64,000 nucleotides of DNA from Myxococcota bacterium (GTDB lineage Bacteria > Myxococcota > XYA12-FULL-58-9 > JALHOP01), in contig JALHOP010000002.1 of the NCBI GenBank assembly GCA_022842935.1, forward strand, positions 248,001 through 312,000. Direction: 5' to 3'. This document shows positions 1 to 64,000 of this stretch, piece after piece. The position numbers and the translations under genes were made by a program. Within the stretch, counting starts at the first letter, position 1. The number at the start of each line of letters is the position of its first letter. Under the pieces are notes generated by a model. It had not been told where the DNA came from. It ran no database searches and saw only the letters and a list, made by a program, of their open reading frames with translations.

Positions 1-342
1 TTCAACGATGTCGATTTCTGTCTGCGCGTTCTTGCCAAAGGGTACCGCAACGTGTGGACGCCCCACGCCGAGCTCTACCACTATGAGTCCGCGAGCCGCG
101 GCCCCGACACCGAACCCCGGCATCGCGCCCGTTTCGCAGGCGAGATCGCTTTCATGAAACGGCGCTGGAGAAACACGCTGCGGACGGACCCTGCGTACAA
201 CCCGAACCTCAGCCTCTCGTCCCTTGATTTCGCAATCGCGGCCAAGCCGCGCACGACGAAGCCGTGGCTGGTCTCGCATCGCACGACCCGACGCGATAGT
301 GAGACGAGCGGAATTCCTGAGGGCAAGCACCGCAACGCATGA
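1..342 (+). CDS. Glycosyltransferase family 2, C-terminal part (partial at window edge)
   Basis: The reading frame is open from the first base and ends at TGA 340-342, so only the last 113 residues are present. The visible part starts with FNDVDFCLR, the C-terminal acidic motif typical of O-antigen GT2 enzymes. It continues with GYRNVWTPHAELYHYES and a DPAYNPNLS tail, as in rhamnosyl or related O-antigen transferases. The role is inferred to be transfer of a sugar onto a polysaccharide chain at the cytoplasmic face of the inner membrane. Its stop overlaps the next start (ATGA), so it is probably translationally coupled to the ABC exporter. Donor and linkage cannot be told. Confidence 0.85.
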   Translation, partial: FNDVDFCLRVLAKGYRNVWTPHAELYHYESASRGPDTEPRHRARFAGEIAFMKRRWRNTLRTDPAYNPNLSLSSLDFAIAAKPRTTKPWLVSHRTTRRDSETSGIPEGKHRNA

Positions 343-1121
343 GTCGCCCAAACAAGATCTTCGAGATCGTCAAGTACCGGAGCCTGCTCTACAACCTGAC
401 GGTAAGCGAGCTCAAGCTCCGCTATCGCCGCTCGGTGTTGGGTTTCGTTTGGACGATGCTGAACCCGCTATTGATGATGAGCGTCATGACCTTTGTCTTC
501 TCCAAGGTCATGCGGTTCAGCATGAAGGACTACTCCGTCCTCCTGCTCGCCGGTCTGCTTCCGTGGACCTTCTTTTCGCAGTCGATCAACCTGTCGCTGA
601 TGTCGATCGTCGGCAAGGGCCAGCTGCTCAAGAAGGTCTACATCCCGAAGGCGATCATTCCGATTTCGGCGGTGCTTGCGACGCTCATCAACTCGTCGCT
701 CGCCTTCGTACCATTGCTCGCCCTTACGCTCCTCGTCGGCCACCACCTGAACAGCGCGATTCTGTTCCTTCCGGTTGCCATGATGATTCTCGCGGTCTTC
801 GCGATGGGGTGGGCGCTGCTATTCTCGTGCCTCTACGTTTACTTTCGCGACTTTGGGCACATGACGGAAGTGTTGCTGCAAGCTTGGTTCTACGCGTCGC
901 CCGTCATGTACACGCTCGAGATGGTGCCCGAGGCGTACCGCAGCGCGTTCACGTGGAATCCGGTGACCTACTTCATCGAATGCTTCCGGGCGCCGATTTT
1001 CAGTGGCCAACTGCCGGACTCACGCACCATAGCCATTGCCATGGGGTCCGCGATAGCGTCCATTGTCGTGGGTCTTCTCGTGTTCCTGAGATATGAGAAC
1101 CAGTTCGTGTTGAAGGTATGA
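339..1121 (+). CDS. wzm: Polysaccharide ABC exporter permease (Wzm-like)
   Basis: This 260-residue integral membrane protein of the ABC-2 type permease family has about six hydrophobic segments. The N-terminal YRSLLYNLTVSELKLRYRRS followed by LGFVWTMLNPLLMM is typical of O-antigen and teichoic acid exporters. It should form the channel that moves a finished undecaprenyl-linked polymer across the inner membrane, paired with the ATPase encoded one base downstream. The ATG overlaps the upstream glycosyltransferase stop by four bases. Length and motifs match the family, and nothing looks damaged. Confidence 0.93.
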   Translation: MSRPNKIFEIVKYRSLLYNLTVSELKLRYRRSVLGFVWTMLNPLLMMSVMTFVFSKVMRFSMKDYSVLLLAGLLPWTFFSQSINLSLMSIVGKGQLLKKVYIPKAIIPISAVLATLINSSLAFVPLLALTLLVGHHLNSAILFLPVAMMILAVFAMGWALLFSCLYVYFRDFGHMTEVLLQAWFYASPVMYTLEMVPEAYRSAFTWNPVTYFIECFRAPIFSGQLPDSRTIAIAMGSAIASIVVGLLVFLRYENQFVLKV

Positions 1122-1122
1122 C

Positions 1123-1869
1123 ATGAGCATCGCTCTCAAGCTCGATAACGTCAGCGTCCATTTTCGGCTGCACTACGAGAGCAGCAGCACGCTCAAGGAG
1201 GCTCTGCTCATCCGCCTCAAAAACAAGCCGCGCTACCGCGAGCTATGGGCGTTGAAGAACGTCTCGCTCGATATCGCCAAGGGAGAGTCGGTTGGCATCG
1301 TGGGCCGCAACGGCTCTGGCAAAAGCACGCTGCTCAAGATCCTCGCCGGGGTCTACACACCATCGAGCGGCACGTGTCGGGTCGACGGCACGATCGCGCC
1401 ACTCATCGAGCTCGGCGCAGGCTTCAACGGCGAACTGACTGGACGCGAGAACGTTTACCTCAACGGGGCCATCTTGGGACGCAGCCGCAGCGACATGGAC
1501 GCGCGTTACGAGAGCATCGTGGCGTTTTCCGAGCTCCGCGACTTCATGGACGTGCCAGTAAAGAATTACTCCTCCGGGATGTACGCACGCCTGGGCTTCG
1601 CCATCGCCACCGACGTCGAGGCCGATATCCTTGTGATCGACGAAATTTTGGGGGTCGGCGACGAGGTGTTCCAGCGCCGGTGCGCCGCCAGGATCGCCGA
1701 GCACATCGCGCGCGGCGGCACGATGGTGTTCGTGTCCCATGACGCCGAAGCCGTGACCAAGCTTTGCACCAGGGCCATCGTCTTGCGCGACGGCGAGAAG
1801 GTGTTCGAGGGCCCGAGTGAGGCCGCTTTGGCCCACTACCGAGCCACATATGCGGGGGACGCCACCTAG
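1123..1869 (+). CDS. wzt: Polysaccharide ABC exporter ATPase (Wzt-like, short form)
   Basis: A 248-residue ABC ATPase. Walker A is GRNGSGKST at residues 61-69, the signature YSSGM is at about 149-153, Walker B ILVIDE at about 169-174 and the switch histidine (VSHD) near 206. The AGFNGELTGRENVYLNG stretch is characteristic of O-antigen and teichoic acid exporters. It should power export together with Wzm. The protein stops right after the nucleotide-binding domain, so the C-terminal carbohydrate-binding domain of longer Wzt proteins (as in E. coli O9a) is absent. By analogy with short Wzt proteins (Klebsiella O2a type), export probably does not depend on recognition of a capped chain end. Confidence 0.93.
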   Translation: MSIALKLDNVSVHFRLHYESSSTLKEALLIRLKNKPRYRELWALKNVSLDIAKGESVGIVGRNGSGKSTLLKILAGVYTPSSGTCRVDGTIAPLIELGAGFNGELTGRENVYLNGAILGRSRSDMDARYESIVAFSELRDFMDVPVKNYSSGMYARLGFAIATDVEADILVIDEILGVGDEVFQRRCAARIAEHIARGGTMVFVSHDAEAVTKLCTRAIVLRDGEKVFEGPSEAALAHYRATYAGDAT

Positions 1870-1884
1870 CGGCCTAAAGGCCGC
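1869..1884 (+). other. Perfect hairpin overlapping the ribosome-binding site of the next gene
   Basis: GCGGCC-TAAA-GGCCGC is a perfect 6-bp stem with a 4-base loop. It begins in the last base of the wzt stop codon and ends two bases before the TTG start at 1887. The only purine-rich ribosome-binding candidate for that start (AAAGG, 1876-1880) lies inside the loop and stem. There is no following T-run, so a translational control element or mRNA processing site is more likely than a factor-independent terminator. Function is inferred. Confidence 0.5.
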
Positions 1885-1886
1885 CC

Positions 1887-4800
1887 TTGCCGGATGCGAA
1901 TAGACGCTATATGGCGCTCGTCCCAACGAGTCTGGCCCGGAGCTCTCGCGTGGAATTTAGCGGCGAACGGTACATCCCGAAGGAGGGAGATGAGCACCTA
2001 GAGCTCGCCATCGAGCACCGCCTCCGCTACCTCGCAACGCAACCCTTGGTCGCTGGCAAACGGGTGCTCGACGCCGCGTGCGGAGAGGGCTACGGGTCCG
2101 CCTTGTTCGCCGAGGGTGCGGCCACGGTCCACGGAATCGACATCTCCGACGAGGCCATCGTCCACGCCAAGCGACACTACGCGCGCTCCAATCTCACGTT
2201 CACGAAGGCGTCGATCGAGAAGCTGCCGTTCCCGGACCATAGCTTCGACGTCGTTGTCTCATTCGAGACCATCGAGCATGTCGACGAGCGCATCCAGCGC
2301 GCCTTCCTCAGGGAAGTAAAGCGGGTGCTCGCGCCGAGCGGGACCTTCGTCATCTCGACCCCGGACAAAAGGGTCTACAGCGACGAGTCGAACCACAAGA
2401 ACACCTGGCATGTCCGCGAGTTCTACCGAGACGAATTCGACGCTTTCCTGCGCGAAGAGTTCGCCTTCGTGGATCTCTACGGTCAGCAGGCCTTGGTCGC
2501 AATGTCGCTCCGCCGACCGCAGGATGACCAGTTGCGCGTGCTCGAGACGGGGCGGAGCACGACTCGAGCGAAGTATCTGATCGCGGTCTGCAGCAACGCT
2601 GCTCCAGTTGACCAGTCGATCGCGGGGATCGCGCTCGACGGAAGCGGCGCCTACGAAGCAATGTGGAAGCGAATCATCGCGCTGCAAGACGAGGTCGAGA
2701 GCCGCAACCGCTGGGCGCAGCAGCTGCTCGACGAGCGGGCCGCGCTGAAAGCCAGCCCCCCGAGCCTCGAACGCGAATTCGATGCCATGCAACGAACCAT
2801 CGCGGGACGCGACGAAGAGCTTCGGCAGAAGTGGTCGGCTCTCCTGTCGACCCGCATCGAGCTCCAGGTGTTGCGGAGCGAACACGAGAAGCTGACAGAA
2901 CAACACCAGCAGCTCGTTCAAGCACACAGCGCTGCCGCGGCGGAGCTCGCGATGCATCGCGGTAGCGTAGCCGGCAAAGTGTACCTAAGGTATCGTTCTG
3001 TCCGCGATCGCGCACTTCCCATCAATTCGCCCCAACGTGAGATCCTCAAGAAAGGCTATCGCGGCGTCGCCGCAGGAGTGCGTTCTGTCCTCCGGCGCCG
3101 AGGAGCACCGGCTCCGGTGGTCCCCGCCCCGAAACCAGCGCAACCCGAACCCATCGAGCCCTTCAGCTTCCCCCACGTCGATGACCCGGTCGTCTCAATC
3201 ATCATCCCGGTCTTCAATCATTGGGCAACGACCTACACTTGTTTGCGCTCGCTTCACGCGACTCTTGGCGATCTTCCCGCCGAGATTATCCTCGCCGACG
3301 ACGGCTCCTCCGATGAAACGCGTCGCGCCGGCGAGATCGTCGCCGGGATGACGATCATCGCCGATGGAACGAATCGCGGCTTCCTCAGGAACTGCAACAA
3401 CGCAGCCGGCTTCGCGCGCGGTCGTTACATTTACTTCCTGAACAACGATACCGAGGTGAAGGCGCAAGCAGTTCAGGCGTTGGTCGAGCTACTCGATGCC
3501 GAGCCGCGCACCGGGCTCGTCGGCTCGAAGCTCATCTATCCCGATGGCCGTCTCCAAGAGGCGGGTGGGATCATCTGGAAAGACGCCTCTGGGTGGAACT
3601 TCGGTCGGCTTCAAGATCCGGACTCGGCCGAGTTCAACTATGTCCGCGACGTCGACTACATCTCCGGCGCCAGCATCATGGTTCGTGCTTCGCTCTGGCG
3701 TGAGATTGGCGGTTTCGACGAGCGCTACGCACCGGCCTATTGCGAAGACTCGGACTTCGCCTTCGAAGTACGCAAACGTGGCTACGGCGTCCGCTATCAG
3801 CCCCGCTCGGTGGTGGTGCACTACGAAGGCGTCAGCAATGGAACCGATACGAGCACGGGCATCAAGGCCTACCAGGTTCGTAACTCCAACTACCTACGCG
3901 AGAAGTGGCGGACCGTCCTTGAGCGCGACCACCTGCCGCCAGGCGAAGATGTCTTCGTGGCACGCGACCGCAGCCGCAACAAGCCATGTATCCTAGTCAT
4001 CGACCACTATGTGCCGCACTTTGACAAGGACGCCGGGAGCAGAACGGTCTGGGCGTTTCTGAGAGCGCTCATCGCGATGGGCTTTCAGGTGAAGTTCATT
4101 GGGGATAACTTCTTCCAGCACGAACCGTATACGAGCGCGCTGCAGCAGGCCGGCATCGAAGTGCTGCACGGCCCGAAATACAGCCAGGGGTGGGAGCAAT
4201 GGCTCGCCGACAACGGGCGATTCATCGATGTCGTGCTCCTCAACCGGCCGCACATTGGCCCCAAATATCTGGCAGCGATTCGCGCTACAACCAAAGCTAA
4301 AGTCCTCTATTACGGACACGACCTCGAGTATCTGCGGGAGGCAAAGCGAGCCGAAGTCGAAAACGATGACGAGCTCCGTCGTCACGCCGAGGCGCTGAAG
4401 CTGAACGAACAGCAGACCATGTCACGTATGGACGTTGTCCTCACCTGTAGCCACAGCGAAGCCGTAACTATCCGCGAGCTGTGCCCAGGGGTGCAGGTCG
4501 AGTGCGTTCCGCCCTATGCCCTCGACGTCGACCGCGCCGCGTTGTTCTCCAAGAAGGAGCGCAGTGGTCTCTTGTTCGTTGGCGGCTTCTCGCACAGGCC
4601 CAACGTCGACGCGGTGGTCAACTTCATGCGTGAAGCGTGGCCCGCAATCGAACGCGCGATTCCAGGAGTGGTCTTCACCATTGCGGGCTCTAACCCGTCG
4701 CCAGAAGTGCTGGCACTAGCGAGTGAGAACGTCCACGTCTTGGGTTTCGTATCGGACGCCAAGCTCCTTGAGCTCTACCGCACAGCCCGCCTAACCGTCG

Positions 4801-5105
4801 TGCCACTGCGCTATGGAGCCGGTGTCAAAGGCAAGACGGTTGAGGCCATGGCGTATGGAGTCCCTGTGGTGGGAACGCCTATCGCCTTCGAAGGCATGGA
4901 AGACATCGCATCGTACTTGCACCCGCTGCAGCAGGCGGAACCCATGCATCGGGCGGTTATCGAGCTCTATGACAACGACGTGGCGCTCAAGAGCATCTCA
5001 GCCCGCCAGCGCGAGTTCGTTCAGGGCCGGTTCTCTCTCGATGCCATTGCCGCCGCCTTCAGTCGCGCCATCGGTGGACCCCAACGTCAGGAAAGCAGCG
5101 CTTGA
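1887..5105 (+). CDS. Tri-domain methyltransferase-GT2-GT4 protein
   Basis: 1072 residues. The N-terminal part (about 20-240) is a class I SAM methyltransferase with RVLDAACGEGYGS as motif I and FDVVVSFETIEHV downstream. Residues of about 265-360 are charged and look coiled-coil. A GT2 domain occupies about 430-690 (VSIIIPVFNH, ADDGSSDET, FLNNDTEV, then YCEDSDFAFEVRKRGYG). A GT4-type domain occupies about 697-1060 (LLFVGGFSHRPNVDAV, then GAGVKGKTVEAMAYGVP). Such fusions probably add and methylate successive sugars of a chain terminus or repeat unit. The TTG at 1887 is the longest start; an ATG at 1911 is an alternative that would leave the upstream hairpin free. It overlaps hddA by four bases (TTGA). 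Confidence 0.85.
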   Translation: MPDANRRYMALVPTSLARSSRVEFSGERYIPKEGDEHLELAIEHRLRYLATQPLVAGKRVLDAACGEGYGSALFAEGAATVHGIDISDEAIVHAKRHYARSNLTFTKASIEKLPFPDHSFDVVVSFETIEHVDERIQRAFLREVKRVLAPSGTFVISTPDKRVYSDESNHKNTWHVREFYRDEFDAFLREEFAFVDLYGQQALVAMSLRRPQDDQLRVLETGRSTTRAKYLIAVCSNAAPVDQSIAGIALDGSGAYEAMWKRIIALQDEVESRNRWAQQLLDERAALKASPPSLEREFDAMQRTIAGRDEELRQKWSALLSTRIELQVLRSEHEKLTEQHQQLVQAHSAAAAELAMHRGSVAGKVYLRYRSVRDRALPINSPQREILKKGYRGVAAGVRSVLRRRGAPAPVVPAPKPAQPEPIEPFSFPHVDDPVVSIIIPVFNHWATTYTCLRSLHATLGDLPAEIILADDGSSDETRRAGEIVAGMTIIADGTNRGFLRNCNNAAGFARGRYIYFLNNDTEVKAQAVQALVELLDAEPRTGLVGSKLIYPDGRLQEAGGIIWKDASGWNFGRLQDPDSAEFNYVRDVDYISGASIMVRASLWREIGGFDERYAPAYCEDSDFAFEVRKRGYGVRYQPRSVVVHYEGVSNGTDTSTGIKAYQVRNSNYLREKWRTVLERDHLPPGEDVFVARDRSRNKPCILVIDHYVPHFDKDAGSRTVWAFLRALIAMGFQVKFIGDNFFQHEPYTSALQQAGIEVLHGPKYSQGWEQWLADNGRFIDVVLLNRPHIGPKYLAAIRATTKAKVLYYGHDLEYLREAKRAEVENDDELRRHAEALKLNEQQTMSRMDVVLTCSHSEAVTIRELCPGVQVECVPPYALDVDRAALFSKKERSGLLFVGGFSHRPNVDAVVNFMREAWPAIERAIPGVVFTIAGSNPSPEVLALASENVHVLGFVSDAKLLELYRTARLTVVPLRYGAGVKGKTVEAMAYGVPVVGTPIAFEGMEDIASYLHPLQQAEPMHRAVIELYDNDVALKSISARQREFVQGRFSLDAIAAAFSRAIGGPQRQESSA

Positions 5106-6160
5106 AGCCAGCATATTCGGTTCGCGCCAGAGCACCGCTTCGCCTCGGTTTGGCCGGGGGCGGCACCGATGTTTCCCCCTATTGCGATCTCCATGGCGGC
5201 GCCGTGCTGAACGCAACCATCGATCGCTACGCGCATTGTACGCTCGCGCCGCGCCACGACGGGATGGTGGTGTTCGAGGCGCCCGACATGGGTACGAGTG
5301 AAACGCTGCCGGCGACCGCGCGACTCGAGGCCGTCGGGCCATGCAAGCTGCAAAAGGCGGTTTACAACCGCATCACCGCTGACTATCTGGGCGGCGAACC
5401 CCTACCCCTCACGATCTCCACGACACTCGACGCGCCGCCCGGTTCTGGCTTGGGCTCCTCGTCGACGATGGTCGTTTGCCTTGTCACCGCGTTCACCGAG
5501 CTTCTGGCGTTGCCGCTTGGTGAGTACGATATCGCGCACTTGGCCTACGTGATCGAGCGTGTCGACATGGGCCTCACCGGTGGCAAGCAGGATCAATACG
5601 CCGCAGCGTTCGGCGGCGTGAACCTCATCGAGTTCTACGCCAACGACCGGGTCATCGTGAACCCGCTGCGCATCAAGGATTGGATTCTGCAGGAGCTCGA
5701 AGAGTCGCTCGTCACGTTCTACACTGGCGTCTCGCGCGAGAGCGCGCACATCATCGACGAGCAAATCCGCAATACGACTAGCAAGGCCACGGCGCCGGTA
5801 GAGGCCATGCATCAGCTCAAGGCCGACGCCGCGCGCATGAAAGAGGCGCTGCTCTTCGGCGATGTGCGCCGCTTCGCTGAGGTGCTCGACAGCTCTTGGC
5901 AAGCCAAGAAGCGCATGGCGAGCGCCATATCCAACCGGCACATCGACGCGATCGATGCAGCGGCGCGCGGCGCAGGGGCAGTCGCGGGCAAGGTCACGGG
6001 AGCCGGCGGCGGCGGCTACATGATGTTCGCCGTGCCACCGCGCCACCGCAGGCGCCTAGTCGACACCTTGGACACGATCGAAGGTGGTCGCGTGATGGAC
6101 TTTCACTTCGTGAAGGAAGGCGCGACCGCCTGGAGGACCAGCAATGGCTCACTCGAGTGA
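5102..6160 (+). CDS. hddA: D-glycero-alpha-D-manno-heptose-7-phosphate kinase
   Basis: A 352-residue GHMP kinase. The N-terminus RAPLRLGLAGGGTDVSPYCD is characteristic of HddA-type sugar kinases. The nucleotide loop APPGSGLGSSST is at about 110-121, and the C-terminal glycine-rich GKVTGAGGGGYMMF matches motif 3. It phosphorylates D-glycero-alpha-D-manno-heptose 7-phosphate at C1 on the route to GDP-D,D-heptose. The TTG start is supported by AGGAAAG at 5089-5095 and by a TTGA overlap with the upstream stop. Fucokinase-like relatives share the fold, but gmhA, hddC and gmhB next door make heptose the best call. Confidence 0.88.
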   Translation: MKPAYSVRARAPLRLGLAGGGTDVSPYCDLHGGAVLNATIDRYAHCTLAPRHDGMVVFEAPDMGTSETLPATARLEAVGPCKLQKAVYNRITADYLGGEPLPLTISTTLDAPPGSGLGSSSTMVVCLVTAFTELLALPLGEYDIAHLAYVIERVDMGLTGGKQDQYAAAFGGVNLIEFYANDRVIVNPLRIKDWILQELEESLVTFYTGVSRESAHIIDEQIRNTTSKATAPVEAMHQLKADAARMKEALLFGDVRRFAEVLDSSWQAKKRMASAISNRHIDAIDAAARGAGAVAGKVTGAGGGGYMMFAVPPRHRRRLVDTLDTIEGGRVMDFHFVKEGATAWRTSNGSLE

Positions 6161-6746
6161 TACTGGCGCAATCGTCGAGCAGATTCGTGAATCGATAGCC
6201 GTCAAGCAGCGGCTGCTCGAGGACCAGAGCTTGCTGGACGGTATCGCCAAAGCGGTGCACCTCTGCACGGAAGCCCTGCGCAACGATTGCAAGATCTTGG
6301 TCGCGGGCAACGGCGGCAGTGCGGCTGACGCGCAGCACTTCGCCGGCGAGCTGGTCAGCCGCTTCTACTTCGACCGCCCTGCCCTCCCTGGCATCGCGCT
6401 CACGACCGACACGAGCGTGCTCACCGCCATCGGCAACGACTACGGCTACGAGCAGGTCTTCTCGCGCCAGGTCGCGGGCCTCGGCCGCGCCGGTGACGTC
6501 TTCGTCGCGTTCTCGACGTCTGGCAACTCGCCTAACGTCCTGGCGGCGCTCCGCGAAGCACGCACGCGCAAGCTCCACACGATCGGTCTCTCCGGCCAGT
6601 CCGGCGGCAAGATGAAGGAGCTTTGCGACATCTGCTTGTGCATCCCGTCGAGTGAGACGCCGCGCATCCAAGAGTCGCACGAGCTCGTCAGTCACATCAT
6701 CTGCGCCCGCATCGAGGCGCTGATGTTCGGCGATCAGCGGAAGTGA
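6144..6746 (+). CDS. gmhA: Sedoheptulose-7-phosphate isomerase (phosphoheptose isomerase)
   Basis: A 200-residue SIS-domain protein. VAGNGGSAADAQHFAGEL (about 53-70) is the GmhA signature. Expected metal or catalytic positions are visible: His65, Glu69, Gln176 and His184, matching the spacing of E. coli His61, Glu65, Gln172 and His180. It converts sedoheptulose 7-phosphate to D-glycero-D-manno-heptose 7-phosphate, the substrate of the kinase encoded just upstream. The start overlaps hddA by 17 bases and the stop overlaps hddC by 4, so all three are probably made together. Confidence 0.92.
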   Translation: MAHSSDTGAIVEQIRESIAVKQRLLEDQSLLDGIAKAVHLCTEALRNDCKILVAGNGGSAADAQHFAGELVSRFYFDRPALPGIALTTDTSVLTAIGNDYGYEQVFSRQVAGLGRAGDVFVAFSTSGNSPNVLAALREARTRKLHTIGLSGQSGGKMKELCDICLCIPSSETPRIQESHELVSHIICARIEALMFGDQRK

Positions 6747-7447
6747 CGGAAGCCATCGTCTTATGCGGCGGCGCCGGCACGCGTCTCCGCAGCGTTAGCG
6801 GCGATACGCCCAAGAGCATGGTCGACGTCGCCGGTCGGCCTTTCCTGGAGATACTTCTAGAGTACTTGGGCGCCGGTGGCGTAACGCGCGTGGTTCTCGC
6901 CACGGGCGTCGGTCACGACGTTATCGCGGACTTCTTTGGCACGCGTTGGAGCTCGCTCGACATCGCTTACAGCCGAGAGCGCGAGCCACTCGGAACGGGC
7001 GGTGCGCTCGCACAGGCGATCCGCGAGACGAGCGCTCCCTCGGTGCTCGCCGTGAACGGCGACACGTACTTCGACGTGAGCCTCGCCGCTCTGTCGGCCC
7101 TGCACGAAGCAGAGCGGGCCGACGTCACCATGGCATTGAAGCCGCTCACCAACTTCGATCGCTACGGGACGGTTGTCCTCGATGGCGCGCGGGTCACCTC
7201 CTTCGTGGAGAAGCGCCCGACCCCCGAGGGGGTGATCAACGGCGGCATCTATTTGCTGCGACGTGACATCTTCACGAGCGACTTGCCGCGCGCATTTTCC
7301 TTCGAACGTGATTGGCTCGAGCGCCGGCTCGCGACCCAGCGAGTTTGCGGTCTCGTGCAAGACGGCTACTTCATCGACATCGGCATTCCGGAGGATTACC
7401 AACGTGCCTGCCGCGAGCTCCGAACGCGCGCTGTTCCTCGACCGTGA
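6743..7447 (+). CDS. hddC: D-glycero-alpha-D-manno-heptose 1-phosphate guanylyltransferase
   Basis: A 234-residue sugar nucleotidyltransferase. The N-terminal LCGGAGTRLRSVSGDTPKSM is the nucleotide-binding motif of the family, followed by VNGDTYFDVS (metal-binding Asp) and FVEKRP. It should activate D,D-heptose 1-phosphate with a nucleotide, GTP by homology to HddC, to give GDP-D-glycero-alpha-D-manno-heptose. The start is GTG in a GTGA overlap with gmhA. The last 44 bases also encode the start of gmhB in another frame. Nucleotide specificity cannot be proven from sequence; the operon context supports HddC. Confidence 0.85.
   Translation: MTEAIVLCGGAGTRLRSVSGDTPKSMVDVAGRPFLEILLEYLGAGGVTRVVLATGVGHDVIADFFGTRWSSLDIAYSREREPLGTGGALAQAIRETSAPSVLAVNGDTYFDVSLAALSALHEAERADVTMALKPLTNFDRYGTVVLDGARVTSFVEKRPTPEGVINGGIYLLRRDIFTSDLPRAFSFERDWLERRLATQRVCGLVQDGYFIDIGIPEDYQRACRELRTRAVPRP
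7390..7395 (+). promoter_or_regulatory. Ribosome-binding site fixing the gmhB start
   Basis: GGAGGA lies 8 bases before GTG 7404, inside the end of hddC. It supports GTG 7404 over the longer frame that is open back to 7263, whose extra residues are an out-of-frame reading of hddC. Confidence 0.7.
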
Positions 7448-7961
7448 CGGCGTCATCAACGTCGACCACGGATACGTGCACACGCCCGAGAAGTTCGAGC
7501 TGATCGACGGGATCGGCGAGGTGATGCAGCACTTCGCGCGGGCGGGGTATCTGCTGATCATCGTGACGAATCAGGCTGGGATTGCTCGGGGGTACTATAC
7601 CGAAGAGGAGTTCCTGCGGTTCGATGCGTGGATGCGCGGCGAGCTGAATCGGCTTTTAGCAGTGACGATCGCGCGGACCTACTACGCTCCGCACCACCCC
7701 GAGGGCGTGGTGGACCGTTTTCGCGGTGAGAGCGATCTGAGAAAGCCGAATCCAGGAATGCTCCTGGCCGCGGCTCGAGATTTCTCCCTGAACCTCGGAA
7801 GGTCCGTGCTTCTGGGTGACAAAGAGAGCGACGTCGTTGCCGGCAAGAAGGCAGGTGTCGGGTTGAACGTGCTCTACGCTGCATGCGGCGCACCTGCACA
7901 AACCATTGCCGATCGCGTAGTATTGAGCGTCTCGGAAATCATCGACGTTAGGCCCACATGA
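7404..7961 (+). CDS. gmhB: D,D-heptose 1,7-bisphosphate 7-phosphatase, zinc-cysteine-less variant
   Basis: A 185-residue HAD phosphatase, close to the E. coli length. LFLDRDGVINVDHGYVH carries the nucleophile and acid Asp pair, VTNQAGIARG is motif II, LRKPNPGM holds the Lys and LLGDKESDV the distal Asp residues. It removes the 7-phosphate of heptose bisphosphate before nucleotide activation. The zinc loop is altered: where E. coli has CPHHP and CDCRKP, this protein has APHHP and SDLRKP, so the three zinc cysteines are missing. The GTG start is set by GGAGGA at 7390. It overlaps hddC by 44 bases. Confidence 0.88.
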   Translation: MPAASSERALFLDRDGVINVDHGYVHTPEKFELIDGIGEVMQHFARAGYLLIIVTNQAGIARGYYTEEEFLRFDAWMRGELNRLLAVTIARTYYAPHHPEGVVDRFRGESDLRKPNPGMLLAAARDFSLNLGRSVLLGDKESDVVAGKKAGVGLNVLYAACGAPAQTIADRVVLSVSEIIDVRPT

Positions 7962-7993
7962 GAACCTCGCTCACCATCTCGGGTCTCGCTGCA

Positions 7994-8152
7994 ATGAGAC
8001 GGGGACGTTGCGTTGCCGCGGTTGTCGGGAGTCTTGTCGTCGGGGGGGCATGTCGCGGCATCAACGGGACGACTCCGTGCGGCGGCGAGCCCTTCGATAT
8101 CGCGGGTGAATGGCGGTCGAGTCCGTTCTCCGTGGGCGCGTACGAGCAGTAG
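7994..8152 (+). CDS. Possible small secreted or lipid-anchored peptide (hypothetical)
   Basis: In the 228-base gap after gmhB, a short frame reads MRRGRCVAAVVGSLVVGGAC, a basic start plus hydrophobic stretch ending in a cysteine like a lipobox. It continues for about 32 more residues and ends at TAG 8150-8152. An upstream in-frame ATG at 7958 overlaps the gmhB stop (ATGA). Codons in the second half favour G or C in third positions, as in real genes here. No family recognised; it may be a remnant. Low confidence. Confidence 0.28.
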   Translation: MRRGRCVAAVVGSLVVGGACRGINGTTPCGGEPFDIAGEWRSSPFSVGAYEQ

Positions 8153-8189
8153 TGGCGATGCTCCGACGCAAGAATCGAGATCACCCGCG

Positions 8190-10307
8190 ATGAGCACTTT
8201 GTTGGGTCGAAAAGACCTTGGGCGCGCCGCGCCATACGTTCATCTGGCCGTCATCACCTCATGTGCTGCGGTTACAGCAGTGACACTAGTTCGTGCCGAG
8301 GTGTTCTTCTCCACACCGTGGCCCCGCACGCTTTGGCAGCAGGCGCTGATCCTGTTCGCTGTTATCGCGGCATTGACGAGCGGCGTCGCCATGACTGCGC
8401 GGATTTTCCGCCTGCGTATCGAACTGCCGATCGCAGCGCTCGCGGTTGCAATGTTCACCGTGTTTTGCGGTCTTGCCGCGACCGGCGTGGTTCTCTATTT
8501 CCTCGTTTCCGCGATTTGCCTTGCGAGGGCGTTACTCCATCGGTTTCGCAAACTCGACGAGCTGCACCTGAGTTTGCAGCTGGTTGCCGGTTGGGCAGCC
8601 TACGGGATCTTCTTCACGGTTTTTGCGCGCGCTCGCATGCACACGCCCGCGGTTCACGCCTTGCTGCTGGCCGTTCCCATAACGATCGTCGTTGCTGTTC
8701 CTGCTCTGCGGCGTGCCCTCTGGCAGCGTCTTCGCAGCGGTCTTTCTCACTCCGAACACGACCGTCCGCGTGACCTGCTTTATGTCGTTGGTCTGGTCAC
8801 CTGCGTCGTCATCATGTCGTTTCACCTGGCGGAGGTCGCACTGCCTGAGCGCTACTTCGACGCGCTCGTCATGCACCTGCACGTGCCGTCGTACGTGATG
8901 GGCCATCGCCGCTGGGGCTTCGACGTCAAGAACTACGTCTTCGCCTATATGCCGATGACGATCGACTTCTTGTACGCGCATATGTTCCTGCTTCAGGGCG
9001 AGCAGGCAGCGCGATTGCTGAACTTCGTCGCGTTCTTGCTCACGTGCCTTGCGATCTTCCAGATCGCTGCACGATGCACCTCTCGAAACGCCGCCGTCTG
9101 GAGCGTCGCTCTCTTCGCATCAATCCCAATCGCGCTCATCGAGTCGACGTCGCTCTTCATCGAGCACAGTGTCGCGTTGTTCATCGTGTCGGCGGCGCTC
9201 GCGATCGTCGCGACCGGCTTTCGCGTGTCGCTCCTCGGTCACGCGCTGGTGATGATCCTCCTCGCCGCCGCAACCGCATCGAAGCTCCACGGCGCGGTTG
9301 GCGCCCTCCTGCTCGGTGGCGCGAGCGCCTTCCTCTATTTGAGATCTCGGCCCAAGCTCGCCGAGCTCGTGAGGTTCATGTTGGTCACCGTCTGTGCCGC
9401 CGTCGCGGCGCTGTGGCCGTACATCTTGGCGTGGCGCAAGACCAGCAACCCCGTCTTTCCGTTCATGAACGCCGTCTTCAAGTCGCCGTATTGGCGCGCG
9501 GCAAACTTTTCCGACGATCGATGGGTCGGGAATCTGTCCCCTTGGATGCTCTTCGATGCGACTTTTCACACCAATCGATTCGCCGAGTGCACCGACGGCG
9601 CAGTTGGTTTCACGCTTTTTGTTTTCTTGCCCGCGGGCATCCTCGCGGCAATCTACCGACGCGACAAGATTGCGTTGTTCTCACTCGCCATGGGGCTGGC
9701 TGCGATCGTCGTAGTTGCGCAGACCAGCCAATACTTGCGTTACTTTTTCATCTTCGCGCCGCTGCTCATGGTCGGTGTTGCTCTCGCCATCGATGCTATC
9801 GGAGCTGGACGCTCGCGCGTTCTGGCGTTCGTAGGTGCTTTCGCGGTTGCGGTATTGAACGTGACGCAGTTCCCAACCGCCGGCTGGGTCGTTGGGACAT
9901 CCGACTTGCGCGCGATCTTCGATAGCGACGTGCGACGCGCGCTCGTGCTCGACCATGCTCCAGAGCGCATTGCGAACGAGGTCATCAACCACATCGCGGG
10001 ACCTTCGGCGCGGGTCATGTACTTCGCGAACCCGTTTGGCGCGCTCCTTACGGGAACCGCGGTCTATGACAATTGGTATAACACGACCCATGAGACCGAC
10101 TTTGCTGGGATCGTGTCCGAGACGGACGTTGCTTCCTTGATGCAGCAGATCAAGCCGTCCTATGTGATCTTCGATCCATACCGACTGCAGGACCCAACTC
10201 TCGCCAAGCGATATACCGCTATCGCAGACTATCTCAGCCATGATGCGACCGTAGTGACGCACGTCGGCAGGCTCACGCTCTATCGGACCGAATTCGCCGC
10301 GCAGTAG
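8190..10307 (+). CDS. Large polytopic membrane protein, GT-C glycosyltransferase-like
   Basis: 705 residues from ATG 8190. The frame is open upstream to 8013, but those codons give a low-complexity Ser/Arg-rich tract and are probably not translated. About a dozen hydrophobic segments are followed by a soluble tail of about 120 residues. The acidic loop LPERYFDALVMHLHVP after the fourth or fifth segment resembles the first periplasmic loop of lipid-dependent GT-C transferases. ATASKLHGAVGALLLG also fits that fold. A role in transferring a sugar from a polyprenyl-phosphate donor at the periplasmic face is inferred. No catalytic motif can be proven. Confidence 0.75.
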   Translation: MSTLLGRKDLGRAAPYVHLAVITSCAAVTAVTLVRAEVFFSTPWPRTLWQQALILFAVIAALTSGVAMTARIFRLRIELPIAALAVAMFTVFCGLAATGVVLYFLVSAICLARALLHRFRKLDELHLSLQLVAGWAAYGIFFTVFARARMHTPAVHALLLAVPITIVVAVPALRRALWQRLRSGLSHSEHDRPRDLLYVVGLVTCVVIMSFHLAEVALPERYFDALVMHLHVPSYVMGHRRWGFDVKNYVFAYMPMTIDFLYAHMFLLQGEQAARLLNFVAFLLTCLAIFQIAARCTSRNAAVWSVALFASIPIALIESTSLFIEHSVALFIVSAALAIVATGFRVSLLGHALVMILLAAATASKLHGAVGALLLGGASAFLYLRSRPKLAELVRFMLVTVCAAVAALWPYILAWRKTSNPVFPFMNAVFKSPYWRAANFSDDRWVGNLSPWMLFDATFHTNRFAECTDGAVGFTLFVFLPAGILAAIYRRDKIALFSLAMGLAAIVVVAQTSQYLRYFFIFAPLLMVGVALAIDAIGAGRSRVLAFVGAFAVAVLNVTQFPTAGWVVGTSDLRAIFDSDVRRALVLDHAPERIANEVINHIAGPSARVMYFANPFGALLTGTAVYDNWYNTTHETDFAGIVSETDVASLMQQIKPSYVIFDPYRLQDPTLAKRYTAIADYLSHDATVVTHVGRLTLYRTEFAAQ

Positions 10308-10379
10308 ACGTAGGCGGACCGCCCCTTGACTGTCCGAGGAACCATCAGCTAGTGGCCCCGTCTCTCGAGGAGCTCGTGC

Positions 10380-11381
10380 GTGGCGAAGACAAGCCCTGAG
10401 CACGCGAGCGACCGCGTGCAGTCGACCCCGATGCGCGTCGCTGTCGTGATCCCGTCCTATCGCGTCGCGGCGCACATCTTGGGCGTGCTCCGCCGCATCG
10501 GCGACGAGGTCGATCGCATCTACGTGGTCGATGATTGTTGCCCCGAGCACGCTGGAGATCTCGTCGAGCGCGAGTGCACCGACGCGCGGGTCAAGGTGCT
10601 GCGCCACGAGCGTAATCGCGGCGTCGGTGGCGCGGTCAAGACCGGCTACAAGCAGGCTCTCGCCGATGGCATGGACGTCGTCGTCAAGGTGGACGGTGAT
10701 GGGCAAATGCCGCCGGAGCTCATCCCGACCTTCCTCAAGCCGCTGCGACTCGGAGTGGCGGACTACGTCAAGGGTAACCGCTTCTTCAACATCGAAGACG
10801 TGCGCGCGATGCCGTCAGTCCGTCTGTTTGGAAACGCGGCGCTCTCCTTCTTCACGAAGCTATCGACGGGCTACTGGAGTCTCTTCGACCCGACCAACGG
10901 CTACACCGCGGTGCATCGCGTAGCCCTGAGCCTCGTGCCGCTCGACAAGGTGGCGGACGACTATTTCTTCGAGACCGACCTGCTCTTCCGCCTCTCGACC
11001 GCCCGCGCCGTCGTGCTCGATGTTCCCATGCGGGCGATCTACGCCGACGAGAAGAGTAGCCTGCGCATCGGGCGCATCTTGGGACCGTTCCTCCGTGGTC
11101 ATGCGCGAAACTTCCTGAAGCGCATCACCTACAACTATTTCCTGCGCGACTTCAGCGCCGCGTCGATTCAGCTGGTGTTCGGCCTACTCATGACCTCTTT
11201 CTCGGCGGCGTTCGGGTCTTACAAGTGGATCACCGCGCTCCATCAGAACGTCGCCACCAACCCGGGCACGGTCATGCTGGCCGCGTTGCCCGCCATCGTT
11301 GGCGTGCAGCTCATCCTGTCGTTTCTTTCCGCCGATATCGAGAGCCAACCCGCGACCCCGCTGCAGTCAGTCCACGACTAG
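10380..11381 (+). CDS. GT2 family transferase with C-terminal membrane anchor (DPM1/GtrB-like)
   Basis: 333 residues. The GT-A core shows VVIPSYRVA, YVVDDCCPE, NRGVGGAVKTGYKQAL and the DxD-type KVDGDGQMPPE. Two hydrophobic segments near the C-terminus (around 255-275 and 290-315) resemble the membrane anchor of polyprenyl-phosphate mannosyl or glucosyl synthases. It may make the lipid-linked sugar used by the GT-C-like proteins of this locus; this is inference. GTG 10380 is the longest start. ATG 10431 (MRVAVVIPSY) would start exactly at the first beta strand and is a strong alternative. Confidence 0.85.
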   Translation: MAKTSPEHASDRVQSTPMRVAVVIPSYRVAAHILGVLRRIGDEVDRIYVVDDCCPEHAGDLVERECTDARVKVLRHERNRGVGGAVKTGYKQALADGMDVVVKVDGDGQMPPELIPTFLKPLRLGVADYVKGNRFFNIEDVRAMPSVRLFGNAALSFFTKLSTGYWSLFDPTNGYTAVHRVALSLVPLDKVADDYFFETDLLFRLSTARAVVLDVPMRAIYADEKSSLRIGRILGPFLRGHARNFLKRITYNYFLRDFSAASIQLVFGLLMTSFSAAFGSYKWITALHQNVATNPGTVMLAALPAIVGVQLILSFLSADIESQPATPLQSVHD

Positions 11382-11400
11382 CGCGCTGTCGGCTCCAGCA

Positions 11401-12408
11401 TCACTTCGTCGCCCAGAACACCACCTGCTCACGCCCGAGCAGGCCGTGCGCATACGACCAGGTGAGTAGCGCTCGCGCCGTGGTGAAGCCGGCCGCGCGC
11501 AAGTCGTCCATGAGCTTCCAGCCGAAGTACTGGTAGCAAAGTATCCCGCCCTCTGGGTTGACGGGATCGCCATGATAGTCAGGCGGGAGGAGATGTTCGA
11601 TCGTCCCGTCAGCAGCGACTCGCGCTCGGATCAGGTGGTCGCGCTGCTGCATCAAGAAGGGCACGGTCAGGATGAGATGCCCGCCGGGCCGCAGCACCCG
11701 CGCGAGCTCCACCATGGCTTCATCGAAGCCTGGAACGTGCTCGAGCACGTCGTTCGACACGACCATGTCGAGGCTCGCGTCCGCGAAAGAGAGCTTGGTT
11801 ACATCTTCGTGGCGAAGTCCCTTCACGACTTGCCCGGGAGCGATGTCCGCTCCAACGTACTCACTCCCGATGACGTTCGGACACCTCTTGGCCAGCAGGT
11901 TGAAGAACGGGGTGACCTGCTCGGTCGCGTAGATCGCGAGCTCGTTCAGGGGACGACCGTTCGCGACGTGCTCGATGGCGAGGAACGTTGCGCGCAAGCG
12001 GCAGTTCAGACCGCTTCGTGATGAAACGACGCGCTCACGATAGTTGGGGACCAGCACGCCGGGCGAGCTCTCGGTCGCACCGTACTGGAAGTCGATGAGG
12101 AACTCGGCGCGTTCGCGCACGCAGGCGTCGTAGCCTGGATACGAATAGGGCGCTTGGTTTGCCGACAGTGCGGCCTCGAGGAGAGCACGCCGTTCGTAGG
12201 TTCGCGCCATGCCCCGCTGGTAGCGCTCATAGTTTTCGAGACTCGCGACCTCATCGAAGGTTGGCAGTGGCGGAACGGGTAGCTCCCCGAGGCCTGCAAG
12301 GACCTGTTTAGCCAGCCCGCTGGCGACTTCGCTCTCGAGACTCACAGGCGGTGGCGAGAGCTTCGCCTGATCATCCGGAAGAATCCGCGAGAGCACTTGT
12401 CGGATCAT
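11401..12408 (-). CDS. SAM-dependent methyltransferase (type 11-like)
   Basis: 335 residues from the ATG complementary to 12406-12408. A longer frame reaches 12582 but would overlap the divergent gene and add a basic, low-quality tract. The C-terminal half is a class I methyltransferase fold: EYVGADIAPG, then LSFADASLDMVVSNDVLEHV and LARVLRPGGHLILTVPF. The N-terminal 120 residues are not recognised. It is the only minus-strand gene in this part of the locus and shares a 106-bp divergent control region with another methyltransferase. The likely target is a sugar residue of the polymer, but nothing in the sequence shows it. Confidence 0.82.
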   Translation of the reverse strand: MIRQVLSRILPDDQAKLSPPPVSLESEVASGLAKQVLAGLGELPVPPLPTFDEVASLENYERYQRGMARTYERRALLEAALSANQAPYSYPGYDACVRERAEFLIDFQYGATESSPGVLVPNYRERVVSSRSGLNCRLRATFLAIEHVANGRPLNELAIYATEQVTPFFNLLAKRCPNVIGSEYVGADIAPGQVVKGLRHEDVTKLSFADASLDMVVSNDVLEHVPGFDEAMVELARVLRPGGHLILTVPFLMQQRDHLIRARVAADGTIEHLLPPDYHGDPVNPEGGILCYQYFGWKLMDDLRAAGFTTARALLTWSYAHGLLGREQVVFWATK

Positions 12409-12475
12409 GGTGGTCAACCTGGCGCGAGCGCATAGCACACGGGTTTCGCGAGCGGCAACGCGAGAGCGCCTCGCC

Positions 12476-12503
12476 TTGACATACCGGACGCGGTTTGTTT
12501 CAT
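12476..12503 (+). promoter_or_regulatory. Candidate sigma-70-type promoter for the zinc-ribbon methyltransferase
   Basis: A perfect -35 TTGACA (12476-12481) is followed after 16 bases by TTTCAT (12498-12503, 4 of 6 match to TATAAT). The predicted transcription start is only a few bases before ATG 12515, and no ribosome-binding site is visible, so a leaderless or near-leaderless mRNA is possible. Prediction only. Confidence 0.35.
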
Positions 12504-12514
12504 GCGCCGCATCG

Positions 12515-13633
12515 ATGATGACGCTGGGCCGCGAGGTCGTGAAGAAGGGGTTGCGCAAGCTTGGTCTTCTCGAGCACGCCAAGGCTGTCCGCGATCTGAT
12601 TCGGCGAACGCCGGCCCGGCTGCCGCAGCCAGTGATTGTACCGAGTGTGACGCCCGAGCCATTGGTGGTTCCGGATGCGACGCTCGAGTCAGTGGTGGTC
12701 CCGGATGCGACGCTCGAGTCAGTGGTGGTCCCGGATGCGACGCTCGACCCTTCATTTCTCGCGGGTCCTCAAGCCCCGTGCCCAGTGTGCAGCGCCCAAA
12801 GCACTCACTTCAGGACAGTCGACGGCTTCGATTTCTTCAGCTGCAGCGGCTGCGGCGTCATTCATCTCGACCCCGAGGTGCTTGCTGAAATCGATCAAGG
12901 GCGCCCGATCGTCGACTATCAAAACGACTACTGGGAGATGGAGACGCAAGCAGCGCTCGAACGCGCTCGCGGCATGGCCATCGCTCGCCTGGCGGAAGCT
13001 ATCTATCTCGCCCGCCGACCCGTGGAGCTCGCGATCGACATCGGCACGGGAACCGGCGCGATCCTCGACGAGATCATCAAGATCCTGCCAAACATGGGCG
13101 AAAGGGTCTACGGCGTCGAGAAATTCCCACCTCAAAAACACACCGCGTCCAAGAACTACGTTGTTGGCGACCTGAAGAGCGTCGGGCCCCTCAAGTTCGA
13201 CGCCGGACTTTGCATGGAGGTGGTCGAACACCTCACGCCAATGATGTTGCGCGAGCTGCTGTCTGACCTTGCCGAGCGCTCGAACCCGGATGCGTGTTAC
13301 GTGTTCAACACCGGTCTGGCCAGGTTCGCTCGCGATGAGGACCCGGGCTACGTCGATCCGTTGCGTCGCGGCCACATCATGTTCTGGACCATCGAGGCTG
13401 TGAATACCCTTGCCGCGCCCTACGGCCTGACAGCCTCGGCGATGCCAGGGCGTAACTGGTCGTTTCTTCTGGAGAAGCGGGTGGGTGCAGCCACGCCGGT
13501 CGCGGATCGGCTCTACACCCCGTTGCCAGAAAACAAACTCTTCCTGGCCGACGGCAACGGAGGCTGGGGTTTGGCCGGCATCACGGCCTTCGAGGCGCTA
13601 CGCGCCTACTATTTCTCCACTCGCCCAGCCTAG
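12515..13633 (+). CDS. Methyltransferase with N-terminal zinc ribbon and a tandem peptide repeat
   Basis: 372 residues from ATG 12515 (ATG 12518 is also possible). The frame is open back to 12407, but those codons cross the divergent promoter region. The basic N-terminus GLRKLGLLEHAKAVRDLIRR is common in sugar-locus methyltransferases. Residues 50-79 are three tandem decapeptides of the VVVPDATLES type. A zinc ribbon follows (CPVC, later CSGC), then a class I methyltransferase domain with AIDIGTGTGAILDEI and FDAGLCMEVVEHL. This arrangement is that of the type 11/12 methyltransferases found in polysaccharide loci. The substrate is unknown. Confidence 0.82.
   Translation: MMTLGREVVKKGLRKLGLLEHAKAVRDLIRRTPARLPQPVIVPSVTPEPLVVPDATLESVVVPDATLESVVVPDATLDPSFLAGPQAPCPVCSAQSTHFRTVDGFDFFSCSGCGVIHLDPEVLAEIDQGRPIVDYQNDYWEMETQAALERARGMAIARLAEAIYLARRPVELAIDIGTGTGAILDEIIKILPNMGERVYGVEKFPPQKHTASKNYVVGDLKSVGPLKFDAGLCMEVVEHLTPMMLRELLSDLAERSNPDACYVFNTGLARFARDEDPGYVDPLRRGHIMFWTIEAVNTLAAPYGLTASAMPGRNWSFLLEKRVGAATPVADRLYTPLPENKLFLADGNGGWGLAGITAFEALRAYYFSTRPA
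12662..12751 (+). repeat. Three tandem 30-bp repeats inside the zinc-ribbon methyltransferase gene
   Basis: Copies at 12662-12691, 12692-12721 and 12722-12751 encode VVVPDATLES-type decapeptides in frame. Copies 2 and 3 are near identical; copy 1 differs at its first codons. The array lies in the linker between the basic N-terminus and the zinc ribbon and probably expands or contracts by slippage without a frameshift. Confidence 0.85.
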
Positions 13634-13643
13634 CGTCCGCGTA

Positions 13644-13658
13644 CGTCTAACCTAGACG
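13644..13658. other. Perfect inverted repeat upstream of ugd
   Basis: CGTCTA-ACC-TAGACG, 6-bp arms around 3 bases, lies in the 59-bp gap between the zinc-ribbon methyltransferase stop and ugd. There is no T-run after it, so an operator or weak hairpin is as likely as a terminator. Confidence 0.35.
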
Positions 13659-13692
13659 GATCAGCGCGCTTTTGCATAGAAGCCGCGTCCAG

Positions 13693-15027
13693 ATGCGCAT
13701 CAACGTCATTGGCACCGGATACGTAGGCTTGGTCGCCGGCACCTGTCTCGCCGAGGTCGGCAACGACGTCGTTTGCCATGACATCGACGCCGGCAAGGTC
13801 GAGCGACTGCGCCGCGGCGAGATCCCGATCTACGAGCCCGGCTTGGGCGAGCTCGTGGCGCGCAACCTCAAGGACAAACGCCTCGCGTTCACGACGAATT
13901 TGGCGGAGGCGGTGAACGGCGCCGCGGTCTGCTTCATCGCCGTTGGGACTCCGGGCGACCAGGACGGCGCCGCCGATCGGCGTTACGTCCTCGAAGCCGT
14001 CATCGCGGTCGCTCGCGTGATGACCGGACCGCTGACCATCGTCATGAAGTCGACCGTGCCAGTCGGCACCTGCCAGATGATGCGGGACGTGGTGGCCGAG
14101 ACGCTGCGAGAGCGTAAGGTCAACTTCGACTTCGACGTAGTCTCGAATCCCGAGTTCTTGAAGGAAGGCAAAGCGGTCGACGACTTCATGCGCCCCGACC
14201 GCATCGTCGTTGGCGCCGACCGCGCGTCCAGCCGGGAGCTCATGACCGAGATCTACTCGACCTTCGTGCGCAACGGACACCCGCTGGTGTTCATGGATGT
14301 CCGCTCGGCGGAGATGACCAAGTATGCCGCCAACGTCATGCTTGCGACGCGAATCTCGCTCATGAATGAGCTTGCGCAGATCTGCGACAAGGTCGGCGCC
14401 GACATTATGCAGGTACGCCAAGGCATCGGTACCGACGCCCGCATCGGCATGGACTTCTTGTATCCGGGCATCGGCTATGGCGGATCGTGTTTCCCCAAAG
14501 ACGTTCGCGCCCTCTCGCGGCTCGCGGTCGAAGCCGACCTGCCGGGCAACATCCTCGACGCCGTCGATCGCGTGAACCGTCACCAGAAGGTGCTGCTTGC
14601 GAATCGCATCATTCAGCGTTTCGACGGTGATGTGCGCAAGCGCAGCTTTGCGCTCTGGGGCTTGGCGTTCAAGTCGAACACCGACGACATCCGTGAGGCA
14701 TCGGCCCTGGTGGTGCTCCGCCGCCTAACCGACGCGGGCGCGACGGTCGTTTGCTACGACCCCGAAGCCATGGCCAACGCCAAGCGCGAGCTCGGCGACC
14801 ATCCGCGCGTGCGCTTCGCTCCTGGAGCTTACGAAGCAGTCGAGGGCTGCGATGCCTTGGTGCTCGCGACCGAGTGGAGCCAGTTTCGTCGGCCCGACTT
14901 CGACCGACTCAAGGGCCTCATGAAGGCTCCACTCATCTTCGACGGCCGCAATCAATATGAGCCCGCCGCGATGCAGAAGCTGGGCTTCGAATACCACTGT
15001 ATCGGCAGACCCCGAGGACTTTCATGA
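13693..15027 (+). CDS. ugd: UDP-glucose 6-dehydrogenase
   Basis: 444 residues from ATG 13693 (MRINVIGTGYVGLVAGTCLA). The frame is open to a TTG at 13672, but the dinucleotide fold begins right after the chosen Met. The N-terminal Rossmann motif is GTGYVG. The catalytic cysteine lies in GIGYGGSCFPKDVRAL, and the C-terminal domain has LWGLAFKSNTDDIREA. It oxidises UDP-glucose twice with NAD+ to UDP-glucuronate. With the 4-epimerase at 26434 it should supply UDP-GlcA and UDP-GalA for the polymer. The stop overlaps the next start (ATGA). Confidence 0.95.
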   Translation: MRINVIGTGYVGLVAGTCLAEVGNDVVCHDIDAGKVERLRRGEIPIYEPGLGELVARNLKDKRLAFTTNLAEAVNGAAVCFIAVGTPGDQDGAADRRYVLEAVIAVARVMTGPLTIVMKSTVPVGTCQMMRDVVAETLRERKVNFDFDVVSNPEFLKEGKAVDDFMRPDRIVVGADRASSRELMTEIYSTFVRNGHPLVFMDVRSAEMTKYAANVMLATRISLMNELAQICDKVGADIMQVRQGIGTDARIGMDFLYPGIGYGGSCFPKDVRALSRLAVEADLPGNILDAVDRVNRHQKVLLANRIIQRFDGDVRKRSFALWGLAFKSNTDDIREASALVVLRRLTDAGATVVCYDPEAMANAKRELGDHPRVRFAPGAYEAVEGCDALVLATEWSQFRRPDFDRLKGLMKAPLIFDGRNQYEPAAMQKLGFEYHCIGRPRGLS

Positions 15028-17228
15028 CGCCGCAGCTCGATCTTTCCGTCGTCGTTCCCTGCTTCAACGAAGAGTTCAACATCGCGGAGCTCACCGAGCG
15101 CATCCTCGGGGTGCTCGACACCGGCGAGCTGACCGGCGAGCTCATCCTCGTCGATGACGGCTCGAAAGATGGAACGGCAGACGTCATCCGCCAGCAGATG
15201 GAGAAGCACCCAGCCAAGGTCGTCGGGCAGTTCCACGACGGCAACAAAGGCATCACCGAGGCCTGGCGCACCGGCACCATGGCTGCTCGCGGCGCTGTCG
15301 TCTGTGTGATCGACGCCGACCTCCAGTATCGCCCTGAAGACATCCTCCGCCTCCATCGCACCTTCCGCGACAGCAGCGTCGACGTCGTCCAGGGCTGGCG
15401 CAGCCCAGCCGGTCGCGCCCGTGATCAGCGCTACTGGCTGTCGCGCGGCTTCAACAAGCTGCTCAACAACGCGTTCGGCATGCAGCTGCGCGACAACAAG
15501 AGCGGCTTCGTGCTCTGCGCGAAGGAGACCTTCCTCGACATCCTGAGCTACCGCGGCACCTACGCCTACTGGCAGTCCTTCATCATGGTCGCGGCTCACG
15601 CCAAGGGCTATTCCTACCGCGAAGTCGAGACGCTCTTCGAAGCGCGCAAGCAAGGCGTCTCGTTCCTCGAGAACACCGCAGCGTACAAGGCAGCGGCGCG
15701 CAGCTTCGTCGACCTGGGTAAGGCTGTCTGGGAGTACCGCGTCAACCAGGAGCCGAACGACATCGCGCGGCAGTACCTGCGCCGCAACAACGTCGAGATC
15801 ACTGATCCGCCATCACGCGCCGCGCGACCCGCACGCTTCCGCGCGTACATGAATACGTTTTCGCAGACGCACTGGATGATCACGAAGAACGTCGAACACT
15901 ACTACGAGACGCTCAACGCGACCCAGTGGCTCTCGCCCGCGCAGATGCGCGAGCTGCAAGACGAGAAGCTCCGCCGCCTCATTCGTCATGCCTACCGGAG
16001 CGTGCCGTACTACCGCGCAAAGATGCAGGAAGCGAAGTTGCACCCCGAAGACATTCGTGGCCAAGCAGACCTTCACCGACTGCCTTTCCTGACCAAGAGC
16101 GACGTCCGTCAGCACCTGCACTTCGACATGATGCAAGAGGGCACGTCCTACGGCGACGTCCTCAAGATCTCCACCTCGGGCAGCACTGGCGAGCCGTTCG
16201 TGTGCTACGCCGATCGCTCGCAGCTCGAGTTCCGCTGGGCGGCCACCCTCCGCTCGCAGGAGTGGACGGGCTATCGCTTCGGCGACCCGACGGTGCGCCT
16301 CTGGCACCAGACCCTCGGCATGAGCAAGTCGCAGGCGTTCAAAGAGCACGCCGACGCGTGGTTTGCCGACCGTACCTTCATCCCGATCTTCGAGATGACC
16401 GACGCGAAGCTCGAGGAGATGGCGCAGCTCCTCGAGGCCAAGGCCCCCGTCCTCATCGATGGGTACGCTGAAGCGTTCGACTTCTTGGCCCACTTCCTCA
16501 AGAGCCGCGGCGGCCTGAAGGTGAGCCCCAAGGCGCTGATGTCGAGCGCACAGACCCTGCCGCGCAAGAGCCGCGAGCTCATCGAGAGCACGTTCGGCTG
16601 CAAGGTCTTCGACAAGTACGGCAGCCGCGAGTTCTCCGGCATCGCGTACGAGAGCGAAGCGCACAACGGCCACCTCGTCGTCGCCGAGGGCTACATCGTC
16701 GAGCTGCTCGTCGACGGGCGCCCCGCGAAGCCCGGCGAGGTTGGCGAAGTCGTCGTGACCGACCTCAACAACTTCTGCATGCCCTTCATTCGCTATCGCA
16801 TCGGCGATCTCGCCGCAGCGACCGACGACGCGCCGTCGAGCTGTGGTCGCGGCCTGCCGCGCATCGGCGACATCCAGGGTCGCGTGCAGTCGATCATCCA
16901 GGGCACCGAGGGCCACTTCGTGCCAGGCACCTTCTTCGCGCACGCTCTCAAAGAGTACGACTACGCCATCAAGCGTTTCCAGGTCGTGCAAGACCAGCCG
17001 GGCGCCATCAACTTCCGCATGGTCAAGGGCAGCCGCTACTCGGACGAGACGCTCGAGGAAGTCAAAGCGCTCATCCGTGAGTACCTGGGGGACAAGCTCG
17101 TCATCAACGTCGACTTCGTCGATCAGATCGAGATGGTCCGCACCGGTAAACACCTCGCGAGCATCTCGAAGCTGCCAATCGACTTTCAGAAGAAGGCCCC
17201 GGCGCTCGCGGCGCAGAAGGCAGGCTAG
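15024..17228 (+). CDS. GT2 - CapK/PaaK-like adenylate-forming fusion protein
   Basis: 734 residues in a single uninterrupted frame. Residues 1 to about 260 are a GT2 domain (VVVPCFNEEFNI, LVDDGSKDGT, VIDADLQYRPEDI). Residues of about 275-734 match the phenylacetate-CoA ligase/CapK family of adenylate-forming enzymes. That part begins with the WLSPAQMRELQDEKLRRLIR and AYRSVPYYRAKM start typical of CapK. It has the ATP loop KISTSGSTGEPF at about 380-391, then DKYGSREFSGIAYE and MPFIRYRIGDLA. CapK relatives occur in capsule loci and probably activate or transfer an acyl group. This fusion may couple sugar transfer to acyl decoration; that is inference. Confidence 0.88.
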   Translation: MTPQLDLSVVVPCFNEEFNIAELTERILGVLDTGELTGELILVDDGSKDGTADVIRQQMEKHPAKVVGQFHDGNKGITEAWRTGTMAARGAVVCVIDADLQYRPEDILRLHRTFRDSSVDVVQGWRSPAGRARDQRYWLSRGFNKLLNNAFGMQLRDNKSGFVLCAKETFLDILSYRGTYAYWQSFIMVAAHAKGYSYREVETLFEARKQGVSFLENTAAYKAAARSFVDLGKAVWEYRVNQEPNDIARQYLRRNNVEITDPPSRAARPARFRAYMNTFSQTHWMITKNVEHYYETLNATQWLSPAQMRELQDEKLRRLIRHAYRSVPYYRAKMQEAKLHPEDIRGQADLHRLPFLTKSDVRQHLHFDMMQEGTSYGDVLKISTSGSTGEPFVCYADRSQLEFRWAATLRSQEWTGYRFGDPTVRLWHQTLGMSKSQAFKEHADAWFADRTFIPIFEMTDAKLEEMAQLLEAKAPVLIDGYAEAFDFLAHFLKSRGGLKVSPKALMSSAQTLPRKSRELIESTFGCKVFDKYGSREFSGIAYESEAHNGHLVVAEGYIVELLVDGRPAKPGEVGEVVVTDLNNFCMPFIRYRIGDLAAATDDAPSSCGRGLPRIGDIQGRVQSIIQGTEGHFVPGTFFAHALKEYDYAIKRFQVVQDQPGAINFRMVKGSRYSDETLEEVKALIREYLGDKLVINVDFVDQIEMVRTGKHLASISKLPIDFQKKAPALAAQKAG

Positions 17229-17233
17229 GCTCG

Positions 17234-18196
17234 GTGCGCCGGCGCATCGTCGTTACGGGCTCGCAGGGCTTCGTCGGCAAGCACCTGCGGCGCGCGCTCC
17301 TGGCGCGCGACTGCGAGGTCATCGGGATCGATAGGCCGGGCACCGGCGCGGAGATCGAGCAGGACCTCTCGGCCGCTTTCTCGGCGACCGAGCTGGCGCG
17401 TCGAGTCGGCCCGGTCGACGGCATTATCTATATGGCCGCGACCATCACGCGTGGCTCGAGCGTCGATCATATCGCTCGCGCGAACCTCCAGGCCATCGCG
17501 GTAGCGCCTGTCGAAATGCGCGAGGCCTGGCACACACTGCACGGCTCGACCCACTTCGTCTATTGCTCGACGTACAAGACCTACGGGCCCCCGGAGTCGC
17601 TCCCGATCGATCCCCAGCGGCCTCCGCAGCGCCCCGACCCGCACTCTTACGGCTCGGCGAAGATCCTCGCCGAGCGCCTGTTGCAGATCTCGGTGGAGCG
17701 CGTTGGCGGCACCTGGGCGGTGGTTCGCCCCACGTGCATCTACGGAGCCGGCCAGCACCTGCACAACGCCATTCCGCTGTTCGCTAAAGCGTGCTGGGCA
17801 GGTCAGGCCCCCGTGGTCTTCGGGACCGGCCGCGACCTGCGTGACGATGTCTTCGCTCCGGACCTTGCTTACTGCCTCGCCGAAGCGTGCTTGCGCAAAG
17901 CCACCGGGGCCTTCCACGCCTCCGGTGACAAAGCACACACCATCCTCGAGGTTGCCGAGCTCTGCTGCCGAGCCGTCGCCGAGCTCGGCGGGCCGTCGGG
18001 CCTTGCGCCTCTCGTTGACCCGAGCAAACCGCCCAAGTGGTGGATTGACCAGGCCTTCGACTGGAAGCGTAGTCACGAGGTTCTTGGCTACACGCCGACA
18101 CCGTTGCTCGACGGCATCAAGTGCGAGGCCGCATGGATCAAGGCCGGCGCGGTCGCGGCGGCGTCGATCGAATTCTGTCCGCCACCGAAGACGTGA
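17234..18196 (+). CDS. NAD-dependent sugar-nucleotide epimerase/dehydratase (SDR)
   Basis: 320 residues with a GTG start five bases after the upstream stop. It is an extended short-chain dehydrogenase: VTGSQGFVG for NAD(P) binding, YCSTYKTYGPP around the catalytic Ser/Thr, YGSAK as the active-site YxxxK, then VRPTCIYGAGQ. It probably interconverts or dehydrates a nucleotide sugar of the polymer. Neighbouring SDR, esterase and ugd genes place it in the same pathway. Sequence alone does not set the substrate. Confidence 0.85.
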   Translation: MRRRIVVTGSQGFVGKHLRRALLARDCEVIGIDRPGTGAEIEQDLSAAFSATELARRVGPVDGIIYMAATITRGSSVDHIARANLQAIAVAPVEMREAWHTLHGSTHFVYCSTYKTYGPPESLPIDPQRPPQRPDPHSYGSAKILAERLLQISVERVGGTWAVVRPTCIYGAGQHLHNAIPLFAKACWAGQAPVVFGTGRDLRDDVFAPDLAYCLAEACLRKATGAFHASGDKAHTILEVAELCCRAVAELGGPSGLAPLVDPSKPPKWWIDQAFDWKRSHEVLGYTPTPLLDGIKCEAAWIKAGAVAAASIEFCPPPKT

Positions 18197-18209
18197 CGAG
18201 GAACGCTCC

Positions 18210-19151
18210 ATGAAAATCGTCATCACAGGCGCAACAGGCCACCTCGGTCGCTACACCACGTTCACGCTCGCGCAGGCAGGTCACGAGGTCGTCGCACTGT
18301 CGCGCTCGGGCACGATGCCGAAGGCGCCGTTCGGCTTCGTGGAAGGCGCGGGCCGCATACGCCCGGGCAAGCTCGACATCGACAGCGACGCTTGTATCGC
18401 GACCCTCGAGGCTGAGCTAGGACCAGACGTCGCGCTCGTTCACCTCGCGGCGTGGCACCCGCCAGCGACCGCAGCGACCAGCGCGGCGGACCGCCTGCGC
18501 CTCATCGAAACCAACGTCTATGGCACCATGCGCGTGCTCGAGGCAGCGCGAAAGCAGCGCGGTGGTGTCGCGCGGGTGATCTACGCCTCGACCTTCGAGG
18601 TGTACGGCGCCCTGGAGAGCGACGGTCCGATCAGCGAGGCGACGCGGACGACGCCGCTCACGGACTACGGCGCGACGAAGCTCAGTGGCGAGGACCATCT
18701 CATCTCCTTCGGTGCGGAGGAGAACGTGCTCGTGGTGGCGCTGCGCTTGCCCGCGATCTACGGGCCGGGCGAGCACACGCCACGCGCCTTGCCGAACTTC
18801 TTGAAGCAGGTAGCGAGCGGAACCCGGCCAGTCATCCAGGGTGACGGCAGTGATCTGCGCGATGAAGTGCATGCGCGCGATGCGGCGCGCGCCATCCTGT
18901 GCGCGCTCACGAGCCGAGAGGGCGGTATATTCAATATATCGGATGGCCAGAGCCATACGATCCGCGAGCTCGCGTCCACCGCTCTCGAAGTGTCGGGCAT
19001 GCCGGGTCAACCGACCTTTGCGCCCGCCGCCAAACCCAAGCGCGACTATCACATGGTCATCGACCGCGCGCGCACGGTGCTCGGCTATGAGCCCAGCGTG
19101 ACGCTGCGCGACGGCATGCGCGAGCAGTACCAAGCAGACTACGGTCGCTGA
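18210..19151 (+). CDS. NAD-dependent epimerase/dehydratase (SDR), second copy
   Basis: 313 residues. ATG 18210 is preceded by GAGGAA (18198-18203) at a good distance, and the NAD motif follows at once (VITGATGHLG). This rejects the longer frame back to 17703, which is an out-of-frame reading of the previous gene. The catalytic region reads YASTFEVYGA, and the YxxxK motif is YGATK. It is a paralogue-type neighbour of the SDR upstream, and the two may act in sequence on one nucleotide sugar. Its stop overlaps the next start by one base (TGATG). Confidence 0.87.
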   Translation: MKIVITGATGHLGRYTTFTLAQAGHEVVALSRSGTMPKAPFGFVEGAGRIRPGKLDIDSDACIATLEAELGPDVALVHLAAWHPPATAATSAADRLRLIETNVYGTMRVLEAARKQRGGVARVIYASTFEVYGALESDGPISEATRTTPLTDYGATKLSGEDHLISFGAEENVLVVALRLPAIYGPGEHTPRALPNFLKQVASGTRPVIQGDGSDLRDEVHARDAARAILCALTSREGGIFNISDGQSHTIRELASTALEVSGMPGQPTFAPAAKPKRDYHMVIDRARTVLGYEPSVTLRDGMREQYQADYGR

Positions 19152-20185
19152 TGGACTGGCTCTCTCCGTCGGCGTGCCACGCGCCGCTCCTGGACCAGCC
19201 GCCCCGACTCGCCTTTCGGCCCGGCACCGATCTGGGCGCGTGGCAGAGACGCTTGCGACGGCGTCTGCATCACCTGTTGGGGCTCGGTTTGATGCCGGCG
19301 GAGCCTGGCGATCTCGCGGTGCGCACGGTTTGGGAGCGAGAGCACCCATCGGGTCTCGGCACCATCACCAAGATCGTCTTCCTCGCGGAGCCGGGGGCGG
19401 AGGTTCCCGCCTACGTCTGTCTTCCAAAGAACGCGCAGCCCCCCTTCGCATTCATGATCTGTCTGCAGGGTCACTCTACGGGGATGCACAACTCGATTGC
19501 TTACAGCGAAGACGAAGAGCACCCCATCGCCGTGGAAGGCGACAGAGACTTCGCGCTCGGTTGTCTGCGTCAAGGAATCGCTGCCTTCGCCATCGAGCAG
19601 CGCTCGCTCGGCAGTCGCCGCGAGAAGCAACAAGCGCGTAAGAGCTACCATAACGACTGCCACGACGCGGCTGCGCGGGCTCTCATGCTCGGGCGAACGC
19701 TCGCAGGTGAGCGGGTCTACGATGTTGGGCGCGCGCTCGAGTACTTGGCGACGCGATCCGATGTGATGCCGAACCGCATCGGCATCATGGGGACCTCGGG
19801 CGGCGGGATCACCGCGATGTACGCCATAGCGATGTTCGAGCGCCTCGCTTTTGCGATGCTATCGGCCTCGTTCTGCACGTTCCGCGACTCGGTGATGACG
19901 ATTCATCACTGCATCGACAACTATGTGCCCGGCCTTTATCGGTTCGCTGATATGGCGGACATCGTTGGCGTCGCGGCGCCGCGTCCTGTGCTGATCGTGG
20001 GCGCGGAGCACGATCAGATCTTTCCCAAACACGGGCTCGAGAGAGCGTTCGCGCAACTCCAGACGATCTACGATGCCGCAGGCGCCGGTGATCGCGTTGG
20101 CTTGGTCGTTGGCCCCGAGGGCCACCGTTTCTACGCGGAGCTTGCTTGGCATGCAGCGCGCTCCCTATGGCCGCCGACGCCATAG
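19151..20185 (+). CDS. Alpha/beta hydrolase (acetyl-xylan-esterase/dienelactone-hydrolase type)
   Basis: 344 residues. The nucleophile elbow is GTSGGG (Ser at about 217). The acid is probably the Asp of VGAEHDQIFP, and the base His lies in VGPEGHRFYAE, giving a complete Ser-Asp-His set. No signal peptide is seen, so it should act in the cytoplasm. It is translationally coupled to the upstream epimerase (TGATG). De-acylation of a sugar precursor is a reasonable guess. Peptidase or other esterase roles are not excluded. Confidence 0.75.
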   Translation: MDWLSPSACHAPLLDQPPRLAFRPGTDLGAWQRRLRRRLHHLLGLGLMPAEPGDLAVRTVWEREHPSGLGTITKIVFLAEPGAEVPAYVCLPKNAQPPFAFMICLQGHSTGMHNSIAYSEDEEHPIAVEGDRDFALGCLRQGIAAFAIEQRSLGSRREKQQARKSYHNDCHDAAARALMLGRTLAGERVYDVGRALEYLATRSDVMPNRIGIMGTSGGGITAMYAIAMFERLAFAMLSASFCTFRDSVMTIHHCIDNYVPGLYRFADMADIVGVAAPRPVLIVGAEHDQIFPKHGLERAFAQLQTIYDAAGAGDRVGLVVGPEGHRFYAELAWHAARSLWPPTP

Positions 20186-20297
20186 GAGCTGCCCCGAGCC
20201 ACAACGTTGAGCGCGAGCAAAGGGCCGCCCGAAAACACAGCAATTTCAACAACTTAAGGCATTCACTAGGCTAGTACGTCGGCGCGTCATCATTGCA

Positions 20298-20326
20298 TTG
20301 ACAACGACGCGCATGGCCTCTATCGC
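20298..20326 (+). promoter_or_regulatory. Candidate promoter in the gap before the LPG-synthase-like gene
   Basis: The 248-bp gap 20186-20433 is the longest in the first operon block. It contains TTGACA (20298-20303), then 17 bases and TATCGC (20321-20326). The -35 is perfect and the -10 weak. It may start a second transcript covering 20434-28969. No other feature was seen in the gap. Confidence 0.35.
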
Positions 20327-20433
20327 GACCCTCGCTGTCGCGCTGGGGCAACTCCACCATTCCAACTCTATCCGAAGCAGAATCGCAGGCACCGTCACTC
20401 GTCGCCGGCCTCCGGGCGCGCACCGCCGCGTGG

Positions 20434-21462
20434 ATGCGCCAGCACGCGGTGAAGCTGGTCCTATCGCTAATTATTGCGGCTGCCTTCGTCTGGGTGCTGG
20501 AGCGCGGCGGCCTGCCCATTCTGCCGGCGCGGGAATCACTTTCGCGCGTGGCGTGGTGGACCATTCCGGCAGCGCTACTCACGCAAATCGTATCGAGTTA
20601 CTGGCGCACGTACCGTTGGTACTACTTGCTACGTCCCATCGATCCGACCGCCAATCCGAAGCGCATCCTCGGCATCGGCCTCGTCGGCTTCACCGCGATT
20701 CTGTTCGCGCCCCTGCGGCTCGGTGAGGTCGCGCGGCCCTATCTCATCTCCCTCGACCGGAGAGTCTCGTTCTCCCAAGCTCTTGGTACCGTAGGCGCCG
20801 AGCGCGTCATCGATGGATTGATTGTCACGGCGGCTTTGCTCGCCGCAATGCTCTACACCACCCAACTCTCGCCCTTGCCCGACCATCTCGGTGATCTTCC
20901 ACTCCCCATCGCGGTGATCCCAGCGGCCGCCTACAGCGCCTTGGCGATCTTCAGCTGCGCGTTCATCGCTATGGGCGTCTTCTACTGGGCGCGCGAGCCC
21001 GCTCGCAGGCTCACGCACGCGGTCGTTGGACTGGTCTCACACCGCGCCGCGGAGTTCCTCGCAAAGCGTGTCGAGCGCTTGGCCGATGGGCTCCGTTTCT
21101 TGCCGGCGCTTCGTAACTCGGGTCCGTTCCTGCGCGACACAGTCCTCTACTGGACCGTCATTGCAATGGGCCAATGGGCGGTGCTCAACGGCTGCGGCGT
21201 ACAGGCCTCGCTCTCCGAGACCTGGGTCACCGTCGGCGTCATGGGCCTGGGGACTCTCATCCCCGCTGGTCCGGGCTTCTTCGGGGCCTTTCAGCTCTCG
21301 GCGTACTGCGGACTTGCGATGTTCTTCCCCGCGAGCGTCGTACTCGAGGCCGGAGCAGCGTTCGTCTTCATCACGTACGTCACCCAGCTCGCGGTCAGTG
21401 TCCTGGCATGCGGCGTCGGCGTCTTGCTCATGGCGCGGACCACGCGCGGAAGCACCTCGTGA
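20434..21462 (+). CDS. Lysylphosphatidylglycerol-synthase-like integral membrane protein
   Basis: 342 residues with about eight hydrophobic segments. FAPLRLGEVARPYLIS and GAERVIDGLIVTAALL are hallmarks of the LPG synthase transmembrane-region family (PF03706). The late segment GTLIPAGPGFFGAFQLSAY also fits. The family includes flippase-like proteins and AglD-type transferases in glycan loci, so lipid-sugar handling at the membrane is the likely role. ATG 20434 is chosen though no ribosome-binding site is visible. The frame is open upstream to about 20302 without a standard start codon. Confidence 0.8.
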   Translation: MRQHAVKLVLSLIIAAAFVWVLERGGLPILPARESLSRVAWWTIPAALLTQIVSSYWRTYRWYYLLRPIDPTANPKRILGIGLVGFTAILFAPLRLGEVARPYLISLDRRVSFSQALGTVGAERVIDGLIVTAALLAAMLYTTQLSPLPDHLGDLPLPIAVIPAAAYSALAIFSCAFIAMGVFYWAREPARRLTHAVVGLVSHRAAEFLAKRVERLADGLRFLPALRNSGPFLRDTVLYWTVIAMGQWAVLNGCGVQASLSETWVTVGVMGLGTLIPAGPGFFGAFQLSAYCGLAMFFPASVVLEAGAAFVFITYVTQLAVSVLACGVGVLLMARTTRGSTS

Positions 21463-24119
21463 TGAAGCGCGCGCTCATGGGCGCGGTCATCACGCTCGTC
21501 GCCCTGATTGCGGCCGGTGGTTACTACCAAACCGGCTCAGGGCTCTTCCATTGCGGGAACTACGAGGGCGGTCAGCTCACCTTCTGGTTCGCCGTCGCGA
21601 TCCTGCAGCTCGCGATTTACCTCGCCGCCGACAGCGAGCCCCGTAGGCGCCTCTACGCCACGAGTCAGCTCGTCCTGTTTCCCGTCTTGGTAGCCGTGGC
21701 GGTACAGCTCATCCGCGCGGACCGAAGTCTCCTGAGCGCGACGTTCTTGATCTTACCGATCGCGAGCTTGTTACCACTCGCCGTGGTCTCGCCATGGCCC
21801 CGGATCGGCAAGCTCGATTTGGGTTCGATCACGCGACTCGTACCGATGCGCAGCTTCGTCTTGTGGCTCGTCTTCATCGCTTGGCTGATGCTCGGACTTT
21901 GGTCAGGACTCGCCCTGTTCGTGTTCTATGCGCGCAACATGACGTTTGCGGGCGGGCCGCTCTGGCTAACCTTGGGCCTTGCGGGTGGACTGTGCGCAGC
22001 CCTGGTGCTCAGCTTGCTCAAGGGTGGTCAGCGGCCGAAAGCGGCAGGGCCACTACCGATCGGACTTCTGCTCTTGGTGTTGTTGGGCGCCAAGAACCCC
22101 GACATGGCCTTCGACTCCATGTTCTACAAGGCCACACGACCGTTGCTGCTGGCCGACGGACGCACGGCCTTATTCGGCATCTTCGACCACGCCATGCTCG
22201 GCAGCACGCAGCAAGAGATCATCAACGCACTGCTTCGTATCTTGGACGCAAGCTACAACCCGTCGCTCATCTCCACTCTGGCGTTCGTTTCGATGTGGCT
22301 CACGCTACCGACCCTGCTTCGAGGTGTGTTCGCCGGCCTCGCACCGGAGCAGGGCCGATTCTGGTGGAAGCTCGCGGCGGCAGCGTTGTTTTGCTTCTCG
22401 GAGAATCACATCGCCACCGCGACCAGCTATCAAGAGCCGCTGCTGACATTGTTTCTCGCTGGCTCGTTGTTGCCGGGCGCGGTTGGGTGGAGCTTCCTCG
22501 GCATGGCCGTCGGCGTGAAGCTCACGGCGGTGGTCGTCATCCCTCTCTTCTTCGTGTGGAGGCTGCGAACCGGAGAGCTTACGGACCGGTCGCGGCGGCT
22601 AACCGCCATAGCAGGCATGCTCCTCGCGCTCGTCATCGCCGGCGGGCAAGTCTATCGAAACCACGCATATGTCCGGAGGCTCTTACCGCCGACCGAGATG
22701 GCGGCCAGCATAACGGACCCGCGCGGTAAGATCTGGCCGCGAGAGCCCGGCAGCGCGGAGAAGCCGCGTGGCGGCATCATCGATAACTTCGCGCTTTCGA
22801 CGCTCAACATCTGGGGAATGGACCGCCTGACTCCCGTTACCTATCGAGGTAGCGGAGATGCCGGCTTTCACGTGATGCCCGCTTCGCGTTGGCCACTCCT
22901 GGGGGTGGTAGCCGCTATTGCGGGGCTCGTCATGGGCATTCGAAGACGACTCGGGTGGCCCGCCATGTACGCTGGAGCGTTCATTCTCGCGTACCTCGCT
23001 TTCCTCGCAGGCACGACGCAGGGACGATACTTCGTCGTGCTCTCCTTCACGGCTGTGTTGCTGGTCGCACTGCTGCGCGGGATGGGCCCACCCGAGGCTC
23101 TCGTTTCGGTGGTGCCAAAATATCGCAACGCTCTGCAATGGATTACAGCAGGCGCAGCGGCGCTGCTCGTCGGCAATGACCTCAACGTCGGCACGCGGAT
23201 CAACGATGGCTGGGTTTGCAAGCGCAGTCTCGGTGCGCCGGTCGTTCGTCAATCTTGGGATGAACCACGCAACGACCTGGAGCGCGAGCTGCAGAAGTTG
23301 AGCAAGCTTCTCACGCGCGACACCGGCCACCCTCCTCTCATTTGGGTAGAGCACACGGTCGGCTATACGCCGTATCTCGGCGCCGGATGGATCTCCGCGC
23401 AGGCGTCGACGGATATGACCCTGCGCTATTTCGCGACCAGGCCAGAGCGCGCGCGGGATCTCGCCAATGCTGTGGACGTGCTCGTGACGCAAGATGGAGC
23501 GCTGCTAGCGTCGCTGCGCCAGTACAACGACTTGTCGGACTACGCCGAATACGCGCGCGTCGACGGAAAGAGGATCTTCGTATCGAAGCGACGCATGGCG
23601 GGAGAGCAGTTCATCCCTGTCCTTAGTCACTACCTTGGCTTGTTCGACGAGTTTGCACCGGATGTCGCAGACTTGATGCCGCAGTGGCACCGCTACCGTC
23701 TGCCTGACGAGGCTCCCATCGATACGCCTGCGGGGGCGGCCGCCTACACCCTCGAGGCAGGCACCGGCGGTGAAGGCCCCACGGGGGTTCTCGTCGCGCC
23801 GTCACAGCTCACATTGGTCGTCCCGCGGCGGAAGCATGACGCGAAGCTGGAGCTAAAAGCCGCCATGCCCTATCCCAACTCCGACGGGATGGAGCTGCAG
23901 CTATTTGCCTCGGAAGACGCCGCGCCCATCGGCAGTGTGATGCTGCAGCCGCCAGACCGAGAGGGTGCGCTCGAGTGGACGTCTCTCGACTTCACGCTCG
24001 ATCCAAGTACGGGACTGGGCCCGCGTCGGGTCTTTCTCCGAGCCGTGTCTTCTAGCGGCGACAACACCGGCGATTGGGTCTTCGTACGCGAGGCTCGCGT
24101 ATCGGACGCGGCGCGATGA
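21462..24119 (+). CDS. Large polytopic membrane protein with soluble C-terminal domain (GT-C-like)
   Basis: 885 residues from ATG 21462, which overlaps the upstream stop (TGATG). The frame is open back to 21174, but that is an out-of-frame reading of the previous gene. About twelve hydrophobic segments occupy the first 600 residues, with GMAVGVKLTAVVVIPLFFVW as one of them. Then come about 280 mostly soluble residues, including SHYLGLFDEFAPDV and a beta-rich end (PSQLTLVVPRRKHDAKLELK). The layout of membrane part plus a periplasmic beta domain is that of lipid-dependent glycosyltransferases. No exact family assigned. Confidence 0.72.
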   Translation: MKRALMGAVITLVALIAAGGYYQTGSGLFHCGNYEGGQLTFWFAVAILQLAIYLAADSEPRRRLYATSQLVLFPVLVAVAVQLIRADRSLLSATFLILPIASLLPLAVVSPWPRIGKLDLGSITRLVPMRSFVLWLVFIAWLMLGLWSGLALFVFYARNMTFAGGPLWLTLGLAGGLCAALVLSLLKGGQRPKAAGPLPIGLLLLVLLGAKNPDMAFDSMFYKATRPLLLADGRTALFGIFDHAMLGSTQQEIINALLRILDASYNPSLISTLAFVSMWLTLPTLLRGVFAGLAPEQGRFWWKLAAAALFCFSENHIATATSYQEPLLTLFLAGSLLPGAVGWSFLGMAVGVKLTAVVVIPLFFVWRLRTGELTDRSRRLTAIAGMLLALVIAGGQVYRNHAYVRRLLPPTEMAASITDPRGKIWPREPGSAEKPRGGIIDNFALSTLNIWGMDRLTPVTYRGSGDAGFHVMPASRWPLLGVVAAIAGLVMGIRRRLGWPAMYAGAFILAYLAFLAGTTQGRYFVVLSFTAVLLVALLRGMGPPEALVSVVPKYRNALQWITAGAAALLVGNDLNVGTRINDGWVCKRSLGAPVVRQSWDEPRNDLERELQKLSKLLTRDTGHPPLIWVEHTVGYTPYLGAGWISAQASTDMTLRYFATRPERARDLANAVDVLVTQDGALLASLRQYNDLSDYAEYARVDGKRIFVSKRRMAGEQFIPVLSHYLGLFDEFAPDVADLMPQWHRYRLPDEAPIDTPAGAAAYTLEAGTGGEGPTGVLVAPSQLTLVVPRRKHDAKLELKAAMPYPNSDGMELQLFASEDAAPIGSVMLQPPDREGALEWTSLDFTLDPSTGLGPRRVFLRAVSSSGDNTGDWVFVREARVSDAAR

Positions 24120-26437
24120 CGCGAGGCCGAGGTCTTCTCGCGGTGTGTGGTACGCTCGCGCTCCTCGCGGCGAGTCAGTTGCCCTACTACCGCGTTTGGA
24201 CCATGGGCGCGTCGTTCAGCTACGACGCGTTCACGACGTTTTCGCCATGGTTCGTGACGTTGCAGCGCGACATGCTCGCCGGGCGCAACCTGTTCACGAT
24301 CTACCAGGAGATGTTCCCCGGCCTCGTACAACCCTCTTACTTGCTGGGAAACGTCATCCGCCAAGTCCTAGCGTTCGTCGTCGACAACACCTTCCTCGCG
24401 CACACCAGGATTCAAGCGCTGCACGCAATCCTGACCGTCTTCACGACCGCGATGTTGTTTCGTTCGCTCGGCCTGCCAATCTTCTACGCGGCCCTCGGCG
24501 GGTTCGTCTTTATGACCTCGGGCATTCATGTCGCGGTGTCGCAGCACGTGGTCCGGCACGAGGCGTACCTCTATCTCGTCACTTCGTTGCTCTGCCTTCG
24601 CCTGCTCATCAAGGACTACGGTTCCTCCAACACACGCAAGAGCGTCCTACTCTGGTCAGCGTGTGTCGTTTCTCTCGTGTCCCTTACGGGCTGGGCTCAT
24701 GAGGCTGTCCACTACTTCTTGCCGATTGCTGGTTGGGTCGTTGTTCATCTGGCGAAGACATTGCCCACGCTCGATGCGAGGGCGAGACGGCGGCTGGTTT
24801 TTCTGCTCGCTGGGATGAGCTGCGCGGTCGCGATCTGCGATGCGCCGCGCCTGCTCTTCTTCTTCGAGATGAGTCAGATCAACAAGACGCTCATTGGTGG
24901 TTACGCGGAGACCGGCGGCTTCAGCACAAGCTGGCCACTCTATTGGCTCGCGCTTTTGACCCCGAACGCTGCGGGTACCAACGGAGCGACGACGCCATTT
25001 AGGTTTGTAGATGATCGCACCCTTGGCTACGCGTTCGCAGGGAGCCTCGCGCTAAGCTGCGCGACGCTGGTGGTCAGCAACCTCTGGCACCAGCGCGCCT
25101 ACCGCCAAGCAGTTGGGGTCGTCGCGCTTCTGGTGGTCCTGCTCGGCTTCGGTTTTGGCGTGGGCTCGCCGGTGCACTGGCTCTTGTGCAAGGTGTTCCC
25201 ACCTATGGGCATGATGCGGCACAACAGCTACGGCACGAGCCTCGCGTACCTGGTCATCGGGTACCTCACTGCACGCGGCGTGCATGAGCTCGTCACGCGG
25301 CCATCCTACCGGGCCTTGTGGGCAGGCGCGGTGCCTTGCATCGTTTCGCTGCTTCTCGCCGCCGCGCTCTATCTGGCGTTTCCAACTTCCAAATTCGTTG
25401 GTTCGGAGCGCGAGCAGTTTCTTACGCTGACACGCGATCTCGCAGGTCTCTGGGTCATGCAATGTGGCTTCATGCTCTTGGGTCTCGCCCTGCTCCACCG
25501 TCCCTGGAAAAACCTCGAAGTCGACACACTTGCACCGGCAGTGGCAGGTGTCGCATTCTCCCTGGTGATCGCGGCCGACCTCGTCCACCCCACGCTCGAC
25601 GCACACTTTAGTCCGCGACAGCGGCCATCGACATCGTGGTCGCGGTTCGACGGCGACATGGGGTTGGTCAATCCGATCGGAGACTACTTGCGTGCGGGCT
25701 CCGCTGCGCGACTCCCGTGGCGTCCGCTGCGCGTGCTTCCGTTGGGCGTCGGGTGGTTCGGGAACACCCTACCGATTCTCGAGGTGGCCGTCGTGAGTGG
25801 CTCTGACACGCAAGGCAACCGCTTTCTCGAACAGCGCCTTAGCGATCAACACACGCTCGAGGCCCCGCAAGAATTCGCCGAGGAATACGGGATCGACTTC
25901 TTCTGGGTGGCGAACAATCATCCCGCGCAGGCGACGCTCGAGGCGAACGCGGCTTTCCGGATGGTGCAGGACGTCGGACTGCTCGGTAAGGTCTATCGTT
26001 TCGAGCCCGCAGCCCACCGGCCGCTCGCGCAAGTTGAACCTGGCCGCTACGCGCTTTCGTGGTGGTCGGAACCAGCTGTCGTCGTGCGCTCGGACGGCTG
26101 GTTCGGGCCGCGATACGCGATTGATCTGACGACAGCGGGCATTCGCGACTTCCCGGCCGAGGTGTCTCTCCCTCTGCTTTGGCTGAGCAAGTTCGGCGTG
26201 CGAAATGCCGATGGTGATCGGTTGCCGAAAGTGCGCGACCCGTCCGGGCGACTCGCTGTTCGGGTATCGTCCCAGAAAGATCTTCGTCTGGACGTCATGT
26301 ACCCGTCCGTCGCCTACGCGGGCGCGATGAGAGTAGCGGTCGCTCTCTACTCCGCCATAGCGTTGTCGCTCATTGTCGCGCTGGCATCCGAGCTATGGCG
26401 TGCGGCCTCGAATCGGTTCCCCGTGGTGTCGTCATGA
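24116..26437 (+). CDS. Large polytopic membrane protein (YfhO/GT-C-like)
   Basis: 773 residues from ATG 24116 in an ATGA overlap with the previous gene; an upstream in-frame ATG at 24074 would run 46 bases into it. Many hydrophobic segments are present. FSYDAFTTFSPWFVTLQRDM after the first segment and KVFPPMGMMRHNSYGTSLAY later resemble the YfhO-type GT-C-like proteins. The tail (about 500-740) is soluble and probably periplasmic, ending in a last membrane segment. A role in glycosylating the polymer or a lipid is inferred from the fold type and the neighbours only. Confidence 0.72.
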   Translation: MTRGRGLLAVCGTLALLAASQLPYYRVWTMGASFSYDAFTTFSPWFVTLQRDMLAGRNLFTIYQEMFPGLVQPSYLLGNVIRQVLAFVVDNTFLAHTRIQALHAILTVFTTAMLFRSLGLPIFYAALGGFVFMTSGIHVAVSQHVVRHEAYLYLVTSLLCLRLLIKDYGSSNTRKSVLLWSACVVSLVSLTGWAHEAVHYFLPIAGWVVVHLAKTLPTLDARARRRLVFLLAGMSCAVAICDAPRLLFFFEMSQINKTLIGGYAETGGFSTSWPLYWLALLTPNAAGTNGATTPFRFVDDRTLGYAFAGSLALSCATLVVSNLWHQRAYRQAVGVVALLVVLLGFGFGVGSPVHWLLCKVFPPMGMMRHNSYGTSLAYLVIGYLTARGVHELVTRPSYRALWAGAVPCIVSLLLAAALYLAFPTSKFVGSEREQFLTLTRDLAGLWVMQCGFMLLGLALLHRPWKNLEVDTLAPAVAGVAFSLVIAADLVHPTLDAHFSPRQRPSTSWSRFDGDMGLVNPIGDYLRAGSAARLPWRPLRVLPLGVGWFGNTLPILEVAVVSGSDTQGNRFLEQRLSDQHTLEAPQEFAEEYGIDFFWVANNHPAQATLEANAAFRMVQDVGLLGKVYRFEPAAHRPLAQVEPGRYALSWWSEPAVVVRSDGWFGPRYAIDLTTAGIRDFPAEVSLPLLWLSKFGVRNADGDRLPKVRDPSGRLAVRVSSQKDLRLDVMYPSVAYAGAMRVAVALYSAIALSLIVALASELWRAASNRFPVVSS

Positions 26438-27393
26438 AGATCCTGGTCACCGGCCACGCCGGCTTCATCGGCATGCACCTGTGCGCGGCGCTCATGGAGC
26501 GCGGCCACGAAGTCGTCGGCCTCGATAACTACAACGACTACTACCAAGTCTCACTCAAGCGCGACCGACACGCGCAACTGGCGAAGCACAAAGGCTTCGT
26601 CGGCATCGAGGCCGAATTGGCTGACCAAGGCGCCATCGAGAATTGCTTCCGCGAGCACCGATTCGATGTCGTCTGCAATCTCGCCGCGCAGGCGGGTGTC
26701 CGCTACTCATTGCAGAACCCGCAAGTGTACGGCACCGCGAACGTCCAGGGCTTCATCAATATCCTCGAGGGTTGCCGACGCTTTGGAGTGCGGCGACTCG
26801 TCTACGCATCGAGCTCGAGCGTCTATGGCGGCAACCAGAAACTGCCATTCTCGGAGACTGACCCAGTGAATCAACCGGTCAGCCTCTACGCGGCGACGAA
26901 GCGCGCCAACGAGCTGATCGCTCACAGCTACGCGCACCTCTTCGACCTGCAGACGATCGGCCTGCGTTTCTTCACGGTTTACGGCCCGTGGGGCCGTCCA
27001 GATATGGCGATGTGGCTTTTCGTCAAGGCGATGCTCGAAGGCGAAGCGATCAAGGTCTTCAACCACGGCCGGATGCAGCGTGACTTCACTTACATCGACG
27101 ACATCATCCGAGGCGTCGTCGCGAGCATCGAGTCGAACGCGCTCGACACGTACGAGTTGCTCAACATCGGCAATCATCGCTCGGAAGAGCTGATGCGACT
27201 CATCGAGGTCATCGCCGAGGCGCTGCACATCACCCCGAAGCTCGACCTCTTGCCCATGCAACCGGGCGACGTGCCTGCCACTTATGCCGACATCGAACGC
27301 ATTCGAGCCAAGCTCGGCTTCTCGCCCACGACGTCCATCGAGGACGGGGTGCCGCGGTTCGTACGTTGGTACCGTGCGTACCATGGCGTCTAG
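26434..27393 (+). CDS. UDP-glucuronate 4-epimerase-like SDR
   Basis: 319 residues from ATG 26434 (ATGA overlap). An extended SDR with VTGHAGFIGMHL, the LDNYNDYYQVSLKRDR segment typical of UDP-glucuronate 4-epimerases, NLAAQAGVRYS, YASSSSVYGG, YAATKRANE (catalytic Tyr and Lys) and FFTVYGPWGRPDMA. It should interconvert UDP-GlcA and UDP-GalA, using the product of ugd at 13693. It sits between two membrane-protein genes and overlaps the next gene by 11 bases. Confidence 0.9.
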   Translation: MKILVTGHAGFIGMHLCAALMERGHEVVGLDNYNDYYQVSLKRDRHAQLAKHKGFVGIEAELADQGAIENCFREHRFDVVCNLAAQAGVRYSLQNPQVYGTANVQGFINILEGCRRFGVRRLVYASSSSVYGGNQKLPFSETDPVNQPVSLYAATKRANELIAHSYAHLFDLQTIGLRFFTVYGPWGRPDMAMWLFVKAMLEGEAIKVFNHGRMQRDFTYIDDIIRGVVASIESNALDTYELLNIGNHRSEELMRLIEVIAEALHITPKLDLLPMQPGDVPATYADIERIRAKLGFSPTTSIEDGVPRFVRWYRAYHGV

Positions 27394-28969
27394 CGCAGAC
27401 GTTTCACTCTTCAGGTCCATTGCAGGCGGGAGATTGCGTCGTGCGACACCAACCATTGCGTTGGGAGCGGCGCTGTCGATTTATGCCATCTTTCTCGCGC
27501 GCGAAGCCTTCTGGCTCGCGCCAGGGCCACAAGACAACGACTGGCCGCTCCTCATGTGGCTTGCCCGCGCTGGAACGCAGGGCAACCTAGCTGCCTTCGC
27601 CGTCGGACACTACGGCTTCCTCCAGCTTGTCTTGGTCCGCATTTGCGGACCTATCGTGGGCGGAACAATCGTCGCCGCAAAGCTCATCAACATCGTGAGC
27701 GTCTTGGTGACTTGTCTTGCCCTCGACCAACTGCTGCGCGCGGCGGACGCGAGAGCTGCGTGGCGTATCGCCGCAGTCTGTTTCTTCGCTCTTTCGTACC
27801 CGACATTCGTCACAGGTTGGTCGGAGTTCGGCGATCCTTTCGCACTCGCGTTGTATGCCTGCGGACTCGCGCTTGCCTTAAGGTCGAGTGATACGGGTAC
27901 TGTCGTCTTTGGCGGCGCGCTGATTGGTGCAGCAGGGTTGGTTCGCCTCCATTTTCAGGCCATGGGGTGGGGAACGGCGCTTGCCTTCGCCGGTTTCGAG
28001 GTCTCACGGTCGCGATGGTCTGCGGCCGTCAAGCAGGTGGCGTGGTTCACGACAGCGGTTCTCGCCGGACAGCTACCAGTGTTCCTGCTGAACTGGCACG
28101 TCCACGGCACGCTGTTTTCCCCCATCGCTCGAACCTTCATGGGGCAGGTTCTGTTCGGAGCCAACGAGTTCGACATGGCCCGAAGTTACGCTGCTGCGCC
28201 CTTCGACGGGTTGCTCAGTCAACATGGCGTCATGCTCGTGTCCGTCGTTGCAGACCGAATTCTGCAGGCGCCATTGCTCCCGGCGATTGCTGTCGTTGTT
28301 TGCACGCTCACGCTGGTGCATCGCGACAGCGGGCAAAGGCTGCGAGCCTTCGCGGCTCTACTCGCCATGGGCTACTACGTCGGATTCGTCGCGCCATCGT
28401 GGGGCATCACACCTCGCTTGCTGTTAGGGTTCATGTTTTTTGCTGCGCTGTCGGTTGGTCTCGTCGGACCGCTTCTGGAAGGCTGGCGCGGGCAACGCGT
28501 CGCGACGCTCGGCGCCATTGCGCTCGTCGTGCTGTGCGCGTTGCACTTTCGCAGCGAGCGACGTGATTTCCGGGCGCTCCGCAGCCGAACGCGCGCAACC
28601 TGGGACCGCAACGAGCTCATCACGCAGACCCTCCGTGCTCGCGGAATCGACTCGCCGACGCAGGTATTCGCGGCCGATTGGTACCTCTACCCAACCGACG
28701 ACCCTGAGATGGTCGGCTTCTACAACTGGGGGTTCTGGAACCTGCTCGTTCCCGAGTTTGCAGCAGAACGCCCCAACCCGTTCGAAGCAACGGCAACCCC
28801 GGAGTCTTTCGAAAGGTTCATGATGCGGCGCGGCGTCCGTGCGATGGTTCTTTACGACGAACCCCGCGTTCCAGCTCTCGGCGCTATCACCCGCGGCGAG
28901 TACAAGTTACGCGCCTATCGGCTGCTAGCGCGGGTCGACGACCAGTACATCTATGGCGTGGTCGAATGA
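27383..28969 (+). CDS. Polytopic membrane protein (GT-C-like), hypothetical
   Basis: 528 residues from ATG 27383. The longer frame back to 27284 is an out-of-frame reading of the epimerase gene. About ten hydrophobic segments start after residue 15, with a short acidic loop APGPQDNDWPLLMWLARAG behind the first. The C-terminal 120 residues are soluble (FAADWYLYPTDDPEMVGFYN). This resembles the other membrane proteins of the locus in plan. The 3' end overlaps the convergent minus-strand gene by 19 bases. Function unknown; glycosyltransferase by analogy. Confidence 0.7.
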   Translation: MASSADVSLFRSIAGGRLRRATPTIALGAALSIYAIFLAREAFWLAPGPQDNDWPLLMWLARAGTQGNLAAFAVGHYGFLQLVLVRICGPIVGGTIVAAKLINIVSVLVTCLALDQLLRAADARAAWRIAAVCFFALSYPTFVTGWSEFGDPFALALYACGLALALRSSDTGTVVFGGALIGAAGLVRLHFQAMGWGTALAFAGFEVSRSRWSAAVKQVAWFTTAVLAGQLPVFLLNWHVHGTLFSPIARTFMGQVLFGANEFDMARSYAAAPFDGLLSQHGVMLVSVVADRILQAPLLPAIAVVVCTLTLVHRDSGQRLRAFAALLAMGYYVGFVAPSWGITPRLLLGFMFFAALSVGLVGPLLEGWRGQRVATLGAIALVVLCALHFRSERRDFRALRSRTRATWDRNELITQTLRARGIDSPTQVFAADWYLYPTDDPEMVGFYNWGFWNLLVPEFAAERPNPFEATATPESFERFMMRRGVRAMVLYDEPRVPALGAITRGEYKLRAYRLLARVDDQYIYGVVE

Positions 28970-31083
28970 CGGAGGCAGGCATCGCACTCGCCTTCCAGCG
29001 AGGGGTCATCGAGCGCTGCGGTCGTGCCGAGCCGCTCGTCGACGAACAGCAGGCAGACAGGGCCGGTGTGCTCGCCCGGGCCTGTCTCGAGTGTGAGAGT
29101 GAAGTCATGCTGGTCGTGCTCAAGATCGACGGCGACGCCCGGCTCTGCAGTCACGTCGAGACGCGCCTTCGACGCATAGGGTGTGACGACGCGAAGAACC
29201 TGGTCGCGGAACACTCCCGCGGCAGCCACATGCCCACGCACGACGATGCGCCCGTCGGGCGATCGCTCGACCCGAGCGACGGTGCCACCACCGGCAACAG
29301 CGCTCGGTGTACATGTTCCTTCGATCGATAGGCGTGGCAATACGGCGCGCTTCGGCAGCAAAACCACATCGCCGCGTGAACGCGGCTTTTCCTCTTCGTC
29401 GCTCAAGATGATGTGCGCGTATTGATTGAATGCGCTCAGCTCTGTCTCTGACAGGTCCGGGAAGATATCGCGCCACAGTTGCATCTGGGGAACGGCCTCG
29501 ACGTGCGCAATCGAGGAGAACCCGAGACCGTTGAGGACGCGCCCCGGGAATTCGTCGAGCAGCGGGCGCCCATGCTGACGACGAGCGTGTTCGGCGAACT
29601 GCCGAGCGACGGGAGTATCCGCGGCGGTGAAGATGGGGTCAGCCTGCTGAAGCGGATTGAAGGTACCGAAGCACAGCAAGTTCATGAGCGCAGCGGTGGC
29701 CAATAGGGTCGCGTGTTCGCCACTGGGCGAAAGCCGAGCTCTCAATGCGTACACGCCTATCAAGCCGACGGCGGGTAGCAAGTCCCGCCCAATCAAGCGT
29801 AGTGACACGACGCCGTGGGAGCTCTTCCAAGCGACGAAAGCGAGAATGATCGCAAGGCCTATGGCCATCCGCGGGAGGGTCATGCGTGTCGAGGCGTGAC
29901 GGAACACGTACACGCTGATGAGCGCGAACAAGACCCCGGCAGCCATCACCATGCGGAATCCCGGCACGCGATCCCAAAGCAAGACAGCGCCGACGCGGGA
30001 TGGAATTGGGACGAGCATCCAAGCCAGCACCGCCGAACAACCGATGACGAGAACGACGAGCTCACTTCTGCGTGGCTTGAAAGAGCCCGACAGCATGCGA
30101 CTGGGAGAGAAGACGAGGAGAGCAAAGAGGAAGTAGACCGACCCAACGACACCAAACTCGCAAATGTTCACCGAGTCGATGCTTGCTCGAACGCCGAATG
30201 GCTCGCTCCTGGAGATGAACGCGTAAGGCAGGAACATCGACACGATTTTCTCGGCATAAAGTCCGCCGCCGGCGACGCGACGCTGCCCGGGATAGATCGT
30301 CTCGTTGAGTACGAGGAGCGTGTCGCGGAGGTAGTAGATCGCAACTCCCGCACCCACGATACAAGCGATACCGCAAGCCAATAGCCGCAGCGGCGGCAAG
30401 CGGTTGTGGCGAAATCCGAACACGAAACATGCCGTGACGAACCCGAGCGATATGAATAGCGGGGGGTAGAAGAAGCTCAGTGTCCAACACGCGAACGCGT
30501 ATGCAACGACGGGTATCGCCAACCACGACGTGCGAACCCAGATGATCGCGAGCGTAAGCCAAGGCCACCAGGCGACGACCGGCCCAACAGCAGTCCAGAA
30601 GTATTGGACGAAACCCGACCAAAAAATGCAAGCCGCGAGCAACCAGGCCCGGTAGCCCACGAGTCCGCTACGGCGGAAAATGAGCGCGAAACCCACGAGA
30701 AACAGGACTTGGAGAACGACATGGTGGGTCGCGAAGGCGACGCTTGCTGACGCGACTCCGAACAACCACATGGTCGGCTTGAACGCGAAGCCCCAGTCGC
30801 GAACGGGCAGCGAGTAAACCTGACGGAGATCCTCGTGGTAGAACGACGTCTTGTTGTAGCGCTCGAAGCCGTTGTTGATGGTGGCCTGGATGGCTGGGGT
30901 AATGACCGCCCACTCGTCAGAACGAATCGGTCGCGGCTCGAACGCGATGAGCCCTGGGTGATGCGCCCCGAGGTGTCCCAAGGCAACGCCATAGGAAGAG
31001 GGCGTGATGCGCATCGCGATGAGTATCAACGCGACGACACCGCTGGCGCAGTAGAGGCGCTGGTTGACGGTCAGGCGGGGCAT
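28951..31083 (-). CDS. Polytopic membrane protein with 'IRSDEW' motif
   Basis: 710 residues with about twelve hydrophobic segments and a soluble tail of about 180 residues. After the first segment comes FEPRPIRSDEWAVITPAIQA. This motif recurs in a family of uncharacterised large membrane proteins of cell-envelope loci, as recalled rather than searched. The end is Cys-containing and beta-rich. It is convergent with, and overlaps by 19 bases, the preceding plus-strand membrane protein. It shares a 126-bp divergent region with the response regulator gene. Probably the last gene of the polysaccharide locus. Confidence 0.75.
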   Translation of the reverse strand: MPRLTVNQRLYCASGVVALILIAMRITPSSYGVALGHLGAHHPGLIAFEPRPIRSDEWAVITPAIQATINNGFERYNKTSFYHEDLRQVYSLPVRDWGFAFKPTMWLFGVASASVAFATHHVVLQVLFLVGFALIFRRSGLVGYRAWLLAACIFWSGFVQYFWTAVGPVVAWWPWLTLAIIWVRTSWLAIPVVAYAFACWTLSFFYPPLFISLGFVTACFVFGFRHNRLPPLRLLACGIACIVGAGVAIYYLRDTLLVLNETIYPGQRRVAGGGLYAEKIVSMFLPYAFISRSEPFGVRASIDSVNICEFGVVGSVYFLFALLVFSPSRMLSGSFKPRRSELVVLVIGCSAVLAWMLVPIPSRVGAVLLWDRVPGFRMVMAAGVLFALISVYVFRHASTRMTLPRMAIGLAIILAFVAWKSSHGVVSLRLIGRDLLPAVGLIGVYALRARLSPSGEHATLLATAALMNLLCFGTFNPLQQADPIFTAADTPVARQFAEHARRQHGRPLLDEFPGRVLNGLGFSSIAHVEAVPQMQLWRDIFPDLSETELSAFNQYAHIILSDEEEKPRSRGDVVLLPKRAVLPRLSIEGTCTPSAVAGGGTVARVERSPDGRIVVRGHVAAAGVFRDQVLRVVTPYASKARLDVTAEPGVAVDLEHDQHDFTLTLETGPGEHTGPVCLLFVDERLGTTAALDDPSLEGECDACLRHSTTP

Positions 31084-31209
31084 CGGCCGAGTCTCTTACT
31101 CGCGCCACGAGGAGGTGTCCAAGCCAGTCGGCCGAGCAATCGTGTAACCCAATCGTTCCCCCGCTCACAGGCATTCGCGCCCCCCCCAATTCCGGGTACA
31201 TTCCCCCCA

Positions 31210-32196
31210 ATGGTTCCCACCCATACCCCCACCAAGCGCACGGTCCTCCTCGTCGACGACGACCCCGAAAACGTCGCCTTCATGGCGCGGGCGTTCCGCT
31301 CGGCCTACCAGCTGCTGACCGCAAGCTCGGGGGCCGAAGCCATCGAGCACCTGAAGGGCCAGAAGGTCGACGTCATTGTCACCGATCAGCGCATGCCGGG
31401 CATGATCGGGACCGAGCTGCTGCGTGAGTCCATCAAGCTGCAGCCGGATTGCGTACGCATCATCCTCTCGGCCTACACCGACACCTCCGACTTCTTGGAC
31501 GCGATCAACGTCTGTCGCATCAACCACTTCCTGACCAAACCGGTTAGCCCGGAACGCCTACACGAGGTCGTCGAGGCCGCACTGGCACTGTCGATGAAAG
31601 CGAACCGCTACACGCGCATGGCGACGGCTTTCGACATGCAAGCGATGCTCAGCTACTACCAGCACCACGACCTGCTGCAGCCGGACGAGTTCGAGCGCAC
31701 CATCGAAGAGACGCTCAACATTCGGGCCTTAGGGCTTCCGGACCTCGACTGGCTGCTCTACGACCAGTTGTTGAGCGTCAACCGCGCCAAGATCCCCCTC
31801 CTCTCACACTACGAGGCGCTCGCGGTTGGCTTGCACATGCCATTCGAGGGCATCACGAGCTTCCTCGAGGTGATGGTGCACCTCAAGCTGTTCCCGCCTG
31901 CCGTGCTCAATCGCACAATCTTCTACCGTGCTCCGCCGCGCGGGCTGAAGATTGGCGAGGTGATGGGGGCTCTCGGCCTGGCCACGGCCAAGGAGCTCGA
32001 GCGCGCCCTGTTCATCCAAGACGTCATCGAGCAAAAGATCGGCTGCAGGCCAGTGCTCGGTCAGGTGCTTCGCTCGGTGGCGAGCGTTTCACCGGTCGAC
32101 CTATTCCAGGCGCTGGGCATCCAAAACGGGATCCCGTTCGTGACCCTCGATGACTCCGCTCCGGAGATTTTCGCGGCGGCCATCACGCGCACGTGA
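31210..32196 (+). CDS. Response regulator with MshEN-like C-terminal region
   Basis: 328 residues from ATG 31210. The frame is open back to 30835, which is antisense to the preceding gene. Residues 11 to about 125 form a receiver domain: VLLVDDDPEN (acidic pocket), VIVTDQRMPG with phospho-acceptor Asp59, ILSAYTD (Ser87) and FLTKPVS (Lys110). The remaining 200 residues contain no helix-turn-helix, GGDEF, EAL or HD-GYP motif. Residues of about 245-320 show a duplicated pattern (IGEVMGALGLATAKELERAL, then LGQVLRSVASVSPVDLFQAL, ending IPFVTLDD) like the MshEN/GspE N-terminal fold. No partner kinase is adjacent. Confidence 0.88.
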   Translation: MVPTHTPTKRTVLLVDDDPENVAFMARAFRSAYQLLTASSGAEAIEHLKGQKVDVIVTDQRMPGMIGTELLRESIKLQPDCVRIILSAYTDTSDFLDAINVCRINHFLTKPVSPERLHEVVEAALALSMKANRYTRMATAFDMQAMLSYYQHHDLLQPDEFERTIEETLNIRALGLPDLDWLLYDQLLSVNRAKIPLLSHYEALAVGLHMPFEGITSFLEVMVHLKLFPPAVLNRTIFYRAPPRGLKIGEVMGALGLATAKELERALFIQDVIEQKIGCRPVLGQVLRSVASVSPVDLFQALGIQNGIPFVTLDDSAPEIFAAAITRT

Positions 32197-32378
32197 CGGT
32201 CGGCACCTGGTTGCGTCAGGTGCTCCGACAGCGGGATGCCATTTGGCCAGTTGGCTGCCTTCACAAAGTTTTGAGCGCCGCGTCCGGTGCCGAGATCGAC
32301 TTCATCGAGATCGACGCGATATCCCCATGTTTTCGTGAGCGTATCGTCGCCGACGGGGTTGCCGTGCATGGCAGGTGA
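32193..32378 (+). pseudogene. Probable remnant of a MntA-type minimal nucleotidyltransferase
   Basis: A 61-residue frame starts at GTG 32193 in a GTGA overlap with the response regulator. The segment GAEIDFIEIDAISPCFRERI followed by VADGVAVHG resembles the C-terminal end of MNT-domain antitoxins, which usually reads like VDLVDLD..SP..R.RIL..G. The defining N-terminal GSxARG and DxD part is missing, and upstream codons belong to the response regulator, so this would be a truncated relic. The similarity is from memory of the family. A real short gene cannot be excluded. Confidence 0.35.
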
Positions 32379-32655
32379 CCCGAGCGTTTTGACGCGGCTC
32401 GCCCGCCTCGTGCGCGAGCTCGATATCGACCTGGGCGCCCTCGACGAGAGAGCCGGCGAGGCAATCGGGCTCTCCGCGCAGCTCAAGCTGGATCCTGGCA
32501 AGTCACTGGACACGGACTGCGTCTGGGACAGGTTCACCCGCCACTGCGGGCGTCCTTGCTGCGGTTCCGTGCCCACCTGCAAACGCTACTCGCCGCAGCG
32601 CGCAACGGTGGCCCTTCGCAGTAGCTCGACACTTCATGCATCACCGAACAGCTAG
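32368..32655 (+). CDS. Hypothetical small Cys-rich protein (possible HepT-like remnant)
   Basis: 95 residues from ATG 32368, overlapping the fragment above. Third codon positions are strongly G/C for the first 75 codons, as in real genes here. The first half is helical and charged (LTRLARLVRELDIDLGALDE), a position and style seen in HepT-type toxins next to MntA. The second half has five cysteines (CVWDRFTRHCGRPCCGSVPTC). The HepT catalytic RxxxxxH motif is not visible. With the preceding frame, it fills the 32197-32682 gap. Confidence 0.3.
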   Translation: MAGDPSVLTRLARLVRELDIDLGALDERAGEAIGLSAQLKLDPGKSLDTDCVWDRFTRHCGRPCCGSVPTCKRYSPQRATVALRSSSTLHASPNS

Positions 32656-32682
32656 CTCGCGCGAGTCCCCGAGCATCCCGCA

Positions 32683-33089
32683 TCATCCAGCCGCGACGTC
32701 TGCCCGAACCCGATTGCGCTTCGCGCGCTGCATCTGATCGACGTAAGCCTCTTCGGTCGCGTTGAGCGTCTTGAGCTTCGCTTCCGCGTCCTTGATGGCG
32801 GCCTGCGCGCGCGCCGAGTCGATCTCGCTCTTCTTTTCGGCCGTGTCCGCCAAGATGGTCACCGTGTCGCCGGCGACCTCGAGAAAGCCTCCGCTGACTG
32901 CGAACGATTCGCTCGTGGCGCCCGACTTCAAGATGATGGGACCGGCTTCCATCTCGGCGAGCAACGGACGGTGCTCGGGCAAGATGGTGACCTGACCCAT
33001 GACGCTGGGCGCAATCACAGCGTCATATTCGCCGCCGCGCACGAGCGCACGGTCGGGCGTCGTGAAAGAGACCTTGAGCCGACCGGCCA

Positions 33090-33090
<1 letters not shown>
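32683..33090 (-). CDS. atpC: F1F0 ATP synthase subunit epsilon
   Basis: 135 residues, the family's usual length. The N-terminal beta-sandwich is clear (LKVSFTTPDRALVRGGEYDA, then GQVTILPEHRPLLAEMEAGP), followed by the helical hairpin AQAAIKDAEAKLKTL. It is part of the central stalk and regulates ATP hydrolysis. It is the last gene of the operon, with its start overlapping the atpD stop by one base (TGATG). No clear terminator follows. Confidence 0.95.
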
Positions 33091-34598
<1,508 letters not shown>

Positions 34599-34615
34599 TC
34601 AGCTCCAAAAAAGAA

Positions 34616-35497
34616 TTAGTTCGAAAGGGCCTCGGCGCCGCCGATGACTTCCATGAGTTGGGTGGTGATCGCCGCTTGACGCGCGCGGTTGTAATCGAGC
34701 GTCAGCTTGTCGACGATTTCCTTGGCGTTACGCGTGGCGTTGTCCATCGCCGTCATACGCGCGCCGTGCTCGGCCGCGGACGACTCGAGCAACGCACGCC
34801 AGATGAGCGTCGACAGATAGCGAGGCACCAGGCCCTCGAGCACACCCTCGCGCGACGGCTCGTAGATGTAGTCCACGTCTTCGCCAGCGGGCAGCTCGTC
34901 AGCGACGATCGGGAGTAGCGGTTCCACCACCACTTGTTGCGCAATCGCGGACTTGAACTCGTTGTAGAGCAAGTAGACCGCGTCGAGATCGCTCTCGATG
35001 AAGTCCTTGGTGATGCCCTCGGCGATGTCCTGCGCCTTGCGGAAGGAGAGGCCCTCGAAGATGCCGTGATGCTCACGGATGCTTCCGAGCTCCTTGCGTT
35101 TCTTGAAGTGATCGCGAGCCTTGCGGCCAACGGCGGCGATCTCGAAGTGCTGGTACTTGCCCTGGTTCTCGCGAATGAACTTCTCTGCGCGACGCAGGAT
35201 GTTGGCATTGAAGGCGCCGGCGAGGCCGCGGTCCGAGGTCACGACCACGAGCATCACACGACGTGGTTGGGTGTACTCGGCGAGCAGCGGATGCGGCGGC
35301 GTGCCTTCTTCGACGTCCATGCGGGCTGCGACGCGGCGCAACAAGGAGCCGAGCTCCAACGCGAAGGGACGCGCGTGCGTGATCGCCTCTTGAGCGCGTC
35401 GGAGACGCGCCGCGGAGATCATCTTCATCGCCTGCGTGATCTTCTGCGTGCTCTTTACCGAGCGAATGCGCTCGCGAATGTCACGTAACGACGCCAT
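34616..35497 (-). CDS. atpG: F1F0 ATP synthase subunit gamma
   Basis: 293 residues, normal length. The N-terminal coiled-coil helix starts MASLRDIRERIRSVKSTQKI. The central Rossmann-like part has VVTSDRGLAGAFNANI. The C-terminal helix ends NRARQAAITTQLMEVIGGAE, the rotor contact region. It forms the rotating shaft inside the alpha3-beta3 ring. It lies six bases after the atpA stop. Confidence 0.96.
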   Translation of the reverse strand: MASLRDIRERIRSVKSTQKITQAMKMISAARLRRAQEAITHARPFALELGSLLRRVAARMDVEEGTPPHPLLAEYTQPRRVMLVVVTSDRGLAGAFNANILRRAEKFIRENQGKYQHFEIAAVGRKARDHFKKRKELGSIREHHGIFEGLSFRKAQDIAEGITKDFIESDLDAVYLLYNEFKSAIAQQVVVEPLLPIVADELPAGEDVDYIYEPSREGVLEGLVPRYLSTLIWRALLESSAAEHGARMTAMDNATRNAKEIVDKLTLDYNRARQAAITTQLMEVIGGAEALSN

Positions 35498-35503
35498 CTC
35501 GGT

Positions 35504-37048
<1,545 letters not shown>

Positions 37049-37072
37049 CGCCTTACATGTCCTTCAAACGGG

Positions 37073-37621
37073 TTAACTTACGTTCGTTCCGAGTTGGTCG
37101 CGGAGGAGCTCGATTTGCCGCTTCAGGCTGCTGTCCAAAGTGAGATCACCCACCTTGCAAACAAGACCGCCGAGCAGCTCGGGATCGACTTTGACGTCCA
37201 CCACGATGTCGCGCTGGAAGCGCTTGTGCAGCGCCGCCTTGAGGCGCGTGACTTTGGCCTCATCGAGGGCGATCGAGCTGATGACACGCGCACGCAAACG
37301 GCCAGCACGCTGATCTGCCTCGCTCTCGATCTCATCAGCGACATCACGCAAGACCTCGATACGGTCGCGACCGGAGAGGAGCTGAATGAGCTTCACGGCG
37401 GTCTTCGAGGCACCGATCTTGTCGAGCACGGTGCCGAGAACCGTGTCACGGTCGGCCTTCAACGCGGGATTCGCGAGAAGATCACGCAGCTCAGAGGTCT
37501 TGTCGTACAGAGCACGGAAGGTCGACACACTGTGCGCGAGCTTCTCGACGCCAGCAGCACCTTCCATATCGAGGGCTGCCGCTACCGCGGCGCGAGCGTA
37601 ACGTTTGGCGACTGCGCTCAT
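37073..37621 (-). CDS. atpH: F1F0 ATP synthase subunit delta
   Basis: 182 residues, standard length. It starts MSAVAKRYARAAVAAALDME and ends with GGLVCKVGDLTLDSSLKRQI, both strong OSCP/delta signatures. It links F1 to the peripheral stalk b/b' pair encoded just upstream. It overlaps atpF by four bases (ATGA) and is followed by atpA after 24 bases. Confidence 0.95.
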   Translation of the reverse strand: MSAVAKRYARAAVAAALDMEGAAGVEKLAHSVSTFRALYDKTSELRDLLANPALKADRDTVLGTVLDKIGASKTAVKLIQLLSGRDRIEVLRDVADEIESEADQRAGRLRARVISSIALDEAKVTRLKAALHKRFQRDIVVDVKVDPELLGGLVCKVGDLTLDSSLKRQIELLRDQLGTNVS

Positions 37622-38280
37622 GCTGCACCATCTGCGACCGGTGCACGCTTGCGGTCGTTGGAGGGACGGCGAGTCGACGTGTGCGCGTCCGAGCTCTCGA
37701 TCATCTGAAGTGACTGCTCGAACAAACGCTCACGGTCGGCGTCGGTGAGACCTCGACGCAACATGTCCTCGGCGCCCTTCAGGGCAGCGCGCGCGACGTC
37801 GTGCTGCAGTCGGCGGCGGGCACCTTCTTCTTCGTGCTCGATCACGGTCTGGGCGTCCTCACGCAGGCGCTTTGCGTATTCACGGGCGCCCGCAATGATG
37901 CGATCGCGCTCGAGCGCACCATCTTCTTTGCTGCGCTCGATGAGCTCGCGTGACTCTGTATCCACGTGCGCGAGCTTCTGGCGATAGCTGTCGTGCCGCT
38001 CTTTCGCGGCGTCGTAGGCTTTCTGATTCTCCTCGATGGTCGCCTTGATGCTGTCATGGCGACGCTGCATGGCCGCCGCGAGCGGCTTCTTGGCGGCTTT
38101 GACCAAGAAGATGACGAAGATGAGGAAGTTGACCGCGTACCAACCGACTGGGGGGGCGTGCTGGTCCCATGACCACAGGTTGATGTGCGGGGTGCCGGTC
38201 GACGCGTGATGCCCGCCGCCGTGGGCGTTAGCCTCGTGCTCTTCGTGCCCCGTCCCGTGCTCGCCGTGTTCCTGCTTCAT
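37618..38280 (-). CDS. atpF: F1F0 ATP synthase subunit b with His-rich N-terminus
   Basis: 220 residues. The single membrane segment is VGWYAVNFLIFVIFLVKAAK (about 45-64), followed by a long charged coiled coil (about 70-190). A b subunit usually begins almost directly with its membrane helix. Here 44 residues precede it, with nine histidines among the first 41 (for example HGEHGTGHEEHE and HGGGHH). A basic C-terminal tail of about 25 residues (TSTRRPSNDRKRAP) is also extra. It pairs with b' as the peripheral stalk. ATGA overlaps on both sides show coupling. Confidence 0.92.
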   Translation of the reverse strand: MKQEHGEHGTGHEEHEANAHGGGHHASTGTPHINLWSWDQHAPPVGWYAVNFLIFVIFLVKAAKKPLAAAMQRRHDSIKATIEENQKAYDAAKERHDSYRQKLAHVDTESRELIERSKEDGALERDRIIAGAREYAKRLREDAQTVIEHEEEGARRRLQHDVARAALKGAEDMLRRGLTDADRERLFEQSLQMIESSDAHTSTRRPSNDRKRAPVADGAA

Positions 38281-38705
38281 CCGGCCACCTCGCGTCCGAG
38301 GATCTTCTGCACCATCTGTTTCGAGAGCTGGTCGACCTGCGGGGTGAGCTGGCCGCGTGCTTCAGCTTCCGCTTTAGCGGTGCGCTCGCGGGCTTGCGCG
38401 ATCGCACGCGAGATGTCGCTGCGGGTCTCGGTCAAGATCTTGCGCTCATCTTCGCGGCCGGCGCCGCGCAGTGCTTCGCGCTCGCGTTGGGCGATGTCGC
38501 GCGCCTCGCGCAGGCGCGTTTGGTACGCCTCGATGTCGGCGTCACTCGCGGTGGTCAACCGGCCGGCTTCGTCTTTCAGGCCAACGACCTTGTGCTGACG
38601 TGCATCGAGCACACCGAGCAGCGGCTTGAAGAGAATGCCGTTCAAGCTCACCAGCAAGAACGTGAGGAGGGCGAACTGGGCGAGGAGTGTGACGTCTAAA
38701 TCCAT
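38277..38705 (-). CDS. F1F0 ATP synthase subunit b'
   Basis: 142 residues from the ATG complementary to 38703-38705 (MDLDVTLLAQFALLTFLLVS). The frame is open back to 38816, but those codons give a poor N-terminus before an obvious membrane helix. The rest is charged coiled coil. It is the second stalk subunit of a heterodimeric b/b' stator and the first gene of the operon. It overlaps atpF by four bases. Genes for a and c subunits are not upstream. Confidence 0.9.
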   Translation of the reverse strand: MDLDVTLLAQFALLTFLLVSLNGILFKPLLGVLDARQHKVVGLKDEAGRLTTASDADIEAYQTRLREARDIAQREREALRGAGREDERKILTETRSDISRAIAQARERTAKAEAEARGQLTPQVDQLSKQMVQKILGREVAG

Positions 38706-38839
38706 GCGATCCGACTTGAGAGGCTCTGGCCCCAAGAGCCCCCTGCCACCCGAAGGCGAAATACGGAGGCCCGCCGCGCGGGCCGAGAGGCATTCGCGTG
38801 ACCCGCTTTGGATCATGCGTAGGCCTCTGAAGCGCGCGC

Positions 38840-38868
38840 TATCTAACGTGCAGGTCCGGGGGCGTCAA
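38840..38868 (-). promoter_or_regulatory. Candidate promoter of the ATP synthase operon
   Basis: Reading the minus strand, TTGACG (38868-38863) is followed after 16-17 bases by the AT-rich TTAGATA (38846-38840). This is the only AT-rich patch of its kind in the 242-bp gap 38706-38947. The predicted leader to the b' start is about 130 bases. A GCCCT-CAAA-AGGGC hairpin also lies in the gap, further from the operon. Prediction only. Confidence 0.4.
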
Positions 38869-38947
38869 GCCGTGTCTGAGGCATTTCAACACGCGCGTCG
38901 CGGCGGCTTTTTTGGCCCTCAAAAGGGCGTGGGGCACGATCGGCGCG

Positions 38948-40108
38948 ATGCCCTCCTTTTCCCGTGCCCGAGCGCGACACGTTGTCGCTCATCAAGGCGA
39001 TACGCGACGCGCCGCCGGGCTCGGAGTGGGAGTTGGCTTGTTGCTCGTAGCAGGCCTCATAAGCTGCGCCGAGACCCAGGGCGACATTCGCAACAACATC
39101 AATCTGTACAGCGGCTTTCCGGAGCCTTCGCGCCCCCTCGAGCCGTCGAGACCCCTCGAGCCGTCCCGGCCGCTCGGCTTTCCCAAGGTCATCCTCATCT
39201 CCGAGCGCGGTGCGGGGGGCTCCGAGGACACGCTGCTCGCCTCTTTGACGCCAGGTCGACCACGGCAAACTCCCGACGCCGATCTGTCCGCTGTCCCGCC
39301 ACCCCAACCCGGCGAGATCGTCTCGATGGGGGTCGTGAAGCTGCCCGCGCTACCCGAGGGCTCCACCGAGGCTCAGAAGACCTTCCACGAGCAAGCAAGC
39401 CGCGCCGTCTTGCGCGTCGTCGAGCGCGACTTCGACGACCCCTCGATTTGCCAGGGCCTGCGCGAACAGCTCATCTCACGTCCCGAGCTCGCGTCGAGCC
39501 GCGCCGCCTGGGAACAGCTCCTGGTGGACGCGATCGCGCGCGCCAAAGCCTTGCAGCAGCTGTCGCCCGTTCTGCGTCTCACGCGACACGCGTACGCGAA
39601 CGCAAAGCGCGACCCGAAGGGATTCTACCGCGACATTGACCAGGCCTCGTGCCGCCAAGCCTTCGTCTTGCTGTTCGATGTCAACGTCGACGCTGTCGAC
39701 ATCGAGGTCACGGTGAATCCGCTCGAGCGGATGAAGCTGCGCGACATCGAAGCACTCTGCCGCGACAGCCACGACGCCGTGCTCTCCGAGCGCGTCTTCC
39801 CCGAAGCGTATGGGCCGCCGCCGCTGCGCAAGATGGTGCGCCGCATGTTCATGACCACGTACCCCGACGCCAACGTGAAGCGCGTCGTCATCAAGGACGG
39901 CTGGCGCGAGATGGACGGCGGTCGCCGCCGCGTGTTGCGCGCCGTGCTCGGCATTCAGCGTGCCAACGCGTTCCCGAACGATCCCTGCACCATGGAAGAG
40001 GTCACGTTGTCGCAAACCAAGTCGGGCCGGAGTTTCGAGTCGACCGAGTGTTGCGACATCCAAAGCGCGGTCGCGATTACGTGCGACCAAATCGAGCCAG
40101 ACAAATGA
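38948..40108 (+). CDS. Hypothetical secreted protein, probable lipoprotein, with EPSRPL repeats
   Basis: 386 residues from ATG 38948. The N-terminus has a basic tract and then GLGVGVGLLLVAGLISC, a hydrophobic segment ending in a lipobox-like LISC, so an outer-membrane lipoprotein is likely. An earlier ATG (38912) would add twelve residues. Soon after come three imperfect EPSRPL repeats (about 60-77). The rest is globular, with six or more cysteines and no recognised domain. It is coupled to the next gene by an ATGA overlap. Function unknown. Confidence 0.72.
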   Translation: MPSFSRARARHVVAHQGDTRRAAGLGVGVGLLLVAGLISCAETQGDIRNNINLYSGFPEPSRPLEPSRPLEPSRPLGFPKVILISERGAGGSEDTLLASLTPGRPRQTPDADLSAVPPPQPGEIVSMGVVKLPALPEGSTEAQKTFHEQASRAVLRVVERDFDDPSICQGLREQLISRPELASSRAAWEQLLVDAIARAKALQQLSPVLRLTRHAYANAKRDPKGFYRDIDQASCRQAFVLLFDVNVDAVDIEVTVNPLERMKLRDIEALCRDSHDAVLSERVFPEAYGPPPLRKMVRRMFMTTYPDANVKRVVIKDGWREMDGGRRRVLRAVLGIQRANAFPNDPCTMEEVTLSQTKSGRSFESTECCDIQSAVAITCDQIEPDK

Positions 40109-40704
40109 AGAACCTACTCTCGCTGGCGACCGTCGCCGGTATCCTCCTCGGCTTGGTGACTACGGCTTCGGCCGAGGACACGGCGCCGTCGCTACTGGCG
40201 ACCACTCCTGTGTCTTCTTCAGCGGATGACGGGCGGAGTCCAATCGACGCTGTCGTTGGCCACTTGGGCCTCGGCTACTTCACCGGCGACGCACCGCTCG
40301 GTCTACGCTACTGGTGGAACCGCGAAAACGGCTTCGACATCAACGGCACCATCAATTTCGCGTCGAGCGGCGTCGATTCGGGGCGCTACGGGCTCGAGCT
40401 GGGCTACGTTCGCGCGCTCGCGCACTACCACTATTCGGTCGTCTTCGCGCGAGCCGGCATTGGCGCGCGGTATACCAAACCGGGTGGAGGCAGCTCGTCG
40501 CGTACGGACGGCGTCGCTAGCGCCTTCATCGGTGCCGAGCTCTTCTTGGGTGCCTTCGGCTTTCCCAACGTGAGCCTGCAGGGTGGTTACGGCATCCAAG
40601 CGAACTACGTGAACCTGGGCGGCGGCTCGCTCTCGGTAAGCAGCGTCGATGGCGGTCTTTCGGTGGTCAACGCTGGCAACGTCGGTTTCCACATCTACTG
40701 GTGA
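40105..40704 (+). CDS. Outer-membrane beta-barrel-like protein
   Basis: 199 residues from ATG 40105, which overlaps the upstream stop (ATGA). A clear Sec signal peptide (MKNLLSLATVAGILLGLVTT, cleavage near ASAED) is followed by alternating hydrophobic and polar strands rich in Gly and aromatic residues (for example LGLRYWWNRENGFDINGTIN). The protein ends in ...GFHIYW with a C-terminal aromatic, typical of barrels inserted by the BAM machinery. The longer frame back to 39649 is out-of-frame reading of the previous gene. Probably a small porin-like or structural protein. Confidence 0.75.
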   Translation: MKNLLSLATVAGILLGLVTTASAEDTAPSLLATTPVSSSADDGRSPIDAVVGHLGLGYFTGDAPLGLRYWWNRENGFDINGTINFASSGVDSGRYGLELGYVRALAHYHYSVVFARAGIGARYTKPGGGSSSRTDGVASAFIGAELFLGAFGFPNVSLQGGYGIQANYVNLGGGSLSVSSVDGGLSVVNAGNVGFHIYW

Positions 40705-40712
40705 GCACAGTC

Positions 40713-42344
40713 ATGAAGAAATCGATCTACTTGCTTGGCTGCTTTACGTTCATCGCCTTCGTGACCGCTATCGCGAGCTGCGATGGTTTGAACAATGAGT
40801 GTTTGGACGGGCTCGACAACGACGCAGACGGTCTCGTCGACGCATCCGACCCCGCATGCATCATGAATCAGCAAATCGCGGCGCAGCGGGCGGCAAATTG
40901 CTTGCCAGACCAGGCAGGCATTCCTTACGACAATCCAGCCTGCGCGGCTCTTCAGGGGGCGAGTGAGTCGGACGACCCGGCTTGTTCGGACGGCGACGAC
41001 AACGACGGGGACGGGGTTGCGGACTTTCCCGGCGACCCAGGCTGCACCTCGGCGATCGACACGAACGAAACCAATGGCGAGTGCGCCGACGGCATCGACA
41101 ACGACGGCAATGGGTTGCGCGATCGCCAAGACTTCGGCTGCGCGGACCCCGTCACCCACAACTACGATCCGCGGCGCACCACCGAGCGGTCCCCGTTCGC
41201 GTGTTCGGACGGTATCGACAACGACGTCGACGCAGCGCTGGACTATCCGCGCGACGTTGGCTGCTCCGATCCTTTCGACGACGACGAGCGCAATCCGGAA
41301 TGTTCGGACGGCATCGACAACGACGGAGATGGGCGCATCGACATCGGCAACGACCCGGACTGCAGCTCCGGTGGCGACGACCGTGAGCTCGCAGGAGCTT
41401 GTAACGACAGGGTCGACAATGACGGAGATGGCCAAGTCGACTTTCCGAATGACCGCGGCTGCGTGTCGATTTTCGCGGACGACGAGCGCAACAAAGCGTG
41501 TTCCGATGGCATCGACAACGACGGAGACAAGCGCGTCGACGCGGCCGACCCCGGCTGTCTGAACGCCGCCGACGATAGCGAATCACCTGACCCACAATGC
41601 AGCGACCTGACCGACAACGACGGCGACGGGCGCGTCGACAGCACCGATGAGGACTGCGACGGAATCTATGACGAAACCGAAGGTCGCCGAGGCTGCAGCG
41701 ACGGGCGCGACAACGACGCCGATGGCCGAATCGACATGGCTGATCTCGGCTGCAACGATTGGGACGACGACGACGAAACGGACGAGCCGGCCTGCTCGGA
41801 CGGCCGTGACAACGACGGTGACGGCAACACGGACTTTCCCCGAGACGTGAGCTGTCTGTCGGCCGACGGGACGAGTGAGGGGGGTGTTGGAAACTGCGCT
41901 GACAACATCGACAACGATGACGATGGCTTGCTCGATGGGGCCGTTGGCGCAACCACGGCATTCAGCGACCCAGCGTGTGTGCTTGGCTTCGACTTCGAAG
42001 ACCTCGACCCTGCATGTGCCGATCAAGTCGACAACGACTCGGACGGCCTCGTCGACACCGCCGATCCCGGATGCCGCGGCAGCAACCGCGGGCGTTCGGA
42101 GGTGAACCCCCAGTGCTCCGACGGCATCGACAATGACGAAGATGGGCAAATCGACGCCGCCGACACGGCATGCCAGGGCAGCACCCCGACAACCTATGGT
42201 CTCACGGAATTCTCGTCGTCTTTCCAGTGCTCTGACGGCGTCGACAACGACCCAACCAACGCTGATGGCATCGACTACAGCCCAATCAACGGGGCCGGAG
42301 ATCCTCAATGCACCAGCGCGACCGACAACAGTGAAGCCACGTAA
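40713..42344 (+). CDS. Lipoprotein with 14 Cys/Asp-rich 'CSDGIDNDGDG' repeats
   Basis: 543 residues from ATG 40713. A GTG at 40701 overlapping the upstream stop would add MSTV and couple the genes. MKKSIYLLGCFTFIAFVTAI ends in the lipobox IASC. The mature part is almost entirely 14 repeats of about 35-40 residues with the pattern C-(S/A)-D-x-x-DND-x-DG-x-x-D-x-(x)-D-x-x-C. The Asp spacing suggests calcium binding as in EF-hand-like or thrombospondin type 3 repeats, and the paired Cys suggest one disulfide per repeat. It is probably a long, rigid, calcium-stabilised surface rod. Confidence 0.85.
   Translation: MKKSIYLLGCFTFIAFVTAIASCDGLNNECLDGLDNDADGLVDASDPACIMNQQIAAQRAANCLPDQAGIPYDNPACAALQGASESDDPACSDGDDNDGDGVADFPGDPGCTSAIDTNETNGECADGIDNDGNGLRDRQDFGCADPVTHNYDPRRTTERSPFACSDGIDNDVDAALDYPRDVGCSDPFDDDERNPECSDGIDNDGDGRIDIGNDPDCSSGGDDRELAGACNDRVDNDGDGQVDFPNDRGCVSIFADDERNKACSDGIDNDGDKRVDAADPGCLNAADDSESPDPQCSDLTDNDGDGRVDSTDEDCDGIYDETEGRRGCSDGRDNDADGRIDMADLGCNDWDDDDETDEPACSDGRDNDGDGNTDFPRDVSCLSADGTSEGGVGNCADNIDNDDDGLLDGAVGATTAFSDPACVLGFDFEDLDPACADQVDNDSDGLVDTADPGCRGSNRGRSEVNPQCSDGIDNDEDGQIDAADTACQGSTPTTYGLTEFSSSFQCSDGVDNDPTNADGIDYSPINGAGDPQCTSATDNSEAT
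40795..42327 (+). repeat. Degenerate coding repeat array (14 units)
   Basis: DNA encoding the 14 Cys/Asp units of the lipoprotein. Unit length varies (about 100-130 bases), and the most constant piece is the stretch coding GIDNDGDG (gacggcatcgacaacgac-like). High GC and the repeated GAC codons produce many open shadow frames on both strands. Confidence 0.75.
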
Positions 42345-42413
42345 GGGCGCAACATAGCGGCGGCCTGCCGCAGCGTCATCGTTGGCGGCAAGCCGCGGCT
42401 CCGTAGGGCGCGT

Positions 42414-43415
42414 ATGTTCGCCATGTTGAGCCGCATTCCGCTCTCCCGGCCTTCCCTCAACGCCCTCCCGCTCGAGCGCTCCAACGAGCCGCTCACGCGA
42501 CGTGGTCGTCTCGACTTTCAGCCAGAGCTGCGACGCTTGTCGGATACCCGGCAGGCTCCGCAGGCGGGTATTCGCGTGGTCTTGCCCGTCGAAGAGCGCG
42601 CCGGTGCCGCGACGGCGACTGTTGGCGGCGCTCCCGCAACAACCATGGACAACGGCACTGCCATCGAAGCGTCCGCGATCGCCGCCATGGTCGCGCAGCT
42701 AGGCGACGCGTCCCGCGTAACCGATGCCTCGCTCGCCGGATCTGTCCAGCATGCCCTTTCGACCCTCGCGTCGGTGTACCGCAGCGAAACGTACGGCGCG
42801 GTCTACGAGGCCATCAAGCACTGGATGACGGTAGCGAGCGGCATCTTGCGACCTTCGGTGCCCACGGGCGCATCGACGAGCACACCGGCGGGGTCGACCA
42901 CCACGCCGGGCGCGAGCTCCGGGCACTCTGGGAACAGCTTGGCCGGAACATCAGTGCCTTACGAGCAGCTCCCTGCACGCATGCAGGGTGGCATCTCGTC
43001 GGGCAACGGCATGCCGGTCATCATCGTGCGCGATGCCAGCGAGCTTGCCTCTCTGCCGATGTGGGCAGGCATGCACCCTGCAGCCGCGCAGAACTACCAT
43101 GACCGCCTCGCTGACGCGCTCCGCAACGAATCTGGCTCTGTGATGGGCTTCGCCGGCTACGAGATCGAGGTGGTCGGCACGAACGGGGTCGAGCGCAGCA
43201 GCACCCCAGCTACACCCGCGAAGCCGTGGGTCACCAACGCCGAGATCGCTGCCTTCGTGAAGGCCAATCTCGACTCACCCAGCCGCATCGCCAGCGCCAT
43301 GCGCGAGTATGGCGTCTCCTTCAACCGTATCGAGGAAGCGACCGGTTACACCCGCAAGGAGATCGTCGACTACGTGATGGCCTCGAGCTGCCAAGAGCTC
43401 ATCGCGCTGCTCTAA
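42414..43415 (+). CDS. Hypothetical protein, no signal peptide, C-terminal helical domain
   Basis: 333 residues; ATG 42414 or ATG 42423. The first 60 residues are Arg/Pro-rich and probably disordered (LERSNEPLTRRGRLDFQPEL). About 85-150 is helical. A Ser/Thr/Gly/Pro linker follows (about 150-185), then a globular part and a C-terminal helical segment, RIASAMREYGVSFNRIEEAT then GYTRKEIVDYVMASS. The last looks like a small helix-turn-helix-type domain, but DNA contact is not established. No family recognised. It lies on its own between the repeat lipoprotein and a convergent gene. Confidence 0.6.
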   Translation: MFAMLSRIPLSRPSLNALPLERSNEPLTRRGRLDFQPELRRLSDTRQAPQAGIRVVLPVEERAGAATATVGGAPATTMDNGTAIEASAIAAMVAQLGDASRVTDASLAGSVQHALSTLASVYRSETYGAVYEAIKHWMTVASGILRPSVPTGASTSTPAGSTTTPGASSGHSGNSLAGTSVPYEQLPARMQGGISSGNGMPVIIVRDASELASLPMWAGMHPAAAQNYHDRLADALRNESGSVMGFAGYEIEVVGTNGVERSSTPATPAKPWVTNAEIAAFVKANLDSPSRIASAMREYGVSFNRIEEATGYTRKEIVDYVMASSCQELIALL

Positions 43416-43460
43416 GGTTAGAGGAGCGCAAGGCGTGTAGTCATACATCGGCACGGGCCG

Positions 43461-44735
43461 CTAGAACCGCAACTGGAACCCTAGCGTCTGTGTACCGAGC
43501 TCACTGCGCCCGCTCACGAGTCGCAATGGCGGGCTCGAGCGCACAACCCGCGTCGAAGGCACGATCTCGTAACGGTCCGGGTCGTCACCGCGCGACCAGA
43601 GCACGATGCTGGTGGTGACACAGGCGACGCCGACTCCTGCCGCCACCAGCGTCAACACGTCGATAGTCGCGACCGTCCGCTCGCGCTTGTCGAGGTCGTC
43701 TTGGACGCTCGCGGGACGAACGTCGCCCCCATTGTAGGCCTCGATGTCGCGGTTGAGCGCGTCGGCCTTCTGGCGTCCCACGAAGTACAACGCCGCACCG
43801 CCCCCCAGAGCCGCGATGCCGGTTCCTAGCGTGACGTACGCGGCGCGACGCACGAAGCGCGCATGGTTGGTGTAGTCGCGCTTCCACTCGTCCGAGGGCA
43901 ACAACGTCACCGTGTGCGCAAGCTGCTTCTCGCGCTCGACCATCACGTCTTCGCGCGAGACGATGAAGCCCTGCTTCTCGACTTCGAGCCGGTGGGCGCC
44001 TTCGGCTAGTGTCACCGGCGCGCCGAGGGGAGACACGCCTATCAGCGAGCCGTCGATGGAGATACTCGCCCCCTCTTCATTGACGATGATGGCGAGCTGT
44101 CCCTGACGTTCCGCCAAGACGTCCCGCACCAACAGCTTCGCGGCAGCCGTCGCTTCGGGGAAGAGACCATCCGTGCCGCCCTGGTAGGGCCGGGACACGC
44201 GCCCGTCGACACGTGCAGCGTCGACCCGCAAAAGCTGGAGCTGCAGCACGTACACGTCGCCCGCAAGCGTAAGGCTGCCGGTGACGAGATAGTCCGCGCC
44301 AGAGGCTGTGCCGATCTCAGCGAGGCAGGACGGATCCGAGCAGCCAAGCATCTGGCGCATCGCCGCGTGCTCGACGACGCGCTGCACGTCAGTGCTGCTT
44401 GCCACCGCAAATGGCCCCATCTGCGCGAGCGCCTCCGAGACCGTCTGCGTGAGGCCGTCGACGAGGACCGGGTCGACATTCGAGCTGCCGCTAAAGCGGA
44501 CGGTCATGAGCTTTAGCTTTTGCGTATCGACGAAGACTTCGGGTTGTGGTGGAGGCGGCGATTCGACGATGCGTGGCTGCTCGGGGATGGTCGGCAGCGG
44601 TTTGTAGGGCTCGCGCTTCTGCACAGAGGTCTTCGCGGGCCGCCCTTTCTTCTTGCCACCCTTTTTCTTCTTGGCAGCGTCGGCTGGGCCGGCAAGCAAG
44701 AGCGCTGCGAGGATGAGGAGCAGTAGACGCTTCAT
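43461..44735 (-). CDS. PEGA-domain protein with signal peptide
   Basis: 424 residues from the ATG at 44735 (MKRLLLLILAALLLAGPADA, a Sec signal). It is followed by a Lys-rich tract (KKKKGGKKKGRPAK) and a proline-rich linker. Residues of about 75-200 may be a TolB-N-like or CsgG-like domain (DTQKLKLMTVRFSGSSNVDP). A PEGA domain sits at about 210-280 (SISIDGSLIGVSPLGAPVTL, then EVEKQGF). Two hydrophobic segments follow at about 295-320 and 350-375. PEGA proteins are common in myxobacterial envelopes. It overlaps the RCC1 lipoprotein stop by four bases. Confidence 0.82.
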   Translation of the reverse strand: MKRLLLLILAALLLAGPADAAKKKKGGKKKGRPAKTSVQKREPYKPLPTIPEQPRIVESPPPPQPEVFVDTQKLKLMTVRFSGSSNVDPVLVDGLTQTVSEALAQMGPFAVASSTDVQRVVEHAAMRQMLGCSDPSCLAEIGTASGADYLVTGSLTLAGDVYVLQLQLLRVDAARVDGRVSRPYQGGTDGLFPEATAAAKLLVRDVLAERQGQLAIIVNEEGASISIDGSLIGVSPLGAPVTLAEGAHRLEVEKQGFIVSREDVMVEREKQLAHTVTLLPSDEWKRDYTNHARFVRRAAYVTLGTGIAALGGGAALYFVGRQKADALNRDIEAYNGGDVRPASVQDDLDKRERTVATIDVLTLVAAGVGVACVTTSIVLWSRGDDPDRYEIVPSTRVVRSSPPLRLVSGRSELGTQTLGFQLRF

Positions 44736-47700
44736 GGGACAGCCACCGAAAGGATCTGACACGACCGCGTGTCCCCCACATCGTTCGGCACGCAGGTGGT
44801 GAAGTCGCCCGAAGCGCAGCTTGGCATCGCCGAGCAGACCCAGCCAGTGTCGTCCGCCGAGCCGGTCTCACGCGAGTTGCTGTAGCCCCAGCAACGAATG
44901 CTCCCGTCGGCGCTCACCGAACACGTCGTGGCATCGAGAGCCGACAAAGCGACTGCGTCGGTGTATGGGGTCGAGCAGGCCGAGTTGCATGTGGTGCTGC
45001 AGGCAAGCACGCTATCGCGCGTTCGTGCATTGTCGAAATCAGGCTCGTCGAAGTTGCGACCGAGCTGGCCCCAATAGTTTTCGCCCCAGCACGACACCGC
45101 GCCGCTCCGCTCGAGCACACAGGTGTAGCGATAGCCTGGAGCGACATCGACGATATCGGTGAGCGCGGTGCAAGGCGGCGGTCCGTCGCAGACTGGCAGC
45201 GCGCTGTTGCGCTGGCGGGCCGAGAAGCAGGTCGTCACCTGCGAAGCTCCAAGCTCACCGCACTCGTCGAGTCCCCAGCACATGGCCCCACCGTCGGTGC
45301 CAATGGCGCATGCATGGTACTTCCCAACGCGAAGGGCGATGCGATTGGTGATAGGCACACAGATGCCTGAGCTCGCATCGCAGACGCGGCGAGGCACGAC
45401 CTCGCTGGTCACATTGGTGCCGGTGCCCAGGCGGCCGAAGATGTTGTTGCCGAAACACTGCACCCCGCCCGATCGCGTCAGCACACACGTGTAGTCACGG
45501 CCCGCCCCCACCTCGGCGACGTCCGTCAGCGGTTGGCAGCTCTCGTCGCGACACACCCGGTGCGGCTGCGGAACGGCGTCGTGGCCGAAAAAATGGTTGT
45601 ATTCGTTGCCGAGGGGCGCATCACAGGCGGCAGATACGTTGCGCCCGAGCTCACCGCAGTCTTCGCCGCCCCAGCACCAAGCCTCTCCAGCTGCTGTCAC
45701 GGCGCATACGTGGTGGCTACCGACCGAGACCGAAATAGCATCGGTGAATGACGCGCAGGTCGACCCGGTGCCAGCGACACACACAGGCCTCGCAAAGCCG
45801 CGCATGTCACCCCACCCTGCGCTGCTCAACCCCAGCTCGCCGCTGTAGTTGTTACCCCAGCACCAGACGCTGCCGTCCACACGAACCGCGCAGGCGGTCC
45901 GCAACCCGGCTTGCACCATGCGGACGCCAGTCAGCAGCGCAGCGTCAGCACCGGTGCCAATCAGCACCTCGCCTGCGTCACGTGCCGTGGCAGGGATTGG
46001 TACCGCGATCTGACCGACGTCGTTTTCACCCCAGCAGTACATACCATCATCCGTTAAAGCGCACCCAAACCGGTACCCGACGGTGACCAGGCTCGCGACG
46101 GGGATTCGGTCGCAGCTCACACCGCCACCGTCACGGCAAACGACCACCGGTTCATGCGGCACCGGTGGACTCTCCAAGTTGCCGCTGCCCGGATAGGCGC
46201 CCCAGCACACCGAACGACCATCGGCGAGCGCGGCGCACGACAGATCTTCGCCAGTCGAGAGACTCGTGACGCCGGTCAGACGCGGGCAGCTCGGAGAGGT
46301 TCCGCTCGCGCAGACGGGGGTCGCGACATCGAAGTCCGTTGGAGCGTTGGTCACCTGGTAGACACTGTTGTCGCCCCAACAATAGGCTTCGCGCCCCGCA
46401 CCGACGATCGCGCAGGCGTGTTGCCATGCGAGGTCGAGGGAAACGACCCCGGTGAGCACGGTGGTGCAAACACCGCCGCTACCGGCGGTGCACACGGGCG
46501 ATGGCAACGCCGATGCCGTACCACCAGAGGCAGTCCCGAGCTGACCCTCGCTGTTGTTGCCCCAACACACGACGGTCTGATCCGACTTGCGTGCGCAAAC
46601 GAACGCGTAGCCGACCTCGATCTCGACCACGTCGTCGAGCGTGTCGGTACACGCGGTGCCGTTGTGACTCACGCACACGGGGACTGGGTTTGCGCTCTGG
46701 GAGATGGGCGAGGCTGAATTGTCGACACCGAAAACACCGACGTTGTTCTGACCCCAGCACCAAACCTGTCCGCCACTTCTGGCGCAGGCCGTGTCTTCGC
46801 CGACTGAAACTTCTTGGGCGATGAAGCGCGGGCATGCGAAGCCGCTGCCGCTCGAGCATACCGGTTGTGGCGGATGGTAGTTGCCGGGGGCATCGAGGGT
46901 GTCACCCCAGCACCAGACTTCACCACCGGCCGCTATCGCGCACGTCGCGAGCTCTCCCACCGAGACCTGCGTGACGCCCGTAAGGGGCGCATTGCACGTC
47001 TCGTTGCCGCAGACTTCGACTGGACGATCGCTGGTCGTCGTGGATGCCGTGCCATTCATCAAGTACGAACCGTTGCCCCAACACCAGACGTGCCCGTCGC
47101 TAGTGATGGCGCAGGCGTTCTCGTCGCCAGCGCTCACGGTCACGGGCCGGAAAGGCTGGTCAGCGCAGGTTCCTGGCTGGCCGGGCGCACACGGGCGTAC
47201 CGCCCCGAGCAGGCTGTCGGTGGCACCGCGTCCGAGCTGCCCCCATGCATCATCACCCCAACACGAAACTCCGCCGCTCGCGGTGACGTGACACGCGAAG
47301 TCGTTACCCATGGCGATGCTCGCGGGCGGGGTCTCTGTGCAGTTGCCACACCGTTGCTGGATGGGCTGATAGCCCTCACCTCTGAGCTCTTCTCCCGACG
47401 CCTGGCGGTAGAGCGAGCGTCCCTGCGCTTCTTGGCTTACGAGCAATGTACGCGATAGCGTTGCCTGGCCACCCGCTGAGTCATCAACTGTCCACGCGGT
47501 CTCGAGCGACCCGTTGGTGGTCGGATCGACGGGTCCGCTGAAACCGTTCGCGCTGCCCGGGGTCTCGACGCCGGCGATGGTTCCAATCGCGGACGCAAAC
47601 GACGCCCCGGAGTCGTAGGTTGCCTCGCCGAAGGCCTGCAGCGTGCATTGTGCGTCGAGCGTCGGTGGATCGGTCCAGACTAGCGTGGCCGGCGTCACCG

Positions 47701-48358
47701 CGCGTTGCTCGACGCTCACAGCGTCGCTCGTGCCACTCACATTGAAGGCGATCAGCTCGTAGGTGTACGTCGCGCCGGGCGTCACACCGCTGTCGATGAC
47801 GGACGATGCGTTTTGCGCAAGATCGCCAAGCTGCAGCGTCGTGCCGCTCACGTCCCGACGCACCACGCGCCAGCCGTCTTCGAAGCTGTTCGGATCATCC
47901 CAGAACAGCGTGATCTCTCCGACGGCGGTGCCACGAGCGATGAGCTCCTCGGCCGCACGCGGGATTGTCCGGATGAGCACCGGCTCGCTCGGCGGCGTCG
48001 TGCAAGTGCTGCCACCCGCGGCGCGGACCGCGCTGATGCGATACCCATACTCTTCGTCGAGGACCACACGTTGGTCGTTGAAGGCGAGCTCGACGACCTG
48101 ACCGATCTCACCCCAGGTCGGTTCACGCGACGACTGCCGCTCGACCAAGAAGCTATCGGCGTTCGTGGCCGTCGTCGTCCAGGCCAAGGTAACCGTTCCG
48201 TTGGCCTCGAGGACCACGGTCACGTCGTTGGCGCCATCGCTCGGAGCTGGGCAGCCGCGATCGGTCGCCTCACGACGCGACTCGACGTCGTGCAAGAACG
48301 ATGCATCACACGCCGATAGGGCCAAGATGACCCCGAGAGGAGCAAATCGACGCAGCAT
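44732..48358 (-). CDS. Lipoprotein with fibronectin-like domains and 14 RCC1-like blades
   Basis: 1208 residues from the ATG complementary to 48356-48358 (MLRRFAPLGVILALSAC, lipobox at Cys17). Upstream in-frame Met codons reach 48439 but place residues before the signal. Two fibronectin type III-like domains occupy about 30-235. A spacer contains a Cys pair (QRCGNC). Fourteen repeats then carry the CWG...GxLG motif of RCC1 blades (for example SCWGDDAWGQLGRG), with extra Cys in nearly every blade. Fourteen blades fit two seven-bladed propellers. It probably acts at the cell surface in protein or sugar binding. Confidence 0.88.
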   Translation of the reverse strand: MLRRFAPLGVILALSACDASFLHDVESRREATDRGCPAPSDGANDVTVVLEANGTVTLAWTTTATNADSFLVERQSSREPTWGEIGQVVELAFNDQRVVLDEEYGYRISAVRAAGGSTCTTPPSEPVLIRTIPRAAEELIARGTAVGEITLFWDDPNSFEDGWRVVRRDVSGTTLQLGDLAQNASSVIDSGVTPGATYTYELIAFNVSGTSDAVSVEQRAVTPATLVWTDPPTLDAQCTLQAFGEATYDSGASFASAIGTIAGVETPGSANGFSGPVDPTTNGSLETAWTVDDSAGGQATLSRTLLVSQEAQGRSLYRQASGEELRGEGYQPIQQRCGNCTETPPASIAMGNDFACHVTASGGVSCWGDDAWGQLGRGATDSLLGAVRPCAPGQPGTCADQPFRPVTVSAGDENACAITSDGHVWCWGNGSYLMNGTASTTTSDRPVEVCGNETCNAPLTGVTQVSVGELATCAIAAGGEVWCWGDTLDAPGNYHPPQPVCSSGSGFACPRFIAQEVSVGEDTACARSGGQVWCWGQNNVGVFGVDNSASPISQSANPVPVCVSHNGTACTDTLDDVVEIEVGYAFVCARKSDQTVVCWGNNSEGQLGTASGGTASALPSPVCTAGSGGVCTTVLTGVVSLDLAWQHACAIVGAGREAYCWGDNSVYQVTNAPTDFDVATPVCASGTSPSCPRLTGVTSLSTGEDLSCAALADGRSVCWGAYPGSGNLESPPVPHEPVVVCRDGGGVSCDRIPVASLVTVGYRFGCALTDDGMYCWGENDVGQIAVPIPATARDAGEVLIGTGADAALLTGVRMVQAGLRTACAVRVDGSVWCWGNNYSGELGLSSAGWGDMRGFARPVCVAGTGSTCASFTDAISVSVGSHHVCAVTAAGEAWCWGGEDCGELGRNVSAACDAPLGNEYNHFFGHDAVPQPHRVCRDESCQPLTDVAEVGAGRDYTCVLTRSGGVQCFGNNIFGRLGTGTNVTSEVVPRRVCDASSGICVPITNRIALRVGKYHACAIGTDGGAMCWGLDECGELGASQVTTCFSARQRNSALPVCDGPPPCTALTDIVDVAPGYRYTCVLERSGAVSCWGENYWGQLGRNFDEPDFDNARTRDSVLACSTTCNSACSTPYTDAVALSALDATTCSVSADGSIRCWGYSNSRETGSADDTGWVCSAMPSCASGDFTTCVPNDVGDTRSCQILSVAVP

Positions 48359-48363
48359 CGACG

Positions 48364-48402
48364 GTAGGGGCAAGGTCGTCATGGAGCCGGGGGTGCCCCT
48401 AC
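48364..48402. other. 9-bp perfect inverted repeat in a divergent promoter region
   Basis: GTAGGGGCA (48364-48372) and TGCCCCTAC (48394-48402) are perfect complements 21 bases apart. They lie just upstream of the RCC1 lipoprotein start and within the 100-bp gap to the divergent AtpZ-like gene. It may be an operator for both genes or a leader hairpin of the lipoprotein mRNA. Confidence 0.45.
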
Positions 48403-48458
48403 AGCTTCCTCGATCTTCGTCGTTGGTTCCAGTCGACATCGCACGCTAGAACATCCCA

Positions 48459-48728
48459 ATGGCGCAGCTTTCCGAGTCGCAGAAGATGTGGCGAATTGCC
48501 GGGAAGTACTCGGCGCTCGGCATCGAAATGACCATCGAAGTCGGCGGCTGCACCTGGCTCGGCATCTGGCTCGATCGCAAGCTCGATACCACGCCGATCT
48601 TGATGTGGGTCGGCATGGTCATCGGCTTCGGCGCGGCAATCCGGGCCGTCCAGCGCACAATCCGCGACTACAAGCGCGACACGCAAACGCATGAGGCGCC
48701 GCCCCCTGTGCGCAAAGACCTCAACTAA
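48459..48728 (+). CDS. AtpZ/AtpI-like F0 assembly or Mg2+ transport protein
   Basis: 89 residues with two membrane helices (ALGIEMTIEVGGCTWLGIWL and PILMWVGMVIGFGAAIRAVQ) joined by the LDRKLDTTP loop. This layout is the AtpZ/AtpI family (PF09527), usually encoded at the head of ATP synthase operons. It should help assemble the c-ring. Here it is isolated, about 10 kb from the F1 operon and followed by an unrelated minus-strand gene. No a or c subunit gene follows it. Confidence 0.82.
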   Translation: MAQLSESQKMWRIAGKYSALGIEMTIEVGGCTWLGIWLDRKLDTTPILMWVGMVIGFGAAIRAVQRTIRDYKRDTQTHEAPPPVRKDLN

Positions 48729-48761
48729 CCGAGGGGGCGCGATGCTCGAGCCATCGCTTGG

Positions 48762-49361
48762 CTAGAACACACCGACGATGGTCACACCCGTCCCAGTCGG
48801 TAGGACGGTGATTCGGACACTTGGCTCGGTCGCGTCCAGCACCCTTCGCGGTCGCGTAAAGATCTGGAGCTCTGTTACCGCGAGACCGATCGCCGCGCTG
48901 ATAGCGCCAGGCACGGGGCGATCCTCATGCAGCCATAGAAACGCGCCGGCTCCGAGATTGAGCGCAATACCGGGGACATGTGCGAACCAGGCACGGCCCC
49001 GGCGCTCGTCAGCTGCGGTGGCCTCGACGTCGGCGTCTTCAACTGTCCGGGCGAAGAGCCCCACAGGGGGCTGTAACAGCGTGGCTAGAAGCCCCACCCC
49101 CGCGGTGACCGCTCCGACGCGTGAATCAGCCCTTACCCCTGGGTCGTCGGCCAGGAGGGCCATCGGCAGGCGCACACCGAGTGCGACCGCGAACGCGCTG
49201 CTCCACCCAAAGTACCAAATGCGCGCGTCCCGACGATCAAGCGCCAACGCAGCGGCGCTGGCATCAGTGGCGGGGTGCGCCGAGGCCACACGCGCCAAGC
49301 CAAGAACCACAAGCATGACAGCCAGAGTCCAGCGCGAAACGCGGACCACCGAGTGCGACAA
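48762..49361 (-). CDS. Hypothetical membrane protein with signal peptide
   Basis: 199 residues. The N-terminus SRWTLAVMLVVLGLARVASA is a signal peptide or first membrane helix. Further hydrophobic segments lie around 48-70, 84-103, 130-145 and 150-170. No family recognised. It is convergent with the AtpZ-like gene. The start (ATG complementary to 49359-49361) is the first in frame. It may have no link to its neighbours. Confidence 0.6.
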   Translation of the reverse strand: MSHSVVRVSRWTLAVMLVVLGLARVASAHPATDASAAALALDRRDARIWYFGWSSAFAVALGVRLPMALLADDPGVRADSRVGAVTAGVGLLATLLQPPVGLFARTVEDADVEATAADERRGRAWFAHVPGIALNLGAGAFLWLHEDRPVPGAISAAIGLAVTELQIFTRPRRVLDATEPSVRITVLPTGTGVTIVGVF

Positions 49362-49518
49362 AGGTGACGCTCCTTGAGAAGGTAGACACTGTCTACCTGA
49401 CGCACTTCGAAGTCAACCCGACACACAACTGGGATGCGCTAGCCCGAAGTGCGTCTTGCCAAATGCAACGAGAGGCGGCCCGTGGACGACACGAGCGACG
49501 ACGCGATCGAGTCCTGGG

Positions 49519-50328
49519 TCAAAGACCGAGGGCGAGCTGCGCCGCGGCTTGCGGTCGCAGCCCCAGTCTCTCGGCGATGGGCGCAAACGAGCGCCGATGG
49601 ATGGCACAGGGGCCAAGCCTATCGAGCGCCGCAAAGTGCTCGGGCGCGCTGTAGCCTTTGTGCGAATGAAATCCGTAGCCGGGAAACTGTTCGCTATAGC
49701 GAACCATGAGGGCGTCGCGATGAACCTTGGCGAGGATCGCGGCCGCCGCGATCGACTGTGACAGAGTATCGCCCTTGATGATGGCGGTCTGCCGACACGA
49801 CACTCCAGGAACCCGGCGAGCGTCGACCAACACGTGGTCGGGCGCTTGGTTGAGACCAATCACCGCGCGACGCATCGCCTCGAGCGCCGCATGGTAGATG
49901 TTCAAGCGATCGATGACATCGACGTCGCAGCTCGCAACCGCGTAGGCCACGGCGCGCGCTCGGATCTCTTCGGCGAGACGCTCGCGCGTCGAAGCGTCGA
50001 GCTTCTTGCTGTCGTCGATCCCCGCGATCGAGGTGCCCGGAGGCAAGATGACCGCCGCGGCGACGACAGGACCGGCCAGCGGCCCGGTGCCAACTTCGTC
50101 GCAGCCAGCGACGAGCAGACCTGACTGCCAAAGCGGTCGCTCGTAGTTGAGCATGCACGCGACACGCTCGGCTTCGGCTTGCAGGTGTGCGCGTTCTTCA
50201 CGCCGCCGCGCGAGCTCGCGAGCCGCGATGGCTCGAACCCCGGCACGCTCGTCGCGCGTGAGCTTGCGAAGGCTGCCGTCCGACAAGCTCGGCAGTTTTT
50301 CGCGAATCTCGCCAACGGTGGCCTTCAC
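49519..50328 (-). CDS. rnhB: Ribonuclease HII with N-terminal extension
   Basis: 269 residues from the GTG complementary to 50326-50328. An earlier ATG (50550) would overlap the preceding gene and add a poor tract. Residues 1-65 are a helical Arg-rich extension. The catalytic domain starts LLVAGCDEVGTGPLAGPVV with the first Asp-Glu pair. It continues with IAGIDDSKKLD, HVLVDARRV (third acidic residue) and ILAKVHRDALM (fourth). It nicks DNA at embedded ribonucleotides. The usual GRG or GKG motif after the DE pair reads GTG here. Confidence 0.9.
   Translation of the reverse strand: MKATVGEIREKLPSLSDGSLRKLTRDERAGVRAIAARELARRREERAHLQAEAERVACMLNYERPLWQSGLLVAGCDEVGTGPLAGPVVAAAVILPPGTSIAGIDDSKKLDASTRERLAEEIRARAVAYAVASCDVDVIDRLNIYHAALEAMRRAVIGLNQAPDHVLVDARRVPGVSCRQTAIIKGDTLSQSIAAAAILAKVHRDALMVRYSEQFPGYGFHSHKGYSAPEHFAALDRLGPCAIHRRSFAPIAERLGLRPQAAAQLALGL
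49692..49701. repeat. CGCTATAGCG palindrome, copy 1 of 3
   Basis: It sits inside a longer perfect 16-bp palindrome, GTTCGCTATAGCGAAC (49689-49704), within rnhB. The same 10-mer recurs at 58141-58150 and 63621-63630 and was not noticed elsewhere. Role unknown. Confidence 0.4.
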
Positions 50329-50380
50329 GGCATGTGTTAGATCGGACTGGGATCGCGCCGTCAAGGGTGAAGGAACGCGA

Positions 50381-51964
50381 TCACCAGGCGACGTCGAGCC
50401 TCGGGCCCACCTCGATCTCACGCGAAGCAAACCAAGCGAAGTCTTGAGAGCCCAAGTCGGCGCTCGAGCGAATCGAAAGCGAGAGCCGGCCATCTCCAGC
50501 CGCGGCTGTTCGCACTGCGTCGGTGAGGTCGATGACAGCGACGCCACCAACTGCGGGAACCTCGAACGTCGTGATTGCCTCGCCGACCGCGGGCTGCGTG
50601 TTCCACGTGAGAGTGTATTCGCTCCAGCTGTCGTCGGTCACCGCATAGATAGTGTGCTCGATGACCCCGGGGTCAATCAGACCGTTTTCGGTGACCGTCA
50701 GGCGGAGCTGGGCCGAGGCGATATCAGCCATGCCTGAGACATCGAAGCGAACATAGCCATAGCGCGCCGTATCCAGGTTTGGGTCGTTCTTGATGACGAG
50801 CTTGTTCGTGTCCGAGAAGTTCTCGCCTGCGGCGGCACCGCCCTGCACGTAGGTGTCGGCCTCTGCCCGCACGGTGATGGGGGTCGCGCCATTTTGTGCG
50901 CGGTAGAGCCCGAGCGTTTCGCCGTTCCCCAGGGCCCGCGTGTAAACCCGCACGTCGTCGACGGCTCCAACGAAGAAGTTGCTGACCAATGCCGACGCTT
51001 CCGAGGCGCCGAGCACGATACGGGAGGCGGGGTCGAGTTGCTGCACCGGCGTGGTCGCCGTGACGTTCAAGGCGCCATCCACGTAGAGACGCGGCGGGCT
51101 ACCATCCGCGAAGGCGAGCGCCACGTGGTGCCAAGCGCCGTCGCGAAAGCTCCCGAAGGCCTGCAAGTTCGCGTTGCCTGCGACACCGCGCACCCGCGCC
51201 GACAGGTTGCCAGCGACGTCGAAGAAGATGGCGACATTACTCGGCCCTGTGCCGCCGTGGCCGTAGAGCACCGCGGTTCCCGGGCCGGGCGGCCCCTGGG
51301 TCGTCGAGAACCAAAGCGCGATGGTGCCTTCGCTACCGTATTGCAGGTCGTCGGCGACAGCGAAGCTATCGAGCCCCTGAAACGCGAGCGCCCCCATGAG
51401 CTGTCCGCTTTGGCGAGCAGCATTGACGATCGATGCGTCGAGGCCGGTCGACGACGTGTCATAGGCGACGTCGCCACTCGCCTCGTCCAACTTGAGGTAC
51501 CAGCGGAGCGACGCGATGTCCGCGGGCACGCAAACTCCACCCGCGCATTGACCGACGGAACACGCGACACCGTCTGCGAGGCTCGCGTCCGCTGAGCAGA
51601 CGCCAGCGTCCGCAACGCAACGCTCGACCAGGTCGCACTCGTCACGCGAAGCCCCGCAGACCGTCTCTGCGGGGGCGGCGTCGTGGCGGCACGCACCCGT
51701 GCCGTCGCAGCTATCGATCGTACACGTCTCGGCGTCGTCACACTCCTCACCTGGCCCGTCGGGGACGCAAGCGTTCTCGGCGGGACAACTTTCGCCCTTA
51801 CACGCGTCCTCGCAGACACCCGCGACGCAGCTCTGGCCGTCACGACAATTGCCGTCGTTGTTGCACGCCTCGCTGGTAACGCAACGCGCCGACGCAACAC
51901 AGACAATCGCGAGGGACACGACCCGCACCCAACGCCATGGTCCAATGCTCGTCGATCCCACCAT
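50381..51964 (-). CDS. Secreted Cys-rich protein with LamG-like and DNRLRE-like domains
   Basis: 527 residues. A signal segment (VVSLAIVCVASARC) precedes a Cys-rich region of about 120 residues with short CxxxG loops (CRDGQSCVAGVCEDAC and others). Residues of about 155-350 look like a LamG/concanavalin A-type jelly roll (WYLKLDEASGDVAYDTS, GTIALWFSTTQG, WHHVALAFADG). The C-terminal 160 residues start with ADTYVQGG and match the DNRLRE/CBM96 type common in secreted proteins (YGYVRFDVSGM, YTLTWNTQPAVG). Probably a surface adhesin or glycan-binding protein. It ends 52 bases before rnhB. Confidence 0.82.
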   Translation of the reverse strand: MVGSTSIGPWRWVRVVSLAIVCVASARCVTSEACNNDGNCRDGQSCVAGVCEDACKGESCPAENACVPDGPGEECDDAETCTIDSCDGTGACRHDAAPAETVCGASRDECDLVERCVADAGVCSADASLADGVACSVGQCAGGVCVPADIASLRWYLKLDEASGDVAYDTSSTGLDASIVNAARQSGQLMGALAFQGLDSFAVADDLQYGSEGTIALWFSTTQGPPGPGTAVLYGHGGTGPSNVAIFFDVAGNLSARVRGVAGNANLQAFGSFRDGAWHHVALAFADGSPPRLYVDGALNVTATTPVQQLDPASRIVLGASEASALVSNFFVGAVDDVRVYTRALGNGETLGLYRAQNGATPITVRAEADTYVQGGAAAGENFSDTNKLVIKNDPNLDTARYGYVRFDVSGMADIASAQLRLTVTENGLIDPGVIEHTIYAVTDDSWSEYTLTWNTQPAVGEAITTFEVPAVGGVAVIDLTDAVRTAAAGDGRLSLSIRSSADLGSQDFAWFASREIEVGPRLDVAW

Positions 51965-52013
51965 GGAGGTCTCCCAAGAGAAGCACGCGCAGCCGCCAGG
52001 CGCCCCCGTCAGC

Positions 52014-53402
52014 TCAAGACAGAGGCCAAACCTTACCAGGGTTCATGATGTTCTTGGGGTCGAACACGCCTTTGATGCGCCGCTGCAGGGCGATGACCTC
52101 GCGCGATTGTTCGAGCTCGAGCTCGTCACGCTTGGTGAGGCCAACACCGTGCTCGCCGCTCATGGTGCCGCCCATCGACACGACGCGCTTCATGAGCTCC
52201 AAGCGCACGACGTTCGCCGACCGGCGTTGCTCGGCGGACTCACACAGGAAATTGATATGCAGATTGCCGTCCCCGAGGTGTCCATAGGCGGCGGTGCGCA
52301 TCCCGGTCTTCTCGGCGGCTGTGGCGGTCTGTGCGAGCAAATCGGCGATGCGGCTGCGTGGTACGGCAATGTCGTCCGAGAACTTCAGTGGGTAGCGCTC
52401 TTTCAGGGAGCTCGACACCAAACGCCGCCCGCGCCGCAGATTGTCGCGCTCCTTGTCGCTACGGCCAATGATGGCATTGAGCGCACCCGCCTCGACCGCG
52501 ATCTCACACATCTTGAGGAGATCGCTCTCGGCGCGCTCGGCATCTCCGTCCGACTCGAGCAGCATGCACGCTTTAGCGGATGCGTCGATGGGAAACGCGA
52601 CCTTCGGACGAACCACTTCGATGGCCACTGGGTCGAGCAGCTCCATCATGCGCGGCGTGAAGCCGGCGGCGAAGATCTTCTCGGCGGCTTTCGAGGCGAC
52701 GTGGACGTCCGCGAAGTCGAGCCAGGCGGTCTCGACCGCGCGTGGCGCGGGGATGATGTGCATGGTCGCCTCGGTGACGAGACCTAGGGTCCCTTCCGAG
52801 CCGACGATGAGCGACGTGAGATCGAGCCCAACGACGCCCTTGAGCGAATGTTTGCCGGTGCGAATGACCTCACCGCCCGCGAGGACCATTTGGAGTCCCC
52901 ATACGTAACGCTGGGTGACACCGTATTTCACGGCGCGCGGACCGCCAGCGTTGGTGGCGATGTTGCCACCGATGGTCGACGACTCCCAGCTCGAGGGGTC
53001 GGGAGGGTAGAACAGGCCGTGTTCGTTCGCCGCGCGATCGAGGTCGCGCGTGATGACGCCCGGCTGCACGACGGCATAGAGATCTTGCGGCCGCACTTCG
53101 AGGATCTTGTTCATGCCGGTGAGGTCGACGACGACCTCGCCTTCCGTCGGGATGCCTGCCCCTGCTTTGCCGGTGCCACCGCCGCGCGCGATAAGTGGGA
53201 CACCAAGGTCGTGCGCTTCGCGGGCGACCAACGAAACTTCTTCGACGGTGAGAGGCTTCACCACCGCGGACGGCATACCGTCCGGAAGCCCCGATTCGTC
53301 GCCCGCCGCAGCGGTCAATATTTCAGATTCGGTCGAAACCCGGTTGCCCAAGGTCCTGCCGATGCGGGTCAAAAACGTCTCGAGCCCTTGCGGTCGCTTC
53401 AC
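52014..53402 (-). CDS. FAD-linked oxidase (glycolate/D-lactate oxidase GlcD type)
   Basis: 462 residues. The FAD-binding domain has PLIARGGGTGKAGAGIP and DPSSWESSTIGGNIATNAGG, then GSEGTLGLVTEA. The cap domain shows AYGHLGDGNLHINFL and MGGTMSGEHGVGLTK, whose His residues hold the substrate. It should oxidise a 2-hydroxy acid such as glycolate or D-lactate. It is divergent from the DHH gene across 129 bases. No GlcE/GlcF partner lies nearby, so it may work alone. Confidence 0.92.
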   Translation of the reverse strand: MKRPQGLETFLTRIGRTLGNRVSTESEILTAAAGDESGLPDGMPSAVVKPLTVEEVSLVAREAHDLGVPLIARGGGTGKAGAGIPTEGEVVVDLTGMNKILEVRPQDLYAVVQPGVITRDLDRAANEHGLFYPPDPSSWESSTIGGNIATNAGGPRAVKYGVTQRYVWGLQMVLAGGEVIRTGKHSLKGVVGLDLTSLIVGSEGTLGLVTEATMHIIPAPRAVETAWLDFADVHVASKAAEKIFAAGFTPRMMELLDPVAIEVVRPKVAFPIDASAKACMLLESDGDAERAESDLLKMCEIAVEAGALNAIIGRSDKERDNLRRGRRLVSSSLKERYPLKFSDDIAVPRSRIADLLAQTATAAEKTGMRTAAYGHLGDGNLHINFLCESAEQRRSANVVRLELMKRVVSMGGTMSGEHGVGLTKRDELELEQSREVIALQRRIKGVFDPKNIMNPGKVWPLS

Positions 53403-53531
53403 GGGCGGGCATACTGCGCGAGCGGCACCAGGGACACAAGTGGAGCCGAAACCGCAAGCAAATCAGTGACTTGAGGGGGGCTTTGCCGTCTTCCTTGTTG
53501 CCCCCTCCCGATGCGCCTACACTAGGCCTCC

Positions 53532-54614
53532 ATGGAAGCACACGAGGAGCTGCCGCGCCTCTCCCCCGTGAAGTCACCTGCGGAGCAGCTGCGCGACATC
53601 TTGGTAGGCCATCGTGGCGAACGCCACGTAATCGCCATCCGCGGCTATCCGGACCCGGACAGCATCGGCAGCGCCATGGCGCACGGCTACATCTGCCAGC
53701 AGCACAACATCGAACCGACCATCCTTTATTTCGACGACATCTCGCATCACGAGAATCGCGCCTTGGTGAAAAAGCTCGCCATCGACATGGTGCGCTACTC
53801 CGAGGGCATCGATCTATCGAGCTACGATCGCATGGCGCTCGTCGACGCGCAGATGCTCGACCTGCCGCCCGAGCTCGAGCACATGCCGATGGTCAGCATC
53901 GTCGACCATCACAAGCTGCAAGGTGACGTGAACGCCGAGTTCATCGACATCCGCGAGGAGTCTGGCTCGACCAGCTCCATCTACGCCGAGTACCTGGCGC
54001 AGGGCGTCTCACCTAACTTCGACAAAGAAGACCCATCGGCCGGCAAGCTCGCCTCTGCTCTCCTCTACGGCATTCGCTCCGACACCGACGACTATCTCTT
54101 GGCCCGCGAGATCGACTATCGCGCCGCCGCGTTCCTCGCGCCGTTCGCCGATCTCGATCTCCTCAAAGCCATCTCCATGCAAAGCATCTCGCCGCGCACC
54201 ATGGAGATCACGCAGCGCGCCTACGCCAACAAGGTCATCGCCGACACATTCTTGCTGGCTGGCGTCGGCTATGTGCGTGACGAAGACCGCGACAGCATCG
54301 GCCAGGCGGCGGACTACCTGCTCAAGCGTGAAGGCATCGACACCGTCATTTGCTACGGCATCGTCAACAATCAGTTCGTCGACGGCTCGCTGCGCACAAC
54401 CTCGAACGTCGTCGACCCCGACCGCTTCTTGAAGGAGCTCTTCGGGCAAGACGCGCACGGCATGTTCTACGGTGGCGGCCGTACGGACAAAGGCGCCTTC
54501 AAGATACCGCTCGGGCCCTTCGCGCGTTGCGGCGATCGCGATCTGCTGTGGCGGATGGTCCAACGCACCATCGAGGACCTGTTCTTCAACAAGATCGGCA
54601 TCAGCCGCGAATAG
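53532..54614 (+). CDS. DHH/DHHA1 phosphoesterase
   Basis: 360 residues. Motifs: PDPDSIGSA (motif I), LVDAQ (II), VDHHK (III, the DHH), then a DHHA1 domain with FYGGGRTDKGAFKIPLG. The family includes NrnA-type oligoribonucleases and PAP or cyclic-dinucleotide phosphatases. The first motif normally starts HxxPD; here it reads RGYPDPD, so the first metal-binding His is replaced by Arg. Substrate cannot be told. The ATG at 53532 is the first in frame. A convergent gene starts 29 bases after its stop. Confidence 0.85.
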   Translation: MEAHEELPRLSPVKSPAEQLRDILVGHRGERHVIAIRGYPDPDSIGSAMAHGYICQQHNIEPTILYFDDISHHENRALVKKLAIDMVRYSEGIDLSSYDRMALVDAQMLDLPPELEHMPMVSIVDHHKLQGDVNAEFIDIREESGSTSSIYAEYLAQGVSPNFDKEDPSAGKLASALLYGIRSDTDDYLLAREIDYRAAAFLAPFADLDLLKAISMQSISPRTMEITQRAYANKVIADTFLLAGVGYVRDEDRDSIGQAADYLLKREGIDTVICYGIVNNQFVDGSLRTTSNVVDPDRFLKELFGQDAHGMFYGGGRTDKGAFKIPLGPFARCGDRDLLWRMVQRTIEDLFFNKIGISRE

Positions 54615-54643
54615 ACGTTTGCCTCGTAGCCCTGAGCAAGAGG

Positions 54644-56011
54644 TCAGGCCGCGAGGGCACGCGCCAGGTCGGCAAAACGCAGACGACGGTGCGCGCTGAT
54701 GAATCCCTGCGCAAGATGACTGCGCGCCTTTCCAAAGAAGATGGTTGCGTCGGAGCGACCGCCAGCGAGAAGCGCTGCGGCGCCAGCGAGTAGCCAGCCA
54801 TCGGGGCGATCGACGAGCAAGGTCTCGAGAAGGTGCAACGACCGCGCAGCCTCGCCGCTGTCGAGCACCGCCTCGGCCAGGAGCAAGCGTGATTCGAGGT
54901 CATCGGGTCGTTCGTCGAGCGCGGCCTGCGCGGCGGTCATGGCTTCGCGCGGTCTGCCGAGCATGATGAGAAGCGCGGCCCGTCGGCGATGCGCAGCCCA
55001 CGAGGTCGAGCCGCTGACTAGACGTTCGGTGACTGGCTTGTCCGCGAAAGCGGCAGCAGCCTCCTGCGCCGCGATAGCATCCTCGAGGAGCCGACGCCGC
55101 GCTTCAGGAACGGCGCGCAGCGCGGCCAGCTCGAGCGCGCAGCCTTTCAGGTGCAGGAGATCTGGCCCCATAGACTCGAGCTCAGCCGCGCGTTCTGCGG
55201 TTTCCACAGCGACGTCGGGTCGGCCAACCGACAGCGCGTGGACCGCTCGAGCGACCGCCAAACGTTGGATCGAACGAAAGCGCGGCTGGTCTGCGATATG
55301 CCGCCAGCCCGCCTCGATCACCTGGCCAGCTTCGTCGTTTTCACCTGCGTTCAGCAGCTCGAGCGCGAGGTAGCCGTAGGCGACGATGTTCGTGGGCTCG
55401 TCGGCGATGCGTTTTCGCAACAGGCGCAAGTTCCGGTCGTCTTTGCTACGCGCGATCCGCACCTCGTGCACGGCACCGTAGTGCACGATGTCGACGGGAA
55501 GCGCAGTGAGCTTGCCCCTTTGCTCGGCGATCGACTCCGCGACGCTCTCGTGAATGACGCCGCGATATACCGTCGCTTCAGTCCGCCGGAACAGACGCGG
55601 CAGATGAATCGGCTCGCCCATGCGAGCGATCCCAGAAAGCACCTGGGCTTCTGCGGCGATGCGACTGTTCGCGTTGTGCAAGGGCAAGACCGCGAGGTCG
55701 AAATCAGCGCGGTTGACGACGCGGCGCAACGTCTTGACGCTGCTTGCCGCGAGACGCTCGTCGGCGTCGAGCTGTAACACGTAGTCCCCGGTTGCGGCCT
55801 TGAGCGCTTCGTTGCGTGGTGCGGCGAAGTCGTCGTCCCAAGGGCGGTGGATGACATGGGCGCCAAAGCTCTCGGCGATGCTCACGGTGGCGTCGGTACT
55901 CCCGGTGTCGACGAGAACGATCTCGTCAACCACGCCCTGAACTGAGCGCAGGCAGTCACCGAGCATCTCGGCTTCGTTGCGCGCGATCATGCAGAGCGAC
56001 AGCCGCGGCAT
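54644..56011 (-). CDS. GT2 glycosyltransferase with C-terminal TPR-like repeats
   Basis: 455 residues. Residues 1 to about 230 are a GT2 domain of the SunS/TPR type: LCMIARNEAEML, LVDTGSTDAT, PWDDDFAAPRNEAL and QLDADERL. The rest is helical with a TPR-like pattern (for example ALLIMLGRPREAMTAAQAAL and LLLAEAVLDSGEAARSLHLL). Such proteins often glycosylate proteins or peptides rather than lipids. It shares a divergent 181-bp region with the lipoprotein at 56193. That region carries a 26-bp element repeated at 60076. Confidence 0.85.
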   Translation of the reverse strand: MPRLSLCMIARNEAEMLGDCLRSVQGVVDEIVLVDTGSTDATVSIAESFGAHVIHRPWDDDFAAPRNEALKAATGDYVLQLDADERLAASSVKTLRRVVNRADFDLAVLPLHNANSRIAAEAQVLSGIARMGEPIHLPRLFRRTEATVYRGVIHESVAESIAEQRGKLTALPVDIVHYGAVHEVRIARSKDDRNLRLLRKRIADEPTNIVAYGYLALELLNAGENDEAGQVIEAGWRHIADQPRFRSIQRLAVARAVHALSVGRPDVAVETAERAAELESMGPDLLHLKGCALELAALRAVPEARRRLLEDAIAAQEAAAAFADKPVTERLVSGSTSWAAHRRRAALLIMLGRPREAMTAAQAALDERPDDLESRLLLAEAVLDSGEAARSLHLLETLLVDRPDGWLLAGAAALLAGGRSDATIFFGKARSHLAQGFISAHRRLRFADLARALAA

Positions 56012-56068
56012 CGCGATCCTCCGAGGGTTGTTCGGCTCTACGGCGCGCTGACGGCGCGCATTGAGCGT

Positions 56069-56094
56069 TTTCGGTGTGGGTCAACGAACCACTC
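56069..56094. promoter_or_regulatory. Shared intergenic element, copy 1
   Basis: The element begins TTTCGGTGTGGGTCAACG, then A, then ACCACTC. It matches 60076-60101 at 25 of 26 positions. Both copies lie in divergent gaps, 58 bp (here) and 78 bp upstream of the minus-strand gene. GTGG and CCAC at its ends form a short imperfect dyad, as in a protein-binding site. Confidence 0.5.
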
Positions 56095-56161
56095 GTGGGC
56101 CGTTCACGTAAGAGACGCGCAGAGGCCCGAGCGAGCCACAGCTACCGCTCGACTGTGTACT

Positions 56162-56180
56162 AGGGCATGCTTCATGCCTT
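56162..56180 (+). promoter_or_regulatory. Hairpin just upstream of a ribosome-binding site
   Basis: GGCATG-CTT-CATGCC is a perfect 6-bp stem (56164-56178) extended by a G-T and an A-T pair. It ends five bases before GGAGG (56185-56189), which serves ATG 56193 with an unusually short three-base spacer. A role in translation control is inferred. Confidence 0.4.
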
Positions 56181-56192
56181 CCTTGGAGGCGT

Positions 56193-56840
56193 ATGCGTAC
56201 TACAGGCTCGTTCGCAATCGTGTTGGTGCTCGCAGTGGCTTCGTCGTCGTGCAAGTCGAAGTCAGATGACGCTCCAGATGTTGCTCCGCTTCCCGAGCTC
56301 ACGGCGGCCGACCGCGAGGGCACGAGCTTCAAGCCCAACGACAAGGTGACGGCTTCCCTGGGACCTCGCGAGCGCAAGCCAGCGCGAATCATCGAGACCT
56401 ACGGCAAGCTCGCGCTGGTCTCGTTCGACGACGATGGTAACGACTGGGTGACGGGCAACTTCAAGGGATGGGTGTTGCAGAAAGAGCTAACGCCGCAAGG
56501 CGCGATTGCGAGCCATCCCGTCGACGACACCTGCGCCTTCAATGTGAACGACGCTGTGCGTGGGCGCTGGAATACCGTCATGAGAGAGACCAACGGCGTC
56601 GTCAAGGAGACCTATGGCAAGCTTGCGCGCGTCGACTTCGTTACCAAAGCGAGCGGCTGGACCCAGTGCAAGCTCCTCAAAGCCCAGGGCGACGAAGACG
56701 ACGAGTCGAGCAAGGGCTCCCCAGCGAGCGGCGGACAGGTTGACGCAGTCACGAAGTGCAAGCGCGGTTGCAACTCCCAGTGTCAGGGCGCGCGAAACAA
56801 ATCGAAATGTGTTGGCGAGTGCCGTCGCGCGTGCGGCTGA
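56193..56840 (+). CDS. Lipoprotein with two SH3/Tudor-like repeats and a Cys-rich tail
   Basis: 215 residues. The signal MRTTGSFAIVLVLAVASSSC ends in a lipobox (SSSC). Two repeats of about 70 residues follow, each with a matching core: IIETYGKLALVSFDDDGNDW in the first, VKETYGKLARVDFVTKASGW in the second, 71 residues apart. The spacing and small-barrel pattern suggest Tudor- or SH3-like folds. The C-terminus (about 190-215) has six Cys in 25 residues (CKRGCNSQC, CVGECRRAC). GGAGG precedes the ATG. Function unknown; probably attached to the outer membrane. Confidence 0.75.
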   Translation: MRTTGSFAIVLVLAVASSSCKSKSDDAPDVAPLPELTAADREGTSFKPNDKVTASLGPRERKPARIIETYGKLALVSFDDDGNDWVTGNFKGWVLQKELTPQGAIASHPVDDTCAFNVNDAVRGRWNTVMRETNGVVKETYGKLARVDFVTKASGWTQCKLLKAQGDEDDESSKGSPASGGQVDAVTKCKRGCNSQCQGARNKSKCVGECRRACG

Positions 56841-57040
56841 CGCGAGGTCGACACCGAGATGCACGGCCCGCCCGTTGAAGGCGGAGCACACGCAGACACG
56901 CGCGCACTCCGAGAAACAATACTCTGGGCATCCAAGGGCGCACGCGGAGGCTCGATGGCGTGGTCAGCACCGCCGTCTACAACATCGCCCGTGAACACCT
57001 AAAAATGGGGCGCCGCGGTTCGAGGTCACGAGCGCCGGCT

Positions 57041-57922
57041 TTAGCGGACTTCGATATTGCGCATAACGATGCGCGGCGTCGCCCCGCTCACATCGACACG
57101 ACCCGTGACGGCGTACGTGTCGTCGCCCAGCTGCGCCGCGTTGGCCGAGCCGAGGTTCAGCCGGCCGACGGTGACGAACGACGACTGGACATCGCGGTCG
57201 TAGAGCTCGATGGCGTGCTGCGGCTCGCCGCGCGTGAACATGCGGTGGCGCGTTTCCATGATCGCCGTCGTCTTCCAGCCCCACCTCATCTCGCCCGCGA
57301 AGAGGTCATAGCGCAGGCCGTAGGTGAGGCCCATGGAGCGACGCTCGCTGATCTTCTCGGCATCGCCGATGACGCGTACTTCGGCGCCTGCGAAACGTCG
57401 AGGATCTTCCGCGATGGCGCGCGCGAGGTCGCTGGCTTGGACAGTGGGTGGGGCAAGCGCATGCTGAGCAAGGAAGCGGCCCAGCTCGACCAGCGACATG
57501 CTGCGACCATCGGTGAGCGCGGCGCGAAGACGAGCAATGCGGGCTTCTTGCGGCGTTGCGGGCACGACGTGCGCAGGGAGGCCGGCGAGACTCTCAGCGG
57601 TGAGCGGCACGCTGACGTCCTGGACACCGAGGGCTTCGATGGCGAAGCGACGCCCCGCCGCGCTCGCGGCCGCGTCGGCGGCGGACAAGCGCGGATCGAG
57701 GCCACGCTCAAGCACGGCTTGAACCGCGGGTGACTTAAGACCCAGTGTCACACTGCGCTGGTCGGCTAGCGAAAGCCGACGAAAGTCCGTCGCGAATGCG
57801 GCTTCGCCACCGCCGCGACGGATTTCGCTGTCGGCGAGGACGGCGTCGTTACGGGAGGCGGCCAAACCCGCACCGTTGTCCCAGCGCTGATTGAATGCGG
57901 CATCGGTCGTCAGTCGGCTCAT
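57041..57922 (-). CDS. Hypothetical protein, no signal peptide
   Basis: 293 residues. The N-terminal 40 residues are polar (MSRLTTDAAFNQRWDNGAG). The middle is helical, with LSLADQRSVTLGLKSPAVQA and LRAALTDGRSMSLVELGRFL. The last 110 residues are beta-rich (FAGAEVRVIGDAEKISERRS, VTVGRLNLGSAN, AVTGRVDVSGATPRIVMRNI) and could be a small barrel such as an OB-like fold. No family is recognised. It lies among other signal-less unknowns. Confidence 0.6.
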   Translation of the reverse strand: MSRLTTDAAFNQRWDNGAGLAASRNDAVLADSEIRRGGGEAAFATDFRRLSLADQRSVTLGLKSPAVQAVLERGLDPRLSAADAAASAAGRRFAIEALGVQDVSVPLTAESLAGLPAHVVPATPQEARIARLRAALTDGRSMSLVELGRFLAQHALAPPTVQASDLARAIAEDPRRFAGAEVRVIGDAEKISERRSMGLTYGLRYDLFAGEMRWGWKTTAIMETRHRMFTRGEPQHAIELYDRDVQSSFVTVGRLNLGSANAAQLGDDTYAVTGRVDVSGATPRIVMRNIEVR

Positions 57923-58249
57923 GAGGGCCCCACAGGTTCGTTGCGGCAGTTATCGATGGAGTGGCGCGGGCGTTGCGCTGAAAGGGAAAGCCGCATTGAC
58001 TTGCGACCAAGTCGGGCCGGGCGGGCATAAGGGCAGACGATGGGCGGTGCCTCGCCCGCAGCGCAGAGACGCCGTGGACGACACACCGGTCGTGCGTGTA
58101 CCACCACTAACACGAGGACGCTTCACTCAGACCCTGTCGCCGCTATAGCGGATGCATAGGATGCCCGCCACGAGTTCGAGGGAAGGCGCGACCGCGTCGG
58201 TCGACGAACGGCCAGAAGAAGCCCGGCGAACTACGGAGCATCGCGCCAA
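57923..58249. other. 327-bp intergenic region, mostly empty
   Basis: No gene is supported here. A 12-bp perfect palindrome CCGCTATAGCGG (58140-58151) contains the 10-mer also found at 49692 and 63621. Short open frames on both strands have poor composition and no ribosome-binding site. Confidence 0.5.
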
Positions 58250-59998
58250 TCATGAGAACCATGCAGCGACGCGCGCCACCGCCACGCGCGCGCGGTGACC
58301 GAGAGTTCGTTCGCGCGCGATGCGTAAAGCATGGGCTCCGGTGAAGGCATCGACGAAGCTCTTTTCAGTGCCCCCCAGGCTCTCGAAACCCCGATCCGAT
58401 AGGCAATAGCTGCCGATCGAGCCAACGACCGCGAGTAGCTCTGACAACTGACCGCCTGGGCTCGCCAGCTTGACCACCATATCCGCATCCAGGCTGTGAC
58501 GTTCCGCAAGATAGCGACCGAAGCCGTCGGGACCGCCAAAGCCATGCTGGCCAAGGACTTTTTGCAGCGACCGAGCGAGGACCCGCACAGGCTGACCCTC
58601 TTGGTTGGCGGTGTTATTGCCCAGCTTGATCTGGCTCGCGACATAGTCGAGCGGGCCGACGACGAAGCGGCGCTGCTCGAGCTTCGCGCTGCTGCGAGCG
58701 ACCCGAGCCTCGAAGTGCATGGCGACGACCTCGTCGATGTCGTTGATGGTTAGGGTCGACAGTCCATTCTTGACGAGCAACTGGACGACACCCAGGTGAG
58801 CGCTTCGCTCATCGAAGTTCTCGCTCAGAGGGTATCTCTTGGCGATGTGGGCAAGAAGCTTCTCGCGCGCGCCGGATTCGCCATCGCGCTCTGCGTTGGC
58901 GACGATGGTTCCCAGGGTCGCGATTCGCGTCGGATAGCGATTGTCGGTCAACTTGTGATGAGCCAGCAGCGGCCCCTCGACAGCGAGGGCCAGGCTAAGC
59001 GTGTAGGGCAGCCCGAAGTCACGGTGCAACACTTCGAGACCGTCGTCGATCTCGCTCCAGTGCATCGTGGACAGGCCCTCGAGCAGCTCCGCCGTGGACG
59101 GCTTGTGGCCAGTCAGGTGGTACGCGAAAGAGGTGCGCGCAACCGAGAACGTGTTGCCGTTCTCTCTTGGGTGGGGCGCGACGCTCATCGCGCGGGTCCA
59201 GTTACGAATCAGCGGTGGTACCTTTTCGACCCCGGCCGCGAAATACCCGAGCACCTCGGAACGCGACGCGATGTCCTGCTCGACGTGCGCTAGCAGGCGC
59301 TTCGAGAAAGGTGCGTCTGGGCCAAGGCGCGTTGCAACCTGGATCAGCGCTGGCAGTACGCGGTACTCCGAGACACCGTGGGTCCAGCCGCCGACGTCGT
59401 CGCGAATGACAGAGTCATAATACGACGCGAATACAGAAGCGCTTCGGCTCGACCAACGCACGTGCGGAAGCTCGTCGAGGAGCTTGTCTGCGATGACGGA
59501 CACTTTCTCGAGGTCCGAGCCATAGACGGCCTGGATGAGCAAGTGAAAGTACTCGTATTGCCCGTGCCTTGCTGGGAGTCGCGCGCGTAGCTCCGCAGCC
59601 GGGCTATGGTCGAGCTTGCCGCTCCGTGGAAACAAGGCAGACGGGTCGGCGACGGATGCGAGGAAGGTATCGATGTCTGCTTGATGTCGCGCGGGTTCGA
59701 ACGCTGACACGTACTCCCAGTTATGGGTGAGTCGCTGCAGCGCCGCTTCGGCCGGTGGGATAGTGCCTTGTGTCGCGTGCACCGAACGCAGCATGCTTGC
59801 TCCAGCAAACCCGCCTGCGTGGGCGGCGCGACTCGCAGTCGCCGCAGCCACCTCCGCGGTCAGCGTGCTCGGGGCATCGGGCTCGCGCGACCTGGCCGGG
59901 GCTGGCCGCTCTTTGGGGACGGAAGCGGGAGGCGTCGCGGCGGGAGCTTCGATGCGCTGCTGTGGTTCTGGATACACGCCTAGCGTTGTCGTTGTCAT
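58250..59998 (-). CDS. Hypothetical helical protein, no signal peptide
   Basis: 582 residues from the ATG complementary to 59996-59998 (MTTTTLGVYPEPQQRIEAPA). The frame is open back to 60187, but those codons read through the divergent control region. The first 75 residues are Pro/Ala-rich and likely disordered. The remainder is largely alpha-helical and may be an array of helical repeats (for example FHLLIQAVYGSDLEKVSVIA and LVKNGLSTLTINDIDEVVAM). No catalytic motif seen. Its plan resembles the proteins at 42414 and 57041: disordered start, no export signal. Function unknown. Confidence 0.62.
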   Translation of the reverse strand: MTTTTLGVYPEPQQRIEAPAATPPASVPKERPAPARSREPDAPSTLTAEVAAATASRAAHAGGFAGASMLRSVHATQGTIPPAEAALQRLTHNWEYVSAFEPARHQADIDTFLASVADPSALFPRSGKLDHSPAAELRARLPARHGQYEYFHLLIQAVYGSDLEKVSVIADKLLDELPHVRWSSRSASVFASYYDSVIRDDVGGWTHGVSEYRVLPALIQVATRLGPDAPFSKRLLAHVEQDIASRSEVLGYFAAGVEKVPPLIRNWTRAMSVAPHPRENGNTFSVARTSFAYHLTGHKPSTAELLEGLSTMHWSEIDDGLEVLHRDFGLPYTLSLALAVEGPLLAHHKLTDNRYPTRIATLGTIVANAERDGESGAREKLLAHIAKRYPLSENFDERSAHLGVVQLLVKNGLSTLTINDIDEVVAMHFEARVARSSAKLEQRRFVVGPLDYVASQIKLGNNTANQEGQPVRVLARSLQKVLGQHGFGGPDGFGRYLAERHSLDADMVVKLASPGGQLSELLAVVGSIGSYCLSDRGFESLGGTEKSFVDAFTGAHALRIARERTLGHRARVAVARVAAWFS

Positions 59999-60075
59999 CG
60001 TAGCGTTAATTCTCGGCCACCGCCTCATGGCGGTTGTCGGTACCAGACCTGCCGCTTTGACAGGGCGGCAGGAGC

Positions 60076-60101
60076 TTTCGGTGTGGGTCAACGCACCACT
60101 C
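60076..60101. promoter_or_regulatory. Shared intergenic element, copy 2
   Basis: Same element as 56069-56094 with one difference (C for A at position 19). It lies 78 bp upstream of the minus-strand gene at 59998 and 56 bp upstream of the plus-strand methyltransferase start at 60157. Confidence 0.5.
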
Positions 60102-60156
60102 CATGGCGCACCGAAACGGGACGTTAGGCCATTTACGAACACGCAAGGGAGCCCAC

Positions 60157-61968
60157 GTGAACGACTCGACCCCCGCCTACTACGCATTTAGCCGTCCGGA
60201 AGTCGTCGCCGTGGTTGCGCCCAAGGGCAAACGCATCCTCGATGTTGGCTGCGCCGCCGGTGCGATGGGCGCGGCGATGCTCGCGGCGGGTGCGGTCGAG
60301 GTTGCAGGTGTCGAGGTCGTCCCCGACGCCGCGCGGCGCGCACGAGAGAAGCTTACCGCGGTCTATGGGTTCGACCTCGAGAAGTGCCCCGAGCTGCCAT
60401 ACCCAGACGGATACTTCGACGTCATCACCTTCGCCGACGTGCTCGAGCACCTACGCGACCCGGTTGCCGTCTTGAAACACCTGCGGCGCTACGTGAAGAA
60501 CGACGGCGCCATCGTTTGCTCGATCCCCAACGTCCGTCACGAGTCGGTGATCTTGCCGCTGCTCTTCAACGGCACTTTCAAATACGAAGATGCTGGCATC
60601 CTCGACCGCACGCACCTTCGCTTCTTCACCTTGCAAGAGATCTACGGATTCATGCGTGCAACCGGCTTCGAGATGCAGGCGCCTCTGCAAGCGGTGCGCA
60701 GCACGCCGGGTCAGTTCGTGCCGCTCGTAGCGCAAATGGTGACTGCGGTGGGTGGGGACGGCAAGTCGTTCGCCGATGAGACAACAGTGGTCCAATACGT
60801 GTTCACGGCGCGTCCCGTGCAGCGACTCGAGCAGAAGTCCGCCCAAGCGGTCGATGACATGTGGCGAGGGTCGAAGCCGAAGCGGGTGCTCTTCGTACCG
60901 CCGGCAGGTGACCACGCCGCATGGCGGCCGGCGCTTGCTCACTTGGTGGCGAAGCACGGCAAAGAGCCGGATACCACGATCGGCGTCATGCTGTCTGCTA
61001 AGGACCTCGAAGCTCCCCCAGCGTTCCTCGTTGAAGCAGCAAGTTCTGGAGTCGACGTCTTGGCGATGGAAGAGCCGCGCTCTGTGCAAGGCTGGCAGCG
61101 CGTCATCGCCGGTGCCCGCGAGGTCGCCGTCATGCCGCACCAGACCGAGCTCAAGCAGATGGCCGAGGCGACCGGCGTCGAATCCATCGATGTCGGTGGC
61201 GGCAAGTGGGCTGCGCCCGTTCAAGCGGACAGTGGGCGGCCCGCCAAGCTCTACCTCGACATGATGAAGCGCACCTTGAGCAACATCATCTACGGCGACG
61301 GAGACATGGCCCGCGGCAGCAGGTTCGATCTCGGCAAGCGAGCCGTCGGTATCGACTGGCCCGAGCAAGCCCACACCATGATCGGGCTCGCGCGCCTCGA
61401 GAACATCCAGCGCTGTGTCGAAGACGTCATCGCGCGGGGCGTACCTGGCGATCTCATCGAGACGGGTGTTTGGCGGGGCGGCGCCACGATCTTCATGCGC
61501 TCAATCCTCGCGGCTTACGGCGTGCGCGATCGCAAGGTCTTCGTCGCCGACTCGTTCGAAGGCTTGCCGCCGCCAAACGCCGCGCTCTACCCAGCCGACG
61601 CCGGCGACAAACACCACGAGCAGCAGGCGCTCGCCATCTCGCTCGAACAGGTTCAGCGGCACTTCGATCTCTACGGCTTGCTCGATGACCAGGTGCGCTT
61701 CCTCAAGGGCTGGTTCAAGGACACGTTGCCGACCGCGCCCATCGACAAGCTCGCGGTCGCGCGTCTCGACGGCGACATGTACGAATCGACCATGGACGGT
61801 TTGAACGCCCTGTACGGCAAGCTCTCATCGGGCGGCTATCTCATCGTCGACGACTACGGGGCGGTGCCCGCGTGTAAGAAAGCGGTCGAGGACTTCCGCG
61901 CGAAACACGGCATCACGGAGCCCATCGAGCCCATCGATTGGACGGGCGTGTTCTGGCGGAAACGCTAA
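60157..61968 (+). CDS. Methyltransferase-TylF fusion protein
   Basis: 603 residues from GTG 60157, preceded by AAGGGAG (60145-60151). A longer frame from ATG 60103 would begin inside the shared regulatory element region. Residues of about 20-225 are a class I methyltransferase (ILDVGCAAGAMGAAMLAAGA, FDVITFADVLEHLRDP). A middle part of about 130 residues is unassigned. Residues of about 360-603 match TylF/MycF macrocin-O-methyltransferases: LYLDMMKRTLSNIIYGD, LIETGVWRGGATIFM and the metal-site LDGDMYES and YLIVDDYG. It probably O-methylates two positions of a sugar or glycoside. Confidence 0.88.
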   Translation: MNDSTPAYYAFSRPEVVAVVAPKGKRILDVGCAAGAMGAAMLAAGAVEVAGVEVVPDAARRAREKLTAVYGFDLEKCPELPYPDGYFDVITFADVLEHLRDPVAVLKHLRRYVKNDGAIVCSIPNVRHESVILPLLFNGTFKYEDAGILDRTHLRFFTLQEIYGFMRATGFEMQAPLQAVRSTPGQFVPLVAQMVTAVGGDGKSFADETTVVQYVFTARPVQRLEQKSAQAVDDMWRGSKPKRVLFVPPAGDHAAWRPALAHLVAKHGKEPDTTIGVMLSAKDLEAPPAFLVEAASSGVDVLAMEEPRSVQGWQRVIAGAREVAVMPHQTELKQMAEATGVESIDVGGGKWAAPVQADSGRPAKLYLDMMKRTLSNIIYGDGDMARGSRFDLGKRAVGIDWPEQAHTMIGLARLENIQRCVEDVIARGVPGDLIETGVWRGGATIFMRSILAAYGVRDRKVFVADSFEGLPPPNAALYPADAGDKHHEQQALAISLEQVQRHFDLYGLLDDQVRFLKGWFKDTLPTAPIDKLAVARLDGDMYESTMDGLNALYGKLSSGGYLIVDDYGAVPACKKAVEDFRAKHGITEPIEPIDWTGVFWRKR

Positions 61969-61973
61969 AGCGG

Positions 61974-62840
61974 ATGCGCTTCGCCATCACCATCGTCGCG
62001 CCGCCAGGGTACCCGCACGTCGCGGCTTTCTTCGAAGTGGCTGAGAGCCTCCGCAGTGGGCTCGTTGCACTCGGCCATGACGCGGTGGTGACGACGCGTG
62101 GCGACATTGCGGGTCATCAGCACATCATTCTGGGCTCGAATCTGCTCGTCAGTTATCCGCTCCCCATCGCCCAGGACGCCATCCTCTACAATCTCGAGCA
62201 GATCGATGTCGGCTCGCCATGGCTCAAGCCCGATCTCATCGCGCTTTTCAAGCGCTCGCGTGTCTGGGACTACAGCCGTCGCAATGCGAAGGCGCTGGCT
62301 CAGCTCGGCGTGAACGTCGAGCAGGTGGTTCCGGTGGGCTACGCGCCGGAGCTCACGCGCATCCAACACGCGCCGAACAAGGACATCGACGTCCTGTTCT
62401 TCGGTTCGATGAACGATCGGCGCAAAGTCATCCTGGATGGTTTCGCGCGCTCTGGCGTAAAGCTCGTCGCGGTGTTCGGGGCGTATGGCGCCAAGCGCGA
62501 TGCGCTCATCGCCCGCGCCAAGGTGGTGCTGAACGTCCACTACTACGACGCGAAGGTTCTCGAGATTGTCCGTCTGCAATACCTGCTCGCCAATCGGGTC
62601 ACGGTGCTGAGCGAGCGCGGCGCCGACCCAAGCGAAGACGCGACCCTATCTGACGCAGTGGCATTCGCCGACTATGACGACCTCGTAGCAAAGGGCTTGT
62701 GGCTGCTCGCAGCTCCGGAAGAGCGCGATTCGCTTGCGAAAAGAGGATTTGACGCGATCCGACGCCAGCCGCAGGCCGACTGTTTGCGCCGCGCGCTGTT
62801 CGACGCAACGAGCACGACCCACGCTCCGATAACTCCATAG
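61974..62840 (+). CDS. Glycosyltransferase-like protein (GT-B fold)
   Basis: 288 residues from ATG 61974, five bases after the upstream stop. An alternative start at 61938 overlaps it. It begins with a Rossmann strand (MRFAITIVAPPGYPHVAAFF). Later it has DIDVLFFGSMNDRRKVILDG, KVVLNVHYYDAKVLEIVRLQ and YLLANRVTVLSERGADPSED, the last two like the donor-binding half of GT-B transferases. It may work with the fused methyltransferase on the same glycan. The assignment rests on pattern only. Confidence 0.7.
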   Translation: MRFAITIVAPPGYPHVAAFFEVAESLRSGLVALGHDAVVTTRGDIAGHQHIILGSNLLVSYPLPIAQDAILYNLEQIDVGSPWLKPDLIALFKRSRVWDYSRRNAKALAQLGVNVEQVVPVGYAPELTRIQHAPNKDIDVLFFGSMNDRRKVILDGFARSGVKLVAVFGAYGAKRDALIARAKVVLNVHYYDAKVLEIVRLQYLLANRVTVLSERGADPSEDATLSDAVAFADYDDLVAKGLWLLAAPEERDSLAKRGFDAIRRQPQADCLRRALFDATSTTHAPITP

Positions 62841-62875
62841 ACCCAGCTCTATCGAGAATTGGGTGGAGTCTTGCC

Positions 62876-63190
62876 ATGACGAGCATTACGCCTTCCGCAG
62901 CCGACGTAGCGAAAATCAAGCAGTCGATCGCCGACCAGGGCGTCGTTTTCACCCGCGAAGATGAAGACCAGCGCGGCGCCAAAGCCGACGCGGCCGCCGT
63001 CAAACGCGCGAGAGTCAATCAGGCCCTTGCGGCATCGCGCGGCAAAAGCGCCGACATCACCGCGGGCAGCGCCGCCGACATTGGCACCGTGCGCGTTGCG
63101 TCTCTGGGGACCGGCGTCGGCGGTGGTCATCCCGACGGCAGTGCCCGTAGTGGCAAGCGACCACGCTCGCACCGCGTCGACGTCACCTAA
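62876..63190 (+). CDS. Small hypothetical protein, polar and disordered
   Basis: 104 residues. GGTGGAG (62862-62868) stands a good distance from ATG 62876. The first half is helical and charged (SAADVAKIKQSIADQGVVFT). The second half is Ala/Ser/Gly-rich and ends in a basic tail (SARSGKRPRSHRVDVT). No signal peptide and no family. It overlaps the convergent kinase gene by four bases. Confidence 0.6.
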   Translation: MTSITPSAADVAKIKQSIADQGVVFTREDEDQRGAKADAAAVKRARVNQALAASRGKSADITAGSAADIGTVRVASLGTGVGGGHPDGSARSGKRPRSHRVDVT

Positions 63191-64000
63191 CGATCGACGA
63201 TCGCCAGCTGCTCATTAATGTCGGCGAGCTGGGCCTCCCAGTAGCGATCCGTCCCCCAGTCCGGGAAGGCGCGCTTGAAAGCGGGATCTTCCCAGCGCTG
63301 GGCGATCCACGCAGCGTAGCGCACATAACGCAGCGCACGCAGCGCTTCGATGAGACCAAGCTCGCCGCGATCGAGCTGTCGGAACTGCTCGTAGCCTTTG
63401 ACCAGCGCCTCGAGCTCGTGGGGAACGTCGCGTGGGCGCCCCGGCAAGATGAGCCAAAAATCCTGCACCGCGGGGCCGTGCGCCATGTCGTCAAAGTCGA
63501 GGACGAGCCAGCCCTGAGGCGTGCGCAGGACATTGCCACGGTGAAAGTCTGCGTGGACGGGGAGCTGCGAGGCCTCGGCGAAACGTGGCGTCGCGACCTG
63601 CACGAGACGGTTCACCGCGTCGCTATAGCGGCCACGCACACCCGGGGCGAGGGTCGCCTTCTCGAGAATGGTCGCCAAGGCTTGGCTGCCGTAAGTGGCC
63701 GGCGAAAGTTGGGGTCGCGCATTCAAGCCAAGCGCCGCGGTGACGTTGTGGATACGCGCGATGAGGCGCCCCATCTGCTCGAAGTCGTCGGCAGTGAGGT
63801 CGTCTGGCGCTCGTCCTCCGCGCCGCGGGAAGAGCGTGAAGTGAATGCCCTCGGCGGTGGTGTGAAGAGTCGCACCGTCCGCGAAAGGCTTTGGCGCCAC
63901 CACCGCGATCTCGCTATCCGCTAAAGCAATCAAGGCGCGGTGCTCGTCGAGGATGGTCGCCCGCGACCACCGCCCCGGCCGATAGAACTTCACGACAACG
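63187..64000 (-). CDS. SrkA/YihE-like serine/threonine kinase, N-terminus beyond the window
   Basis: The frame runs off the window edge: codons before the first possible GTG (63993) read VVVKFYRPGRWS, the usual KFYRPGRW beta strand of SrkA-type kinases, so the start lies outside. The catalytic loop is HADFHRGNVL, and the metal-binding Asp lies in LVLDFDDMAHGP. These proteins are APH-fold kinases tied to stress and, in myxobacteria-like genomes, often of unknown target. A third copy of CGCTATAGCG (63621-63630) lies inside. About 270 residues are visible. Confidence 0.88.
   Translation of the reverse strand, partial: VVVKFYRPGRWSRATILDEHRALIALADSEIAVVAPKPFADGATLHTTAEGIHFTLFPRRGGRAPDDLTADDFEQMGRLIARIHNVTAALGLNARPQLSPATYGSQALATILEKATLAPGVRGRYSDAVNRLVQVATPRFAEASQLPVHADFHRGNVLRTPQGWLVLDFDDMAHGPAVQDFWLILPGRPRDVPHELEALVKGYEQFRQLDRGELGLIEALRALRYVRYAAWIAQRWEDPAFKRAFPDWGTDRYWEAQLADINEQLAIVDR

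Follow-up and report, generated by a model that had tools for sequence, protein, structure and literature searches.

A GT2 glycosyltransferase domain, probably of the polyprenyl-phosphate type, fused to a CapK-like adenylate-forming domain in a Myxococcota polysaccharide locus

A single open reading frame of 734 residues, located in a 64,000-nucleotide stretch of a Myxococcota contig (the window), joins a GT2 glycosyltransferase domain to a PaaK/CapK-like adenylate-forming domain. The reading we prefer, with a probability of about 0.4, is that the protein is a polyprenyl-phosphate sugar synthase whose CapK half serves to acylate or amidate the sugar before export. The earlier note had proposed that sugar transfer and acid activation occur on one polypeptide, and this is well supported at the sequence level by the presence of both domains, their conserved covalent union and the intact core ATP/adenylate motifs of the CapK half. 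Its further idea of a sugar-acylation machine is kept here at the strength of an inference. The same note treated the GT2 half as a generic sugar transferase; this part was not upheld, as profile ranking and lipid-phosphate-binding residues favour a polyprenyl-phosphate sugar synthase instead. The features of the fusion are as follows.

15024..17228, + strand: GT2-CapK fusion, 734 aa, stop-free translation
15036..15713, + strand: GT2 domain, DPMS/GtrB/ArnC-like (residues 5-230)
15678..15731, + strand: amphipathic helix at an IFH2-like position, start of the linker (residues 219-236)
15714..15890, + strand: interdomain linker, alpha-helical, without a transmembrane segment (residues 231-289)
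15891..17198, + strand: PaaK/CapK-like adenylate-forming domain (residues 290-725)

The uninterrupted frame was confirmed, and each motif originally quoted for it (DDGSKDGT, DADLQYRPED, STSGSTGEP, DKYGSREF and RYRIGDL) is present in the translation. Every 60-codon window of the ORF has a third-position GC of 0.75-0.98, and the signal continues unbroken across the junction at 15,800-15,850, with no sign of the frameshift that the earlier note had named among the observations that would overturn the fusion. Pfam comparison identified Glycos_transf_2 at residues 8-161 (E 4e-24), while the AMP-binding match in the CapK half is marginal (E 0.016), so that the second half of the protein escapes annotation by Pfam only. 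Comparisons with NCBIfam and the PDB placed residues 297-700 among PaaK-type ligases (E 1e-24 to 1e-38). Of two AF2 models of the fusion (pTM 0.38 and 0.64), the latter was of moderate quality (pLDDT 71), too low to judge whether the two active sites face each other.

The same domain order was sought elsewhere, as had been suggested, and seven other records, including a closed plasmid, span the junction; the fusion thus withstood the earlier note's check for its absence from other genomes. A scan of approximately 85,000 species genomes, whose sensitivity is limited to close relatives, gave seven relevant loci (L009-L015) in myxobacterial or deltaproteobacterial MAGs. Fusions are full-length in L009 (73% identity to the window copy), L010 (66%), L011 (65%) and L013 (66%); those of L012 and L014 span the junction with one end of each lost at a contig edge, and L015 retains the last 212 residues only, the contig end cutting off the rest. 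A tblastn search of 72,556 plasmids added another complete copy, carried by pROLI127, a closed plasmid from the marine Roseobacter litoralis B14 (L037:18001-20217, ROLI_RS22565; 46% identity, residues 1-721), bringing the copies besides that of the window to five full-length (four MAG, one plasmid) and three cut by contig ends. The nine fusion sequences, when aligned, show a single common domain order and boundary with conserved linker length, indicating that the fusion is not a chance artefact. An assembly chimera or frameshift artefact, conceivable in that the window is draft sequence in 46 contigs, is ruled out by the seven other junction-spanning records and the unbroken codon signature.

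The fusion is rare, being present in one of 195 genomes of the window's phylum (the window genome itself) and in none of the 194 others. That one copy is plasmid-borne suggests mobility between lineages. Viral contigs yielded no fusion and a few distant single-domain relatives, and no fusion was found in the phage records searched. A CapK ORF of 906 aa in another genome (L036) was considered as a second fusion type and rejected, as its N-terminal half possesses no Pfam domain. The closest stand-alone CapK proteins (Methanosarcina, Deinococcus) have approximately 30% identity with the CapK half, whereas full-length fusions share at least approximately 45%, so the fusions form a distinct family.

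The CapK half carries the following motifs.

Residues 384-391: A3, TSGSTGEP
Residues 530-537: A5, DKYGSREF
Residues 590-596: A7, RYRIGDL
Residues 619-625: A8-like, GRVQSII
Residues 706-709: RTGK, with the C-terminal lysine

TSGSTGEP, DKYGSREF, RYRIGDL, GR and the RTGK lysine are conserved in all fusions that cover them, bar single substitutions (S or G at residue 534; E, R or A at residue 390), and distant stand-alone CapK proteins share the core of each motif without change. A profile of the CapK half matched PaaK-type ligases with an E value of 5e-39, and Foldseek analysis of an AF2 model of moderate confidence returned a PaaK1/PaaK2 fold match (PaaK1, E 7e-26; target TM 0.62-0.65). On these motifs and matches, the CapK half very probably adenylates an acid. 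The NCBIfam PaaK equivalog model scored 104 bits, its cut-off of 646 not being reached, and the CapK half is thus not a PaaK sensu stricto. Where PaaK has its A8 hinge aspartate, the fusion has glutamine (GRVQS versus GRSDD). Because of this change a CoA thioester should not be assumed, and PaaK is no guide to whether the second half-reaction yields a thioester, an ester or an amide.

A profile built from seven of the GT2 halves was run against the PDB. ArnC, GtrB (sll0501) and archaeal DPMS lead the matches (E 6e-21 to 1e-18), the next-ranked group being chondroitin synthase (E 5e-13) and chain-building GT2s reaching 5e-13 or worse. In the DPMS of P. furiosus (PfDPMS), Asp91 and Gln93 hold the metal and donor, Asp89 touches the sugar, Arg117, Arg131 and Ser135 bind dolichyl phosphate, and Arg202 with Glu12 shuts the acceptor loop (PMC5526996). 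HMMER alignment pairs E16, D97, D99, Q101, R126 and S140 of the fusion with Glu12, Asp89, Asp91, Gln93, Arg117 and Ser135 of PfDPMS, respectively. R136 was matched to Arg131 through identical RxxxS spacing, and R208 to Arg202 by the motif FxxRxxGxS, not by the printed alignment. All of these fusion residues are invariant across the family, and the DADLQ motif is kept, with A or S at residue 98. Two observations count against a polyprenyl-phosphate enzyme: Lys208 of the PfDPMS A-loop is replaced by F214, and a search of the whole fusion found no hydrophobic or transmembrane segment. The linker and CapK domain occupy the place of the membrane anchor of DPMS-type enzymes. As the transmembrane domain of PfDPMS is reported to be expendable, with the interface helices required (PMC5526996), a CapK domain in the anchor position is compatible with activity and the absence of an anchor is not decisive. 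The helix at residues 219-236, which corresponds in position to the second interface helix, is amphipathic (shuffle fraction <0.04 in seven of eight sequences). The GT2 half is therefore predicted to be a polyprenyl-phosphate sugar synthase, with a lipid phosphate as its probable acceptor.

This evidence also bears on the possibility that an ordinary Leloir GT2 elongates a glycan bound to its lipid carrier and that the CapK half acylates the added residue, with no polyprenyl-phosphate sugar being formed. Such an arrangement would suit the lack of a membrane anchor, the broad similarity of the GT2 half to chain-extending glycosyltransferases as well, and the setting, a capsule-type locus that also encodes an ABC exporter and numerous glycosyltransferases. 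It is nevertheless rather unlikely, given that polyprenyl-phosphate glycosyltransferases ranked first in the profile search by approximately 5 to 8 orders of magnitude and that the three lipid-phosphate residues are invariant.

The genes adjoining the fusion in the window, with gaps that are short or replaced by overlaps as far as the hydrolase, lie in the order dehydrogenase, fusion, SDR1, SDR2, hydrolase, PF03706.

13672..15027, + strand: UDP-glucose/GDP-mannose-type nucleotide-sugar 6-dehydrogenase, directly upstream of the fusion
17234..18196, + strand: SDR1, NAD-dependent epimerase/dehydratase (syntenic orthologues, 61% in L009 and 56% in L010)
18210..19151, + strand: SDR2, epimerase/dehydratase (best PDB match MoeE5, UDP-GlcA 4-epimerase-like, approximately 30%; syntenic in L009 and L010)
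19151..20185, + strand: alpha/beta hydrolase, Abhydrolase_7, with weaker AXE1 and GCE esterase matches (60% orthologue in L009)
20434..21462, + strand: LPG_synthase_TM (PF03706) flippase-like membrane protein

SDR1 and SDR2 immediately follow the fusion in three genomes (window, L009 and L010; 53-61% identity). The hydrolase orthologue of L009 flanks the fusion on the opposite strand. A PF03706 protein is encoded in four loci: in the window, after SDR2 with a 4-bp overlap in L010, close to the fusion in L014 and as its neighbour on the R. litoralis plasmid; its role as a flippase partner is a family-level guess. A membrane-protein family without a Pfam match adjoins the fusion on its upstream side in L011 and L013 and lies in its vicinity in L010 and L012; its many transmembrane segments and early DxPxH motif suggest a GT-C-like protein, again as a family-level guess. 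These conserved neighbours (the SDR pair, PF03706 and the putative GT-C-like proteins) fit a three-component lipid-sugar route. Two results count against the preferred model: the candidate GT-C genes of the window gave no match to the upstream membrane-protein family, and the surroundings of the fusion yielded no acyltransferase, acid-synthesis gene or carrier protein.

Amidation of the sugar's own carboxylate was regarded as the main rival in this analysis. Here the GT2 half would place a uronic acid (GlcA or GalA) and the CapK half would activate its C6 carboxylate for amide formation with an amine. A nucleotide-sugar dehydrogenase directly upstream of the fusion, with which it shares a 4-bp overlap (ATGA, 15024-15027), and another located 7 kb from the fusion on the R. 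litoralis plasmid speak for this reading, as do the nearest PDB matches of SDR2, which are UDP-GlcA 4-epimerases. There are also precedents in AepG, a DPMS-like GT2 making Dol-P-GlcA (PMC9943897), and in Campylobacter Cj1438, a GT2 with a C-terminal domain, different from the CapK ligase, for ATP-dependent GlcA amidation (PMC11800397). However, both the overlap and the directly adjoining position of the dehydrogenase are restricted to the window genome, and scanning of flanks in L009-L014 revealed no dehydrogenase gene close to the fusion. As a candidate uronate epimerase SDR2 was rejected, since RLPAIYGPG replaces the RxFTVYGP common to both GlcA epimerases. No amine-supplying gene was identified either, and we consider this explanation unlikely.

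More improbable still is that the halves act independently, with the CapK domain supplying some other enzyme with soluble acyl-CoA or acyl-adenylate and the fusion merely fixing stoichiometry. Stand-alone, unfused CapK proteins do adjoin glycosyltransferase and SDR genes in three loci (L038, L039 and L057), and the conserved alpha/beta hydrolase could process an acyl group. The retention of both fusion and linker length down to 46% identity between two phyla, however, suggests that the halves are coupled.

In the preferred model, the polyprenyl-phosphate sugar synthase with a CapK domain would be a bifunctional protein, soluble or membrane-peripheral. Its GT2 half would move a sugar from a nucleotide sugar onto polyprenyl (undecaprenyl) phosphate, as ArnC, GtrB and DPMS do, and its CapK half would adenylate a carboxylic acid with ATP. 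The acyl group might then be passed, directly or via CoA, to the adjacent newly made sugar through an ester or amide bond, so that an acylated polyprenyl-phosphate sugar results; that the same sugar receives it is conceivable at close to even odds. The SDR pair would tailor the sugar. Export of the acylated lipid-sugar, with the LPG_synthase_TM protein as candidate, and subsequent transfer of the sugar by a GT-C enzyme onto a glycan outside the cytoplasm are proposed more tentatively. A bolder and rather doubtful version is that an adenylating ligase has taken the place of the anchor and acylates the sugar while it is on lipid phosphate, so providing pre-acylated lipid-linked sugars for extracytoplasmic decoration.

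CapK-like ligases adjoin many polysaccharide genes, and a search of open-access papers found none that says what they activate there. A conserved covalent tie to a lipid-phosphate sugar synthase narrows this question, as the acid should land on the sugar made by this GT2. The anchor-replacement version, if true, would give the CapK domain a defined role in a polysaccharide locus. A single recombinant protein and a host that grows in culture (R. litoralis B14) bring the problem within experimental reach, and the recurrence of the fusion in myxobacteria and on a Roseobacter plasmid suggests a two-step machine for acid-decorated cell-surface sugars.

In common with the polyprenyl-phosphate GT2s ArnC, GtrB/sll0501, archaeal DPMS and AepG, the fusion possesses DADLQ, counterparts of Arg117, Arg131, Ser135 and the A-loop Arg202, and IFH1/IFH2-like helices. 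Unlike these, the fusion, known here from its sequence, has a CapK ligase in place of a C-terminal transmembrane anchor and Phe in place of Lys208. With PaaK/CapK enzymes (the 'phenylacetate--CoA ligase family') it shares the full set of A3, A5, A7, A8-like and C-terminal lysine motifs and a predicted PaaK1/PaaK2 fold; it differs in being joined to a GT2, in its identity of only approximately 30% to the stand-alone CapK proteins compared, in the Asp to Gln change at the hinge and in its score of 104 against 646 bits. Campylobacter jejuni Cj1438 likewise combines a GT2 with an ATP-using carboxylate ligase in a single capsule protein; unlike the fusion, it has an extra middle domain and a ligase acting on GlcA already in the polymer, and that ligase domain is not reported to be related to PaaK (PMC11800397). 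As Cj1438 already pairs a GT2 with an ATP-dependent ligase on one chain, the fusion varies a known theme and is built of known domains. Three-component systems comprise a cytoplasmic synthase for an undecaprenyl-phosphate sugar, a flippase for its export and a GT-C that attaches the sugar to a glycan, and some, such as Citrobacter GT136, also possess auxiliary epimerases (PMC11127046). The fusion loci resemble these systems (Gtr; Citrobacter GT136) in their synthase, flippase candidate, GT-C candidate and epimerase-like SDRs. They differ in a flippase candidate that belongs to PF03706 rather than to SMR or MATE and in a synthase bearing an acid-activating domain, and it is this adenylating domain on the synthase that is the new element.

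The glycan locus of the GT2-CapK fusion encodes a further multi-domain polypeptide, in which methyltransferase, GT2 and GT1 domains lie together in one frame. An ABC-2 type exporter is located upstream of four consecutive genes, expected to form a set for nucleotide-activated heptose, and a DUF7657 membrane protein closes the locus.

Features of the glycan locus (window positions)
339-1869, ABC-2 type exporter
1887-5105, + strand, methyltransferase/GT2/GT1 protein (1072 aa)
5102-7961, + strand, GHMP kinase, SIS isomerase, nucleotidyltransferase, HAD hydrolase
28951-31083, - strand, DUF7657 membrane protein (E 2e-53)

A methyltransferase-like gene (12407-13633) was also identified to possess an in-frame tandem repeat (12649-12747; 3.3 copies of a 30 bp unit) encoding PDATLESVVV repeats.

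Near the fusion in four genomes, a family of multi-pass membrane proteins was identified. Pfam comparison of these members showed no match, and they possibly represent an undescribed GT-C family.

Multi-pass membrane family members
L010:5555-9055
L011:1027-2520
L012:3463-5037
L013:8168-9928

A Methanohalobium plasmid (L057:3881-7284) carries two GT2 genes with a stand-alone CapK gene directly after them: these are the same kinds of domain as in the fusion, but unfused.
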